DNA of 53,280 nucleotides. Origin: Bacteroidota bacterium. GTDB lineage: Bacteria; Bacteroidota; Ignavibacteria; Ignavibacteriales; Ignavibacteriaceae. Shown one piece after another: positions 1 to 53,280 of this stretch. How positions within the stretch are numbered: the first letter of the stretch is position 1; each line of letters begins with the position of its first letter. The notes under the pieces are model-generated. The model made no database searches, had not been told where the DNA came from, and worked only from the letters and a program-made list of their open reading frames with translations. Made by a program: the position numbers and the translations under genes. The stretch is taken from positions 1 through 53,280 of the forward strand of contig JADFPP010000016.1 in assembly GCA_022562275.1 (NCBI GenBank), written 5' to 3'.

Positions 1-307
1 GTTCTGACCAACTCATCAACTTAAGCGCCTTCCTGCCTCTACCTGTATTCTTTAATAAACTAAAAATCGATTTCAACTTTAACAAATCCTCCCATAATAT
101 CTATTCGATATCACAAGTTTAGCCGGCCTAACACTTAAAGCTTTTTCATTAAATAATAAACGGGGCTTTCGGGTGGAATTACATCCGCTTATATTTACTC
201 TTGCAATTAATCGTGATTAAATAGTTCGCGGCTTGTCTGGCAGGTGGATAACTAATTCAGATTCCGGATATTCTTCCGGAATGACACATTAATCCATTTT
301 ACAGAAA
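1..307. other. Intergenic region upstream of tex
   Basis: No convincing gene is visible in the first 307 bases. Every frame is short and the sequence is AT-rich. The only structure I see is the small palindrome at 261-286, listed separately. The tex start has no obvious Shine-Dalgarno sequence in front of it, and no clear promoter could be assigned. Confidence 0.5.
261..286 (+). repeat. Short palindrome ending in GACA (REP-like)
   Basis: ATTCCGGA (261-268) and TCCGGAAT (275-282) are exact reverse complements separated by six bases, and GACA follows at 283-286. Three other small palindromes in the window (5683-5707, 29607-29630, 38825-38849) share the same plan: an imperfect or perfect inverted repeat, then GACA on one strand. 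This is typical of REP-type extragenic elements. Confidence 0.45.
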
Positions 308-2440
308 ATGATGACGGAAATTCTAATTAAACAAATAAGCGGTAAGCTTTCTATAAGTAAATCTCAAGTCTCAAATACAGTAAAGCTGCTGGAGGAGGGA
401 GCAACAATTCCATTTATTTCGCGCTATAGGAAAGAAACTACCGGAAGTCTTGATGAAACAGAGGTAACAGCTATTGAAAAAGAATGGAAACGATTGCTGG
501 AATTGGTTAAAAGACGTGAAGCTATTCTTAAAAGCATAAATGACCAGGAACTGTTAACTCCTGAGTTAGAGGATAAAATTAATAACTGCTGGAATATGGC
601 AGAGCTTGAAGATATTTATCTTCCTTACAAACCAAAGCGAAAAACCAGGTCAAGTGCGGCGCGGGAAAAAGGATTAGAACCTCTGGCAGAAATAATAATG
701 GAGCAGAAGGAAGATCAGATAGAACAGATTGCGGAAAAATATCTGAACGATGAAGTGCCGGATATTGAAGCCGCATTAGCCGGGGCAAGAGATATTGTTG
801 CAGAATGGATTAATGAAAATGCGGATGCACGTAATACAATCAGACAGCAATTTGAGCGTGATGCGGTATTCCGTTCAAAAGTGATTGAGAAGAAGAGGGA
901 TGAAGGAACGAAGTACAGCAACTACTTCGAATTTAATGAGCCGTTAAATCTTTGCCCCGGTCACCGTCTGCTGGCAATAAGAAGAGCCGAACAGGAAGGC
1001 ATTTTAACCGTATCCATATCAATAGATAATGATTCAGCATTTGAAAGTCTGCAGAAGATCTTTATAAAAAATAAAAATGAATCTGCGGGTCAGGTAAGTT
1101 TATCAATCAAAGATGCATATAAAAGATTATTGGCACCATCAATTGCTACCGAATTTAAAAACAGTTCGAAAGCTAAAGCCGATGAAGAGGCAATCAAAGT
1201 ATTCTCAACAAACTTACGCCAGTTGCTGTTGGCTGCTCCTCTTGGTCCAAAAGTTACAATGGCAATCGATCCCGGGTTCAGGACAGGCTGCAAACTCGTC
1301 TGCCTTGATCAGCAGGGAAACCTGTTAGATAACACAACTATCTTTCCGCATCCTCCTCAGAAAAAAGTAGATGAAGCATCGGAGAAAGTAAAAGGGCTTT
1401 TGGGAAAATATAAAGTGGAAGCAATTGCAATCGGAAACGGAACTGCCGGCAGAGAGACAGAGCGGTTTATTAAATCTCTGGTTACTAATTCCGGCACAAC
1501 AGAAGTATTTATGGTAAACGAAGCAGGCGCATCGATTTATTCTGCCTCGGAAACTGCAAGAGAGGAGTTTCCTAATCTCGACTTAACTTTCCGGGGTGCA
1601 ATTTCTATCGGAAGAAGGTTGATGGACCCGCTTGCCGAACTCATTAAAATTGATGCCAAGTCAATCGGCGTGGGACAATATCAGCATGACGTTAACCAGG
1701 ATAGTCTGAAAGAAGGTCTGGACCATGTGGTAACCTCTGCTGTAAACCAGGTTGGTGTCAATTTAAATACAGCCAGCCGGCATTTACTTAGTTATGTATC
1801 GGGTATCGGACCGAAGCTTGCAAAATCAATTATACACTACCGGCGTGAAAACCGATCCTTTCGCTCACGCAAGGAATTGATGAAGGTGAAGGGGTTGGGA
1901 GCTAAGGCATTTGAGCAGTCTGCAGGATTTTTTAGAATTCCCGGAGCAGTGAACCCACTTGATAACACCGCTGTTCATCCTGAAAGTTATTCAATAGTTG
2001 CAAAGATGGCAAAGGATTTATCTCATCCTGTTAAGTCTTTAATTGAAGCTGCAAATATACGTCAGCAAATTGATATTAATAATTATGTGACTGATACCGT
2101 AGGTTTGCCAACATTAAAGGATATTATGCAGGAGCTGGAAAAGCCAGGGCTGGATCCAAGAGATAAAGCAGAAGTATTTTCATTCTCAGAAATGATTAAC
2201 GAAATAACAGATTTAAAACCGGGCATGCGTTTACCGGGTATAATAACAAATATTACTAAGTTCGGTGCTTTTGTTGATATCGGAATAAAAGAAAACGGCT
2301 TACTGCATATTTCACAAATTACAGAACGCTTTATTAAAGAACCGGCGGAAGTTTTAAAGTTAGAACAGAAAGTAATTGTTAGAGTTGTAAATATTGATGT
2401 TGAAAGAAAACGAATTCAGTTAAGTATGAAAGAGGGTTAG
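308..2440 (+). CDS. tex: Tex family RNA-binding transcription accessory protein
   Basis: This 710-residue protein has the full Tex layout and usual length. An N-terminal helical Tex region comes first. A YqgF-like RNase H fold follows from about residue 318, beginning with AIDPGFRTGCK. Helix-hairpin-helix repeats lie around residues 490-560, with the stretch VSGIGPKLAKSI. A C-terminal S1 RNA-binding domain spans roughly 637-710, with GIITNITKFGAFVDIG. Tex proteins bind nucleic acid in the cytoplasm and affect transcription and stress tolerance, but the exact reaction is not established for most members. Two consecutive ATG codons sit at 308 and 311; the first is used here, without a recognisable SD. 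The gene stands alone on the plus strand with long intergenic stretches on both sides. Confidence 0.95.
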   Translation: MMTEILIKQISGKLSISKSQVSNTVKLLEEGATIPFISRYRKETTGSLDETEVTAIEKEWKRLLELVKRREAILKSINDQELLTPELEDKINNCWNMAELEDIYLPYKPKRKTRSSAAREKGLEPLAEIIMEQKEDQIEQIAEKYLNDEVPDIEAALAGARDIVAEWINENADARNTIRQQFERDAVFRSKVIEKKRDEGTKYSNYFEFNEPLNLCPGHRLLAIRRAEQEGILTVSISIDNDSAFESLQKIFIKNKNESAGQVSLSIKDAYKRLLAPSIATEFKNSSKAKADEEAIKVFSTNLRQLLLAAPLGPKVTMAIDPGFRTGCKLVCLDQQGNLLDNTTIFPHPPQKKVDEASEKVKGLLGKYKVEAIAIGNGTAGRETERFIKSLVTNSGTTEVFMVNEAGASIYSASETAREEFPNLDLTFRGAISIGRRLMDPLAELIKIDAKSIGVGQYQHDVNQDSLKEGLDHVVTSAVNQVGVNLNTASRHLLSYVSGIGPKLAKSIIHYRRENRSFRSRKELMKVKGLGAKAFEQSAGFFRIPGAVNPLDNTAVHPESYSIVAKMAKDLSHPVKSLIEAANIRQQIDINNYVTDTVGLPTLKDIMQELEKPGLDPRDKAEVFSFSEMINEITDLKPGMRLPGIITNITKFGAFVDIGIKENGLLHISQITERFIKEPAEVLKLEQKVIVRVVNIDVERKRIQLSMKEG

Positions 2441-2827
2441 TCCAAACTAAAATTATACGTAACACCCGGGTTTAAGTTATCGTGTGATTATTAATAAAAA
2501 AAGGTAGCCGCAACTTTCAAGTTGCGTATTTTGTTTAAAACGCAAGCTGAAGCTTGCGACTACCAATTTATTTGAAATTTTCAAACAGTCTCTCAAGCTA
2601 ACAGCCTCGCCATTGGCTAGTAAACTGTTCCTGCCCACAAACAGGAGAGTACCGAACGGCATCGCGTCCTCGTCCGGTAATTACCGAACTACGCCGGACA
2701 AGTTTGTTGATTTATTTAATTATTTTTATATTTCGCCATAGGGGATTAGTCATTCGTTATATTGTTTCTTTTTAAAAACTATTGAAATTAGAATATCTAA
2801 CTTAAAATTATAAAAGGAGGTTCTATT
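2441..2827. other. Intergenic region between tex and the SnoaL-like gene
   Basis: No gene is supported here; the short minus-strand frame between 2477 and 2662 has no family resemblance. The stretch holds the two-hairpin repeat at 2503-2564 and a GC-rich inverted patch near 2665-2700 (TCCGG...CCGGA). It ends in a strong ribosome binding site, AAAAGGAGG at about 2813-2821, for the next gene. Confidence 0.5.
2503..2564. repeat. Two-hairpin extragenic repeat (BIME-like)
   Basis: The segment starts GGTAGCCGCAAC and ends GCTTGCGACTACC, so the outer arms pair. Inside are two smaller hairpins, CGCAACTTTCAAGTTGCG and CGCAAGCTGAAGCTTGCG. Two hairpins inside complementary ends is the arrangement of paired REP sequences. 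No transposase of the REP-associated type is visible in the window. Confidence 0.6.
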
Positions 2828-3346
2828 ATGACAAGGCGTTTAACAGTTGTAGTTCTGATACTGGGTTCGATTATATTGCAGTGGGCTTGTTCTCAGAATA
2901 GCGGACCAACTGCAGAAGAACAGCAAAATCTATCCTCAGTAAAACGCATTTATGCGGAATTTATCAATCAGGGAAATGAAGCAGTTTTTGATGAACTTGT
3001 TGATGCAAATATAATTGAAAACGAAGAAATGCCACCCGGGTTGGAACCTAACAAGGAAGGTGTAAAACAACTTTTCAAAATGTTTCGCAGCGCTTTCCCC
3101 GATTTACATTTTCAGGTGGATGAAATGTTTGCCGCTGACGATAAAATAGTTGCACAGGTTACTATTACTGGTACCCACCAAGGAACTTTCATGAACATGC
3201 CCCCAACAGGTAATAAAATCTCATATAAAGCTATAGATATTTTTCGCCTAATCAATGGAAAAGTTGTAGAACATTGGGGAATTGGGGACAATGCAAAAAT
3301 GATGCAGCAGCTAGCTGTAGTTCCGGAAGATTCATCGAAAGAGTAA
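2828..3346 (+). CDS. SnoaL-like ester cyclase family lipoprotein
   Basis: A 172-residue exported protein. The N-terminus (residues 1-22) is a lipoprotein signal peptide: basic start, a hydrophobic stretch and a lipobox ending WAC, with the cysteine at about residue 21. From about residue 35 it resembles the SnoaL-like ester cyclase fold, with YAEFINQGNEAVFDELV and the later QVTITGTHQGTFMNMPPTGN. The C-terminal VVEHWGIGDNAKMMQQLA is typical of that family. Members bind small hydrophobic molecules, but the substrate cannot be read from sequence. A perfect SD (AAAAGGAGG) lies seven bases before the ATG. It may be co-transcribed with the DUF1326 gene 168 bases downstream. Confidence 0.8.
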   Translation: MTRRLTVVVLILGSIILQWACSQNSGPTAEEQQNLSSVKRIYAEFINQGNEAVFDELVDANIIENEEMPPGLEPNKEGVKQLFKMFRSAFPDLHFQVDEMFAADDKIVAQVTITGTHQGTFMNMPPTGNKISYKAIDIFRLINGKVVEHWGIGDNAKMMQQLAVVPEDSSKE

Positions 3347-3514
3347 GCAAGCTAAAGACATCAGAACATAAATCTTGTGGTTTGCGTTGAGAAGGAGAGA
3401 ATATTAAACACTTTCTTATTTAAGAATCATTTGATAAAACTATGAGTTAACTTATTATACTAAGTTAGCTAAATCTTGGGATTAAATATTCAAAACTTAT
3501 AAGGAGATAGTATT

Positions 3515-4147
3515 ATGAGTGACAAATGGATGATTCGCGGCAGTGAATTTACAAACTGCAACTGCGCATTTGGATGTCCGTGCCAATTTAGTTCACCTTC
3601 AACCCATGGCTGTTGTGAGGCCATAGCCAGTGCCATGATTGAAGAAGGTAATTTTAATGACATTACTTTAGATGAGCTTTGCTTTGTAATGCTCTTGAAA
3701 TGGCCGGGCGAGATAGTTGAAGGAAATGGACAACAGCAGATTATTATTGATGAGCGTGCTAATCCGGAACAACGTGAAGCACTTCGCAAGATCGCTCTTG
3801 GTGAATCAACAGCACCGGGAGCAACTCATTATTATGTTTTTAACAGCACGATGTCAAAGGTACATGATACCCTTTATGCACCTATAGAAATGAGCATTGA
3901 TGTAGAAGCGAGACGCGGCCACACTAAAATTAAAGGAATGGTCGAATCTGAAGGTACACCGTTGCTTGATCCATTTAGTGGTAAGGAGTCCCGTGCGCGA
4001 ATTCATTTACCGGACGGCTTTGAATACACTTATGCAGAAATGGGGGCAGGCACTTCTAAAATAACGGCTGATATTGAACTTGATTTGAACAATAGTTATG
4101 GTCAGTTCAACGTTCTGCATATGAATCAGGATGGTGTTATCCGTTAG
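3515..4147 (+). CDS. DUF1326 domain-containing protein
   Basis: A 210-residue soluble protein matching DUF1326. The N-terminus has the family's cysteine cluster (TNCNCAFGCPCQF, then HGCCEAIA), followed by the FVMLLKWPGEIVEGNGQQQI stretch. The function is not known; the cysteine cluster suggests metal binding, which is inference. The SD AAGGAG precedes the ATG at a good distance. The next gene, DUF2182, begins 22 bases after the stop. DUF1326 and DUF2182 genes are commonly neighbours, so a shared role is likely. Confidence 0.88.
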   Translation: MSDKWMIRGSEFTNCNCAFGCPCQFSSPSTHGCCEAIASAMIEEGNFNDITLDELCFVMLLKWPGEIVEGNGQQQIIIDERANPEQREALRKIALGESTAPGATHYYVFNSTMSKVHDTLYAPIEMSIDVEARRGHTKIKGMVESEGTPLLDPFSGKESRARIHLPDGFEYTYAEMGAGTSKITADIELDLNNSYGQFNVLHMNQDGVIR

Positions 4148-4169
4148 CCAATTGTGAGGCTGATAAAAA

Positions 4170-4937
4170 ATGCAATTAATTAGAGAATTACCCCGACGTG
4201 ATCTCATATCCATCATTTTTTCACTTGGTGGCATTACTTTGTTGTCATGGCTCTACCTGGTGAAAATGGCAGATGACATGTCTGTGCCCGATGGTATGTC
4301 GCTGATGCAGATTCCGGTTTGGGATGCCGGTTATTTTTGGATGATGTTCCTAATGTGGGCGGTGATGATGGTTGGGATGATGCTGCCTTCAGTGACACCG
4401 ATGGTTCTGATCTATGCCGGAGTTGCAAGAAAATCTGCTGTGCAGGGAAAAACGGTTGCACCAACCGGCGCTTTTGTTTCCGGGTATATCTCAATCTGGC
4501 TTATCTTCAGCTTGTTTGCAACTCTAACACAATGGGGGTTGGATCAAGCCACTCTCTTATCCCCTATGATGGTTTCTAATAGCTTTGGTTTAGGGGCGGC
4601 TTTACTAATCGCCGCGGGTATTTATCAATGGCTACCCATTAAAAATAAATGCCTTCAGCATTGCCGTTCTCCTGTTCATTTTATTACAACACATTGGCGT
4701 CCGGGTTCGATAGGTGCTTTCAAGATGGGCCTTTCTCATGGCGCGTTTTGCCTCGGTTGCTGTTGGGTTTTAATGGCTCTGCTGTTTGTTGGTGGTGTGA
4801 TGAACCTTTTATGGATAGCTGCAATTGCGCTTTTTGTTCTGTTAGAAAAAGTGTTACCCTTTGGTGATGTAAGTGGACGCGTGATGGGACTACTAATGAT
4901 CACAGCTGGTGGGATAATCGCGTTTATAGGAACATAA
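4170..4937 (+). CDS. DUF2182 multi-pass membrane protein
   Basis: A 255-residue integral membrane protein with about six hydrophobic segments. It carries the DUF2182 signatures: MMFLMWAVMMVGMMLPSVTP in the second membrane region, the FKMGLSHGAFCLGCCWVLM segment, and FVLLEKVLPFG near the C-terminus. The family is described as predicted metal-binding membrane proteins. The conserved methionines, histidine and cysteines in membrane segments fit that idea but do not prove it. It follows the DUF1326 gene by 22 bases on the same strand and is almost certainly its operon partner. Confidence 0.88.
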   Translation: MQLIRELPRRDLISIIFSLGGITLLSWLYLVKMADDMSVPDGMSLMQIPVWDAGYFWMMFLMWAVMMVGMMLPSVTPMVLIYAGVARKSAVQGKTVAPTGAFVSGYISIWLIFSLFATLTQWGLDQATLLSPMMVSNSFGLGAALLIAAGIYQWLPIKNKCLQHCRSPVHFITTHWRPGSIGAFKMGLSHGAFCLGCCWVLMALLFVGGVMNLLWIAAIALFVLLEKVLPFGDVSGRVMGLLMITAGGIIAFIGT

Positions 4938-5161
4938 GCAAGCTATGAGTCAGGAGCTAACAAATTTTTTGCAGCCGTATGTTTGTTTAATAAAGTTCTT
5001 CTTGAAAAATACATTCGTTGCTGTTATGTTCATTAATGGCTTGGGGTGAATATTTTGAATTAAAACATGTACCAAAATAGCGAATGTTTTAACATCAGGA
5101 CGATATTCTACAATCCTTTTACTGTAATCACTTAAATTATTTCCAACTATTCAAAATAAAA

Positions 5162-5183
5162 AACCCCCGTTAAGGCGGGGGTT
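5162..5183 (-). terminator. Rho-independent terminator after hsp20
   Basis: AACCCCCG (5162-5169) pairs with CGGGGGTT (5176-5183) around a six-base loop. On the minus strand the stem is followed by a run of T (the plus strand reads AATAAAAA just before 5162). It sits 18 bases past the hsp20 stop and is the clearest terminator in the window. Confidence 0.85.
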
Positions 5184-5201
5184 AATAAGTGCAACCCAAA
5201 G

Positions 5202-5597
5202 TTACAAAATATCTATCCTTCTTGGTTTTACTTCTTCTTTTTTTTGTAAATTAACAACCAACTGTCCGTTATCATATCTTGCTTCAATATTCGATTGATC
5301 AACCGAATCAGAGATCTTAAATTTTCTGTAATAATTTCCTATTTCCCCTTCATTTAAAATGTAGTTTCTATTAATTGCTTCTTCATATTGAATCGCACCG
5401 AACATAATTAACATATCATCTTCGACCCTGACTTTTACATTATCCCTAACAACACCGGGCATATTTGCAGTTAATACAAATTCATCGTCGGTCTCATAAA
5501 TATTTACCAATGGTGAAATGTAATTTTGAGTATCTAGTAATTCATTAATAAAGTTTGTTCCCATTTCCTTTACAGGAACCATTTCTTTGTTTTCCAT
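5202..5597 (-). CDS. Hsp20/alpha-crystallin small heat-shock protein
   Basis: A 131-residue small heat-shock protein. The alpha-crystallin domain covers about residues 28-131, with the conserved core FVLTANMPGVVRDNVKVRVED and the C-terminal strand pattern YDNGQLVVNLQKKEE. Such proteins hold unfolding proteins for DnaK in the cytoplasm. A good SD (AAAAGGAG) precedes the ATG. It lies 178 bases downstream of dnaK on the same strand, so co-expression with the chaperone cluster is likely. It is only distantly similar to the second Hsp20 at 7784-8203. Confidence 0.92.
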   Translation of the reverse strand: MENKEMVPVKEMGTNFINELLDTQNYISPLVNIYETDDEFVLTANMPGVVRDNVKVRVEDDMLIMFGAIQYEEAINRNYILNEGEIGNYYRKFKISDSVDQSNIEARYDNGQLVVNLQKKEEVKPRRIDIL

Positions 5598-5682
5598 TTT
5601 ATTCTCCTTTTACACAATTAAACTTTTTTCCGGTTATCGTAATGCTCAACTCGTTAACGCATCTCATTATCGTTCAATGCAA

Positions 5683-5707
5683 ATTCTGAAACAAGTTCGG
5701 AGTGACA
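5683..5707 (+). repeat. Short imperfect palindrome ending in GACA (REP-like)
   Basis: ATTCTGAA (5683-5690) and TTCGGAGT (5696-5703) form a stem with G-T wobbles, and GACA follows at 5704-5707. It lies between dnaK and hsp20 and has the same plan as the elements at 261, 29607 and 38825. Confidence 0.4.
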
Positions 5708-5775
5708 TACCAGTTTTCTCAAACAAATTTTAAAAATAAACTCCGCATCTGAATTAAACAGATGCGGAATAAACA

Positions 5776-7728
5776 TTATTTGTCTTTGTCTTTGTCTTTG
5801 TCTTCATCATCAACAACTTCATAAGATGCATCCTGCACATCTTCCTTCTTCTCAGTTTGTGGTTCTCCCTGATCGGATCCCGGCTGCTGCTGTCCTGCAT
5901 CACCGGTTCCCGGTGTTTGCTGTGCATTTGCCTGCGCATAAATCTGCTGTGATATTTCACCCCATACTTTATTTAATTGATCAGTAGCTGTTTTAATCTG
6001 ATTTGAATTGTTTGCTGCCAAAGCATCTTCAACTTTCTTAATCTCAGCTTCAAGTTTCGATTTATTTTCGTCAGTTAGTTTGTCTTTCATTTCTTCCATT
6101 TGCTTTTTGATCTGGAAGACAAGACTATCTGCTGAGTTTTTAACGTCTATTTCTTCTTTCTTCTTTTTATCTTCAGCAGCATGTTCTTTGGCATCGTTTT
6201 TCATTTTTTCAACATCTTCCTTGCTTAATCCGCTGGAAGAAGTAATTCTGATGCTTTGTTCTTTATTTGTAGCTTTATCCTTTGCGTGAACATGCATAAT
6301 ACCATTAGCATCGATATCAAAGGTTACTTCAACCTGTGGGACGCCTCTTGCAGCAGGGGGTATGTTATCAAGATGAAACCTGCCAAGAGTTCTGTTATCA
6401 CCTGCCATCGACCTTTCACCTTGCAGCACATTTATCTCAACAGATGGCTGGTTATCAGAGGCAGTAGAAAATATCTCACTTTTCTTGGTTGGTATTGTTG
6501 TATTGGCATCGATAAGTTTCGTCATCACTCCGCCAAGTGTTTCAATACCCAAAGATAGCGGTGTTACATCAAGTAACAATACATCCTTAATATCACCTGC
6601 TAATACACCACCCTGTATAGCTGCGCCTATGGCAACAACCTCATCAGGATTTACACCTTTATGGGGTTCTTTTCCAAAAAGATCTTTTACCAATTGTTGT
6701 ACCATTGGTATTCTTGTAGAACCGCCAACCAATATTACCTCATCAATATCCGAAGGTGTTACACCGGCATCTTTAATTGCCTGCTCACAAGGAGCTTTTG
6801 ATCTTTGGACGAGATCATGAATTAACGACTCAAATTTTGCTCTGCTTATATTAATGTTAAGATGTTTTGGCCCTTCCTGGGTAGCTGTAATAAACGGAAG
6901 GTTTACATCAGTGGATGACGAAGAGGAAAGCTCAACTTTTGCTTTCTCGGCACCTTCTTTCAATCTCTGTAATGCCATCGGATCTTTGCGAAGATCAATA
7001 CTGTCAGATTTCATAAACTCATCAGCTAAATAATCAATTAATTTCTGATCGAAATCATCGCCACCAAGATGAGTATCACCGTTTGTAGACTTAACTTCAA
7101 ATACACCATCACCTAACTGCAATATTGAAATATCAAATGTTCCGCCGCCTAAATCATAAATTGCAACAGTATGATCATGTGCTTTTTTATCCAATCCATA
7201 AGCTAATGCTGCAGCGGTAGGTTCATTGATAATTCTTTTTACTATCAAACCAGCTATTTCTCCCGCATCCTTTGTTGCCTGCCTCTGTGAATCGTTAAAA
7301 TACGCGGGCACGGTTATAACTGCTTCTGTAACTTCCTGTCCTAAATATTCTTCAGCAGTCTTCTTCATTTTCTGAAGAATCATCGCGCTTAATTCAGGAG
7401 GAGAATAAACACGATCATCAATTTTAACTCTTGCTGTTTGATTATCACCTTCAACAACTTCGTAAGGCACTTCTGATATTTCTGATTGTACTTCATTAAT
7501 TTTTCTTCCCATAAATCTTTTTATGGAAGAGATTGTTTTTTTAGGATTTGTTATCGCCTGGCGTTTTGCAGGTTGTCCGACTAATCTTTCTCCATTTTTC
7601 GCAAACGCAACAACGGAAGGTGTTGTTCTGCCACCTTCAGAGTTGGGAATTACAACAGGGTCATTTCCTTCCATTACAGAAACGCACGAATTAGTTGTCC
7701 CCAAATCTATTCCAATAATTTTACCCAT
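5776..7728 (-). CDS. dnaK: Molecular chaperone DnaK (Hsp70)
   Basis: A 650-residue Hsp70. The ATPase domain opens with [18 protein letters not shown] and continues through [20 protein letters not shown] and [15 protein letters not shown]. The [14 protein letters not shown] linker leads into the substrate-binding domain and helical lid. The tail is Gln/Gly-rich and ends in alternating Asp-Lys coded by a six-base tandem repeat (about 5778-5803). The SD AAAGGAG precedes the ATG. No grpE or dnaJ is adjacent; instead the gene sits between two hsp20 genes on the same strand, consistent with a heat-inducible set. No CIRCE element was seen upstream. Confidence 0.98.
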
Positions 7729-7783
7729 TATTTATTTCTCCTTTTAAATTTATTGCAGATTGTTCTGCTTATTTATTAAATGT

Positions 7784-8203
7784 TTATTTAACTTCAATTA
7801 TTCTTTCTTTCGGTTCTTCAGGGGTTAGTTTGGCGATCATAATTTTCAACAAGCCATTATTAAAATTTGCTTTCACTTCATCAGGATTTATATCTTCGAC
7901 TAATTCAAATTTTCTCTCAAACTTTCCAAACTCTCTTTCGTTCCTGCTAAAATTAATTTTATCATCTTCTTTTACATCACTTTTCTTTTCACCGCTTAAA
8001 GTAAGAACACCATCTTCTAAAACTATCTTTACATCATCTTTATTTACTCCGGGTAATTCTGCAATAATGGTTATAAATTTTTCATCTTCCATTAAATCTA
8101 CTTTAGGAAAACTGTAAGATGATAATTCAAAATTATTTGGGAATTCGCTAAATAGTTTTTTAGAGTCGTTTCTTCTTAACAGAGGTTTAAATATTACTTG
8201 CAT
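7784..8203 (-). CDS. Hsp20/alpha-crystallin small heat-shock protein
   Basis: A second small heat-shock protein of about 139 residues. The alpha-crystallin domain has the typical ITIIAELPGVNKDDVKIVLE and the later FNNGLLKIMIAKLTP. The C-terminal PKERIIEVK is the usual conserved tail. The start could be the GTG at 8206 or the ATG at 8203; both lie well placed behind the SD AAGGAG, and I use the ATG. It lies 55 bases upstream of dnaK on the same strand and is probably its operon leader. Confidence 0.92.
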   Translation of the reverse strand: MQVIFKPLLRRNDSKKLFSEFPNNFELSSYSFPKVDLMEDEKFITIIAELPGVNKDDVKIVLEDGVLTLSGEKKSDVKEDDKINFSRNEREFGKFERKFELVEDINPDEVKANFNNGLLKIMIAKLTPEEPKERIIEVK

Positions 8204-8439
8204 CACTCATTTCTCCTTGTGTGATTGTTTTTATCAGTTTATAATTTATATCGTTTGCCCAACATTTGTGCCATGTGCGAAAAAACTCATAAGTTATTAT
8301 TATATAATAGATTAAGAGAATTTTATAAAGTTTGATGTCAACATCCTAATTGGCAGAGCATCCGTCATAATGTCCAAATACTTTAATGGTTGACAAATTA
8401 ACTGACAGTTTGCTCTTTTTTATATATTTTGCATAATGT

Positions 8440-9225
8440 ATGGAAAATAAATCGTTTAACATAGAAAACTTCGATATTAAATTAGATACAAACATCATCG
8501 GTCGTAATTTTATTTATGCAGAGGAGATTGGATCTACAAACAAGGAATTACTAAATCAAAAAGAGTTTTATCATCATCACGGTTCAGTATTTTTTACGGA
8601 TAGTCAGACAAAAGGCAGGGGAAGAAAAGATAATATTTGGTACAGCGAAAAAGAGATGAATCTAACTTTTTCAATCCTTATTAACGAACAAAGATATTTA
8701 AAGAAAAATGCCAGCTTATTAAATTATTGTTCATCATTGGCAATAGCTTTATCAATCGAAAATCTGTACCAGCTGCATACTGAACTTAAGTGGCCCAATG
8801 ATGTTTTGATTAACGGTCATAAAGTTGCCGGAATACTGATGGAATCCATTTCTATAGGAAGTAAAATTGAAAGGCTCGTTATTGGTTTGGGAATTAATGT
8901 TAACCAAAACTTATTTCAAGGAAAGTTTAAAATTGCACCAACATCATTAAAGAAAGAACTTGGCTATACTATTGAAAGAGAAAAATTACTTGCAGAGATT
9001 CTCAATAACTTTGAACCTATTTTGGATAAAGTTATCTCATCAACAAATGAAGTATTGAATGAATGGAAATCCCGATGCCCAATGATTGGAGAGAGGATTA
9101 CCGTTGTGAACGACAGTGGAATGAAAGATGGAATTTTTGAGGATATTGATGAGAATGGCTTTCTTGTTTTAAGATCACATAACAAAATCTTAACCCTTCA
9201 TTTTGGAGAAGTGAATATTCTATAA
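8440..9225 (+). CDS. birA: Biotin-[acetyl-CoA-carboxylase] ligase
   Basis: A 261-residue biotin protein ligase that attaches biotin to the carboxyl-carrier subunit of acetyl-CoA carboxylase. The substrate-binding loop is visible as SQTKGRGRKDNIWYS and the catalytic segment as ELKWPNDVLINGHKVAGILM. A C-terminal SH3-like domain follows from about residue 215. It lacks an N-terminal helix-turn-helix, so it is a monofunctional ligase rather than a repressor. Its stop overlaps the coaX start (TAATG), indicating translational coupling. An acetyl-CoA carboxylase subunit gene (accD) lies nearby on the other strand. Confidence 0.93.
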   Translation: MENKSFNIENFDIKLDTNIIGRNFIYAEEIGSTNKELLNQKEFYHHHGSVFFTDSQTKGRGRKDNIWYSEKEMNLTFSILINEQRYLKKNASLLNYCSSLAIALSIENLYQLHTELKWPNDVLINGHKVAGILMESISIGSKIERLVIGLGINVNQNLFQGKFKIAPTSLKKELGYTIEREKLLAEILNNFEPILDKVISSTNEVLNEWKSRCPMIGERITVVNDSGMKDGIFEDIDENGFLVLRSHNKILTLHFGEVNIL

Positions 9226-9968
9226 TGCTCCTGGCAATCGACATTGGAAACACTAATATTAAAGCAGGAATATTCGATCGGCAGAAATTATTAGATCAAT
9301 TTATTGCCCCTAACTTTCCAGAGATAATAAGTTCATTGGGTTCCTATAACATTACTGCAGCTTCTATAAGTTCAGTAGTTCCGGAAAAGACCAAATTAAT
9401 TTATGAGGAAGTGGAGAGTTCTTTCCGTTGTAAACCTTTTATCATAACAAATAATGTGAAATTCAATTTAGAAGTAAAATATAAAACACCCGAGACATTA
9501 GGGATTGACAGGCTTTGTTCAGTTGAAGGTGCTTTAATAGCGCATAAGAATTTAGATAAGGGAACATATCTGATAACAATCGACTTTGGTACCGCAACTA
9601 CTATTAATATTGTAAAATATCCAAAACTTTTTATTGGCGGATTGATATCTCCCGGTATCAAAACTTTGTTCCAATCATTAAATAAACAAACTTCCCAATT
9701 ACCTGAACTTACAATTGATAAATATGAATCTTTTATAGGAGATGATACTCTAACATCAATTGCAAGCGGTATAGTTAATTCTACAATTGGATTAATCGAA
9801 AAAACAGTACATTCTCTATTAGAATTTTCTGATTGTGAAGAGGTTATTGTTTATGCAACAGGAGGAATGGCAGATAAGCTCCGAGGTTATTTAAAGCAAG
9901 ATATAATTTATGATAAGTCTCTGGTGCTTAGAGGAATTAGTGCAATTTTTGAATTGAATAAAAAATAG
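9225..9968 (+). CDS. coaX: Type III pantothenate kinase
   Basis: A 247-residue type III pantothenate kinase, the first step of coenzyme A synthesis from pantothenate. The N-terminal phosphate-binding motif is LLAIDIGNTNIKAGIF. The pantothenate-binding region includes PETLGIDRLCSVEGAL, and the second ATP site is TIDFGTATTINIV, followed by GGLISPGIKT. The start overlaps the birA stop by one base. The convergent gene 4 bases downstream is panC, which makes pantothenate, so both halves of the pathway are side by side. Confidence 0.94.
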   Translation: MLLAIDIGNTNIKAGIFDRQKLLDQFIAPNFPEIISSLGSYNITAASISSVVPEKTKLIYEEVESSFRCKPFIITNNVKFNLEVKYKTPETLGIDRLCSVEGALIAHKNLDKGTYLITIDFGTATTINIVKYPKLFIGGLISPGIKTLFQSLNKQTSQLPELTIDKYESFIGDDTLTSIASGIVNSTIGLIEKTVHSLLEFSDCEEVIVYATGGMADKLRGYLKQDIIYDKSLVLRGISAIFELNKK

Positions 9969-9972
9969 CAAA

Positions 9973-10827
9973 TCAAATTATTTTTATCAATTCATTATCA
10001 ATCAATCTTGTTTTGCCGAATTTACAAGCTATTAAAATATAATACTCACTCCCCTGCTTAAGTTCATCCACAAATTCGAAGGAATCTGATTTCACAATTT
10101 CTACATAATCCGGGTTTGATGATTTCACTGCATTAATCATCGACTTAAGTTCCGATCTTATCGCATTAACATTTCTTTCGCCTTCATTAATTATCTTCTT
10201 AGCCATCTGAAGAGATCTGTAAAGAACTAATGCTTCATCTCTTTCTTCCTTTGATAAGAAAACATTTCTCGAACTGATTGCCAAACCATCAGGTTCCCTA
10301 ACAATAGGGCATACAACAATATTTATATTCAATTTTAAATCTGTAACCATCTGTTTAATAACTGAGGCTTGCTGTGCATCTTTTTGTCCAAAAAAAACAT
10401 AATGTGGATTGATACAATTAAAAAGAATATTTACAATTGTCGTCACTCCCCTGAAATGCTTAGGTCTGGATGCACCTTCTAGTTTTTTAGAAATATCTTC
10501 AACATTAACATAAGTTTGAAAATGTTTTTGATAAATCTGTTCGGACTCCGGGGTAAAAAGATAATCAACACTTTCTTTTAACAATATTTTTTTATCATTT
10601 TTGATGTTGCGCGGGTATGTATTTAAATCTTCAGATGGAGCAAACTGTAAAGGATTAACAAAGATGGAAACAATTGTAATATCACATATTTCTTTTGATT
10701 TGTTAATTAAGGCAAGATGACCTTTGTGAAGAGAACCCATCGTAGGTACAAAACCGATTGTTTGGCTGTTTAACCTTATGGAGCCGGATAGTTTTTGGAT
10801 TTCACCAATTCTGGTGATAGTTTTGAT
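9973..10827 (-). CDS. panC: Pantothenate synthetase; start codon unclear
   Basis: Joins pantoate and beta-alanine with ATP to give pantothenate. The ATP-binding TMGSLHKGH motif, VNPLQFAPSEDLNTYPR, FFGQKDAQQ and the AISSRNVFLSKEE loop are all present. The first in-frame ATG (10740) falls inside the conserved PTMGSLHKGH motif and would remove the first strand. Homologous sequence (IKTITRIGEIQKLS and later QTIGFVPT) continues in frame upstream as far as an in-frame TGA at 10840-10842. No ATG, GTG or TTG exists in that interval. ATC at 10827, just behind GAGGT, is the best candidate. Either a rare start codon or a point error is involved. It follows accD by a few bases and is probably translationally coupled to it. 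Confidence 0.85.
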   Translation of the reverse strand: MKTITRIGEIQKLSGSIRLNSQTIGFVPTMGSLHKGHLALINKSKEICDITIVSIFVNPLQFAPSEDLNTYPRNIKNDKKILLKESVDYLFTPESEQIYQKHFQTYVNVEDISKKLEGASRPKHFRGVTTIVNILFNCINPHYVFFGQKDAQQASVIKQMVTDLKLNINIVVCPIVREPDGLAISSRNVFLSKEERDEALVLYRSLQMAKKIINEGERNVNAIRSELKSMINAVKSSNPDYVEIVKSDSFEFVDELKQGSEYYILIACKFGKTRLIDNELIKII

Positions 10828-10834
10828 AAGAACC

Positions 10835-11674
10835 TCAGGTCATTAAATCAATTAATTTGTATAATCTGTCCTTTAATTCTTTCCTGGGAACAATGACATC
10901 AATAAATCCTTTCTCTAATAAAAACTCAGATCTTTGAAATCCTTTAGGCAGGTCCTTCCCGATTGTTTGCTTAATAACTCTTGGTCCGGCAAACCCAATT
11001 AACGCTTTTGGTTCAGCCACATTTATATCACCAAGCATAGCGTAACTGGCTGTAATACCCCCGGTAGTCGGGTCGGTTAATACAGAGATATATGGTACAG
11101 CGGCTTCGGCAAGTCTTGCAAGTCTTGTACTTGTCTTGGCTAACTGCATCAACGAAAAAGCACCCTCCATCATTCTTGCGCCACCGCTTTGAGATATTAT
11201 TATCAATGGAATTTTATTATCGTATGCTGTATCAATAATACGAGCTATCTTTTCTCCCACAACAGAACCCATGCTTCCCCCGATAAACTTAAAATCCATA
11301 CATCCAAAAGCTACTGATGTGCCGTTAATCTTTCCAGTGCCTATTATAACTGCGTCATTTAAACCCAGTTTTTTTCTAGTTTCGGAAATACGATCTGAAT
11401 ATTTTTTTGTATCAACAAATTTTAACGGGTCTGCGGATCTCATTTTTTTGTGAAGTTCCTTGAAACTTCTCTCATCCAGAAGAATTCGGATATATTCCTC
11501 ACTCCCAATTCTAAAGTGATGTTCACATTTTAAACAAGTCCACAGATCAGCTTCTAATTGTCTTGTATAAATAATCTCTCCACAGCCAGGACATTTTTCC
11601 CAAAGACCGTCGGGTAAATCTTTCTTTTGGCTGTCGGGAGATATTTTTTCTTTTGATCTTCTAAACCAGGGCAT
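10835..11674 (-). CDS. accD: Acetyl-CoA carboxylase carboxyltransferase subunit beta
   Basis: A 279-residue beta subunit of the carboxyltransferase that moves CO2 from biotin to acetyl-CoA, the first step of fatty-acid synthesis. The N-terminal zinc ribbon is clear: CPGCGEII and, 15 residues on, CLKCEHHF. The carboxylase domain has VIGTGKINGTSVAFGCMDF, SQSGGARMMEGAFSLMQ and PTTGGITASYAMLGD. Length and domain order are normal. panC follows almost without a gap on the same strand. The partner alpha subunit is not in the window. Confidence 0.96.
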   Translation of the reverse strand: MPWFRRSKEKISPDSQKKDLPDGLWEKCPGCGEIIYTRQLEADLWTCLKCEHHFRIGSEEYIRILLDERSFKELHKKMRSADPLKFVDTKKYSDRISETRKKLGLNDAVIIGTGKINGTSVAFGCMDFKFIGGSMGSVVGEKIARIIDTAYDNKIPLIIISQSGGARMMEGAFSLMQLAKTSTRLARLAEAAVPYISVLTDPTTGGITASYAMLGDINVAEPKALIGFAGPRVIKQTIGKDLPKGFQRSEFLLEKGFIDVIVPRKELKDRLYKLIDLMT

Positions 11675-11682
11675 ATATTGTC

Positions 11683-12390
11683 CTATTGTTGAACATCTGC
11701 ATAGAGAGTTAAAATTTTATTTGGCGCTTTTGGATCATTAGATTTTATAGTTACAGTTTTTATCATCTTCCCTTTTCGCTTTGATGTATCAAGCTCTACC
11801 TTCAAAGTACCCTGCTCACCGGGCTTTAATTCTTTACTGCTAACCAATGCAGCTGTACATCCGCAAGAAGTTTTTATATCGCTAATTTTAAGTATTGACT
11901 TTCCAATATTTTTAAAGATGAAAGAATATTCAACTACTTTTCCTTCTTTTACTTTACCAAAATCATGCTGTGTTTCAGAGAATTTAATAACCGGATAAAC
12001 TGCACTTTCTGCATTAGGCTTTATTACAACACCTTTAATAGTAATTATTTGCTTCGGGTTTTCCGGGTCGTTACTGGTAATTGTTATTAATTTTTTCTGC
12101 TTTCCGGATCTGCCTGACGAATTAAAAGTGACTTTTAAATTCGTTGATTCACCCGGTGCCAATTTATTCTTCTCCGGCAAAGCAGCTGTACAACCGCAGG
12201 AAGGACGAACGTTTGTGATTGTAAGCAAATCACCACCGGTGTTTGTTAATACAAAAACGTGTGATACTTTTTCACCCTGTTTTATATCCCCAAAATCATA
12301 TTCGCTTTGTTGTATTATTAATTTAGGACTCATCAACTGTGCTGAAATTACCGATGTAAATATTACAAATAGAATCATTAACTTTTTCAT
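11683..12390 (-). CDS. Exported protein with two DUF1573 domains
   Basis: A 235-residue secreted or periplasmic protein. Residues 1-17 form a signal peptide (MKKLMILFVIFTSVISA). Two tandem copies of the DUF1573 immunoglobulin-like fold follow, about 22-125 and 130-235. Each carries the diagnostic SCGCTAAL segment (RPSCGCTAALPE and KTSCGCTAALVS). DUF1573 proteins are abundant in Bacteroidota and their function is unknown. The start overlaps the tsaB stop by four bases. It lies eight bases before accD, so it is part of the minus-strand operon. Confidence 0.88.
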   Translation of the reverse strand: MKKLMILFVIFTSVISAQLMSPKLIIQQSEYDFGDIKQGEKVSHVFVLTNTGGDLLTITNVRPSCGCTAALPEKNKLAPGESTNLKVTFNSSGRSGKQKKLITITSNDPENPKQIITIKGVVIKPNAESAVYPVIKFSETQHDFGKVKEGKVVEYSFIFKNIGKSILKISDIKTSCGCTAALVSSKELKPGEQGTLKVELDTSKRKGKMIKTVTIKSNDPKAPNKILTLYADVQQ

Positions 12391-13058
12391 TTTTTAGACC
12401 TTTTTTTTACTACGAAATTTTTAATATAAACTGGTTCAAAATAATCGTAATCATAACTGAATTTGTTACCTCCGAACTTCACAGCCCACCTTGCGATGTA
12501 TTCTGCCGTTGGAGAATTAGCCGTGATGTTATTTTCATTATTCACAATGTATTTATATGCATTTCCAAAAGTTTTTATACCATTAATTTTTTTAATAAAA
12601 TCTTCGTTTGTTAATATCTTTAAATCATCTGCAAATATAAAACTATTGGATTTAATTTGAAACCTTGCATAATAAACTTCGCTCCTGTTAACCTTGTTTG
12701 CTATAATAAATTCCGAACCCTCCGCCATTTGGAAGGATAGTTGAAAAGCGAGTGCTTCAAATGTAGGAACAACTAGTAAAGGAACACCAGTACCAGTGGC
12801 AATTCCTTTGGCTGCAGCCATCCCAATCCTTAAACCCGTGAATGAACCGGGTCCTCCGGATACGGCTATTGCACTTATCTCATTTCTATTAATTCCAGCT
12901 AAGTTGAATAAAACTTCAATTATTTCAAATAATTTTTCTGAATGTGAATGCTTTAGGTTAATGCTGGAAGTATAAAATTTTTCATCTGAAAAATAGATTG
13001 CAGCACTGCATATTTCTTCAGACGTTTCAATCGCAAGTAATGGAATAATGTTAATCAT
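12387..13058 (-). CDS. tsaB: tRNA threonylcarbamoyladenosine biosynthesis protein TsaB
   Basis: TsaB is the inactive paralogue and partner of TsaD in making the t6A modification of tRNAs that read ANN codons. The ASKHA fold is recognised from LLAIETSEEICSAAI near the N-terminus, then SGGPGSFTGLRIGMAAAKGI. A longer frame starts at 13091, but the family begins right before the LLAIETS strand, so I choose the ATG at 13058. That start overlaps tsaE by eight bases. The position directly after tsaE supports the call. Confidence 0.92.
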   Translation of the reverse strand: MINIIPLLAIETSEEICSAAIYFSDEKFYTSSINLKHSHSEKLFEIIEVLFNLAGINRNEISAIAVSGGPGSFTGLRIGMAAAKGIATGTGVPLLVVPTFEALAFQLSFQMAEGSEFIIANKVNRSEVYYARFQIKSNSFIFADDLKILTNEDFIKKINGIKTFGNAYKYIVNNENNITANSPTAEYIARWAVKFGGNKFSYDYDYFEPVYIKNFVVKKRSKK

Positions 13059-13479
13059 ACTTTTTAAATTCAAATCTTCGCTTTGTATCATTAATAACAG
13101 TAATTGAAATTTCTATCCTTTTTTCAGGAAGCGCTGCCTCTAACAGTTCACCCCATTCAATAAAAATTGCTGCTCTGGAGTCGTTTAAATAATCCATCCA
13201 GCCAATATCATACAGTTCTTCTATTTTTTTAAGTCTGTAAAAATCGAAATGATAAAATTTAAATTTCCCGTAATATTCATTAACAATTGCAAAAGAAGGA
13301 CTTCTTACATTATTAATTGAGAGAGACTTAAGTACCATTTTGATGAAAAAAGTTTTACCGGAACCAAGATTACCATTTAAAACAATTACCTGCCCGTTCT
13401 TAACTTCGTCAGCAAATTTACTTGCTAAAACTCCTGTTCCATTTTCATCATTAACATTTACAGAAGATGGAAATTCCAC
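13051..13479 (-). CDS. tsaE: tRNA threonylcarbamoyladenosine biosynthesis ATPase TsaE
   Basis: A 142-residue ATPase that works with TsaB and TsaD in t6A synthesis. The Walker A motif GNLGSGKTFF is followed by VRSPSFAIVNEY, the threonine/serine switch region, and then FYHFDFYRLKK and IFIEWGELLEAALPEKR, all family signatures. It begins four bases after the porX stop, so it is transcribed with it. The tsaE-tsaB order is common, while the link to a secretion regulator is probably only positional. Confidence 0.95.
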   Translation of the reverse strand: MEFPSSVNVNDENGTGVLASKFADEVKNGQVIVLNGNLGSGKTFFIKMVLKSLSINNVRSPSFAIVNEYYGKFKFYHFDFYRLKKIEELYDIGWMDYLNDSRAAIFIEWGELLEAALPEKRIEISITVINDTKRRFEFKKYD

Positions 13480-13483
13480 AGAA

Positions 13484-15052
13484 CTACTTTGGCTCCATTG
13501 TAATTACGGGCAATATCATTTCTTCTAAGGAAATACCGCCATGCTGAAAAGTATCTTTATAATGTGAAAGATATTTATGGTACTCAGTAGGATAAACAAA
13601 ATAATAATCTTCCTTGGCAATTATATAGTTTGTAGTAATTCCTCTGCTCGGCAAATTATAATCCTTCGGATTCTTTATAAAAATTGCATGCTTATTATCA
13701 ACTTTTAAATTTCTTCCGTACTTAAATCTTAAATTTGTCGATGCCTCTTTATCACCAAGCACTTTAGCTCCTCTTAAACACCTTATGCTGCCATGGTCAG
13801 TTGTAATAACTATTTTTACATTTTTCATTTTAGACAATGCTTTAAAGGTACTAAGTAAAGATGAGTGAGTGAACCAGCTGTTAGTTAAAGAACGGTAAGC
13901 TGCTTCATCCGGTGCTATTTCTTTTAACAAATCCGAATCGGAGCGACCGTGTGCAATCATATCTAAGAAATTAACTACAACAGCCATAAGGTTTACACCT
14001 TGATAAGAAAGAATATTTTGTTCAAAACTGCGTCCAACATTGGGATCAATTATTTTTATATACTTTAATTCATTTCTTAATTTTAATTTCTTTCTGTCAA
14101 GCAACAACTGGAGCAATTCTTTTTCGTACTTGTTCATACTTCTTTCTTCATCGTTTTTGCCCTGCCATAATTCAGGATAATATTTTTCAATTTCGCTTGG
14201 ATATAAACCGCTAAACAGAGAATTCCTTGAATAAGGAGTTGCAGTTGGAAGAATAGAAAAATAATAATCCTTTTCTATGTTGAAAAGATCTACCAAATGT
14301 TTTTCCATTACCAACCACTGATCAAGACGCAAACAATCAAGGACAAAATAAAAAATATTTATATGTTCATCCTTTAAATGATTTAGAACATACTTATCGG
14401 TAATCTCGGTTGTTAGATTGGGAGTGTCGATATCATTCGGGGATTTCAGCCAATTCTGGTAATTCTGTTCAACAAATTTTGAAAACTCCTTATTCGCCTC
14501 TTTCTTTTGATCATTTAATGTTTGCCTCAATCCAATCTCTGAATGTTGATCTAATTCGATATCCCAGTTAACAAGTTTCAAATAAATATCAATCCATTCA
14601 GCAAAATCAAGTTTACCCATTAGTGCTTGCGAGATTTGGTTAAAGTCCTGAAGGTAATCTTTAGCTGCATATTCGCCTGTAATTTTTTTGCCTTCCAGAA
14701 TTTTTTTGCAAACTAGGAGAACCTGACTTGGATTCACCGGCTTTGTAAGATAGTCGGTGATTTTTCCGCCAATGGCTTCATTCATCAATGATTCTTCTTC
14801 ACTTTTTGTAACCATAACAACAGGAATATTCGGGTTAACTGCTTTTATTCTGCTCAATGTTTCCAGTCCTCCCATACCTGCCATCATTTCATCAAGGAAA
14901 ATCAGATCATAATTTTTTTCATTTACGTATGATATCGCATCTTCACCATTTGTAACTGTATCTACTTCGAATCCCTTTTCAGATAGAAAAATGATATGAG
15001 ATCTAAGTAGTTCAATTTCATCATCTACCCAAAGAAGTTTTTTTGGTTCCAT
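13484..15052 (-). CDS. porX: PorX-type response regulator with PglZ domain (T9SS regulator)
   Basis: A 522-residue protein with a receiver domain at about residues 5-120 and an alkaline-phosphatase-like PglZ domain from about 205 to the end. The receiver has the acidic pair at residues 10-11, the phospho-acceptor Asp54 in LIFLDEMM and the conserved lysine in LTKPVN. The C-terminal domain shows FYFVLDCLRLDQW, SLFSGLYPSEI and KIVITTDHGSIR, the metal-binding type of that superfamily. This architecture is PorX, which with PorY controls the type IX secretion system. It lies 74 bases downstream of sprA, encoding the T9SS translocon, on the same strand. Confidence 0.9.
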   Translation of the reverse strand: MEPKKLLWVDDEIELLRSHIIFLSEKGFEVDTVTNGEDAISYVNEKNYDLIFLDEMMAGMGGLETLSRIKAVNPNIPVVMVTKSEEESLMNEAIGGKITDYLTKPVNPSQVLLVCKKILEGKKITGEYAAKDYLQDFNQISQALMGKLDFAEWIDIYLKLVNWDIELDQHSEIGLRQTLNDQKKEANKEFSKFVEQNYQNWLKSPNDIDTPNLTTEITDKYVLNHLKDEHINIFYFVLDCLRLDQWLVMEKHLVDLFNIEKDYYFSILPTATPYSRNSLFSGLYPSEIEKYYPELWQGKNDEERSMNKYEKELLQLLLDRKKLKLRNELKYIKIIDPNVGRSFEQNILSYQGVNLMAVVVNFLDMIAHGRSDSDLLKEIAPDEAAYRSLTNSWFTHSSLLSTFKALSKMKNVKIVITTDHGSIRCLRGAKVLGDKEASTNLRFKYGRNLKVDNKHAIFIKNPKDYNLPSRGITTNYIIAKEDYYFVYPTEYHKYLSHYKDTFQHGGISLEEMILPVITMEPK

Positions 15053-15126
15053 ATTTGTTTTTTTTATTAAAATTAATAATAATATTTATAATAATAATCA
15101 TTTAAGACTAATTCTAAAATGTACAA

Positions 15127-18100
15127 TCATTGTATTACAATATTCACATCCAGACCTGCTTCGTTTGTAGTTGTTGGAGGAATTCTTGCCGCACCTTTAG
15201 GTTCAACCGTAGATCGTTTGTAAAATAATGATAAAGTTACCTTAGAGCTTATAGTGTAACGAATTCTAGGTTCAATTGTGGTTCGTGTAGTTCCATCCTG
15301 TGGAATTCCGTTCTCAGTAAAGTTGGTCATTTCAAATCTAACAATAGAATTTTGTGTAAGTGTATAAGAAAGACTGAATTCTATATCGTTCTTAAGTTCA
15401 ATACCAAAAAGGGGAAGACTAAAACCGGATTTTGAATAGCTGGCTGTAAATCCAATATCTTTCGAAAAAGTCTCTGTAATATTTGAAGTAGTTACACCCA
15501 GATTGTAACTGTTCCTGATAGAGTATTTAAAATTTCCGGATAAATTTCCTCCCATCATTTGCCCAAAGGTTATATTCAAACCAATTAGCGGTGTAAATCC
15601 ATAATCAATTTTTTGAACTTGCGTTTCCTGTTTACCTTCCCGTGATAGTTTCCAGCCTTCCGTGTAATTTGATGTATAGGAATGATCTAAAGATACTCTT
15701 TGTGCAATTGCACTAAACAATGGAAATTTTTCCAGTCCGGTCCAGGTAAAACGCCAATTTGCTCTGGGAAAGTATTTTGCAACTTCCGCAAGGGCAGGTA
15801 TATTTTTAAACCAGGTTAAAGACTCAAATCCATTTATAAATGCATCTGATAAATTCTTTTTAGGATCCGGTGCATTCGGATCAAACAATTCATTAACTTT
15901 TTTAATACCCGTATCAAAAAACGGCAACGGCAAACTTAAAAAGGATCGGTTTAAATTTCCTGTTGAAGTAATATTTGAAACGATCAGATCCCCGTTGAGA
16001 TCTCTGGTTAAGGTTGTGTTCTTATTAACTCCCCAGCCAACCTTCCAGGTTACATCTATTTTAGCCCCTTCCCATAATGGACGTGATGTTTTGAAATCAA
16101 AACTATTTTTATCTGAGAATATATCACTAAGATTTGTATTTACAGCTTTTGCGCGAGGTCCGGGATCGGAACTGAAGCCCAGCATGAATGCACGTGATGG
16201 TCCATTCGCCGCATTAGATGAAAATCCCCAAAAATTCGTAAATCCCGTACCGGTACTTTCTAGGCCTGATTTTGAAAGACTATGTGTATTAGAAAAATTA
16301 AAAGAAAAATTGTCCCAATCAAAAAAGACTGTTTTAATACTAAGTTTTAACAAACTAAGAAACCTCAAAAGGACAGGCGGCTTACCATCAGTTGTTCCTG
16401 AGAGCGAATCCAGATCTGCCCCTGTTGAATCAGTTCCGTTCCGCTTTTTATTCTCCTCTAATTCTATTAAGTTCCTGTTTCTTTGTGATGTCTTATTGGT
16501 TGTCCTAGTATTATTATCATCTTTACCAAATAAAGGTTCGGTGAGGGATTTCCATCTTAAAATAACTCCAGCAGTACTTTTACTTGAAAATCCCGCGCTT
16601 CTCCCCAAAACTTCCTGCCGCAAATCATAGTTCCACCTATAATTTACTGAGTAACCACCTGAGATAGTAAAGTACCTGTTTATATTCCAAAGCGAGGGTA
16701 GCCGGGGCTGAATTCTAAAATTAACAGACTGTTGATATTTATAATCTTTTCCAAATAGTGCACCACCAAAAATATCGCTCCAAATTTCCGATTCCTCTCT
16801 GTCTAATCCATTATCATCAGCTAATAAATAAGCCAATGACGAATTAATTGTTACATTATAATTTGTACTCAAATTTAACAACCCTCCTTCAGTTATTTTC
16901 CAGGCAAAGTTAAATCCTCGTAAAGTAGTAAAATCCCGTGAAACTATTGGTTCAGTTGATACATTACCTGTTGGTCTGGTTGTACTGCTATTACGATTTC
17001 GCCTGGATGATATACTTGCCGTAAGATTTTGCGGGGTAAAATTAATTTTTGCATCCTTATAATCTTTGAACAGAGAAAAAAACCATCCTATAATTGGAAA
17101 ATTTGAAGGCTTGATGTTAAGATCAGAACTGAAAGTTACTGCATAATTCATAGAAGCATTCCAGACCCAATTTTTTCTCTCAAGAATGGTCGGGTTTCTG
17201 CTAAAAGAATTATTGTAGTTAAAACCGAATGTTAGAGCATTAATTAAATCCCTTACATACCATTTTTCTATTGGTAGTACCAGTTTTATATTAGCCGCAG
17301 AAAAAGTATTGGAAACATTTAATGTCTGTGATTCTGCAATTAATCCTTCGGGTGTTTGCGGATTAATATTGCCGGTAGTATCGGACGTAGCTTTTTGTAA
17401 CTGCTCTGCTGCTTCATCAACTCTAACATCGGTGCCCGGTATATACAAGGGTTTGCCTAACGATTCTGTATGAGAAATATTAACCTGTAAATTACTCTTG
17501 GGCATATTAATGGGTAATAGTTTAAGTACATTAATATTTGTGGATACTGTCCAGTTCTGGCTCTCCACCCGGGAGCCAAAACGTGCAGACAATTTATGAA
17601 AATAAGGATTCTTCTGATTTATGTTAAAATTAACCGACATAATATCAGCAAATTTTAGTGATGTACCTAGACTATATGCCCAACCGGGGGAATCATCCGC
17701 GCCAATAACTCTTAACTCGTTAACCCAAATTTCACCTGAGAGCGGACCGGGATTGAAACCATTAACAAGATTAACTATTCCAACGGTTAAAAATTTTACG
17801 GAAATTAATGTGGGATTTCCTTTCAGTTGATAGAAATGATCGAGTTTCCCGGGGACAGGTATTTTTTTTACCTCGCTTAATGAATCTCTGGCTAACTGTT
17901 TAATGGCTGTTAGTTCATCAAATTTTATTGAAATTTCATTCCAACCCGGTGCTACTGGTTGACGATATTCATAATAGTTATTTGTGTCGGTTCCGAATCT
18001 AAAGAAAACCTCTGCTGAGAACTCTCCGGTTTCAGGATCATTGTAGGATATCGAACCAGGTTGGGAGTTTTCGTCTCCGTGAATAAAAAGTTTCATTTCA

Positions 18101-21100
18101 GTATAATTAAATACATCAAGCGGGCGAAACAAATATTTTATCGCTTCCCGAGAATCACCGGCATCCAGATCGGTAAGGATCAGGTTAAGTGATTGTTCAT
18201 TTTTAAATATCTCTTCGTCAGGTCTTGTTCTGTCTCTTTCCCTGAAAACACCCGGAGGACTTGTATAATCAGGATTCTCTTCCTGGCTAACAACGGAAAT
18301 TGAAAGTACACTATCTTCAGGATCTGCTTTTTGCCACTGGCTTCCAACAAGATTGAATTCGGCAATTTGTAAATGCAAACTTTCCGAAATACCGGTTAAA
18401 AAGAATCTAATTGTTTCAACATTAGATAGACTTGCATTCTGAAAATTAAGCAGCGTATCTTTAAGCGGAATACGATACAAGTACCATCCAGGCACATTAC
18501 CAAATCCACCGCCGGAAATAAATGGATTTGTTGAAGCATTTGTATCCAGTGGTATTTCATACCTTAAATAACTATTAACCAGATCAACATTTCCGTTTCT
18601 ATTAAGATCTTCCGTATCCGGCAATCGCCCAATGTCTGTTAATACTGCATTTCCTTCTGTACCGTTAATTTTATAATAATTCGAAGGATCGGCACCCGCA
18701 CCTTGTACAAGAATAAAATTATCACCTGAGGGATCGCCGGAATCGCGCGCATTTGGAAATTGTAGTCTTTCTTCAGCATCAAAAAAAATGTCCAGTCCTG
18801 TATCTTCACCTTCATCTATTACATCATTAAAGTTTTTGTCTTCAGTATTCAAAATATTGTTTGGAATTACATCTTCACTTATCAATCCCATATCTAAATA
18901 TAATTTTGCATTCGGTGGTGCATCTGCAATTCGCATCCAGAATTCTATAAACTCAACATTCTGCTCAATCAGGTTATTTGCTGTTGATGAGAGAAGTCTT
19001 TGCATTCCTCCCCATCTTTCGCTTGAACTGGTAACATTGGCTGGATCTGTATTATATGTCCCGATAGAATCAGGTTCGTAGATAAAATCTAAAACTGTAA
19101 TCTGTTGGTCTGATCTCCCAACTTGTCTTCTGCCTCCAAATATATCATCTACAACAACAATAGAGGGAGTTATATTATACCAAAAACTTTTCGCCTTAAA
19201 TTGCATTCGCTGCTGCCTGCTAAGGTTTGTCGGCAACCCAGGTATTAGGTCAGGTGGACTGAGATCTTTCCAACCTGTATAACCAATGCCAACCGGGATT
19301 GTTTTTTTTGCTCCTTCAAAGTCATCAATATAAGCAATACTTTTTCCTTCATCGGAAGCAACAGTACTTTTTTTTGTGTTCGGGTCAGGATTCATATATG
19401 CATATTCACCCGAGAAGTTAAAAGTTGACATCTCCCTGGTTGAGAATGCTAAATCTAATAATTTAGTCACGAACGGAAGATCTGCTGAAGTTTTAAAATC
19501 CGTACCGAGAATAGTATTGCTTAAGGGCTCTTCGCCAATTCTAACTTTATCGCTTAATGTTTGTTGATTTAAGTTCATAATAGTAAAACCAAGATGAGTC
19601 TTCCTGGAAAAATCGTACGTGGCACGAGCACCAAGCAACGTTTTTGAAGCAAGCTGGAACAGATCATTCTGCTCATAGGTAATTCTTAAATCAGCTCCTG
19701 GTACTAAGGCAGCATCATTACGAATAGTAAGCTGTCCGATAGCGTAATCAACAACATAGTCCACACCTTCGGTAAGTTCACGACCATTCAGAAGTACCCG
19801 TGCCGAATTTTCGACTACATTAAAACCGAGCTGATACACCGAAGACACCTCGCCGGTCTGTTTACCACTCATTAACCATTTATCGTGCACCTTATCCTGT
19901 TTTGCAAATGTTTTGGTAGTATCATAAATCAAAGAATATTTTAGGTCTTCTGAATCTAAATCCGGTGGAATATTATTTCCGAATGGCTGAAGTGTAGAAA
20001 AAATTATTTCACCAGTCTCCGGAAAGATTGTGTACCCCGGGCGCCAGTCAAATTTATTATCAGGATTCGGATTACCGCCTTCACCTTGCTGATCAAAGCC
20101 GAATGCTTCAAGCAGTTTCACATTTCCGTTTGGAGTTTGCAGTTCATTCGTAGGTTCCTGCCCAATCACCTCATACTTTATTGAGAAATTAAATCCTTCC
20201 TTTTTTATATTCCGGCTGCCCGTCGGGTAAATATTTTTCAGCTTAAGCTGCCATGCATCCGTAAACTGCGGCTGAAGATTTCCCGGTTTAATTAGTTTAA
20301 GTACTAAAAAAGTATCCTGAGCTGTTGCAATAAATTCACCGAATGTTCTATCTGAAGGTCCTTGATTAAATGCAATTGCAATAACATCCTGAGTCTGAAT
20401 AGAAGTTTTAAATGAAATGAACCCGGTGTTCGGATGTAGAATATAATCAACCCCCTGCCTTAGTAATTTAAATCGTCCTGTTTCTATCTTGCCCAATATC
20501 GGTTCTATTGGTTCTCTTAAAGAATCCGGATACTTGCCGCCCGGACTGATAGGTTCCAGATCCAAATATGCATTTGCAGATCTTTCATTCGATTTATCTG
20601 AAGTGATAACATTTATTGATTTCCATACCTCGATCTCGTTTACAAAAAGATCGTTGTTTACGATAGAAGGAACATTAAAAAAATATTGTTTGAAAAGTGT
20701 GCTATCATTATAAACCTTATCGATAAAATAGTGGTTCTCAGAATAATTATATGCCCGAACACTGTATTCCCGGGATGTTGAACCACCTGAGACTAATACT
20801 TCCTTTGTTTCGCCTTTTTTCTGGCTGGCAATAGTTGTTAATTTTAGGGGACCAAGTTTAAACTGGGCTTTTATTCCAAATAGTGCTTCAGCACCGCCAA
20901 TTAGCGGAGAGGTTTGCATCGAAACATTTCCAGCTTCAATATTTTGAATAATTTCGTCTTCATAGCCTGTGTACTTTAGTTTTAGCTGGTTCTCATATTG
21001 GAACGTTCTTTCTGTATTCCAATCGGCAGAAATATTTAGTTTATCGCCAATTGTTCCGTTTACATTTATCTGAACCTGTTGTTTAAAATCTGGTTCGTTT

Positions 21101-21966
21101 CGTGTGTTTCCAAGCCTTGATGCAGTAACACCTTCAGTAGTTTCACTTCTCCAGGCACCATGGATCTGAACTGATCCGCCTATTTTCAAACTAATCTTCG
21201 GAGTGCCAAAAATACTTAATACTCCAACTTTAGGTAGTGGAATTTCAAAATCAGTTAAACTGGTAATTAATTCTCCTAACCCAACAGTTGCACTTTTTAA
21301 ATTATACTTATAGCCTAACTTTTCCCAATTCTTACGTTCACGTAAAGCAAGTTTCATTTTAATATATTCATCAAGTGTCATTCTTAAAAGTAATTTTGTT
21401 TCCCGACCTCCAATCTTTTCGCTAATCTCAACATACTTTCCAGAAGAATCAATTTTAACAGACCGTTGAAAGAAACCAGCGGAAGGAGTGACAAAGAACT
21501 TTGATTGTTTTGATTCTTCAAGCTGAACGTAAGGTTTATCTTCACGTTGATAATGAAAGTATTTTAATCTATTTGTTGAATCAGCAGCCATCCAATCTAT
21601 TTGAAGTGAATCGGTTACAAGTGAAGAATCTGAAATTATTGTAGAATCGTTAACAGAGAAAGTTGAATCGAAAGGTTGTGTAGTTTGTTCTCCCGAATCC
21701 GGAGGAGCGTAATAATCTTCAATTGCTTCCAGGGAAATAATATCCTCTGTTCCTGCTGCAATAGGATCATTCATTTCCTGGTAAGAAAATTCTGTCAGCA
21801 AGCCTGTATTATTTGCCACAAACATCATCTCAAGCCAAATTGATCTGTTAACCTGAGATTTATATGTCGGACTGAATCCCATGTTGATTCCGGTATAGAA
21901 TACAACTACTGCGATTACAGTCAGGCGAAAAATTTTCCGGATAAGATTTACGAATTTATCTTTAAT
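15127..21966 (-). CDS. sprA: T9SS outer-membrane translocon SprA/Sov; N-terminus unclear
   Basis: A giant outer-membrane beta-barrel of at least 2251 residues, slightly under the usual SprA size of about 2400. It is recognised by length and by repeated extracellular-domain patterns such as YIDDFEGAKKTIPVGIGYTG, FIEFWMRIAD, YLYRIPLKD and GEIWVNELRVIG. A strand-rich barrel makes up the second half. SprA forms the type IX export channel, and porX lies directly downstream. The first ATG (21882) gives a protein without a signal peptide. In-frame codons upstream encode a very good one: a basic segment with IRKIF, then RLTVIAVVVFYTGI. No ATG, GTG or TTG is available there; ATT at 21966 is the nearest candidate. 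A base missing from an A-run would instead join the frame to the ATG at 21992. Confidence 0.92.
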   Translation of the reverse strand: MKDKFVNLIRKIFRLTVIAVVVFYTGINMGFSPTYKSQVNRSIWLEMMFVANNTGLLTEFSYQEMNDPIAAGTEDIISLEAIEDYYAPPDSGEQTTQPFDSTFSVNDSTIISDSSLVTDSLQIDWMAADSTNRLKYFHYQREDKPYVQLEESKQSKFFVTPSAGFFQRSVKIDSSGKYVEISEKIGGRETKLLLRMTLDEYIKMKLALRERKNWEKLGYKYNLKSATVGLGELITSLTDFEIPLPKVGVLSIFGTPKISLKIGGSVQIHGAWRSETTEGVTASRLGNTRNEPDFKQQVQINVNGTIGDKLNISADWNTERTFQYENQLKLKYTGYEDEIIQNIEAGNVSMQTSPLIGGAEALFGIKAQFKLGPLKLTTIASQKKGETKEVLVSGGSTSREYSVRAYNYSENHYFIDKVYNDSTLFKQYFFNVPSIVNNDLFVNEIEVWKSINVITSDKSNERSANAYLDLEPISPGGKYPDSLREPIEPILGKIETGRFKLLRQGVDYILHPNTGFISFKTSIQTQDVIAIAFNQGPSDRTFGEFIATAQDTFLVLKLIKPGNLQPQFTDAWQLKLKNIYPTGSRNIKKEGFNFSIKYEVIGQEPTNELQTPNGNVKLLEAFGFDQQGEGGNPNPDNKFDWRPGYTIFPETGEIIFSTLQPFGNNIPPDLDSEDLKYSLIYDTTKTFAKQDKVHDKWLMSGKQTGEVSSVYQLGFNVVENSARVLLNGRELTEGVDYVVDYAIGQLTIRNDAALVPGADLRITYEQNDLFQLASKTLLGARATYDFSRKTHLGFTIMNLNQQTLSDKVRIGEEPLSNTILGTDFKTSADLPFVTKLLDLAFSTREMSTFNFSGEYAYMNPDPNTKKSTVASDEGKSIAYIDDFEGAKKTIPVGIGYTGWKDLSPPDLIPGLPTNLSRQQRMQFKAKSFWYNITPSIVVVDDIFGGRRQVGRSDQQITVLDFIYEPDSIGTYNTDPANVTSSSERWGGMQRLLSSTANNLIEQNVEFIEFWMRIADAPPNAKLYLDMGLISEDVIPNNILNTEDKNFNDVIDEGEDTGLDIFFDAEERLQFPNARDSGDPSGDNFILVQGAGADPSNYYKINGTEGNAVLTDIGRLPDTEDLNRNGNVDLVNSYLRYEIPLDTNASTNPFISGGGFGNVPGWYLYRIPLKDTLLNFQNASLSNVETIRFFLTGISESLHLQIAEFNLVGSQWQKADPEDSVLSISVVSQEENPDYTSPPGVFRERDRTRPDEEIFKNEQSLNLILTDLDAGDSREAIKYLFRPLDVFNYTEMKLFIHGDENSQPGSISYNDPETGEFSAEVFFRFGTDTNNYYEYRQPVAPGWNEISIKFDELTAIKQLARDSLSEVKKIPVPGKLDHFYQLKGNPTLISVKFLTVGIVNLVNGFNPGPLSGEIWVNELRVIGADDSPGWAYSLGTSLKFADIMSVNFNINQKNPYFHKLSARFGSRVESQNWTVSTNINVLKLLPINMPKSNLQVNISHTESLGKPLYIPGTDVRVDEAAEQLQKATSDTTGNINPQTPEGLIAESQTLNVSNTFSAANIKLVLPIEKWYVRDLINALTFGFNYNNSFSRNPTILERKNWVWNASMNYAVTFSSDLNIKPSNFPIIGWFFSLFKDYKDAKINFTPQNLTASISSRRNRNSSTTRPTGNVSTEPIVSRDFTTLRGFNFAWKITEGGLLNLSTNYNVTINSSLAYLLADDNGLDREESEIWSDIFGGALFGKDYKYQQSVNFRIQPRLPSLWNINRYFTISGGYSVNYRWNYDLRQEVLGRSAGFSSKSTAGVILRWKSLTEPLFGKDDNNTRTTNKTSQRNRNLIELEENKKRNGTDSTGADLDSLSGTTDGKPPVLLRFLSLLKLSIKTVFFDWDNFSFNFSNTHSLSKSGLESTGTGFTNFWGFSSNAANGPSRAFMLGFSSDPGPRAKAVNTNLSDIFSDKNSFDFKTSRPLWEGAKIDVTWKVGWGVNKNTTLTRDLNGDLIVSNITSTGNLNRSFLSLPLPFFDTGIKKVNELFDPNAPDPKKNLSDAFINGFESLTWFKNIPALAEVAKYFPRANWRFTWTGLEKFPLFSAIAQRVSLDHSYTSNYTEGWKLSREGKQETQVQKIDYGFTPLIGLNITFGQMMGGNLSGNFKYSIRNSYNLGVTTSNITETFSKDIGFTASYSKSGFSLPLFGIELKNDIEFSLSYTLTQNSIVRFEMTNFTENGIPQDGTTRTTIEPRIRYTISSKVTLSLFYKRSTVEPKGAARIPPTTTNEAGLDVNIVIQ

Positions 21967-22275
21967 ATAATTCCCAACGGGATGTTTCTCATTACTCGAA
22001 TTTTATAAAAGTATAAATCGCTCTATATAACCTCCTTTTATTATTAATTCCGGAAAAAAGTTAGATAATTAAACAATAATTTTCAACAAACATACCAATC
22101 AAATATTTAATTTACAGGTCAAAATTAAATGTTTTACTTACGGAAAGGAAGGTATTTTTTTCGCCGTCGTTCAAATGTACCATTATTTTTTATCTGATAA
22201 TTAGCTGAAAATATTTGTTAATGATAAGCTTAATAGAAATGTACTTAAAAGATGAAGCAGACCGGAATTAATATT
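21967..22275. other. Intergenic region upstream of sprA
   Basis: No gene is supported. The minus strand carries the strong SD at 22031-22039 described separately and an eroded frame in phase with sprA, interrupted by a TAA. The remaining 200 bases are AT-rich and probably hold the sprA promoter, which I could not pinpoint. Confidence 0.45.
22031..22039 (-). promoter_or_regulatory. Strong ribosome binding site without a matching start codon
   Basis: The minus strand reads AAAAGGAGG, the best SD near sprA, but no ATG, GTG or TTG follows at a usable distance. Nearby codons ATA GAG CGA TTT run in the sprA frame until a TAA. The nearest ATG (21992) is 38 bases on and in another frame. This suggests the real sprA start was here and has been altered, or that a sequence error lies between. 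Confidence 0.5.
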
Positions 22276-22797
22276 TTATACTGTAAGCTTTGTAATAATA
22301 TATTCATAGTTGGGATACTCGTTTAATAACATTGTCCTTTTCCCTAATTCAAAATCGTTATAATCAAATCCCGGTGAAACGGTACAGCCAATCAAAGCGA
22401 ACGAAGTTTTATCTAATAATTCTGCTCCAAACCACGAATTATGCTTAATAACTGTTTGAAGTGATTCCCCTTTTTCAATGTTTCTTCCCAATAATATTTT
22501 GTTAAGATTTCCACCTTCCTCAATCACATAAATTACAATGCTTGAGCCATCATAAAAATGCCATTGCTCATCAGATTTTAATCTGTGGAAGTTTGAAACT
22601 TGTTTTCCTTCTAACAAAAAATAGATTGATGTAGTATAATTCCGTGCTGTTTTATATCTTTGGGGAAGATGATCAGCTAAAATTATTTCTTCCGCTCTGA
22701 AAACTTCCCTATAATAACCACCTTCAGGATGAGCTTTAAGCTGAAATTTTTCTATGTACTTACGTGCCTTATTATTCAAAATGTTATGATCCTTCAA
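22276..22797 (-). CDS. DUF985 cupin-superfamily protein
   Basis: A 173-residue soluble protein matching DUF985. It begins with the family signature LKAHPEGGYYREVFRA, then SIYFLLEGKQVSNFHRL and DEQWHFYDGSSIVIYVI. GAELLDKTSFALIGCTVSPGFDYNDFELG is also present in two adjoining pieces. The fold is a double-stranded beta-helix (cupin); the histidines and acidic residues could bind a metal, but the substrate is unknown. It is divergently oriented from the M28 peptidase gene, with 82 bases between their starts. Confidence 0.9.
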   Translation of the reverse strand: MKDHNILNNKARKYIEKFQLKAHPEGGYYREVFRAEEIILADHLPQRYKTARNYTTSIYFLLEGKQVSNFHRLKSDEQWHFYDGSSIVIYVIEEGGNLNKILLGRNIEKGESLQTVIKHNSWFGAELLDKTSFALIGCTVSPGFDYNDFELGKRTMLLNEYPNYEYIITKLTV

Positions 22798-22879
22798 ATT
22801 TTATAACCAATGCAAATTTAGTAATTTTATTATTAGTATAAATAAAAAGTGGTAACAACAACGAACGGAGAAATATACT

Positions 22880-24292
22880 TTGAAAAAAAAATCCTTAAGA
22901 ATTTACCCATTGTTGGTTTTAACTATTACGATTCTTTCCATAGTGCCCGCCAAATCTTTGGTAAAAGAAGATTCAGTGCAATCAAACAAGTATAGAGAGG
23001 TAGCAAATCAAATTGTAACTTCGGCTTTAAAAGAAAGGAAAGGATATGAAGCTTTAAGAAATTTTTGCATAATAGGCCCAAGATTAAGTGGCTCCAGAAA
23101 CTCGTTGATTGCCATCAATTGGGCTAAGAACAAAATGATTGAATCGGGATTAGATACTGTATGGCTGCAGCCCGTGAAAGTACCTCATTGGGAACGAGGG
23201 AATGTTGAAAAAGCGATCATAATGAATTCAATAAAATTTAACGGAAAAGAATTGAATATCCTTGCCCTCGGCGGAAGCATCGGTACTCCAACTGAAGGAA
23301 TTTTTGCAAATGTAATTGAAGTTAGATCTTTTGAAGAATTAGAAAAAAGAAAAGATGAAGCAAAGAATAAGATTATCTTTTTTAGCCGCCCAATAGATCA
23401 ATCAAATCGTAATACTTTTGAGGCTTACAGCAATGCTGCAGATCAAAGAGTTTTTGGAGCAATAGAAGGGGCAAAGTATGGGGCAGTAGGTGTGATCGTT
23501 AGATCGTTAACTACAAAATACGATAACGTACCGCACACCGGAGTTATGCATTATGTAGATAGCCTGCCAAAGATTCCGGCTGCCGCTGTGGGTTATCTCG
23601 ATGCCGATTTTTTAAGTAATGCAATTAAAGAGGATACAAATTTAAAACTTAAGCTGAATTTAGATTGCCAAACTTTACCCGATGCTCAATCTTACAATGT
23701 TATTGGAGAAATTAGAGGGAGTGAATATCCGGATGAAGTAATTGTGGTGAGTGGACACCTGGATAGCTGGGATGTTGGCGATGGTGCACATGATGATGGT
23801 GCAGGATGTATGCAAGCAATTGAAGTATTAGATCTCTTTAATCGATTGGATATCAAACCGAAACGAACAATAAGAGCAGTATTATTTATCAATGAGGAGA
23901 ACGGTTCGAAGGGTGCAAAAGAGTACGGTGTTTTTGCCGATACATCCAAACAAAATCATATCGCAGCAATTGAATCCGATAGAGGGGCTTATACTCCAGT
24001 TGGTTTCTATGTTGATACAGATTCACTTGAATTAATTCAAAAGATTGAATCGTGGCTGCCATATTTAAAGTATGCAGGAATTAATTGGATACGCAAAGGC
24101 GGCAGCGGTGCTGATATATCTAAAATAAAAAATGCAAAACTCTTAATCGGTTATGTTCCGGATAATCAAAGATATTTTGATATTCATCATTCACCCAGCG
24201 ATGTGTTCGAAGAAATTCATCCACGTGAATTTGAACTTGGTTCAGCTGCTATGGCAATACTTGTTTATTTGTTGAGTGAAGAAGGATTGTAA
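22880..24292 (+). CDS. Exported M28 family zinc peptidase (carboxypeptidase Q-like)
   Basis: A 470-residue secreted metallopeptidase. A signal peptide occupies residues 1-26. The middle contains a PA-type insert (roughly 130-260), then the M28 catalytic core. The metal ligands and catalytic acids are in SGHLDSWDVGDGAHDDGAG (His293, Asp305 or Asp306), NEENGS (Glu339/Glu340) and ESDRGAYTP (Asp367). A final histidine lies in DIHHSPSDVFEEI. Family relatives remove amino acids from peptides or dipeptides outside the cytoplasm. There is no T9SS sorting domain. The gene stands alone. Confidence 0.9.
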   Translation: MKKKSLRIYPLLVLTITILSIVPAKSLVKEDSVQSNKYREVANQIVTSALKERKGYEALRNFCIIGPRLSGSRNSLIAINWAKNKMIESGLDTVWLQPVKVPHWERGNVEKAIIMNSIKFNGKELNILALGGSIGTPTEGIFANVIEVRSFEELEKRKDEAKNKIIFFSRPIDQSNRNTFEAYSNAADQRVFGAIEGAKYGAVGVIVRSLTTKYDNVPHTGVMHYVDSLPKIPAAAVGYLDADFLSNAIKEDTNLKLKLNLDCQTLPDAQSYNVIGEIRGSEYPDEVIVVSGHLDSWDVGDGAHDDGAGCMQAIEVLDLFNRLDIKPKRTIRAVLFINEENGSKGAKEYGVFADTSKQNHIAAIESDRGAYTPVGFYVDTDSLELIQKIESWLPYLKYAGINWIRKGGSGADISKIKNAKLLIGYVPDNQRYFDIHHSPSDVFEEIHPREFELGSAAMAILVYLLSEEGL

Positions 24293-24478
24293 CCTTGAAG
24301 TTTGTCATTGGCATTCGATGTATGCGTAACAAAAATGATTCTGAAGAGTTTTAATTGTTTTATTATTGAATTGTTAAATGATATCAAAACTAAGAATCTC
24401 GTTTATTTCCATTTCCTAATAGTGATCAATAATTTAATGACCATTGACTATTTCAGTTTCAAAAATGTCCAATGACTT

Positions 24479-24892
24479 TTACACCCGTTGTATTTTTAAT
24501 CCGGCTTTTTTAGCTGCAGCTAACTGTCTTTGATCTGCAGATACAAACAGATCGACATCAGCAATAATAGCACAACCGATATGAAAAGAATCCATTGCAC
24601 GAAGTGTATATCTTTCAAGCAAATCAATGGATAACTGAATTACCCGTGATGATATATTATAAAGATCGGCAGTTTCAAGGTCTTTAATTAGTGCACTCTT
24701 TATTTTTTTATACTGATTTGTATTCAGGATTTTTTCCCGTCTTAAACGATTTAATGCAGATATAATTTCCGATAAACAAATAATACTCACAGTGAGTGTA
24801 TCGGTTTTCCGGCAAATTTCTTCCACCTTATCGCTGCCTTTTTCATCAATATAACGTTTAGCCAGTGCAGATGAATCAAAGAAGACTTTCAT
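24479..24892 (-). CDS. VapC-like PIN-domain toxin
   Basis: A 137-residue PIN-domain protein. The N-terminal strand KVFFDSSALAKRYIDEKGSD carries the first catalytic acid, LSEIISALNRL the second, and the C-terminal MDSFHIGCAIIADVDLFVSADQ the remaining acidic residues. Free-standing PIN proteins of this size with an upstream partner act as RNases in toxin-antitoxin pairs. The gene follows the Phd/YefM-like antitoxin by eight bases. The RNA target is not known. Confidence 0.9.
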   Translation of the reverse strand: MKVFFDSSALAKRYIDEKGSDKVEEICRKTDTLTVSIICLSEIISALNRLRREKILNTNQYKKIKSALIKDLETADLYNISSRVIQLSIDLLERYTLRAMDSFHIGCAIIADVDLFVSADQRQLAAAKKAGLKIQRV

Positions 24893-24900
24893 TCGGCAAA

Positions 24901-25122
24901 TTATTCCCGTTCTTCAATAATAATTTTGCTCAGCTCAGCTCCCTTAATAGATAACCGTAAAGCCGGGTTTTTCAATGTGTTATCTGTCCCATCATCTGCT
25001 GCGGGTTTTATTTCAGCAATTATTTTTCCGTGTCTTTTTATTTTTATTATCTCACCTTGCTCCACAGCATCAAAGTAGTACCTGGCATTGTTACGTAATT
25101 GTGTAAATGTTGCTATTTGCAT
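24901..25122 (-). CDS. Phd/YefM-like antitoxin
   Basis: A 73-residue antitoxin using the ATG at 25122. The ten residues before it in the longer frame (ATG 25152) do not look like the family. The DNA-binding half begins MQIATFTQLRNNARYYFDAV, close to the Phd/YefM pattern of an N-terminal strand followed by an arginine-rich helix, and continues EQGEIIKIKRHGKIIAEIKP. The C-terminal part should wrap the PIN toxin encoded eight bases downstream. Proteins of this kind usually repress their own promoter. Confidence 0.85.
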   Translation of the reverse strand: MQIATFTQLRNNARYYFDAVEQGEIIKIKRHGKIIAEIKPAADDGTDNTLKNPALRLSIKGAELSKIIIEERE

Positions 25123-25152
25123 TTTAGTACTCTCTTTAATTAATATGTACAC

Positions 25153-25481
25153 TAATGTACATTTTTAATGTCAGATAATCAAATCTGTCGGTTGGTATAA
25201 TTAATCCTTGGTTCTTAAATCAATTTTTAAGTTATCTAACTCAAGTTGACCGTTTAAAAACTGATTTATGAAAAACCGTTTGCCGAAGGCATCCCTTCGG
25301 GAGAAACGGTTAAAAAAATAAGGTTTTGTGTATTAACCCACGACTTAAGTCGTGGGTTAATGCGAAAAAATCAAGTATAATAACCGTTTTAACAGTTTTC
25401 TATAGCAACCTGTCAACTTGAGTTATCTAACATTCAAAAAAATGCATCAAATACATCGAATGACAAACGCCTCTTGATATT
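25153..25481. other. Intergenic region holding a MITE-like element
   Basis: Between the antitoxin and hpnE there is no gene. Nearly two thirds of the space is the 201-base element at 25231-25431, with terminal inverted repeats and two internal hairpins. The rest is AT-rich and unremarkable. Confidence 0.6.
25231..25431. repeat. MITE-like element with 20-bp terminal inverted repeats and two hairpins
   Basis: GTTATCTAACTCAAGTTGAC at 25231-25250 and GTCAACTTGAGTTATCTAAC at 25412-25431 are inverted repeats matching at 17 of 20 positions. Inside are two hairpins: AACCGTTTGCCGAAGGC pairing toward GGGAGAAACGGTT (about 25270-25305), and ACCCACGACTTAAGTCGTGGGT (about 25336-25357). A diverged copy of the double-hairpin core, in opposite orientation, is at 32990-33090. 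There is no coding capacity. Confidence 0.65.
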
Positions 25482-26771
25482 TCACATTTGAGAATCAACC
25501 AATACTAATTCCGCTGCAATTCTCCCGCTTTTTACTGCGCTTTCAATTGTGGAGGGCAGCCCGGTATCTGTCCAATCCCCTGCAAGAAACAGATTGCTTA
25601 TTTTTGTCTTAGAAGATGGTCTGGAATAATATATTTTATTTGAAGGAATAAATGTTGCCCGTTTTTCTTTCAACACCTTGTAATTAAGAATATCTGATTC
25701 CTTAATCTCTGTGTATTTAATCAATTCATCAACACACATTTTATAAACTTCTTCGGAAGATTTATCATTTAAATAATCCGCATCGCTTATAACTAAATTA
25801 ATACTGTTATTTTTATTAAATATCCAATGAACCGGTGAACTGATCAACCCGTAGAAATCATCCTTCAATGGATTTGTTTTTAACCATACATGAACATTTA
25901 AAATTGTGGAGTATTCAAATTCAATTTTTTCATCATTAAATAAATCGGGATAAATAGCAGCAAGTGTATTATAAGGTATTGCCGATAGTACATAATCAAA
26001 ATTCCTGTAACTTACTTCCGTTGTTTTAACTTCTGCGAGCCTGTCATCTGATATCACTAATTTTTTAACCGGCGAAGATAAGTTAATGTGACCTCCATTC
26101 GCTTCAATAAAATTTTTAGCATTTTCAACATACGATTCACTCAGACCGTATTTTGGTAAAATAATTGTGGAAGCAAAGTTCCCGTTAAAAAAAATTTTAA
26201 TGAGTATCTCCCTGAACATCAGGGCAGAAGCTTTATCAATATTGGTATTCAATGCACCAACAGTAATTACCTCCCACAAAGCACTAATCGTATCTTCACT
26301 TTGATTGGATTGTATAAGCAAATCCCTTACACTTTTGGTTATTAGCTTTTGATGAGAAAGGAACGGAAGTTTAAGAATAAATTTAATTATGGATAATCTC
26401 TCCCTGCGGGAGATTGCATTAAATTTTAGAAGTGCTAATAATAAATTGAAAGGATAAAGTGAAGAGATTGATTCCAAACTAATAAGTTCATTACCAGGTT
26501 TTAGGAAATTGATCTTCAATCTTTTCTGGTAAATAAAATTTTTATCAGCACCGATTAGTTTAAGAAAATTAATCGTATCAGAATAACAGCCCATTAAAAT
26601 GTGCTGCCCGTTATCTACAATATCATTTGATTTCTTATCGGTGAATGAATAAGCTCTTCCACCAAGTTTAGGTGAAGATTCAAGTAAAGTTACTTTAATT
26701 TTTTGTTTTGTTAGAAATGCTGCTGAAGCCAGACCTGCTATTCCTCCCCCGATTACGATACAATGCTTCAT
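25482..26771 (-). CDS. hpnE: Hydroxysqualene dehydroxylase HpnE
   Basis: A 429-residue FAD-dependent amine oxidase/desaturase-type enzyme. The dinucleotide-binding motif CIVIGGGIAGLASAAFL starts at residue 4. The substrate-binding half includes NGQHILMGCY. The C-terminal flavin site is LFLAGDWTDTGLPSTIESAV. HpnE reduces hydroxysqualene to squalene. Its start overlaps the hpnD stop by four bases, completing an hpnC-hpnD-hpnE operon in pathway-consistent order. By sequence alone it could be a phytoene desaturase relative, but the HpnC/HpnD neighbours make HpnE much more likely. Confidence 0.9.
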   Translation of the reverse strand: MKHCIVIGGGIAGLASAAFLTKQKIKVTLLESSPKLGGRAYSFTDKKSNDIVDNGQHILMGCYSDTINFLKLIGADKNFIYQKRLKINFLKPGNELISLESISSLYPFNLLLALLKFNAISRRERLSIIKFILKLPFLSHQKLITKSVRDLLIQSNQSEDTISALWEVITVGALNTNIDKASALMFREILIKIFFNGNFASTIILPKYGLSESYVENAKNFIEANGGHINLSSPVKKLVISDDRLAEVKTTEVSYRNFDYVLSAIPYNTLAAIYPDLFNDEKIEFEYSTILNVHVWLKTNPLKDDFYGLISSPVHWIFNKNNSINLVISDADYLNDKSSEEVYKMCVDELIKYTEIKESDILNYKVLKEKRATFIPSNKIYYSRPSSKTKISNLFLAGDWTDTGLPSTIESAVKSGRIAAELVLVDSQM

Positions 26772-27610
26772 CTATAAACTAAAGTATACTTTGCCCAAAC
26801 TCCAAACGATATCCAAATCTTTTCGATAGTAGTTGCTTTAACATTATTGTTATAAACATCATAATCGGCATCAACTATCTTATCCAGTATACGGGTGTAT
26901 ATATGCTGCATGGCACGTGCTGCAAACATCTTTCCTTTATCATCAAGATTAAGGCAGTCGGTTGCTTTATTAAAATAATACTTTGTACGATTCACTTCAT
27001 ATTGCATCATAAGCTTAAAGTTTTCATTATAGGTAAGATTTATGAGATCTGTTTCAGAATAATGGAACCTTTTAAGATCTTCCTTTGGCAGATATATACG
27101 CCCTGCCGCAGCATCCTTCTTGATATCGCGAAGAATATTTGTCAGCTGAAGTGCAATACCCAAATTAACAGCAAAGTCTCGTGTAGATTCATGTTTATAA
27201 CCAAAAATTTCAATGCACATTAAACCAACAGTAGAAGCAACACGGTAACAATAAAGTTGAAGATCATCGAATGTTAGGTAGCGATTCTTTTGCAGATCCA
27301 TTTCCATCCCCTTCAGCAATTCGAAAAACGGCTGAACAGGGATATTGAATTTTTTAATTGTTGAAGATAGTTTATTTAGGAGAGGATAATATGAACTGCC
27401 CGCCAGAGCTTTTTCAAGTTCAATTCTCCACCTGCGTAGATTTTCATACTTTATTTCTTGGGAATCATTACTTTCATCTACAATATCATCTGTTCGGCGG
27501 CAAAAAGCATAAACAGTATTCATAGCATTTCTTTTTTCCGAATTTAACAGGTTAAATGCATAATAAAAACTACTGTTGCTGCCCCTTGATATTTGTTTTG
27601 CCTGATCCAT
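26768..27610 (-). CDS. hpnD: Presqualene diphosphate synthase HpnD
   Basis: A 280-residue trans-prenyltransferase that joins two farnesyl diphosphates to presqualene diphosphate. Both metal-binding aspartate motifs are present: RRTDDIVDE near residue 40 and NILRDIKKDAAAGRIYLP near residue 160. The opening SRGSNSSFYYAFNLL is typical. It overlaps both neighbours by one to four bases (hpnC upstream, hpnE downstream). Phytoene synthase is the alternative reading, rejected because of the operon. Confidence 0.92.
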   Translation of the reverse strand: MDQAKQISRGSNSSFYYAFNLLNSEKRNAMNTVYAFCRRTDDIVDESNDSQEIKYENLRRWRIELEKALAGSSYYPLLNKLSSTIKKFNIPVQPFFELLKGMEMDLQKNRYLTFDDLQLYCYRVASTVGLMCIEIFGYKHESTRDFAVNLGIALQLTNILRDIKKDAAAGRIYLPKEDLKRFHYSETDLINLTYNENFKLMMQYEVNRTKYYFNKATDCLNLDDKGKMFAARAMQHIYTRILDKIVDADYDVYNNNVKATTIEKIWISFGVWAKYTLVYR

Positions 27611-28479
27611 TAAATATTAAATAAAGATTTTCTCAATAATCCTGCCATCTTGATTTTACTTAATTCCGGACGACAAGTAAATACATTATAATCATTCTTT
27701 CTTATTTGTTCAAGAATTTCCTCCCCTCCTTTTACCGTCCAGATAATTTCATATTTTAATCTTCCTCTTAATAACGGTAACAATTTCTTACCTTCGTCAA
27801 ATAATTTCTGTATCCTATCAGTATTATACTTTATTAGCAGCTTTAAATTATCATAAATATCTTTTTGTTCAAACAATTTTTCGGTCACACAAAATTTTCG
27901 CATTTCATCTTCCGGCAGATAAATCCTCCCATTATTGTAATCAATTACAATATCCTGTAAAAAATTTGTTAATTGTAATGCTGTGCAAATTTTATCCGAA
28001 TATTCAAAAGCTTTCTCGTCCCTGATATCAAATAATTCCAGTATCAATCTACCAACAGGGTTTGCAGAATGCCGGCAATAATCAGACACTTCATTAAAAT
28101 TATCATATCGTTTTTTTACAACATCCTGCTTAAATGCTTTAATAAGATCAAAGAAATACTGTTGTGATAATTTTTTTTCGCTGATTGTATTTGCAAGTGC
28201 TAATTCATATTCATTTTTTGCATTTCCGTTCAATAAATTTTTCAGATTCAATTCAAAATCATCCAGATTATTCAATCGTACCTCTGCTCTTTCAATTCCC
28301 TCATCAGCCAAGTCATCTGCAGTTCTGGCAAACCAATAAATAATTGCAACATGTTTTCTTATTTTTTTTGGAATGAGCAAAGAAACAACCGGAAAGTTTT
28401 CGTAGTGAGTTTTAGCAAATATTAAAGCAGATTTATAACCTTTCTCAATATTAAATGAATTATTTTTTTTTGCTGACAA
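27610..28479 (-). CDS. hpnC: Squalene synthase-like HpnC (hydroxysqualene synthase)
   Basis: A 289-residue member of the squalene/phytoene synthase family. The aspartate motifs are RTADDLADE (about residue 53) and FLQDIVIDYNNGRIYLPEDE (about residue 165). The early HYENFPVVSLLIPKKIRKH segment is characteristic of HpnC. HpnC converts presqualene diphosphate to hydroxysqualene, between HpnD and HpnE. It is the first gene of the operon. No squalene-hopene cyclase is in the window, so the end product is unknown. Confidence 0.92.
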   Translation of the reverse strand: MSAKKNNSFNIEKGYKSALIFAKTHYENFPVVSLLIPKKIRKHVAIIYWFARTADDLADEGIERAEVRLNNLDDFELNLKNLLNGNAKNEYELALANTISEKKLSQQYFFDLIKAFKQDVVKKRYDNFNEVSDYCRHSANPVGRLILELFDIRDEKAFEYSDKICTALQLTNFLQDIVIDYNNGRIYLPEDEMRKFCVTEKLFEQKDIYDNLKLLIKYNTDRIQKLFDEGKKLLPLLRGRLKYEIIWTVKGGEEILEQIRKNDYNVFTCRPELSKIKMAGLLRKSLFNI

Positions 28480-28597
28480 TCTGAAAACCTAAATTATCTA
28501 CTTATAAGTTTATAACTAAAATTACGAATTCTATTTATAATATTTTTTTGTTATCTTCAAAAGAACATATCCTGTCCAAAAAAATAAAGAGAAAAGA

Positions 28598-29401
28598 ATG
28601 ATAAAAATAATTCTTATTTCAATTATAACAAGTTTAATTCTGTTCAGCTGTAATACAAAACACAGTTCTATAAATCTTGATACTGTAAAGATTATTGACC
28701 TGACACATCCATTCGATAAAGAAACTATTTATTGGCCTACTGCTGAAAGTTTCAAATTTGATACTGTTTTTGCTGGTATTACAGATAAAGGTTTTTATTA
28801 TACTGCATTCCAGTTTTGCTCAGCAGAACACGGGGGAACACATTTAGACGCACCCATTCATTTTGCAAAAGACAAACAAACCGTCGATAAAATTCCCCTA
28901 ACCAATTTAATTGGTAAAGCTATTGTAATTGATATAAAAGAAAAAGCTTTGGAAAACAAGGACTATTTGATAGGAATTGATGATTTTAAAAATTGGGAAG
29001 ATAAGAATGGAAAAATCTTTGACGGAGCTATTGTTCTGCTGAATACAGGTTATGCACGTTTTTGGCCCGACAGAGAAAAATATATGGGAACCGCAGAACT
29101 CGGACAAAACGCTGTTGCAAAATTACACTTTCCGGGTTTGGATCCAAAAGCAGCCGAGTGGCTGACTAATAAAAGAAAAATTAATGCAATAGGACTTGAT
29201 ACGCCCAGCATAGATTACGGACAATCGGTTTTATTTAAAAGCCATCAAATATTATTAAAAAATAATATCCCTGTTTTTGAAAACGTAACAAATTTAGATA
29301 AACTTCCTTCACAAGGAGCTTTTGTTTTTGCACTACCTATGAAAATAAAAGGAGGCAGTGGAGGACCACTTAGAATTGTAGCGTTGGTAAATAGTGATTA
29401 G
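28598..29401 (+). CDS. Cyclase-family (kynurenine formamidase-like) lipoprotein
   Basis: A 267-residue protein of the cyclase/kynurenine-formamidase fold. The N-terminus is a lipoprotein signal with a lipobox ending LFSC (Cys18). The metal-binding signature is clear: EHGGTHLDAPIHFAKDKQTV, then VDKIPLTNLIGKAIVIDI. The later GLDTPSIDYG and GGSGGPLRIVAL are also family features. Members hydrolyse amide or lactone bonds with bound zinc or manganese; the substrate is unknown. It is divergent from hpnC, with 118 bases between the genes. Confidence 0.88.
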   Translation: MIKIILISIITSLILFSCNTKHSSINLDTVKIIDLTHPFDKETIYWPTAESFKFDTVFAGITDKGFYYTAFQFCSAEHGGTHLDAPIHFAKDKQTVDKIPLTNLIGKAIVIDIKEKALENKDYLIGIDDFKNWEDKNGKIFDGAIVLLNTGYARFWPDREKYMGTAELGQNAVAKLHFPGLDPKAAEWLTNKRKINAIGLDTPSIDYGQSVLFKSHQILLKNNIPVFENVTNLDKLPSQGAFVFALPMKIKGGSGGPLRIVALVNSD

Positions 29402-29742
29402 TCGCTAGCTTTTCAGCGTTAAGCTATACTTTTAGTCCAACAAGAGATGGATTATTCAATGGAAATCCTTAGGGAATAAACCCATAAATTTTTGAGCACG
29501 CAAAAGGAGTTGAACCTGCATTGGCGTGCGTCAGCTAGACCCTGAACCCAGCATACCTCCATAACGGACTAGCAGGAGGGAATCTAAAATTATTTGAGTA
29601 AAATAGATTCCCAAATTTGTAGGAATGACACGCTCATAATATTTACTTTTGATATTACCTCTCTTTAAATTTTCCTCAACAAATTTTTATCTCTTCCTCA
29701 GTTAAGCCATTAAGAGAATAAACAAGCTTAGTAAAAAAAATT
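29402..29742. other. Intergenic region with a tRNA-like remnant and a small palindrome
   Basis: No open frame is supported. On the minus strand, about 29495-29550, the sequence contains GGTTCAACTCC, like the T-arm of a tRNA, with GCACGC and GCGTGC arms around it. The T-stem does not pair well and no anticodon arm can be drawn, so this is at best a decayed tRNA fragment. The GACA palindrome at 29607-29630 is also here. Confidence 0.3.
29607..29630 (+). repeat. Short palindrome ending in GACA (REP-like)
   Basis: ATTCC (29607-29611) pairs with GGAAT (29622-29626), enclosing the nested palindrome CAAATTTG, and GACA follows. The layout is the same as at 261-286, 5683-5707 and 38825-38849. Confidence 0.4.
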
Positions 29743-31716
29743 CTACTCTTCCAGCTTATAATTCGATGACCAGATATTATTTTTGGGATTAACATCAGGA
29801 AGCTGATAATCGGGATCAATGATGACTGAATCTATCAGACTTGTCGTCTTAACTTTAAATGACCAGTCACTTCCTCTGTGCCAGATCTCAACGGGAAGTT
29901 TCATATTTATAGTGTTTCCATTCGTCTCTACAATTTTAAGGGGAACAGGCATAGCCATCTGCTCATAATTTACTATTGTGATAACAGCCCCGTTTTCAGG
30001 ATCGCCATTAATATATTTTACACCCTGCACTCCCTGGTCCAGCATCCAGTTTTCATAAAACCATTGTTTCCAAAACCAGTTAAGGTCATCACCGGCAGCA
30101 TCGTTCATTGTTCTGAAAAAATCCTCCGGTGTGGGATGTTTGAATGCCCATCTGTTTATGTATGTTCTGAAAGCATAGTCAAACCTGTCTTCACCTAAAA
30201 CAATTTCTCTGAGCATATTTAACCCTATGGCAGTTTTAAAATACGCCAGGTTGCCCAGTCCTTTTGGATATATAACATCAGGATAATTCATAATGCTTTC
30301 ACTACTGTCACTTATAATGTACTTTACGAGATTACGTGCAGAATCTCTTCGCGAAACATATTCACCGTTATTAAAGTTTCTTGTGGAGTATATATTAATA
30401 AAAGTATTAAACCCTTCATCCTGCCACATATATCTTCTTTCATTAGAACCAACTATCATCGGGAACCAATTATGCCCAAATTCGTGATCTGTTACTCCCC
30501 ATAAACTGCGACCCTTTGCCTTACTACTGCAAAAGACTATGCCCGGGTATTCCATCCCTCCAACTTTTCCGGCTACATTCACTGCTACAGGGTATGGATA
30601 CGGAAACCACATTTTAGAATAAAACTCCACCGAAGCTTTAATGTATTCTGTAGATCTTCCCCACGCTGAATCATCTGCAAATTCAATAGGATAAACAGAC
30701 ATCGCAAGACTTGTCTTGTTTTCGGGAAGGTTAATTCTTGCAGCATCCCAAACAAAAGCGCGTGAAGCTGCCCACGATACATCTCTGGTCCTAGTCATTT
30801 TAAAATGCCAGATTTTTGTCTCGGAAACGTAAGAGACTGAATCCAAATCCGTTACTTCTTCAATTGTTATTATATAAACCTTATCATCACTCTCTTTTGC
30901 ATCGGCAATTCTTTCCATCTGTGCAGGAGTTAAAGCTTCCGCCGGATTTTGTAACTCTCCCGAACCTACAACTACAAAATCAGCAGGCACTTCGACTGTA
31001 TAATCAAAATTTCCATAATCTAAATAAAACTCTCCGGCACCAATGTACGGCAAGGTGTTCCATCCGGAAACATCATCATAGACAGCCATCCGCGGGTACC
31101 ATTGTGCAATTTCATAAATTTCTCCCTTTTTTGTTTTCAAAATACCCATCCTGTCTGAACCATAAGCCGCAACAGCAAAACTGTAAGATATGCTAATCAT
31201 AATACTATCACCATTCGATTTAAGAGCCTGCGGTAAAATAATTCTCATTCTGGTATCATCAATAAAATAATCGGCATCAATAACTACTCCATGCAACTCA
31301 ATTGAAACGGATTCAATATTATAACCGCCCTCAAAATTCCTGTTGCTCCATCTACCCTTTACTATATTATTTGCAAGTGCACCTCTTGAATCTAGTTTAT
31401 ACCTGTTCTGATCGAGCTGCAACCAGAGATGATTTAAATTGTCAGGACTTTTATTTATATAAATAATCTTTACATTTCCCGATATTATATTTTCTTCCGT
31501 ATTTAATTGCACATTGATATTGTAGTTTGAAATATTTTGCCAGTACTGCGGTCCGGGCTGCCCGCTTCCGCTTCTGTAAACTGTACCGGGTGCACTTAAG
31601 AAAGTATTATCAAAAACTTGATGCTGATCGTATTTTGATATTGTTTGCGCACAAACCGATGTTGAAATGATTAAAATAATAATCAGTATGGTTGAGAAAA
31701 ATTGAGGAGATTTCAT
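29743..31716 (-). CDS. Exported M1 family zinc metallopeptidase
   Basis: A 657-residue peptidase of the gluzincin M1 family. The signal peptide is residues 1-23. The catalytic zinc site is HEFGH (411-415) with the third ligand Glu434 in [10 protein letters not shown], the usual 18 residues on. The exopeptidase motif usually written GxMEN is VGGMEY (385-390): the asparagine is replaced by tyrosine. M1 enzymes remove N-terminal amino acids from peptides. The protein is shorter than classical M1 enzymes and has no T9SS sorting domain. It stands alone between unrelated genes. Confidence 0.93.
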
Positions 31717-31877
31717 TGCAGCTCTGCTAATTATTGAAAATAAAAATTAATATTATTCACATTTTACTATCTTTTGATTTATAAGGTTTTTCTAGGATAT
31801 GTTAGTTATTCCTTACAAAAATAATTATTAAAAAGTTTAAACCAATTAAGAATTTAGAATTAAAAGTTTTCTAATCA

Positions 31878-32876
31878 TCAATGCTGTGGAAGGATCATTA
31901 CTTTTTTTACATCATCATCCCCTTTTTCGATTAATTTTATACCTCTTTCAAACTCAGATAATGGCAACCGGTGAGAGATCAAACCAGACACATCAATTTT
32001 TCCAGCTTCTAATAATGCTATAGCCTGATATGAATTACGAACGGATGTAAATGATGAAACAATTGTAAGACCTTTTTGAAATATCTTCATTCCTTCAAGC
32101 TTCAATTTTTTTCCTGCCGGTGGAACACCGAATAATAGTACTGCTCCACCAGTTCGCACCAAATCGATTGTTTGCTCCATTAAAGAAATAACCCCGGTAG
32201 CATCAATGACCAGATCAAAATCATCCTTTTCAAAATCATTTATATTCCGGACAATTTGATTAGCGCCGTATTGTTCAGCTAAGGCAGCCCGGGATGCTAG
32301 ATTCTCTAAAACCGAAACATGGACCGCACCTTGCAACTGAGCCATTTGAAGGAAGAGAATGCCAATCGGTCCGGCACCAAACACAACTACACTGTCTCCG
32401 GGATTGATGTTTACCTTCATCAGACCATACAACACACAGGATAAAGGTTCCATAAAAGCAGCATATTCAAATTGTAACTTATCTATATTGAATACTGATT
32501 TTTCAGGAACAACCACGAATTGAGCCATACCACCTGATTTTGTTACACCTATTGCTTGCCAGTTTTTACAAAAATTTTGTCTGTTGTTAAGGCAGTTATA
32601 ACAATTATCGCAGCTTATATTCGGTTCTACCGCAACATTGTCTCCAATCTTAAACCGGGTAACACTCTCTCCGATTTTTTCTATAGTTCCGGAAAATTCA
32701 TGACCCGGGATTATAGGATACTTTGCTATATAATCACCTCGCAATATGTGAATATCAGTACCACAAATACCGCTTGCCATTACTTTAATTAAGACTTCAT
32801 CAGCTTGTAACCTGAGTAATTTTAAATTAACTAAATTAATTTGATTAGGTTGAACGATTCTTATTGCCTTAAACAT
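31878..32876 (-). CDS. Zinc-dependent medium-chain alcohol dehydrogenase
   Basis: A 332-residue medium-chain dehydrogenase. The catalytic zinc site is CGTDIHILRGDY and PGHEFSG. The structural zinc loop has four cysteines in CDNCYNCLNNRQNFC. The NAD-binding motif is VVVFGAGPIGILFLQMAQ. The pattern is closest to the sorbitol/threonine dehydrogenase branch, but the substrate cannot be told. No neighbour on the same strand suggests a pathway. Just beyond its start (from about 32990) the repeat-rich accessory region begins. Confidence 0.9.
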   Translation of the reverse strand: MFKAIRIVQPNQINLVNLKLLRLQADEVLIKVMASGICGTDIHILRGDYIAKYPIIPGHEFSGTIEKIGESVTRFKIGDNVAVEPNISCDNCYNCLNNRQNFCKNWQAIGVTKSGGMAQFVVVPEKSVFNIDKLQFEYAAFMEPLSCVLYGLMKVNINPGDSVVVFGAGPIGILFLQMAQLQGAVHVSVLENLASRAALAEQYGANQIVRNINDFEKDDFDLVIDATGVISLMEQTIDLVRTGGAVLLFGVPPAGKKLKLEGMKIFQKGLTIVSSFTSVRNSYQAIALLEAGKIDVSGLISHRLPLSEFERGIKLIEKGDDDVKKVMILPQH

Positions 32877-32989
32877 AACATTAATCTAAAAAGAGATAAT
32901 AATTTATTTGCATTTTACTATCTTTTGGTTTTTCAATTTTAATTGGTTTGTTACACCATACTCTAGAGACAGTGTGAAAACAAAAAAAT

Positions 32990-33090
32990 TAGATTAACCC
33001 ACGATTTCAATCGTGGGAATTTGGGTAAAAACCAACTGTGTCTTTAACCGTTTCTCCAAAGGAGGCCTTTGGACAATGGTTTTTACGATA
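32990..33090 (-). repeat. Double-hairpin repeat, inverted copy of the 25.3 kb element core
   Basis: Read on the minus strand this segment has the same order as 25266-25362: a stem built from AAACC...GGAGAAACGGTT, a spacer, then CCCACGATTGAAATCGTGGG and TTAAT. The loops differ, while the arms are conserved or co-vary. It lacks the terminal inverted repeats of the first copy. It marks the left edge of the accessory region. Confidence 0.6.
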
Positions 33091-33117
33091 TTAACACAAG
33101 CTCTTAAACATTAGCTT

Positions 33118-33290
33118 AAAATTATTGCAAACAACCTTCGGGTTATTAGCAAATATTTTAACTGCACCTGCCAATTACTTAACTCTCACATTTGTTTAAA
33201 TATCTGAATGATTATGATAGCTAATCTTTATTTATTCTCTTATGCCAACCTAATATTATTTTTAACAATCCGCACTTAATTTTATGGGAG
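33118..33290. repeat. Repeat R, partial copy 1 (short right-end variant)
   Basis: The segment from AACAACCTTCGGGTTATTAG to about 33255 matches the core of the R repeats at 34150, 39120 and 45096. Its right end (TTTTTAACAA, GCAC, AATTTT and GGATTT) instead matches the partial copy at 40030-40255. It therefore defines a second R variant without the micro-ORF. It ends about 70 bases before the CULT gene stop. Confidence 0.7.
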
Positions 33291-33358
33291 GATTTGCTAC
33301 AGGCGCAGACGAACTTATCAGTATTGCATTGTTATAAATTACTTGCCCGCCTTACTTT

Positions 33359-33760
33359 CTAATTAAAACGAGCTGCTCCTTTTATCAGTCTGGATTTGAT
33401 TAGTCCGTAAAACGAAAATTCTCCGTGATATTTCCATCCAAGATGGCTACCACAACGGCTGCAAAAAGTAAACAACCATGAATGCCCGGGAAACCATGTA
33501 AATTCCATTGTGGGTTCTCCCTCTTCCTGGCATCCATCGGCAACACAAAAAGTGATAATATCAAAAAAGTACCCGCCTGGATTTACAAATTGAAATTCAC
33601 TTTTATTATTAAATACAAATCTGTCTTTATCTGAAGTAATTTTTTTAGTACATAGCATGCATAACCAGTCATCGGGCTTAAATTCCAATTTAGCTCTAAC
33701 CTCCGGTTCTAATTGAGTGCCAAAATCATTACGTTGGTTCTGATTTTCTTTTTCTTCCAT
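33359..33760 (-). CDS. Single-domain bacterial cereblon-like (CULT domain) protein
   Basis: A 133-residue protein whose residues about 30-125 match the CULT domain, the thalidomide-binding fold of cereblon, known also as stand-alone bacterial proteins. The zinc ligands are CMLC (Cys34, Cys37) and CSRC (Cys100, Cys103). The three cage tryptophans are Trp89 in FTWFPG, Trp95 in GHSW and Trp109 in HLGW. FVNPGGYFFD and FYGLIKSRL also agree. There is no signal peptide, Lon domain or DDB1-binding part. The SD GGGAGGAA precedes the ATG. In bacteria the domain binds uridine and cyclic imides in vitro; its role in the cell is unknown. It lies between two R repeats, so it may be mobile cargo. Confidence 0.87.
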   Translation of the reverse strand: MEEKENQNQRNDFGTQLEPEVRAKLEFKPDDWLCMLCTKKITSDKDRFVFNNKSEFQFVNPGGYFFDIITFCVADGCQEEGEPTMEFTWFPGHSWLFTFCSRCGSHLGWKYHGEFSFYGLIKSRLIKGAARFN

Positions 33761-33823
33761 TTAAATTCCTCCCGCCACACCAGCCATTATTAATTGTTTT
33801 ATCTATCATTACAAAATCTTCAT

Positions 33824-33968
33824 TTAATTCCTCTCGTAATTACTAAAGTTCGGAATATTACTTTTATAGGTCATAGTTGCTAATTTTGTTTTACTTTTTT
33901 CAATCCAAGCCCTTACACCAAGAACTTCTTCATCTAATACCAACTTAATTCCACCTTTTTTTCTTGAA
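33824..33968 (-). pseudogene. C-terminal fragment of an unrecognised gene
   Basis: The minus strand stays open for about 45 codons with a natural protein-like composition (GGIKLVLDEEVLGVRAWIEK, then KLATMTYKSNIPNFSNYE) and ends in TAA at 33824. There is no start codon or SD. It is preceded by the ORF6N fragment in another frame. I read it as the 3' tail of the same or a different decayed gene; no family is recognised. Confidence 0.35.
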
Positions 33969-33978
33969 AATATATCTG

Positions 33979-34146
33979 CTAATTTACCTCTATTGCGCGA
34001 TCACTCGTTAATACGAAAGAAAACATTGCTACACCCTGTTCGGTAAAAATATAGGGTGGATAGCGACTACCACCTTTTCCTTTTTTGAGGTCGCGAAATG
34101 CTACTTCAGAGATTATAAATTTAAAGTTATTTTTTTGTACCAACAT
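33979..34146 (-). pseudogene. ORF6N/KilA-N-type DNA-binding protein fragment
   Basis: Fifty-five codons, from ATG 34146 to TAG 33979, contain the ORF6N core KGGSRYPPYIFTEQGVAMFS followed by SDRAIEVN. This region normally lies in the middle of a longer phage- or island-type protein. The N-terminal strand and everything after the VN of the RAIEVNI helix are missing, so it is a remnant. It abuts the left edge of R copy 2. Confidence 0.75.
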
Positions 34147-34149
34147 TTT

Positions 34150-34572
34150 CTACCACAATTTTTATGCAGGCTGGTTTATCGCCAATAGATTTAAGAAAAG
34201 ATTTTATAAAATTTTTATAACAAAAATAAATTAATTATTATCAACAATCTTCGGGTTATTAGCAAATATTTTAACTACACCTGTCAATTAATTAGCTCTC
34301 ACTTCCGATTAAATTTCTGAATGATTATGAAAGCAAATACTTATTTTTTTTCTCATACCAAATTAACATTATTCACTCTTCAACTCAATTTTAAGTAAGG
34401 AATTATTGTATATTATAATAATTGAATTGCTCGCCCCAAAAATACTCAGTTCCTATCTGCATCTTTATAGAAACTTAATATTAATATGCTTAGTGAGATT
34501 GGGGTGAAGTTTAGTAAAGAATATTTTATGAAGAGGTATAATTTAGGTGAGGGGGATTTTGAGTTAAATTGA
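34150..34572. repeat. Repeat R, long copy 2
   Basis: One of three long copies (with 39120-39547 and 45096-45509). Shared landmarks, left to right, are TTAAGAAAAGATTTTATAAA, TCTTCGGGTTATTAGCAAAT, CTGAATGATTATGA, CTCTTCAACTCAATTTTAAG, AAAATACTCAGTTCC, then the micro-ORF at 34486-34572. Most of the unit is AT-rich and noncoding. No terminal inverted repeats or transposase are seen. Confidence 0.8.
34486..34572 (+). other. Conserved micro-ORF in repeat R (28 codons)
   Basis: ATG to TGA encodes a peptide starting MLSEIGVKFSKEYF and continuing MKRYNLGEGDF. It recurs in the copies at 39449-39547 and 45423-45509. Differences among the three lie mostly at third codon positions (gtg/gta, aag/aaa, gaa/gag, tta/ttg) or give S/T, D/N and E/D exchanges, as if protein sequence was kept. 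There is no SD. It faintly resembles the C-terminal end of Mu-type portal proteins, an impression I cannot verify. Confidence 0.4.
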
Positions 34573-34717
34573 CTATTGTGGTTAACAGTCATGTTTGAGC
34601 GGCAAAGGGATTAACAGCAATAATCTGAAATGTTTGAAAAATACCTGCGAGAAAACACTAATTTAACTTAAATAAAAACAGCACTTTGTCCGCTCCAAAC
34701 AATTGTTATACGCCATG

Positions 34718-36754
34718 CTACCGCAAGAGGATGAGTTTCTTTGTTTCAAAATATGTTCCTGCTTGTATTTTATAGAAATACACCCCGCTGGAGAAGCCTA
34801 TCGCCTCCCATCTTGTTTTAAAGCTTCCTGCCGGATAATTACCAGACGTAAGCACTGCGACTTCACGCCCAAGCACATCATACACCTTTAGTGTTACGAT
34901 GCCCGACTGTGGCAAGTCAAACGCAATAGTCGTCAGTGGATTGAAAGGATTCGGGTAGTTCTGTGCGAGCCTATATGTGGCCGGAATTTCTTCATCCACA
35001 AGCTCTACCGCGGTCATGATGTCAATCGAGAATGGTAGTAAATTTATACTGAAGACATTGGCATCCTTATGGTCAGTGACTGTAATCATGCATAAATCGC
35101 TCGCAGGCTCGGTGACAGTCCATTGAAAAGAACCTGTATTCGGAATATTATTAGTGATTTGCTCCCAGTTTATGCCACCATCACGCGATATTTGTAAATC
35201 AACCGTCATGTTATAAAGAATTTCCAATTCGATGACATTCCACTGAATAAGCACCTGCTGACCGGTAGTCCACTGTTCCCCTCCGGCGGGAGCAGTTAAA
35301 TTAAGAACAAGCGGTGGGTGATAGTTCATCACATTGAAACCCACTGGGCCGGTAGCGCTATTTGCGGCAGCGATGTATTCGTTGTAAACAGCATTCTGTG
35401 CATCAATTGAAGTCAACACCTGTTTCAAATCCAGTTCAATGGTATTAACATCTGGAGCCCTGGTTGGAATCTGGTCCTTTATCCAGCCAGCAATGTTATT
35501 GAAATCCTGTCCAAGCGAAGTAAGCTGCTCGTTCTCATCAAAAAGATTATCCTGCCATTCCCATTCCGGAAAAGCAATAACGCCCCAGTGAAGCCAGCCA
35601 GAAGTAGAATTGAGTAATTCATCCACGGACGAATTGTTCTCAGCCAGGTTATACTCCTCCAAGATCACTGGCTTGGAGGTGAACGCATATCTCAACACGC
35701 CCTCTATAAATTTGCCGACGTTATTATCCCACCAGTTGTATGCGTGGATCGAAATATAGTCCATCAGAGGGGCTATTTTTTTTGGATTAAAGGCGGTGTA
35801 GGTTTTGTAGAAACCATCGACATGTTTAATCGGGGCCGAGTGCTGATCCAGTCCTAAGGTGATAAGATGATTTGGGTCAACGGCACGCAGCATATCTGAT
35901 AATCTACGGGTCCAGTTGTAAGCGATGTCTTCCCTAAAAAGCTGGTAGTCGAAAAGACGAGGATTGCCTGGATCATTCAAAGCCGTGAATTCATCGAAGG
36001 TAGGTTGCTGAATTTGGTTCCACGATTCGCCTGCTCTGGGGTAATCGTCCCAAGCCTCTGCGAGGTCAGTTTCAGCCTGGTACCTGAAATGCACCCAAAT
36101 CGGCCAAAGATCACCCATTATGCCCGAATCGGGTCCTCGCACATATGGTTCATTCTTAAGGCTCCAAGCAAAAACAGCAGGCTCATCAGCATATCGGTTT
36201 CCCAGGGCCTGAACATAAAACTCGTATCCTTGAATTGTTTGAGATTCGGCATAGTATTCCCAACTTTCCCAACCTGGCGCTCCCTCCCAATCATTTATAA
36301 GGTCGAAAATAATGCGCAAATTGTATTTTTTAGCAAGCTCAATAAGCTTATCCAGCGTGAGGAAGCTGGACTCGTTGATCAGACGAAGCTCGGGCTCGAA
36401 GCTCACCACGGATAAAAAAATCCGAACGATGTTGACGCCAATGCTATCCAGTTTCGCAAAGTGCCGGTCCGTTCGCGTGGAGTCAAACTGACCAATCACA
36501 TCAAACGCTGCAAATGGGTCAGAGTGGAAGGTCGCCGGGTCGTAGTAGTTCACTCCCCAGGGGACAAACGGTTGTTGAGAGACAGCGGTTTCAAAATGCC
36601 ATCCGTCTGATGCGACCCTTATAAATTCGTCAGCTTCGTTTGCTAGATATGTCAATCCCGTTTGCATCTGAAATTGGGCAACAAGGGAAGTACAAAAGAG
36701 ACAAATAAATAGTCCCATTGAAGTAAAAAAGTTAATCATAATAGTTCTCCTCAA
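34718..36754 (-). CDS. Secreted GH5-like glycoside hydrolase with Ig-like and T9SS sorting domains
   Basis: A 678-residue exported enzyme. Residues 1-26 are a signal peptide. A TIM-barrel of the cellulase (GH5-like) superfamily runs from about 60 to 400. The likely acid/base is Glu202 in SLKNEP and the likely nucleophile Glu367 in VILEEYN. An Ig-like domain (about 487-575, LTAPAGGEQWTTGQQVLIQW) follows. The C-terminal T9SS sorting domain (594-678) has NYPNPFNP, VYDVLGREVAVL and GVYFYKI. The substrate is probably a beta-linked polysaccharide such as mannan or glucan. The T9SS domain ties it to the sprA/porX genes in this window. Its DNA is visibly more GC-rich than its surroundings, and it lies beside repeats, suggesting acquisition. 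Confidence 0.9.
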   Translation of the reverse strand: MRRTIMINFFTSMGLFICLFCTSLVAQFQMQTGLTYLANEADEFIRVASDGWHFETAVSQQPFVPWGVNYYDPATFHSDPFAAFDVIGQFDSTRTDRHFAKLDSIGVNIVRIFLSVVSFEPELRLINESSFLTLDKLIELAKKYNLRIIFDLINDWEGAPGWESWEYYAESQTIQGYEFYVQALGNRYADEPAVFAWSLKNEPYVRGPDSGIMGDLWPIWVHFRYQAETDLAEAWDDYPRAGESWNQIQQPTFDEFTALNDPGNPRLFDYQLFREDIAYNWTRRLSDMLRAVDPNHLITLGLDQHSAPIKHVDGFYKTYTAFNPKKIAPLMDYISIHAYNWWDNNVGKFIEGVLRYAFTSKPVILEEYNLAENNSSVDELLNSTSGWLHWGVIAFPEWEWQDNLFDENEQLTSLGQDFNNIAGWIKDQIPTRAPDVNTIELDLKQVLTSIDAQNAVYNEYIAAANSATGPVGFNVMNYHPPLVLNLTAPAGGEQWTTGQQVLIQWNVIELEILYNMTVDLQISRDGGINWEQITNNIPNTGSFQWTVTEPASDLCMITVTDHKDANVFSINLLPFSIDIMTAVELVDEEIPATYRLAQNYPNPFNPLTTIAFDLPQSGIVTLKVYDVLGREVAVLTSGNYPAGSFKTRWEAIGFSSGVYFYKIQAGTYFETKKLILLR

Positions 36755-37500
36755 AGTTTTTCAAGATCAGCACGCTAATAAACGAATAACTAATACTTAA
36801 CAGGAATAGAGGACCTTACTCCAATCCTGATAAAAATTAGTCTTACTTTGTAATATTTTATTTGTTCTAATATTTCCTCATTTTCATTCCTGATATTATT
36901 AGTGCAATAAATTTATTGGGATTTATCCTTTCCGTGCATATCAGGTTTACTCCTCTTCGTTCAGTAAAATATTTAAGATATCATAGCTCTCATATAATTA
37001 TGTTAGTATTTTTTATAAATTTAAGCAATGAATAGATGATGTGCAATAAACATCCATTGTGAGTGAAGCGAGGGTGCACAGTGCACAAAAGCCATAACCT
37101 GAGCCACAAGTTAAAATACAAGCGAAGGACGGCATGTGTGCCATGCACCCGAACGGAACCCCTCCAAAGGCAGGCAAAGGATGATGAATTGATAAGGTTA
37201 CGCCTGCCATCGGCAGGCAGGTACCGAGTTTTCATAATGCCACATTATGCGACTTCGATAGAATTACAAAGTTTCAGTTGAGACTGCTTTATTTAGTTGC
37301 ATAATGTTTCGTTATGTAATACTGGCTGATAATGTAAAGCCCGGCTTCGTCTGTCAAGTGGACTACGCCGAGGCGAGATGAGTTGAGTAAAAAAATATTT
37401 GTATTCTTTACTATCATAAGTTCTGAAGTAAGCTTTCAACTATGAATTCATCAAATCCTTCTTAATTCTCATTCTTTTAACCTGCCAATTAGAGGGTAAA
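36755..37500. other. Gene-poor stretch with repeat P
   Basis: No gene is supported; frames between 36990 and 37281 coincide with the structured repeat P (37055-37330) on both strands. The first 250 bases are AT-rich and featureless. The last 170 contain a GC-rich patch (CCCGGCTTCGTC, CTACGCCGAGGCG) and then AT-rich DNA. Confidence 0.55.
37055..37330. repeat. Repeat P, copy 1 (conserved hairpins around a variable loop)
   Basis: GGGTGCA and TGCACCC enclose about 70 variable bases, followed by CCGAACGGAAC. Then come GGTTACG, an inserted CCTGCCATCGGCAGG hairpin, and the conserved block CATAATGCCACATTATGCGACTT, GATAGAATTACAAAGTT, GTTGCATAATG and GTTATGTAATACTGGCTGA, in that order. The copy at 45888-46115 has the same order with a different loop and without the CCTGCC hairpin. 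Confidence 0.7.
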
Positions 37501-38635
37501 TTACTCATTCTTTTTGATCCTTCTATACAACAAGCGTTGAGTTTTTCTCAATTCATCCTGTAAAAGTTTAACATCGGGCAGAGCGAGTTTATATTCTGCA
37601 GCAAGAATTTTATTCGGCAAACCTTCAAGCGCATATTTTGCAACAGCAGAATCTTTTTCCGCACATAGTATTAATCCAACAGGTGGATTTTCATCTTTGT
37701 TTGTCCAGTGTTCTCTGGCATAATTTAAATAAAGGTGCATCTGCCCGGCATCTGCATGGGTAAATTTGCCTATCTTAAGATCAATAACAACAAGGCATTT
37801 TTAATCTGCGGTGGAAGAACAGAAGATCGACACGGTACCATTCACCGCCGATCCGGAGACGCTTTTGTCTGCCGATAAAAGCAAAGTCGCTACCTAATTC
37901 CAGAAGAAATTTCTCCAGATGATTTATAAGAGCTTCTTCAAAATCACTTTCGGAATATTCATCTTTAAGTCCGAGAAACTCCAGAATGTAAGGATCTTTT
38001 ATTTCTTCTTCGGCAGTGGTAAGGTCTTGCGGTTTAGGTTTTTCACCTTTCTTAAGCATTGCAGCTTTATTTTTTGAGAGAAGGATTCGCTCATAAAATT
38101 GAGATGAGATTTGACGATCTAACTGACGCACCGACCAGCCGCTGCGAAGAGCTTCGGTTTCGTAAAACTTTCTTGCATCTTCATCTTTAACTCTGCGCAC
38201 AAGCATTACATAATGGGACCAGGAAAGTGGAAAAGAATTCACAAGTAAATTCAGATTTAAATTCCGAGACGATGTCTCGGGAATTAGAGCGTGAGATTTC
38301 CGAGACAGTGTCTCGGAAATCGGGACTACACTATAAGCTAGATAAAAGAGACGCATTGATTCAAGGTTATCAACTGAAAATCCTTTACCGAGTTTGTAAA
38401 ACAAATCCGAAGATAAACGATGAAGAAGATTAAGTCCATAATCAGCTCTATCGCTGCCATTCTGTTCATATTCAATAATTTTTCGACCGATAGCCCAATA
38501 AGTTGCTGTAAGAAGAACATTGACAGATCGCGCAGAAATTTTACGTGATGACTCTAAAACAAAATTTATGTCGTCAATTAATGCAGCATAATTGTTTTGT
38601 TTCTGCGGTTGAATTTTAGTTTTTCTTTTTGCCAT
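37501..38635 (-). pseudogene. DUF1016 (YhcG-type) PD-(D/E)XK nuclease, frameshifted
   Basis: The N-terminal part (38635 to 37781, 284 codons) has the DUF1016 N-domain, then the SFPLSWSHYVMLVRRV hinge and the start of the nuclease domain (FAFIGRQKRLRIGGEWYRVD). The frame then stops. Its natural continuation (VVIDLKIGKF, AGQMHLYLNYAREHW, PPVGLILCAEKD) is in another frame ending at 37501. Removing one A from the run in TTAAAAATGCC restores one protein of about 378 residues, the usual size. So it is a recent frameshift, a sequencing error, or programmed slippage. The start overlaps the HsdM remnant by 20 bases, so it travelled with a type I system, a common YhcG context. Confidence 0.85.
38262..38321. 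repeat. Tandem palindromes inside the DUF1016 coding sequence
   Basis: TTCCGAGAC-GAT-GTCTCGGGAA (38262-38284) is followed by the perfect 12-bp palindrome GATTTCCGAGAC and GTCTCGGAAATC around AGT (38295-38321). They are in frame and code for the SETLSRKS and PETSSRN linker before the hinge. A related single palindrome, TCGTCTCGGAGACGA, occurs near 46280. Confidence 0.75.
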
Positions 38636-38828
38636 TTGGAATTATCTTCTTAATTTTTTTAATGTTCATCTCAATATCTTTTTCCAACTTTAAAACTTTC
38701 TCCATTATCACATCCGGTTTTTCATATTCAACTTCTTCATATTCAATTGGCTTATAACGGGATATTGAGAGATCGTATTTGTTATTTCTTATTTCCTTAA
38801 TATCCACACAAATCCATTTTTTCTTGTC
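38616..38828 (-). pseudogene. C-terminal remnant of type I methyltransferase HsdM
   Basis: About 70 codons match the end of N-6 adenine methylases of type I systems: WICVDIKEIRNNKYDLSISR, then YKPIEYEEVEYEKPDVIMEK and a lysine-rich coiled tail. The catalytic and target-recognition regions are absent. A REP-like palindrome (38825-38849) sits exactly where the homology stops, with an in-frame TGA beyond it. The ATG at 38807 is internal and probably not a real start. A matching hsdR lies 13 kb away at the window end. Confidence 0.8.
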
Positions 38829-38849
38829 ATGCTGAATTCATTTCAGCAT
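38825..38849 (-). repeat. Perfect palindrome ending in GACA (REP-like)
   Basis: On the minus strand ATGCTGAA pairs with TTCAGCAT around a five-base loop, and GACA follows (plus-strand TGTC 38825-38828). It is the best-formed member of the GACA palindrome family and marks the break point of the hsdM fragment. Confidence 0.6.
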
Positions 38850-39119
38850 CTTTTGTGTGATTTTGAAATAAACCTGTCTGCCGATAGGTAGATTCAAAAT
38901 GATGGTTTGTCAAAATGTTATTTTTCAGAAGTCTCAAACATATGAAATTTAGTTGAGTAGAATATGCAGCCAAACATATTAAATAAATTACAGAAAAAGA
39001 TAGCGCGAACAATTTTTTTGTATAGAAATTATTTTGGACAGCCGTAAAAAGATTTTAAGTAAATGGTTCGCTGCCGGTTTTTCTAATAGTGGTAGGAACA
39101 AAACAGTTTTTATCCATTT

Positions 39120-39547
39120 TTAATTTTTATGCGAGCTGGAACATAGCCCTTTGAATTAAGGAATGATTTTATAAAATTTTTAGAACAAAAATCATTAATT
39201 ATTATAAAGTAATTCACGGATATGAGAGAGTAATTTAACTACACCTGCCAATTACTTAGCTCTCACTTTTAACTGAATTTCTGAATGATTATGATAGCTA
39301 ATATTTATTTTTGCTCTTATGCCAAATTAATATTATTTACTCTTCAACTCAATTTTGAGTAAGGAATTACTATATATTTTAATAATTAAATTGCTCTCCC
39401 AAAAATACTCAGTTCCCATCTGCATCTTTATTGAATCATTATATTAATATGCTTAGTGAGATTGGGGTAAAGTTTACAAAAGAGTATTTTATGAAGAGGT
39501 ATAATTTGGGTGAGGGGAATTTTGATTTAAATATTGATTTAATATAA
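39120..39547. repeat. Repeat R, long copy 3 with micro-ORF
   Basis: Matches the other long copies from TTTTTATGCGAGCTGGAACA at the left to the micro-ORF at 39449-39547 at the right. The part equivalent to the TCTTCGGGTTATTAG block is diverged here. The micro-ORF has three extra codons after FDLN and ends TAA. On the minus strand the left end encodes SFLNSKGYVPARIK, as in copies 5 and 6. Confidence 0.8.
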
Positions 39548-39629
39548 TAAAATTATATTGTGGCAAGGAAATTGATATATGGGTTTACTAAATAAATCCA
39601 TAATTAAGCACATAGAGAATAGGCAAAAT

Positions 39630-39971
39630 ATGAAGAAAACACTTTTATATATTATTGCATTAGCTTTTTCAATTGGTGTTATTGGTTGTTCAACTGATCC
39701 ACCCAGCGTTAGAGTTCGCAATGAGCGTACTGATAAAGCAAATGTCCAAATAAAAACCACCACTACTACCATCAATCAAAATGATGTTATTGCAGGTTCA
39801 ACTACAAATTATCAAGAAGTTGCTGAGGGCAATATAGAAGCCACAGCATCAATTCAAAGTGAATCAGTTTCACCCACAACAACATTCAATGCTACTAACG
39901 ACAATAATTATACTGTAGTGGTTGTAAATAGTAATCCTCCAACACTACGAGTGGATTCATCAAGTAAGTAG
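39630..39971 (+). CDS. Small lipoprotein, possibly DUF4397-like
   Basis: A 113-residue protein using the ATG at 39630, where a proper lipoprotein signal starts (MKKTLLYIIALAFSIGVIGC, Cys20). The longer frame from 39579 would bury that signal. The mature part is Thr/Ser/Asn-rich with beta-strand character and a YQEVAEGNIEATASI pattern that recalls DUF4397 domains, but I would not insist. It sits between R copies 3 and 4 and faces away from every neighbour, like a one-gene cassette. Confidence 0.7.
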   Translation: MKKTLLYIIALAFSIGVIGCSTDPPSVRVRNERTDKANVQIKTTTTTINQNDVIAGSTTNYQEVAEGNIEATASIQSESVSPTTTFNATNDNNYTVVVVNSNPPTLRVDSSSK

Positions 39972-40481
39972 TGAATAAAATTAAAGCGGACGTAAGAGCA
40001 TCAGTTTTTTTAATGATGCGGGCGAGTTTAATCCCAATAGTTTTAAGAAATGATTTTATGAAATTTAGATGACAAAAATAAATTTATTATTATCAACAAT
40101 CTTCGGGTTATTAGCAAATATTTTAACTACACCTGCCAATTACTTAACTCTCACTTCCGATTAAATTTCTGAATGAATATAATAGCTATTGTTCATTTAT
40201 TCTCTTATGATAATCTAATATTATTTTTAACAAGCAGCACACAATTTTGCGGAAGGATTTGGTATAGAATATAAGGATTAATGCTCAACGGACCTGCTGA
40301 TTAATAGTGATAATACAAAAAATCGTTTTCACTTTTACTGCCTTCGCAAGACATTATTTTACCAGGAGTTATGTGTGCTATAGATGTCTATCTTTTCATA
40401 CTGAAGAAGTAGTTGAACTAGTAATTTTTTATGTTTTTAGTTGATCCGAAAATTACCTTTTATTATATAGGATTAAGACTT
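39972..40481. other. Intergenic region with partial R copy 4
   Basis: No gene is supported. The partial R copy covers 40030-40255. The following 220 bases before the AbiEii stop are AT-rich with no clear signal. Confidence 0.5.
40030..40255. repeat. Repeat R, partial copy 4 (short right-end variant)
   Basis: Shares AAGAAATGATTTTATGAAAT, CAATCTTCGGGTTATTAGCA, ACACCTGCCAATTACTTA and CTGAATGA with the long copies. Its right end matches copy 1 (TAATATTATTTTTAACAA, then AATTTTGCGGAAGGATTTG) and lacks the micro-ORF. Confidence 0.75.
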
Positions 40482-41345
40482 TTATGAGACCTCATCCTCT
40501 AACCCCGCAAGTAAACTCCTCAACAATTTCTCACACAATTCCAATTTATCATCATCATTCTCTAAGTGTATACCTTCATATCGCGACATTTCGTTTGCAA
40601 GCAGATCTGCTTTATCACTATGCAGTAATTCAAGAATCTTTTCCCTTACTTTATCACTTACTACACTAGATATATCTCTACCTAAAAGCCTTGCCCCACT
40701 TAATTCATAGTCTTCAGTTTCTTCAACAATATCGGTATGTTCATTGAATAATCTTTCTTCATTTCCAGCTCTCAAATAAGAATCAATAATTAAGTATAGG
40801 TCTTTCGCATCTTTCAATCTAAGATTTACTGCTCGATCATTCCATGCAAATATCTTCAACATAACAAGACTTTCCACAGAAGCTGCTTTTATTATTATAT
40901 CCGGATCAGTCTGTATCAAAATATCTTCAGTATTCATATAAGCATCGTCAAAACCTATCACATTCATTTCTTTATTATCTTCATCCGGCCAAATTATAGT
41001 ATCTTCATCACTTGAAATATCTCCAAATGGAATGAAATCAATAATCATCCCATTGTATGTATAACGATGCAGTATCCTTTCATCCTTTTGGAATTTCTTT
41101 TTTTCGATTTCTTTTACAAGAAGATTATATTCATCCCAACTCCTTACCCTAACCGCAAAATCAATATCGTTGGTTGCTCTATAGATTTCGATTTCATATA
41201 TATAGTTGAGTATTATGTCCCTAACGATTGCGCCCACTATAAAAAAATCTATCTTCAGGTTGTCAGCTATTTCTTTTATCTTCTTTAGTATTTCCAGATT
41301 GAGCGCGTCAATCTTCTTTGATATATCTAACAATTTCCTTCTCAT
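40482..41345 (-). CDS. AbiEii/AbiGii-type nucleotidyltransferase toxin
   Basis: A 287-residue nucleotidyltransferase. The catalytic strand motifs are FIVGAIVRDIIL and TNDIDFAVRV, with the third acidic residue likely in YNGMIIDFIPFGD. In AbiE-type systems this protein is the toxin, transferring nucleotides to tRNA. The start overlaps the antitoxin gene by 38 bases, so the two are translated together. The C-terminal half is helical and acidic. Confidence 0.85.
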   Translation of the reverse strand: MRRKLLDISKKIDALNLEILKKIKEIADNLKIDFFIVGAIVRDIILNYIYEIEIYRATNDIDFAVRVRSWDEYNLLVKEIEKKKFQKDERILHRYTYNGMIIDFIPFGDISSDEDTIIWPDEDNKEMNVIGFDDAYMNTEDILIQTDPDIIIKAASVESLVMLKIFAWNDRAVNLRLKDAKDLYLIIDSYLRAGNEERLFNEHTDIVEETEDYELSGARLLGRDISSVVSDKVREKILELLHSDKADLLANEMSRYEGIHLENDDDKLELCEKLLRSLLAGLEDEVS

Positions 41346-42321
41346 AAATTATTTTAGCTGTCTCAATGTTTCTAGGATCTCCTGTAGCAAGTAAATCAGC
41401 ATAAACTAAAATTGGGTGAACCATATCCACATAACCATAGTTCTCAAACCTCCAGAATTTCTTCATAAGTATCAGATTTCCTTTGGGATCTCTTCTTAAC
41501 CTGTTTCTTAATATAAATTCTCCTTGCCTATTACCAATATAAATGGTATAAATAAAAGGCCGTAAATAGTTTGTTAGTTTTGCTCCAGCCTCTTCTCCTC
41601 CCCATAAAGCATCATATTTTTCTAAATTCAAATCTTCAATTAACTCATTTCTAATTTCATATCTTCCTGCTAAATACTTTGGCTTTAATTTCTCCGCATA
41701 TAACGTTACCCATCTTTCCAATAAGTCTTCTTTATTAATTATAACACTGTCTCTGTTATTATGGTTAAGCAAGTATCCCTGCCTTTTTAATTCTTTAAGA
41801 GTCCTATGAACCGTACCCACAGCAACATCAGCCTGTTCTGCTATTTTACGCATAGGATTTCTTTCCATTCCAGGATTACATAGGATTGTAAATATTATCT
41901 GCAGAGCGGCAGTATGAAAAGTTATTTTTACTGTTCCGGGTTTAATAGCCCCAGCTATTCTATTCCCCTTTATTTTTATAAACAAAGGCGGAACTTTAAT
42001 ATATGCGTTACCTGCCGCATCCATAAAATTAATTTCATTCTCCTCCATTGTTTTCATTAATTCAGGATTTACATACTCGGTAATCAATAGATTCATACCT
42101 CTCTTACCCCTAAATCGATTCAACACTAATCCCACCCTTGCCCTATTGAGAAACAATTTAACCTCTGCATTGAACTCCAGGCTATGCTCATCAACCATTA
42201 TGTTGAGAGTAGCGTCATACTCATTATGCCGCTCATTATAGCGCAATATAACCTTAAGCCCGGTCTCTTTTTCAAAGCGTTGAGTGGCTTTTTCTACTAT
42301 GTCTTTTTCTTTCCCTCTCAT
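41308..42321 (-). CDS. AbiEi-type antitoxin with winged helix-turn-helix
   Basis: A 337-residue partner of the nucleotidyltransferase. The first 130 residues include ITEYVNPELMKTMEENEINF and MDAAGNAYI, typical of AbiEi-type antitoxins. A winged helix-turn-helix follows (AEQADVAVGTVHRTLKELKR, about residues 165-185). The C-terminal domain has YDALWGGEEAGAKLTNYLRP. AbiEi proteins repress their own promoter and neutralise the toxin. The ATG at 42321 has no SD and lies immediately beside operator-like inverted repeats. Confidence 0.85.
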   Translation of the reverse strand: MRGKEKDIVEKATQRFEKETGLKVILRYNERHNEYDATLNIMVDEHSLEFNAEVKLFLNRARVGLVLNRFRGKRGMNLLITEYVNPELMKTMEENEINFMDAAGNAYIKVPPLFIKIKGNRIAGAIKPGTVKITFHTAALQIIFTILCNPGMERNPMRKIAEQADVAVGTVHRTLKELKRQGYLLNHNNRDSVIINKEDLLERWVTLYAEKLKPKYLAGRYEIRNELIEDLNLEKYDALWGGEEAGAKLTNYLRPFIYTIYIGNRQGEFILRNRLRRDPKGNLILMKKFWRFENYGYVDMVHPILVYADLLATGDPRNIETAKIIYEKEIVRYIKED

Positions 42322-42328
42322 TTTTTAT

Positions 42329-42446
42329 TTGTTCAATGCTTATATAATTATATAATTTATGAACAAATATACTATATAATTTGTTAAAATCAATACTTTT
42401 GTTCAATATTTATGAATATTCACGAGCATTGAACATAAATGAACAA
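42329..42446. promoter_or_regulatory. Operator-like inverted repeats upstream of the AbiEi gene
   Basis: Two inverted repeats of identical geometry: TTGTTCA (42329-42335) with TGAACAA (42360-42366), and TTGTTCA (42399-42405) with TGAACAT (42430-42436). Each has exactly 24 bases between arms, and the two are 70 bases apart. A fifth half-site, TGAACAA, is at 42440-42446. The first starts eight bases before the AbiEi ATG. AbiEi repressors are known to bind inverted repeats in their promoter, so these are probable autoregulatory sites. Confidence 0.7.
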
Positions 42447-42650
42447 TGCCAATTGTAAACATTTATTTTGTAAGAACATTTTCACTTCAGTTTTTATACG
42501 AGCTGGAACATAGCCCTTTGATTTAAGAAAAGATTTTAATTCATCATTTATTTTCTTATCCTTTTCTAGATAGGAATTGTAAATGCTTAAGTCTTCAAAG
42601 ATTACTACGTTGCCTTCTAAACGTTTCTCTTTATTTTTCTTAGGTCTCAA
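42420..42650 (-). CDS. Small protein of unknown function, 3' part shared with repeat R
   Basis: A 76-residue frame whose ATG overlaps the stop of the nuclease gene (ATGA), as in a real operon. The first half (MRPKKNKEKRLEGNVVIFED and SIYNSYLEKDKKIND) is not recognised. The second half, KSFLKSKGYVPARIK, is the same peptide that is encoded in frame at the left ends of R copies 3 and 5. The last 20 codons run into the operator region and look unnatural, so the true C-terminus may have been replaced when R recombined here. Confidence 0.5.
   Translation of the reverse strand: MRPKKNKEKRLEGNVVIFEDLSIYNSYLEKDKKINDELKSFLKSKGYVPARIKTEVKMFLQNKCLQLALFIYVQCS
42489..42538. repeat. Repeat R, left-end fragment (copy 6)
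   Basis: About 50 bases, beginning AGTTTTTATACGAGCTGGAA and continuing CATAGCCCTTTGATTTAAGA, match 45096-45145 nearly base for base and 39123-39172 closely. The remainder of R is absent. This is the only copy in which the left end lies inside a plausible gene. Confidence 0.7.
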
Positions 42651-43834
42651 TTTGAAAACTCATAAAATGGTTTAATCTTGTTTAATATTTTTATTGAGTG
42701 ATGAATAAACTTTCTCGAATTCAAATGTTTATCGTCTCTTGGAACTACTTTATAACAATAAAACATAAATAACTTGTATTGTGAGGCTTTTGATAATATG
42801 AATCCAATATCTTCCTTATTTATTTCTTTCCCTAATCTTAATGTTGCCACAGGATAGTGCCTGAATTTTTTAGGAAGATTATCAATATTCACCTTATGAT
42901 GTATTTCCAAAATGAATCCATCAAGTTTTCTGAGGATTTTATAGAATCCCCCCAGATCGTTTTTTATATTTTTTCTTAATTTTTTCGCTGGATTAATACC
43001 CTCAAGCATTACACCTATCTGAAAACGGTTACGATTTAAAGTGAATTGAAATTGGGGTTGGTGAACTTTAGACTCTACAGGTGGCTTGCAAATCATCCCC
43101 CAAACTACTTTACTATCTTTATTCAAATTTCCAACGCTATGCACCAAGCCTTTAAAAGACTTAATATTCTTTAATTCTCTGCGCAGCTCCTCCATATATA
43201 GTATGAGTTTGTTCTTTACAATATTTCTTAATTCCTTTTGTGGGTCATCCTCAATATTTAGAAATGCATCAAAATCTTCTTTCTGAAAGCCATTAAATGG
43301 TGCCATATTTATACTTTCTAAATATTTTACAAATTGTTGAACGATTAGATTTTCTATGTTATTATTATTAATTAGCAAATGATAAAAGGCTTCATAAATT
43401 TTTTGCCAAGTGATAAACCTTAATCTTGAATCTCGAATTGAATATAATATTTTCCTATCATCTTCTCTCGGAGTTATGCAAACAAGGTGGGCTTTTCCAA
43501 TTGACCTTAGATGATTCTTTATCTGTTTCTTATCGAGGGGAGCATCAACTTTACATTCTATAAAAACATTTGTCTTTCCCAAATTTATTAAAGCATCTGG
43601 TCGACTTATTTCTGTAGAGACTTGTAAATCATATTGTGGTGAAGATTTATCCTTTATTGGAATATTAAGAGCTGAAAGAAATGATACTACAAGAGAATTA
43701 GAAGAATATTCGAGCGTGTTAATAAGTGCTTTGGTCGTGTTGTCCTCAAGCTGTTTTTCTAAGTGAATAGGCTTAGATGTAGGGCCTCTATAGTAATAAA
43801 ACAGGTTTTTATATGGATTAAATTTTTTCATCAA
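42647..43834 (-). CDS. PD-(D/E)XK nuclease-like protein
   Basis: A 395-residue protein. The opening FNPYKNLFYYYRGP and LEDNTTKALINTLE are typical of a family of putative restriction nucleases. The catalytic PD-(D/E)XK signature is RPDALI (Asp80) and FIECKV (Glu93, Lys95). The C-terminal 200 residues are unassigned. It overlaps the 76-codon gene at 42420-42650 by four bases. The setting among abortive-infection and restriction genes suggests a defence role, which is inference. Confidence 0.7.
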   Translation of the reverse strand: MMKKFNPYKNLFYYYRGPTSKPIHLEKQLEDNTTKALINTLEYSSNSLVVSFLSALNIPIKDKSSPQYDLQVSTEISRPDALINLGKTNVFIECKVDAPLDKKQIKNHLRSIGKAHLVCITPREDDRKILYSIRDSRLRFITWQKIYEAFYHLLINNNNIENLIVQQFVKYLESINMAPFNGFQKEDFDAFLNIEDDPQKELRNIVKNKLILYMEELRRELKNIKSFKGLVHSVGNLNKDSKVVWGMICKPPVESKVHQPQFQFTLNRNRFQIGVMLEGINPAKKLRKNIKNDLGGFYKILRKLDGFILEIHHKVNIDNLPKKFRHYPVATLRLGKEINKEDIGFILSKASQYKLFMFYCYKVVPRDDKHLNSRKFIHHSIKILNKIKPFYEFSN

Positions 43835-43939
43835 TTATTTCTTATCTCTCACTATCAAAATTAAACCATAGACATTATTGGATCATATAGCTTGCTGATA
43901 TTTCTATTGATTGTATCCAATTTATCAGCGTGTATCTGA

Positions 43940-44122
43940 TTATAAAATGGAGTAACCCATCTTTTTGATTTTGACATTTCGCGCCTGAAAATAATCCTTT
44001 CTTTCCCAATAATGCTCAAAGATATATTCGCAAAAATCATAAAGGTATTGCAGAACGTTTGTGTCTAAAAATATCCTTCCGGGGTTTGAGTTAAACTGCG
44101 CAAAACTGTCCTGGGTTTTCAT
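43940..44122 (-). pseudogene. PIN-domain gene fragment
   Basis: Within a frame ending at 43940, SFAQFNSNPGRIFLDTNVLQ and YLYDFCEYIFEHY match the N-terminal strand and first helix of a PIN-like RNase, with the first catalytic Asp in FLDTNV. The rest of a normal PIN domain is missing; the frame ends after about 20 unrelated residues. An open tail on the same strand at about 43866-43945 (KLDTINRNISKLYDPIM) may be its displaced C-terminus. Confidence 0.55.
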
Positions 44123-44126
44123 CTGC

Positions 44127-44252
44127 TCAATCAGCGTTTTCATTTTCTCCTTCAACGGTTTTAATTTCCGCCTCGGTGAGGCAGTAGAGTTTATAAACCA
44201 GCTGGTCAATCTCCCGCTCCAGCGCCTTGACTTTTAGGTATGGAATAAAAAG
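44127..44252 (-). pseudogene. C-terminal tail of a type IIG-like restriction-modification enzyme (A)
   Basis: Forty-one open codons contain ALEREIDQLVYKLYCLTEAE and then IKTVEGENENAD before TGA. The pattern ID-LVY-LYxLT-EE is the usual end of Eco57I-type and related fused methyltransferase-nucleases. The rest of the gene is absent. It overlaps the DUF2283 fragment in another frame and ends five bases before the PIN fragment. Confidence 0.6.
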
Positions 44253-44337
44253 TTACTTCCTTGAGCACCTCTTTGCTGCCAAATCTCTTGATGGCGTCAA
44301 GAATCTCAATGCCTGCAATTCTTCCATCGGCGATTGT
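44206..44337 (-). pseudogene. DUF2283-like C-terminal fragment
   Basis: Forty-three codons between a TAA and TGA 44206 read IADGRIAGIEILDAIKRFGS and KEVLKEVTF. This matches the second half of DUF2283 proteins (a strand turn, then GIEILDA). There is no start or N-terminal half. It lies between the small gene 44358-44525 and the restriction-enzyme tail. Confidence 0.5.
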
Positions 44338-44357
44338 TTAGCGGAGGTTGGCAGCCC

Positions 44358-44525
44358 TCAAACCTGCTTCCACTCTTTGGCAAATCTGTTAAGCTTCATG
44401 ACGATTTCTATTTTCTGCTCGAAAGGCAATTTGGCTTGTTCTTTGCGATACGCTTCTTTTGCTTTAAACAGTTTTTGTCTGTATTTTTCTACCTCTTTTT
44501 CGTTTTTGGCAACAACCTTCTTCAT
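44358..44525 (-). CDS. Small basic protein paired with the nucleotidyltransferase
   Basis: A 55-residue helical protein: MKKVVAKNEKEVEKYRQKLF, then a charged coiled stretch and LPFEQKIEIVMKLNRFAKEW. Its ATG is three bases after the stop of the nucleotidyltransferase gene, whose last bases (AAAGGTGAGCG on the minus strand) supply the SD. Short proteins ending with a similar FEQKIEIVxKLN pattern follow many nucleotidyltransferases of this kind. It may be the antitoxin-like partner, which is inference. Confidence 0.65.
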   Translation of the reverse strand: MKKVVAKNEKEVEKYRQKLFKAKEAYRKEQAKLPFEQKIEIVMKLNRFAKEWKQV

Positions 44526-44528
44526 CGC

Positions 44529-45023
44529 TCACCTTTTAAAATTTTCAAATTTTTCCTCTAAACTATGCCTGGTTAAAATATCTGACAACAGTTTCTTGTT
44601 TATTTTCGTTTGTTCTAAAAGTCTAACAATTTTTTCCCTGTCTTTCAACCGAAACACGCGAAGAAAAATCGCGATTAAGTATTCCGGTCCTAAAATGTTT
44701 ACCTGGATATTTTTGTATCTCACGGGAACAGCATGCTGCACAGCTTCTTTTTCCAGTGCCGTCGCTGCAGGTAAAAACTGTATGGGCGTTTCGCCTATCA
44801 GAATATATTCTTTATATGTCTTGTACCCTTTTTTGGTGCAAAATTCATAGAAGGGAGTTAGCACGAGTAGTCCTTGTTCTTCAGGCGGTATAAAGAATAT
44901 ATCCACATCATTGGTGGCAAAAGGTTCCGTATAGTAAATAGTGGCAATTGCGCCGCCGATGGCATACTCCTTCAGCACCCCTTCCTTGTGCATCTTGCTA
45001 ATTACTTTCAATGCTTTTTCCAT
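44529..45023 (-). CDS. Nucleotidyltransferase (AbiEii-like)
   Basis: A 164-residue nucleotidyltransferase. YAIGGAIATIYYTEPFATND contains the glycine motif, and NDVDIFF the catalytic aspartates. A helical C-terminal segment includes FLRVFRLKDREKIVRLLEQ. It is shorter than the AbiEii toxin at 40482-41345 and not a close copy of it. With the 55-residue gene downstream it forms a two-gene unit resembling a toxin-antitoxin pair. The remnant of a restriction enzyme ends 23 bases upstream of the start. Confidence 0.8.
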   Translation of the reverse strand: MEKALKVISKMHKEGVLKEYAIGGAIATIYYTEPFATNDVDIFFIPPEEQGLLVLTPFYEFCTKKGYKTYKEYILIGETPIQFLPAATALEKEAVQHAVPVRYKNIQVNILGPEYLIAIFLRVFRLKDREKIVRLLEQTKINKKLLSDILTRHSLEEKFENFKR

Positions 45024-45046
45024 TCTCTTAATCTGCCTTAATTAAA

Positions 45047-45100
45047 TTAGTTTTGTCCTTCGACAATGGCGATCTCCTCCCCAGTGAGGCCGTAGAGTTT
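45047..45100 (-). pseudogene. C-terminal tail of a type IIG-like restriction-modification enzyme (B)
   Basis: Seventeen codons, KLYGLTGEEIAIVEGQN and TAA, match the extreme C-terminus of type IIG-type enzymes and are homologous in position to tail A at 44127-44252. A TAA immediately upstream marks the junction: R copy 5 begins within the same five bases. Confidence 0.6.
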
Positions 45101-45509
45101 TTATACGAGCTGGAACATAGCCCTTTGATTTAAGAAATGATTTTATAAAATTTTTATAACAAAAATAATCAATTATTGTAAACAACCTTAGGATTATTAG
45201 CAAATATTTTAACTACATCTGCCAATTACTTAGCGCGCAAATTTGATTAAATATCTGAATGATTATGACAGATAATGTTCATTTATTTTCTTATACCAAA
45301 TTAGCATTATTTACTCTTCAACTCAATTTTGAGTAAGGAATTACTATATATTTTAATAATTAAATTGCTCTCCCAAAAATACTCAGTTCCCATCTGCATC
45401 TTTATTGAATCATTATATTAATATGCTTAGTGAGATTGGGGTGAAATTTAGTAAAGAGTATTTTATGAAGAGGTATAATTTGGGTGAGGGGGATTTTGAG
45501 ATTAATTGA
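45096..45509. repeat. Repeat R, long copy 5 with micro-ORF
   Basis: Complete long copy, from AGTTTTTATACGAGCTGGAA to the micro-ORF at 45423-45509. The micro-ORF encodes MLSEIGVKFSKEYF and ends EGDFEIN. The central block TTAGGATTATTAGCAAATAT is conserved. The left edge coincides exactly with the restriction-enzyme tail. Confidence 0.8.
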
Positions 45510-45655
45510 TTTCTGCGGCTAACACTTAGAATAAAAATAGTAGCCGATTGAGGACTTCAAACCTTTCAAATTATAAGAAAGTTAAAAGTAGGTTAGTGAC
45601 CCCAAGAATACTGCTAGCCCAGCTATTATTTTTGGGGATTAGAACACTGCTTGAG

Positions 45656-45769
45656 TTATTGCTTTTTTTTCGGTTGCTTGGCTAACAGCTCTTTTGCCTT
45701 TTGTTCCTTTTTACTTTTCTTCTGTTTCTGATCCTTGCTCTTATCCTTCTTGCCGCCTTTGTCGCCCAT
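45656..45769 (-). CDS. Very small lysine-rich protein
   Basis: Thirty-seven codons encode MGDKGGKKDKSKDQKQKKSK and a further lysine/glutamine-rich stretch ending KQPKKKQ. An AAGGA ribosome binding site lies nine bases before the ATG. Near-identical tiny MGDKGGKKDK-type proteins are found in many bacteria as hypothetical genes, so this is probably real. Its composition suggests nucleic-acid or phosphate binding; nothing more can be said. Confidence 0.65.
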   Translation of the reverse strand: MGDKGGKKDKSKDQKQKKSKKEQKAKELLAKQPKKKQ

Positions 45770-45887
45770 TGTGTACATCCTTTCCTTTTATTAATCAGAC
45801 TTGCTTTGTAATAATTTATTTATAAAAATACAGATTAGTAAAATAACGCACAAATAAGACTGAGGCTGTAACCTTCTACTTTGCATA

Positions 45888-46115
45888 TTGTAAGTGGAGT
45901 GAGGGTGCGGTGCACATATAGCAAGAGACAGGGTTGAAAGTAGAAGGATGGCTTGTGCCATGCACCCGAACGGAACGATGATGAGTTGATTAGGTTACGT
46001 GCCGAGTTTACATAATGCCACATTATGCGACTTAGATAGAATTACAAAGTTTATGTTGGGACTGCCTTAGTTAGTTGCATAATGTTCGTTATGTAATACT
46101 GGCTGACAATGCGAT
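45888..46115. repeat. Repeat P, copy 2
   Basis: Same orientation and order as 37055-37330: GAGGGTGC arm, variable loop, GTGCCATGCACCCGAACGGAAC split over the right arm, GGTTACG, then CATAATGCCACATTATGCGACTT, GATAGAATTACAAAGTT, GTTGCATAATG and ATGTAATACTGGCTGA. The first loop is unrelated to that of copy 1. Confidence 0.7.
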
Positions 46116-46337
46116 GATGAGGTGAGTCAAAAAAATGTTAGGTTGGTTTATCATTTGGGGTTCTATTAAATTAAATAGTTAAATGGTAAAGCGCCCTGCC
46201 TACGGCAGGCAGGTTTATCCTTTTAACACCAATGAGTTTATAAAAAATATTTGTGATAAAAAGTTGGCGTCAGCTTATTGGCTCGTCTCGGAGACGAAGT
46301 CTACGGATATAGAAAAGTGTGACAATCTTTTTTGAAC

Positions 46338-46391
46338 AATTATTTTTTTAATAAGGGGATAGTGGGAATGAAAGCACAAAGCGTTTTTTTG
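46338..46391. repeat. Repeat Y, copy 1
   Basis: Fifty-four bases beginning ATTATTTTTTTAATAAGGGG and containing GAAAGCACAAAGCGTTTTTT are repeated at 49935-49988 with about three differences. Downstream both copies contain AAAAAGGGAGC and a similar AAGC motif, so the unit may be longer but diverged. Confidence 0.7.
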
Positions 46392-46467
46392 CCGACGACT
46401 TTACTTAAAAAAAGGATGTAAAAAGGGAGCCAAAGCAAGCATTGGGAGTGAAGCGAACCAGGCGCAG

Positions 46468-46501
46468 CCCACTTACGTTAGATGAATCTAACTCCGGTGG
46501 G
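46468..46501. repeat. Stable two-part hairpin
   Basis: CCCAC-TTAC-GTTAGAT-GA-ATCTAAC-TCCG-GTGGG: two perfect stems (5 and 7 bp) separated by a symmetric four-base internal loop. It is not followed by a T-run, so it is not a standard terminator. It may be the folding end of a small mobile element. Confidence 0.6.
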
Positions 46502-46534
46502 TAAATCTTTTGTGAGAGCAACTGCGGAATTATT

Positions 46535-46693
46535 TTATTTTAACAGCAACATCTTTTTAGTAACAACAAAATCCCTCGCCCCCTCAATTTCCATTTCCGG
46601 CTCATTAATAAACCAAACCCAAATTTTTAACAATAAGAGAATCAGAACTATTAAAAGGAATAGCCATTTACGTTTTATGTAATTAAGCATCAT
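46535..46693 (-). CDS. Possible small single-pass membrane protein
   Basis: Fifty-two codons: MMLNYIKRKW, a hydrophobic span of about 18 residues (LFLLIVLILLLLKIWVWF), then the acidic INEPEMEIEGARDFVVTKK. Positive-inside charge distribution looks natural. There is no good SD and no family is recognised. The opposite strand is also open but less protein-like. Confidence 0.35.
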   Translation of the reverse strand: MMLNYIKRKWLFLLIVLILLLLKIWVWFINEPEMEIEGARDFVVTKKMLLLK

Positions 46694-46996
46694 CACTCTG
46701 TTCATTTGTTCGTGTAAAGGCAGATGCGATTAAGCCAGCCGGAAGGTATTTCGTTCTTATCAAATTTGTTGTTACTTATCTCTGATGAAGGGAAGGGGGA
46801 AAAAGCGAAAGTGACACTCATCACTTTTAATAGTAACCACCAATAATTCTCCTCTTTGTTGTCTTATTGACGACACATTTCAGAGTTAAAAATATCTATA
46901 ATTGGTCAGTAATTAACTAAAGAAAGAAATATATATTATGATATTTGAAACGATAACTAACTAACTAAATGATAACTACTTTTAAGGAGAATAGAG

Positions 46997-47635
46997 ATGA
47001 CTGCAATAAATAAAATCAACCGGATCTTGATTATCAGTGGAATTTTCTTGATGGCAGTAATTACAGGATGTTCTACAGTTCTTGTGCAATCAGACTATGA
47101 TAGCGAAATTAATTTCGCCAATTTTCATACGTTTGATTGGACAGCTCAATCAGAAAATGCAAGTTCAAATGCGGTTCAACGCAATACGCTTTTTGAAAGA
47201 CGATTAAAAAAGGCCGTAGATAAGGAATTAACGGCTAACGGATTCCAAAAACAAACGGCAGAGAGACCTGACTTCTTGATCGCATATAGCATCCAGGTAG
47301 AGGATCGAGTGGATGTGCTTTCCAGTAGCTATGGTTACGGAGGCTATGGTTACAGAGGCTATGGTCACGGCTTTGGTCACCACGGTTATGGCCGCCACGG
47401 GTTTGGTTACGGATCGGGGTATTATGGTGGTGGCAGACTTAATGTCGAAGTCACGTTAGTCTTGGACTTTGTTGACCCTGAGTCGAATAATGTCATCTGG
47501 AGTGGATTGTATAAGGATGAAATTGGTGAGAGTGGAATTATGATTATGACTGAGGACAAAATCACCAAAGCCGTAAAGAAGATTCTTAAAGAGTTTCCAC
47601 CTGACCAAATGACTATTACGGACCGGTCTTTCTAA
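46997..47635 (+). CDS. DUF4136 lipoprotein
   Basis: A 212-residue lipoprotein. The signal peptide ends in VITGC (Cys25). The mature protein matches DUF4136: INFANFHTFDW near the N-terminus, LLKKAVDKEL-like helix (RLKKAVDKELTANGFQ), FLIAYSIQV and the C-terminal VTLVLDFVDPESNNVIWSGL with AVKKILKEFPP. A Gly/Tyr/His-rich loop of about 35 residues (residues 112-147) interrupts the domain and is built of short GYGG-type repeats. The SD AAGGAG precedes the ATG. The role of DUF4136 proteins is unknown. Confidence 0.88.
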   Translation: MTAINKINRILIISGIFLMAVITGCSTVLVQSDYDSEINFANFHTFDWTAQSENASSNAVQRNTLFERRLKKAVDKELTANGFQKQTAERPDFLIAYSIQVEDRVDVLSSSYGYGGYGYRGYGHGFGHHGYGRHGFGYGSGYYGGGRLNVEVTLVLDFVDPESNNVIWSGLYKDEIGESGIMIMTEDKITKAVKKILKEFPPDQMTITDRSF

Positions 47636-47741
47636 AATACCGAAAGGAATGTTGGGTATTAACACGGATCGTTAGATTCCGCCACACAGAGGGATGTACT
47701 CTGCGAGTATTATTAGAATTTTACAGCTTAGTGTAGTCTTT

Positions 47742-47815
47742 TGCGAGAGCGGCTGCGGAAAGTTTTTTAGTATTGATAAAATTATTAATATAAAAAACCG
47801 CGTCTATGTTATTAA
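47742..47815. repeat. Repeat X, copy 1
   Basis: The segment GCGAGAGCGGCTGCGGAAAG followed by TTTTTTAGTATTGATAAAAT and TATTAATATAAAAA recurs at 50124-50198 in the same orientation. The two copies bracket the STAS-sigma-STAS genes. A diverged piece (GAGAGCAACTGCGGAA) is at 46513. Confidence 0.65.
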
Positions 47816-47859
47816 GCAAGGGAGTCACTTTTAGTTAGATATTGTAGTTAAGTTATAGG

Positions 47860-48210
47860 TTAAGAATCACTATCAAAACTCTTGATAGCTTCTTCTCTTG
47901 TCTTATACAAATCAAATAATCCGAGAGTATTTGGGGTAGTAAATATATCTTCTCTCGGATTGACAGGTTCTACTACTTTCAGCTTACCCCCTATAACAAT
48001 CATCTTCTGCAATGCCAGAACAACTACTCCAAAGAATGTCGAGTCAATATAGTCACACTTGCTTAAATCAATTACCAATTTATTATGATCGGAACTGATT
48101 TCATCCTTTATCAACTTCTTAAATTCATTTGCTTCCAGAATAGTAGATCGAGTGAAGTTAACCACAATAACATAGACACCATCAACATATATTTTTTCAA
48201 AATTTTCCAA
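47860..48210 (-). CDS. STAS-domain anti-anti-sigma-like protein (1)
   Basis: A STAS-domain protein of about 116 residues. KLVIDLSKCDYIDSTFFGVV contains the phosphorylatable serine of the DST motif, and LKVVEP follows. The TTG at 48210 is preferred over TTG 48246 because the paralogue at 49444-49806 starts at the same place and both read TGGAAAATTTTGAAAAAATA there. Such proteins release sigma factors from anti-sigma kinases when unphosphorylated. A sigma-factor gene starts divergently nearby, but no anti-sigma kinase gene is present. Confidence 0.87.
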   Translation of the reverse strand: MENFEKIYVDGVYVIVVNFTRSTILEANEFKKLIKDEISSDHNKLVIDLSKCDYIDSTFFGVVVLALQKMIVIGGKLKVVEPVNPREDIFTTPNTLGLFDLYKTREEAIKSFDSDS

Positions 48211-48442
48211 GATAAATCCGCAATTTGATAATGAAATTTCCTTCAAACATAAATCATCATCTATTCAATAGCAATCATCTGTTCCCATAATTAAAAACAA
48301 TCAAGTTTTTCGAACCCTCTTATATAATTAAATCGCTATATTCTATATAATGATATTTGGGTAGTTTGGGAAATTCCTCCCATTGAAAAATTACCTGGAT
48401 AGTTATCGTATCTATAAATCTTCAGAAAGGAGAACGATCAGC

Positions 48443-49300
48443 TTGAAATTAACAAAGCAAATCACTACTCGCGAAAGTAAATCTATAGATCAGTATTTTC
48501 AGGAAATAGGTAAGGTTGATCTTTTAACTCCTGATGAAGAGATAAACCTGGCTATAAAAATTAAGAATGGAGATGAAGATGCTCAGGAGAAATTAGTCCG
48601 AGCTAATTTAAGATTCGTGGTTTCTGTTGCTAAGCATTTTCAGAATCAAGGTCTTCCCCTGGTCGATTTAATAGGCGAAGGAAACGTCGGTTTAATTAAA
48701 GCTGCTCAGCGATTTGATGTAACACGTGGATTCAAGTTTATCTCTTATGCAGTCTGGTGGATAAGGCAAGGTATTATGGAGGCAATTGCTTATCAATCAA
48801 GAGTGGTTCGATTACCTTTAAACCGTGTAAGTAATCTTACAAAGATCAGCAAAGCTTTCAGAGACCTGGAACAGGAATCCGAAAGAAAACCTACTACGGA
48901 AGAGTTAGCTGAAATTCTTGATATGACAACCGATGAGGTTGCATATCTTCTTCAAATATCAGGTCGTCAGGTTTCAATGGATGCCCCCTTAAAAGCAGGT
49001 GATGAGAATAAAACCACAATGATGGATGTGCTTCCAAACGAGCATCAGCCACTGCCAGATAAAGATCTGATGAATGAATCTCTTAAGAATGAACTCGCAA
49101 ATGCTCTTTCCATTCTCAGTAGTAGAGAAGCTGAGGTGATAAAGCTTGCATTCGGGATTGGTTCTGGTAATAAAGCTACTTTAGAAGAGATAGGTGAGAG
49201 ATTTAATCTTACGAGGGAAAGAATAAGACAGATAAAGGAAAAAGCTTTAAGAAAATTGAGGGGTTCGAAAATGAGCGATAGGTTAATAACTTACTTATGA
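48443..49300 (+). CDS. Primary-like RNA polymerase sigma factor (sigma-70 family)
   Basis: A 285-residue group 1/2 sigma factor. Region 1.2 ([20 protein letters not shown]), region 2 ([20 protein letters not shown] and [18 protein letters not shown]), region 3 and region 4 ([20 protein letters not shown]) are all complete. The start is the TTG at 48443, behind AAGGAG; a longer frame from TTG 48383 has no SD. It resembles the housekeeping sigma of Bacteroidota but differs enough to be an alternative one. STAS-domain genes lie on both sides on the opposite strand, suggesting partner-switch control. Confidence 0.93.
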
Positions 49301-49391
49301 TAAGTTCGAGAGAAGTTGATTTAAAAGCAATCGAGAAAAATCGGTTTTTAAAATTTATTCTACAATGTATGCGTGTATCTCACACAAAACC

Positions 49392-49412
49392 ACCCCCCTC
49401 CTTTTCCGGGGG
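49392..49412 (-). terminator. Possible terminator between the convergent sigma and STAS genes
   Basis: ACCCCC (49392-49397) pairs with GGGGGT (49407-49412) around nine bases. On the minus strand the stem is followed by GGTTTTGTG, a weak T-tract. It is placed 32 bases past the STAS stop and about 90 past the sigma stop. Confidence 0.45.
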
Positions 49413-49443
49413 TATGGGGTATCAATCAGGTTGAAAGTTTTCA

Positions 49444-49806
49444 TCAACTTTCAGGTTGAATATCTTCCTCAAAACTCTTGATAGCATCTTCTCTTGTCTT
49501 ATACAAATCAAATAATCTGAGAGTATTCGTGGAGGTGAATATATCCATTGCAGGAATGGCGGGTTCAACTATTCTCAAAGCACCACCAATGTAAGTCATC
49601 TTCTTGAATGATTTGATAAGCTCCCCTAAAAAAGTCGAATCAATATGTTCACACATACTGAGATCAACTACTAATCTTGTATGACCAAAACTAATCTGTT
49701 GCTTTATTATCTCATTAAATTCGTTTGCTTCTAGGAAAGTAGGGCTTATTAAGTGGACTACAATAACAAATACATCGTCTACAAATATTTTTTCAAAATT
49801 TTCCAC
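49444..49806 (-). CDS. STAS-domain anti-anti-sigma-like protein (2)
   Basis: About 120 residues, paralogue of the STAS protein at 47860-48210: both share LEANEFxxxI, DLSxCxxIDSTF, a KKM/QKM segment and the tail TNTLxLFDLYKTRExAIKSF. The conserved serine is in IDSTFLGE. The GTG at 49806 is chosen because GGGAG lies five bases before it; the longer TTG start at 49818 has none. Together with copy 1 it brackets the sigma-factor gene. Confidence 0.87.
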   Translation of the reverse strand: MENFEKIFVDDVFVIVVHLISPTFLEANEFNEIIKQQISFGHTRLVVDLSMCEHIDSTFLGELIKSFKKMTYIGGALRIVEPAIPAMDIFTSTNTLRLFDLYKTREDAIKSFEEDIQPES

Positions 49807-49934
49807 GAGAGCTCCCAAATATTATTATAGTGCTTACCTTCAAATTTAAGGATTTAATGAATAGATGAAAAAAATATTTACGAGACCTGGAGATGAATCC
49901 GGCTACGTTAAAACTACGCTGTGACGGGGAGAGT

Positions 49935-49988
49935 AATTATTTTTTTAATAAGGGGATAGTAGGGATGAAAGCACAAAGCGTTTTTTTG
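49935..49988. repeat. Repeat Y, copy 2
   Basis: Matches 46338-46391 over 54 bases with about three differences, in the same orientation. Confidence 0.7.
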
Positions 49989-50123
49989 ACTGGAAACGGG
50001 TTGGTTATCGATAGCAAGTTTATATTATGATAGATGCCGGCTTACAGGCAAAAAGGGAGCGAAGCCAGACAACGGCGCTTCACGTTGGTGCCAGCCCTGA
50101 AGGGGTGCCGCTTGCGGTACTGA

Positions 50124-50198
50124 GTCGAAAGCGACTTCGGAAAGTTTTTTAGTATTGATAAAATTATTAGAATAAAAATCCCCCGCCTATTTTATTAA
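50124..50198. repeat. Repeat X, copy 2
   Basis: TCGAAAGCGACTTCGGAAAG, then TTTTTTAGTATTGATAAAAT and TATTAGAATAAAAA, match 47742-47815 in the same orientation. The two copies are 2.4 kb apart and flank the STAS-sigma-STAS genes. Confidence 0.65.
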
Positions 50199-50233
50199 GT
50201 GAGGATTGGTGGTAGAGGAGACACAGTGCTCGT

Positions 50234-50566
50234 TTATGACTGAATTAACTTTATTATTCTTGTTATAACTTCAGACGTTTTATTATTTTTTAATGTTCCA
50301 ACACTTTTGATAATAATGTTTGAATCTGCAGTAAATAATCTATTAGTTCTTACAAATGAATTTTGATGTAAGGAGCCTTGATCAAAGTCATTTGAGGATA
50401 TCGAGACTGAATATTGGTCCTGTCTTTGCTTCGCTGTAATTTGACATAGTATAATATCATCACCAGTTAACGGTTTTATAACTAAAGCTGGTCTTCTTTT
50501 TATTCTGCTAAGATCTGAGAAAGGGAAAGGAATGACAATAACCTCACCCTTTACAAATATGCCCAA
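50234..50566 (-). CDS. PemK/MazF-family toxin
   Basis: A 110-residue toxin of the MazF/PemK fold. The opening KGEVIVIPFPFSDLSRIKRR and PALVIKP is diagnostic, followed by IILCQITAK and FVRTNRLFTADSNII. These proteins are ribosome-independent or ribosome-dependent mRNA interferases. The start is TTG behind a strong GGAGGA site at about 50574-50579. It overlaps the upstream gene by 16 bases, as usual for antitoxin-toxin pairs. Confidence 0.9.
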   Translation of the reverse strand: MGIFVKGEVIVIPFPFSDLSRIKRRPALVIKPLTGDDIILCQITAKQRQDQYSVSISSNDFDQGSLHQNSFVRTNRLFTADSNIIIKSVGTLKNNKTSEVITRIIKLIQS

Positions 50567-50820
50567 GCTTTATCCTCCTCTGGAGAGTTCCAATCGCGAC
50601 TTAGCACTTTTTCGGATATTAACATTATAGATTTTAAATCATCAAATTCAAACGAATAGTCGTCTAAAAAAGATTGAATATCAATTATTACTTCATTTAT
50701 ACCACTTGTAAATGGTATGTCCAATTGTAGCGACACCTCAGAAGTCGAGGCAGAATTGTGTAGTAAAAAAAGAGCATCTAAATTGGGATGACCATTTGTA
50801 TTAATCATTCCTGATAACAT
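50551..50820 (-). CDS. Probable antitoxin partner of the PemK/MazF toxin
   Basis: An 89-residue acidic protein. The C-terminal LISEKVLSRDWNSPEEDKAW is the kind of short tail found in antitoxins paired with this toxin type (xDWxxPEEDxAW). The N-terminal two thirds (MINTNGHPNLDALFLL and INEVIIDIQSFLDDY) match no family I know with confidence. It overlaps the toxin start by 16 bases and probably neutralises it. Confidence 0.7.
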   Translation of the reverse strand: MLSGMINTNGHPNLDALFLLHNSASTSEVSLQLDIPFTSGINEVIIDIQSFLDDYSFEFDDLKSIMLISEKVLSRDWNSPEEDKAWAYL

Positions 50821-50832
50821 ATAAAAACCTGA

Positions 50833-51123
50833 TTATTCTATTTTTAAATAATTATTATAATTTTCATTCATGACATTAACAATGTCCTTCATTTTTTCAG
50901 GAGTTACAAGAATTCTGGCAATGCATTTCGCATCGACTTGTTTTATTTTCTGTACCTGTGCCTTCCGTTCTTCCAAAGTACCAAGGATTGCCGGTTGAAT
51001 AACCTCAAAAAATGATAGGACAAAATGATCTTTTTGATGTTGAACAATAAAATTATCACTAAAATAGGACTTCAAATCCGAGGGAAAAACCCAGTTCAAA
51101 TTTACCCCCTTTATACTTTCCAA
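50833..51123 (-). CDS. DUF3467-like protein
   Basis: A 96-residue protein. YFSDNFIVQHQKDHFVLSFF and the later ARILVTPEKMKDIVNVMNEN match the two halves of DUF3467, a small family of unknown function. The annotated TTG start at 51123 sits too close to an AAGGAG site; the TTG at 51099, behind AAAGGGGG, is an alternative. It overlaps the membrane-protein gene upstream by 13 bases, so the two are one unit. It is followed 12 bases later by the toxin-antitoxin pair. Confidence 0.65.
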   Translation of the reverse strand: MESIKGVNLNWVFPSDLKSYFSDNFIVQHQKDHFVLSFFEVIQPAILGTLEERKAQVQKIKQVDAKCIARILVTPEKMKDIVNVMNENYNNYLKIE

Positions 51124-51980
51124 ACTCCTTTTCGACTATCAATTCCTGAGTTGAGTAAGTACTCTGATGCGATATTCATAACCTTACCTGAATAATTCAG
51201 ATACTCAAATTCCCTGACAAAATTAATATTCTCTCCCTCTCTGAATAAAACTATTTTGTAAAAATGAATACTGAAATACATATACAAAGCAGCTTTTACT
51301 CTGGTTTTATCAATGACATTATGGAACGACTCAACTATCTCATCGGTGAATTGACGTATGATCTTGATGAATTTATTTTCCTCAAGATTACTTATGAAGT
51401 TCAATAATTGTTCCTCCGCAAAGTCTGACATCTTGTATACAGGAATGGCATCTATACTGTCTAATAAAGCTTTAATATATTTTATTTGTTTCCGCACATC
51501 TTGATTGAAAACTGGTAAAAAATTTTCATACGAATCATAATAGAATTGAAAATATAAGTTCTTAACCAACAATTCTTTATCTACTAAATTCTGCTTATCT
51601 AACCGTGCAATTACTTTATCTTTCGAAATTTCTTCAACAAACTTATCTAAATGGTAGTGAAAGTTTGTAAATCTGTTGTTACTGCTTACAATATCAATCT
51701 GTTCTTTCGTTTGCCTCATTCTTTCTAGAGTCAAAGTTATCACTATTACCGCAAGCAAAGCAGCCCCTAACTGAATTGTAGAACTGTATAATTTAAATAA
51801 ATTATCGAAACCTTCGTTTGAAATATATACAGGTAACGATTTTGCAGAAGAGAAAGTTGATACTAAAGAGATTGTAAAAAGAATAAATATTATCGCCAAA
51901 GTTGCGGGTAGTATATATGATAAAATATTATAGAGTTTGCTCTTTAACTTTTTAATTTTTAATAGATTTTGGTACAACAT
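51111..51980 (-). CDS. Two-pass membrane protein, possibly abortive-infection related
   Basis: A 289-residue protein with two hydrophobic segments at about residues 20-42 and 68-88. A polar, coiled region follows (MRQTKEQIDIVSSNNRF), then FTNFHYHLDKFVEEI and a long helical domain. This plan resembles putative phage abortive infection membrane proteins and effectors of some retrons, but no motif proves it. It overlaps the DUF3467 gene and lies 126 bases from hsdR on the same strand. Confidence 0.55.
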   Translation of the reverse strand: MLYQNLLKIKKLKSKLYNILSYILPATLAIIFILFTISLVSTFSSAKSLPVYISNEGFDNLFKLYSSTIQLGAALLAVIVITLTLERMRQTKEQIDIVSSNNRFTNFHYHLDKFVEEISKDKVIARLDKQNLVDKELLVKNLYFQFYYDSYENFLPVFNQDVRKQIKYIKALLDSIDAIPVYKMSDFAEEQLLNFISNLEENKFIKIIRQFTDEIVESFHNVIDKTRVKAALYMYFSIHFYKIVLFREGENINFVREFEYLNYSGKVMNIASEYLLNSGIDSRKGVWKV

Positions 51981-52106
51981 ATAAAACGAATACTGTCCTT
52001 CACTTTTTATGGTTCATTGAAAGAAATAAAAAATTTTCAAACTTGATTCGGATAGACTATTCTCATCTTACTGATAATTTTTAATGATTGTTATTCTAAC
52101 ATTTTT

Positions 52107-53280
52107 TTAAGCTGCTTCTCTCGCATACAAGTATTTCTGAAAATCAATAAATGTATTTTTAATTTTATCTACTCCGCCAAGTTCTTCTGCTGCATCTGTA
52201 ATCGAATGATATTTCAATTCCAGCAAGCTTGGTAATTTATCTTGTGCAAGTTCGCTTACACCTGTTTCGATATACTTAGATAAAACGAAGTCTAAAAAGT
52301 CTTTTTGTTTATCATCAAGCCCACTAAAAATATTTCCCTTTGCCTTTACTACTCTTTCTTCTCTGGTAATTGGTTTTATAGCAAAAGAAACATATTCAAG
52401 TACATCAAACAAATCACTTTTTTCCGCATTTATTAATTTTTGCAGCATAGTTAGTTCATCACTTCCATAGCCAGCTTCTTCAAGTTTTTCTAAGAATGAT
52501 TTTCGAGTTGATGGATTAGACCAAATTTCCCGAAGCTCTTTTTCACTTTTGAAAAATTCAGGTAGTTTACCAAATAGACTTTCTAAAAACTCTTCTGCTG
52601 ATATTGGTTTTCCATCTGCACTCCAAAAAGAAGTGGCTATCATATGTTGGATTTCTCTTTCTTTTCCATCACGCAGTTTTATTTTTAGTTTTTTCTTTTT
52701 TTCTTCCTTCTCGTCATCTTCTTGACTATCGTAAGGTTCTTTCGGTTCTTTAATTTTTCCTGATTTAGGTTCTTCAGGTTCTATTGGTTCGCCATCCCAT
52801 TCAGGATCGGAAAAGTGATGATATGCATTTACAAAATCATAGATGGTGAAATAATCTTTGCCCTCAAATAAACGAGTACCACGACCTACAATTTGTTTAA
52901 ACTCTATCATTGTATTAATTGGACGCAGCAGAACTATATTTCTAATGTTTCTTGCATCAATACCAGTCGATAATTTTTGTGATGTTGTTAGAACTGTAGG
53001 AATTGTTTTCTCATTATCCTGAAATTCACGTAAGTACTGTTCTCCAAGTGCACCATCATTTGCAGTTACACGACAGCAGTATTTTGGATCACTGCTTTCC
53101 TTATGCTGATTAATTAACTCTCTAATGGCAAGTGCATGATCCTGAGAAGCACAAAATACGATGCTCTTTTCCTTCTGGTTTATTTCTGATAATAAGATTT
53201 TAACTCTTTTTTCTTCACGCGCTTTAATCTCTATAATTTTATTAAAATCGGTTTCCTGATAAAGTTTGCCCTCCTCAACT
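52107..53280 (-). CDS. hsdR: Type I restriction enzyme subunit HsdR, 3' part (runs off the window)
   Basis: The frame is open from 52107 to the window end, so about 390 C-terminal residues are present and the N-terminal nuclease lies outside. Visible are helicase segments IVFCASQDHALAIRELINQH, TVLTTSQKLSTGIDARNIRN, IVLLRPINTM and the arginine-finger motif FKQIVGRGTRL. A charged linker (EPEEPKSGKIKEPKEP) and the EcoEI-type C-terminal helical domain follow. HsdR translocates and cuts DNA with HsdM and HsdS. No intact hsdM or hsdS follows downstream in this window; an HsdM tail is 13 kb away. Confidence 0.92.
   Translation of the reverse strand, partial: VEEGKLYQETDFNKIIEIKAREEKRVKILLSEINQKEKSIVFCASQDHALAIRELINQHKESSDPKYCCRVTANDGALGEQYLREFQDNEKTIPTVLTTSQKLSTGIDARNIRNIVLLRPINTMIEFKQIVGRGTRLFEGKDYFTIYDFVNAYHHFSDPEWDGEPIEPEEPKSGKIKEPKEPYDSQEDDEKEEKKKKLKIKLRDGKEREIQHMIATSFWSADGKPISAEEFLESLFGKLPEFFKSEKELREIWSNPSTRKSFLEKLEEAGYGSDELTMLQKLINAEKSDLFDVLEYVSFAIKPITREERVVKAKGNIFSGLDDKQKDFLDFVLSKYIETGVSELAQDKLPSLLELKYHSITDAAEELGGVDKIKNTFIDFQKYLYAREAA

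Follow-up and report, generated by a model that had tools for sequence, protein, structure and literature searches.

The window analysed here, a stretch of 53,280 nt from a Bacteroidota bacterium of the Ignavibacteriaceae (contig JADFPP010000016.1), carries an intact open reading frame, with an ATG start and a TAG stop, for a stand-alone protein resembling the CULT (cereblon thalidomide-binding) domain. The gene is flanked by two copies of a direct repeat, R, as an earlier sequence-only reading of this DNA had claimed, and a fragment of a decayed ORF6N-domain gene lies between it and the second copy (Table 1).

Table 1. Features of the CULT locus, with positions in the window
Feature	Position	Strand	Basis
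R repeat, partial copy 1, lying 3' of CULT	33051..33260	+	Repeat comparison
Block homologous to genome G005, 90% DNA identity: CULT gene with 12 nt 3' and 31 nt 5'	33347..33791	-	Match ends on both sides
Stand-alone CULT protein, 133 aa	33359..33760	-	Homology search and alignment
Codon of the C-terminal Asn133	33362..33364	-	Alignment, nine sequences
Stretch coding W89 to W109: three cage tryptophans and second CxxC (C100, C103)	33434..33496	-	Alignment
Shine-Dalgarno-like GGGAGG, 7 nt upstream of the CULT ATG; TGGAGG in G005	33768..33773	-	Direct reading
Fragment of a decayed ORF6N-domain gene, between CULT and the second R copy	33980..34155 (limits approximate)	-	26.5 bits, cut-off 27.8
R repeat, copy 2, lying 5' of CULT	34160..34587	+	Repeat comparison

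When the CULT protein was searched against the PDB sequences with phmmer, MsCI4 was the best match (E 7.4e-19), followed by cereblons at E of about 2e-13 to 2e-11 over their CULT part only. A profile of six relatives reached MsCI4 at E 2e-20, and the membership proposed by the sequence-only reading was thus upheld by both searches. Nine sequences, the window protein and eight intact relatives, were then aligned with MsCI4. The two CxxC pairs and three tryptophans listed in that reading were all present and correctly named: C34, C37, C100, and C103 correspond to the four zinc cysteines of MsCI4, and W89, W95, and W109 to its cage residues W79, W85, and W99. In addition, N60, P61, and Y111 correspond to N50, P51, and Y101, and each of these residues is identical in all nine sequences. 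The MsCI4 numbering obtained from the alignment agrees with the W79, Y83, and W85 named in the accessible part of PMC4449219.

Pfam listed four families for the CULT protein, all below threshold and none of them a Lon domain; the N-terminus is charged and hydrophilic, and no signal peptide was seen by eye, in line with the stand-alone product, free of Lon domain and signal peptide, described before. The other zinc-ribbon families against which that description was to be judged, MsrB and Yippee, gave no match above the Pfam cut-offs: Yippee-Mis18 (PF03226) scored 16.3 bits against a cut-off of 26.6, and MsrB models were absent from the list up to E 10. GFA scored 12.6 bits against 24.3. NCBIfam returned nothing for the protein up to E 1, and its best E in PHROGs was 0.057. 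AlphaFold2, run on two-sequence alignments only, produced two models with mean pLDDT of 36.4 and 46.8; both were unusable, so the cage geometry rests on the alignment with a homologue of solved structure. Judged by homology, the window protein is a member of the bacterial single-domain group of the CULT domain.

Genomic setting, exchange, and distribution

We compared the window with related genomes, scoring 40 candidates per genome, so that the counts are lower bounds. Between 15.0 and 28.43 kb the window was collinear with G005:C31 at 73–83% DNA identity (73–77% in the longest blocks), and collinearity with both G005 and G003 stopped at about 28,426. Past this point, G005 and G003 had a gene order in common, judged by eye from the ORF starts, that was missing from the window, indicating that the CULT gene lies in a region differing between congeners. 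Besides the CULT block (Table 1), a dehydrogenase block at 31868–32920 was 91% identical to a place elsewhere in G005, and a block at 39058–40020, containing an R repeat and a small lipoprotein-like ORF, was 92% identical to G005. Between the window and G005, dS came to 0.08 (small ORF), 0.13 (CULT gene), and 0.27 (dehydrogenase), whereas two backbone synthase genes reached 1.46 and, in a comparison limited to the N-terminal part, 2.22. The plain reading of this difference is that the CULT gene was recently exchanged between species, and the suggestion of island-like cargo was supported, with the collinearity break at about 28.43 kb agreeing with it.

A search of the window's genome with R copy 2, in which 40 of 103 candidates were scored and others may exist, gave at least six matches, among them copy 2 itself and a piece of 47 nt, and all matches listed were on the window's contig between 33.1 and 45.5 kb. 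In G005, R was found 5.3 kb from the CULT gene on contig C18 and, together with the small lipoprotein-like ORF, on contig C51 beside the BREX genes brxL and pglZ and a YhcG-like ORF. Short pieces of R also matched in G002 and G003. Direct copies of R could permit cargo swapping by homologous recombination.

Other repeats were seen nearby. A palindromic repeat with the core TTAACCCACGA..TCGTGGGTTAA lies at 25239–25433 and has many matches in G005, G003, and G002, and a short related palindrome is visible by eye near 33000–33030, between the dehydrogenase and CULT genes. Behind the CULT stop there is an inverted repeat with 12-nt arms (33258–33269 and 33328–33339) spaced 58 nt apart, which was not listed as a terminator and by eye is not a proper attC. 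Rfam gave no match over gathering scores between 28000 and 53280.

Integron integrases at E up to 1e-60 occur in at least 60 of 164 genomes of the order, and a cassette origin of the CULT gene was considered. An integrase over the cut-off was present in six of the nine CULT genomes, in none of them on the CULT contig, and integrases at E up to 1e-60 were found in at least 54 of the 155 genomes of the order without CULT (12 candidates scored per genome; Fisher p 0.075). A contig of another genome (G493:C221, about 9020–19437) shows an integron integrase followed by six 39-nt repeats, attC-like by eye, with small ORFs between them. No site like these repeats was seen by eye in the 160 nt behind CULT in eight relatives, and the G005 match ends 12 nt after the stop; the cassette idea was rejected on these grounds. 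In the window's own genome, a gene for an integron integrase at the end of a contig (C23:7020–7947) is broken into two parts whose reading frames differ.

The distribution of CULT was patchy. With E-values calculated for one genome, carriers amounted to six of 80 genomes in the family and nine of 164 in the order, the window's genome included, and all nine hold an uninterrupted copy. Across the phylum sample, in which at most 10 candidates were scored per genome, at least three of 395 genomes were carriers: that of the window, that of a congener, and a third from the same order. A scan of genome contigs from all phyla, which detects close relatives only, returned a single relative (contig JADFLR010000047.1). 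When the window CULT protein and MsCI4 were used as tblastn queries, none of the 72,556 plasmid and 50,697 phage records gave a match. Three scans of viral contigs gave a lone match of 25 residues, and it was dropped because 1,200 bases at that place resemble phage structural-gene DNA by eye. In G003, the intact gene is accompanied by a second, decayed copy with seven in-frame stops (L017, G003:C1:209813–210202), which adjoins genes resembling mraZ and mraW by eye.

Constraint on the CULT gene

Apart from the window–G005 pair, 12 pairs within family f1 had a finite dS, and their dN/dS ratio was 0.09–0.25; in pairs involving f2 it went up to 0.37. The CULT relatives are under purifying selection, and the constraint across the family is clear. 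The window–G005 pair itself had a dN/dS of 0.65. Its 35 differences were polarised with G003 and G033, which assigned 17 to the window branch and nine to the G005 branch and left nine ambiguous. Non-synonymous changes made up 12 of the 14 strictly polarised ones on the window branch, and 13 of 17 under loose polarisation. The corresponding p values for this excess were 0.001 and 0.005 at an omega of 0.17 and 0.010 and 0.035 at 0.25, and the numbers were as expected at an omega of 1. The CULT gene tree was poorly resolved: the four genus members came together in none of 200 bootstrap trees, and their unity was not rejected (AU p 0.057).

These changes raise the question of whether the window copy is an open frame on its way to decay in a graveyard region. 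The non-synonymous excess would be unlikely at an omega of 0.17, CULT shows more non-synonymous change relative to G005 than the neighbouring dehydrogenase does (Fisher p 0.001), and G003 has kept a decayed copy beside its intact one. However, the window matches all 35 columns that are invariant in the other eight sequences, the changes are few, the small ORF at 39579–39971 also stands at 0.41, and the p values weaken at an omega of 0.25. Recently split pairs often show a raised dN/dS. We regard loss of function as a real but minor prospect, and we read the pattern as relaxed constraint outside the pocket after transfer.

Neighbouring genes and candidate functions

Ten neighbourhoods were compared, those of the window and of nine further loci, one of which has the decayed CULT copy. 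Besides CULT, only secretion-tail proteins, like the one at 34718–36754, recurred at three or more loci. Gene pairs common to two loci only were a STAS-like ORF shared by the window and L018, a 90-residue ORF shared by L017 and L019, and a weak match of 23% between L022 and L023. For Pfam, 20 neighbours were hand-picked at seven of the eight loci with intact relatives, L019 being left out with its 3.8-kb contig. At the G061 locus (L020) the neighbours included HepT, NO VEIN, a nucleotidyltransferase, and a type I restriction domain, and at L016 there was a DUF4357 protein. The other neighbours belonged to transport, signalling, hydrolase, beta-lactamase-family, glyoxalase, peptidase, and similar families, and three had no family.

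Two features of the window beyond the immediate flanks were also recorded. The first gene past the synteny break (28598–29401), at a distance of about 4 kb from CULT, matches PF04199, 'putative cyclase', a group that includes cyclic-amide-opening enzymes such as isatin hydrolase. Farther along (47850–49818), two similar ORFs, 47860–48246 with a STAS match and 49444–49818, flank a gene for a sigma-70 family factor on the opposite strand.

The best explanation of the window protein, which we consider probable though far from assured, is that it would act as a non-catalytic reader of cyclic-imide protein ends or of uracil-like rings, carried as an accessory gene. By alignment, it would be a small beta-tent protein, zinc-stapled and probably cytosolic, whose aromatic cage is intact. 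The three tryptophans would clamp a cyclic imide ring, most likely making it a binder rather than an enzyme. The physiological ligand may be a damaged or processed protein C-terminus, ending in aspartimide or glutarimide, or a uracil-like ring. Holding the ligand would presumably alter its fate, either by sequestering it or by handing the target to another protein. We infer the imide binding, the target, and the outcome of binding. Among homologues, solved CULT proteins bind thalidomide-type glutarimides, MsCI4 also binding uracil and uridine (accessible part of PMC4287342), and human cereblon recognises C-terminal cyclic imides (accessible part of PMC11974815). The lack of a recurrent partner gene is expected of a self-sufficient binder; equally, a lone binder of this kind gives no hint of its output.

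The rim of the cage counts against such a reader. At the position of MsCI4 Tyr83 (window 93), eight of the nine sequences have His and one has Tyr, and at that of Ile87 (window 97), all nine have Phe or Tyr. As Tyr83 ties together two mobile parts of the domain (accessible part of PMC4449219), His or Tyr at 93 with Phe or Tyr at 97 may alter the rim geometry.

The uracil and uridine binding of MsCI4, whose cage residues are the same, also fits a sensor or scavenger of uracil, uridine, or a related nucleoside instead of a reader of protein ends, and G061 has a gene whose start resembles cytidine deaminase by eye about 8.5 kb from CULT. However, Pfam found no nucleoside-metabolism family among the 20 neighbours, and the natural cereblon substrates described in the accessible part of PMC11974815 are proteins with imide ends, which leaves a nucleoside role unlikely.

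Could the protein be a working part of an anti-phage defence, for example by recognising phage-modified nucleosides? The 'decayed defence genes' of the sequence-only reading stood in part: the ORF6N remnant and a YhcG/DUF1016 nuclease gene, cut at the C-terminus and about 4 kb from CULT, agree with it, whereas AbiEi (337 aa) and AbiEii (287 aa) are encoded by open frames. These genes all lie within about 9 kb of CULT, HepT/nucleotidyltransferase, NO VEIN, and restriction-subunit genes occur near the G061 copy, and an R repeat of G005 adjoins brxL and pglZ. But PADLOC had no model matching the window CULT protein (E up to 0.001), no defence partner recurred at three or more of the ten neighbourhoods, and the phage and plasmid collections gave no CULT match. 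The survey of relatives proposed in that reading likewise told against defence islands, as defence or toxin–antitoxin genes were clear at L020 and arguable at L016 among the seven loci, most of which adjoin other kinds of genes. The defence association belongs to R and its region more than to CULT, and a defence function for the protein is improbable.

If CULT reads protein ends, the C-terminus of the protein itself deserves attention. Human PCMT1, a housekeeping PIMT (accessible part of PMC13001092), turns C-terminal Asn into the cyclic imide recognised by cereblon (accessible part of PMC11974815). The last residue of all nine CULT sequences is Asn, in one alignment column, with varying residues before it (GAALFN, GETLFN, ALTIMN). 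A gene for Pcm, the housekeeping methyltransferase that is the bacterial counterpart of PCMT1, was present in each of the 11 genomes examined; since two of these lack CULT, the presence of Pcm is uninformative. As a control, 15 single-copy ortholog families, each from at least four genomes, were inspected in the genome stretches examined. The last residue was invariant in two of them, CULT (nine genomes) and release factor 2 (seven genomes; identified by eye), and was Asn in both, while Asn ended 10.3% of the 458 ORFs examined. As one of the 14 other families also had an invariant Asn, the C-terminal signal is weakened. It is quite improbable that Pcm turns the C-terminal Asn of proteins into aspartimide for CULT to read, with CULT's own tail as a substrate that occupies its own or a neighbour's cage, switching it off or oligomerising it. 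Should bacterial Pcm and CULT prove to act as writer and reader, the natural ligand of cereblon would predate ubiquitin ligases by far.

Whatever the ligand, bacteria offer the plainest setting for CULT, with one domain and no ubiquitin ligase, and the nine sequences provide natural cage-rim and tail variants for testing which ligand evolution kept. In the open literature, with most subscription journals outside its scope, we found no physiological role for bacterial CULT proteins, nothing joining the CULT domain with horizontal gene transfer, and nothing joining cereblon, a bacterial homolog, and an endogenous ligand.

Comparison with known CULT and beta-tent proteins

Yippee and Mis18 are not known to have the tryptophan cage. 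Within the same fold they are the nearest relatives of CULT, and CULT, MsrB, and GFA have a common origin (accessible part of PMC4287342). An enzymatic role like that of MsrB or GFA, to which this origin and a Cys77 conserved in eight of the nine sequences might point, is most improbable, since MsrB was not listed up to E 10, GFA fell under the cut-off, and the Cys77 position is Ser in the remaining relative (L023) and Leu in MsCI4.

About 80–95 residues of the window protein align with the human cereblon CULT domain (E about 1e-11), and in this part zinc cysteines and cage tryptophans are shared, but neither a Lon domain nor any other cereblon part is present. The secreted animal CULT proteins (accessible part of PMC4287342) are also single-domain but carry a signal peptide, unlike the window protein with its charged, hydrophilic N-terminus as judged by eye.

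The closest counterpart is MsCI4 of Magnetospirillum gryphiswaldense (MGR_0879; PDB 4v2y and others), which is likewise single-domain, with two CxxC motifs, the same cage, and 39% identity. The window protein differs in having some ten extra residues ahead of the first CxxC, a loop before the last strand that is three residues shorter, and a C-terminal tail that is two residues longer and ends in Asn, where MsCI4 ends in Asp; at the rim, it has H93 for Y83 and F97 for I87. The bacterial CULT proteins listed in the accessible part of PMC4287342 come from Proteobacteria and one spirochete, so that the lineage of the window extends that list. What is new is a bacterial group absent from the list of the family-defining paper, in a family that was itself already known.
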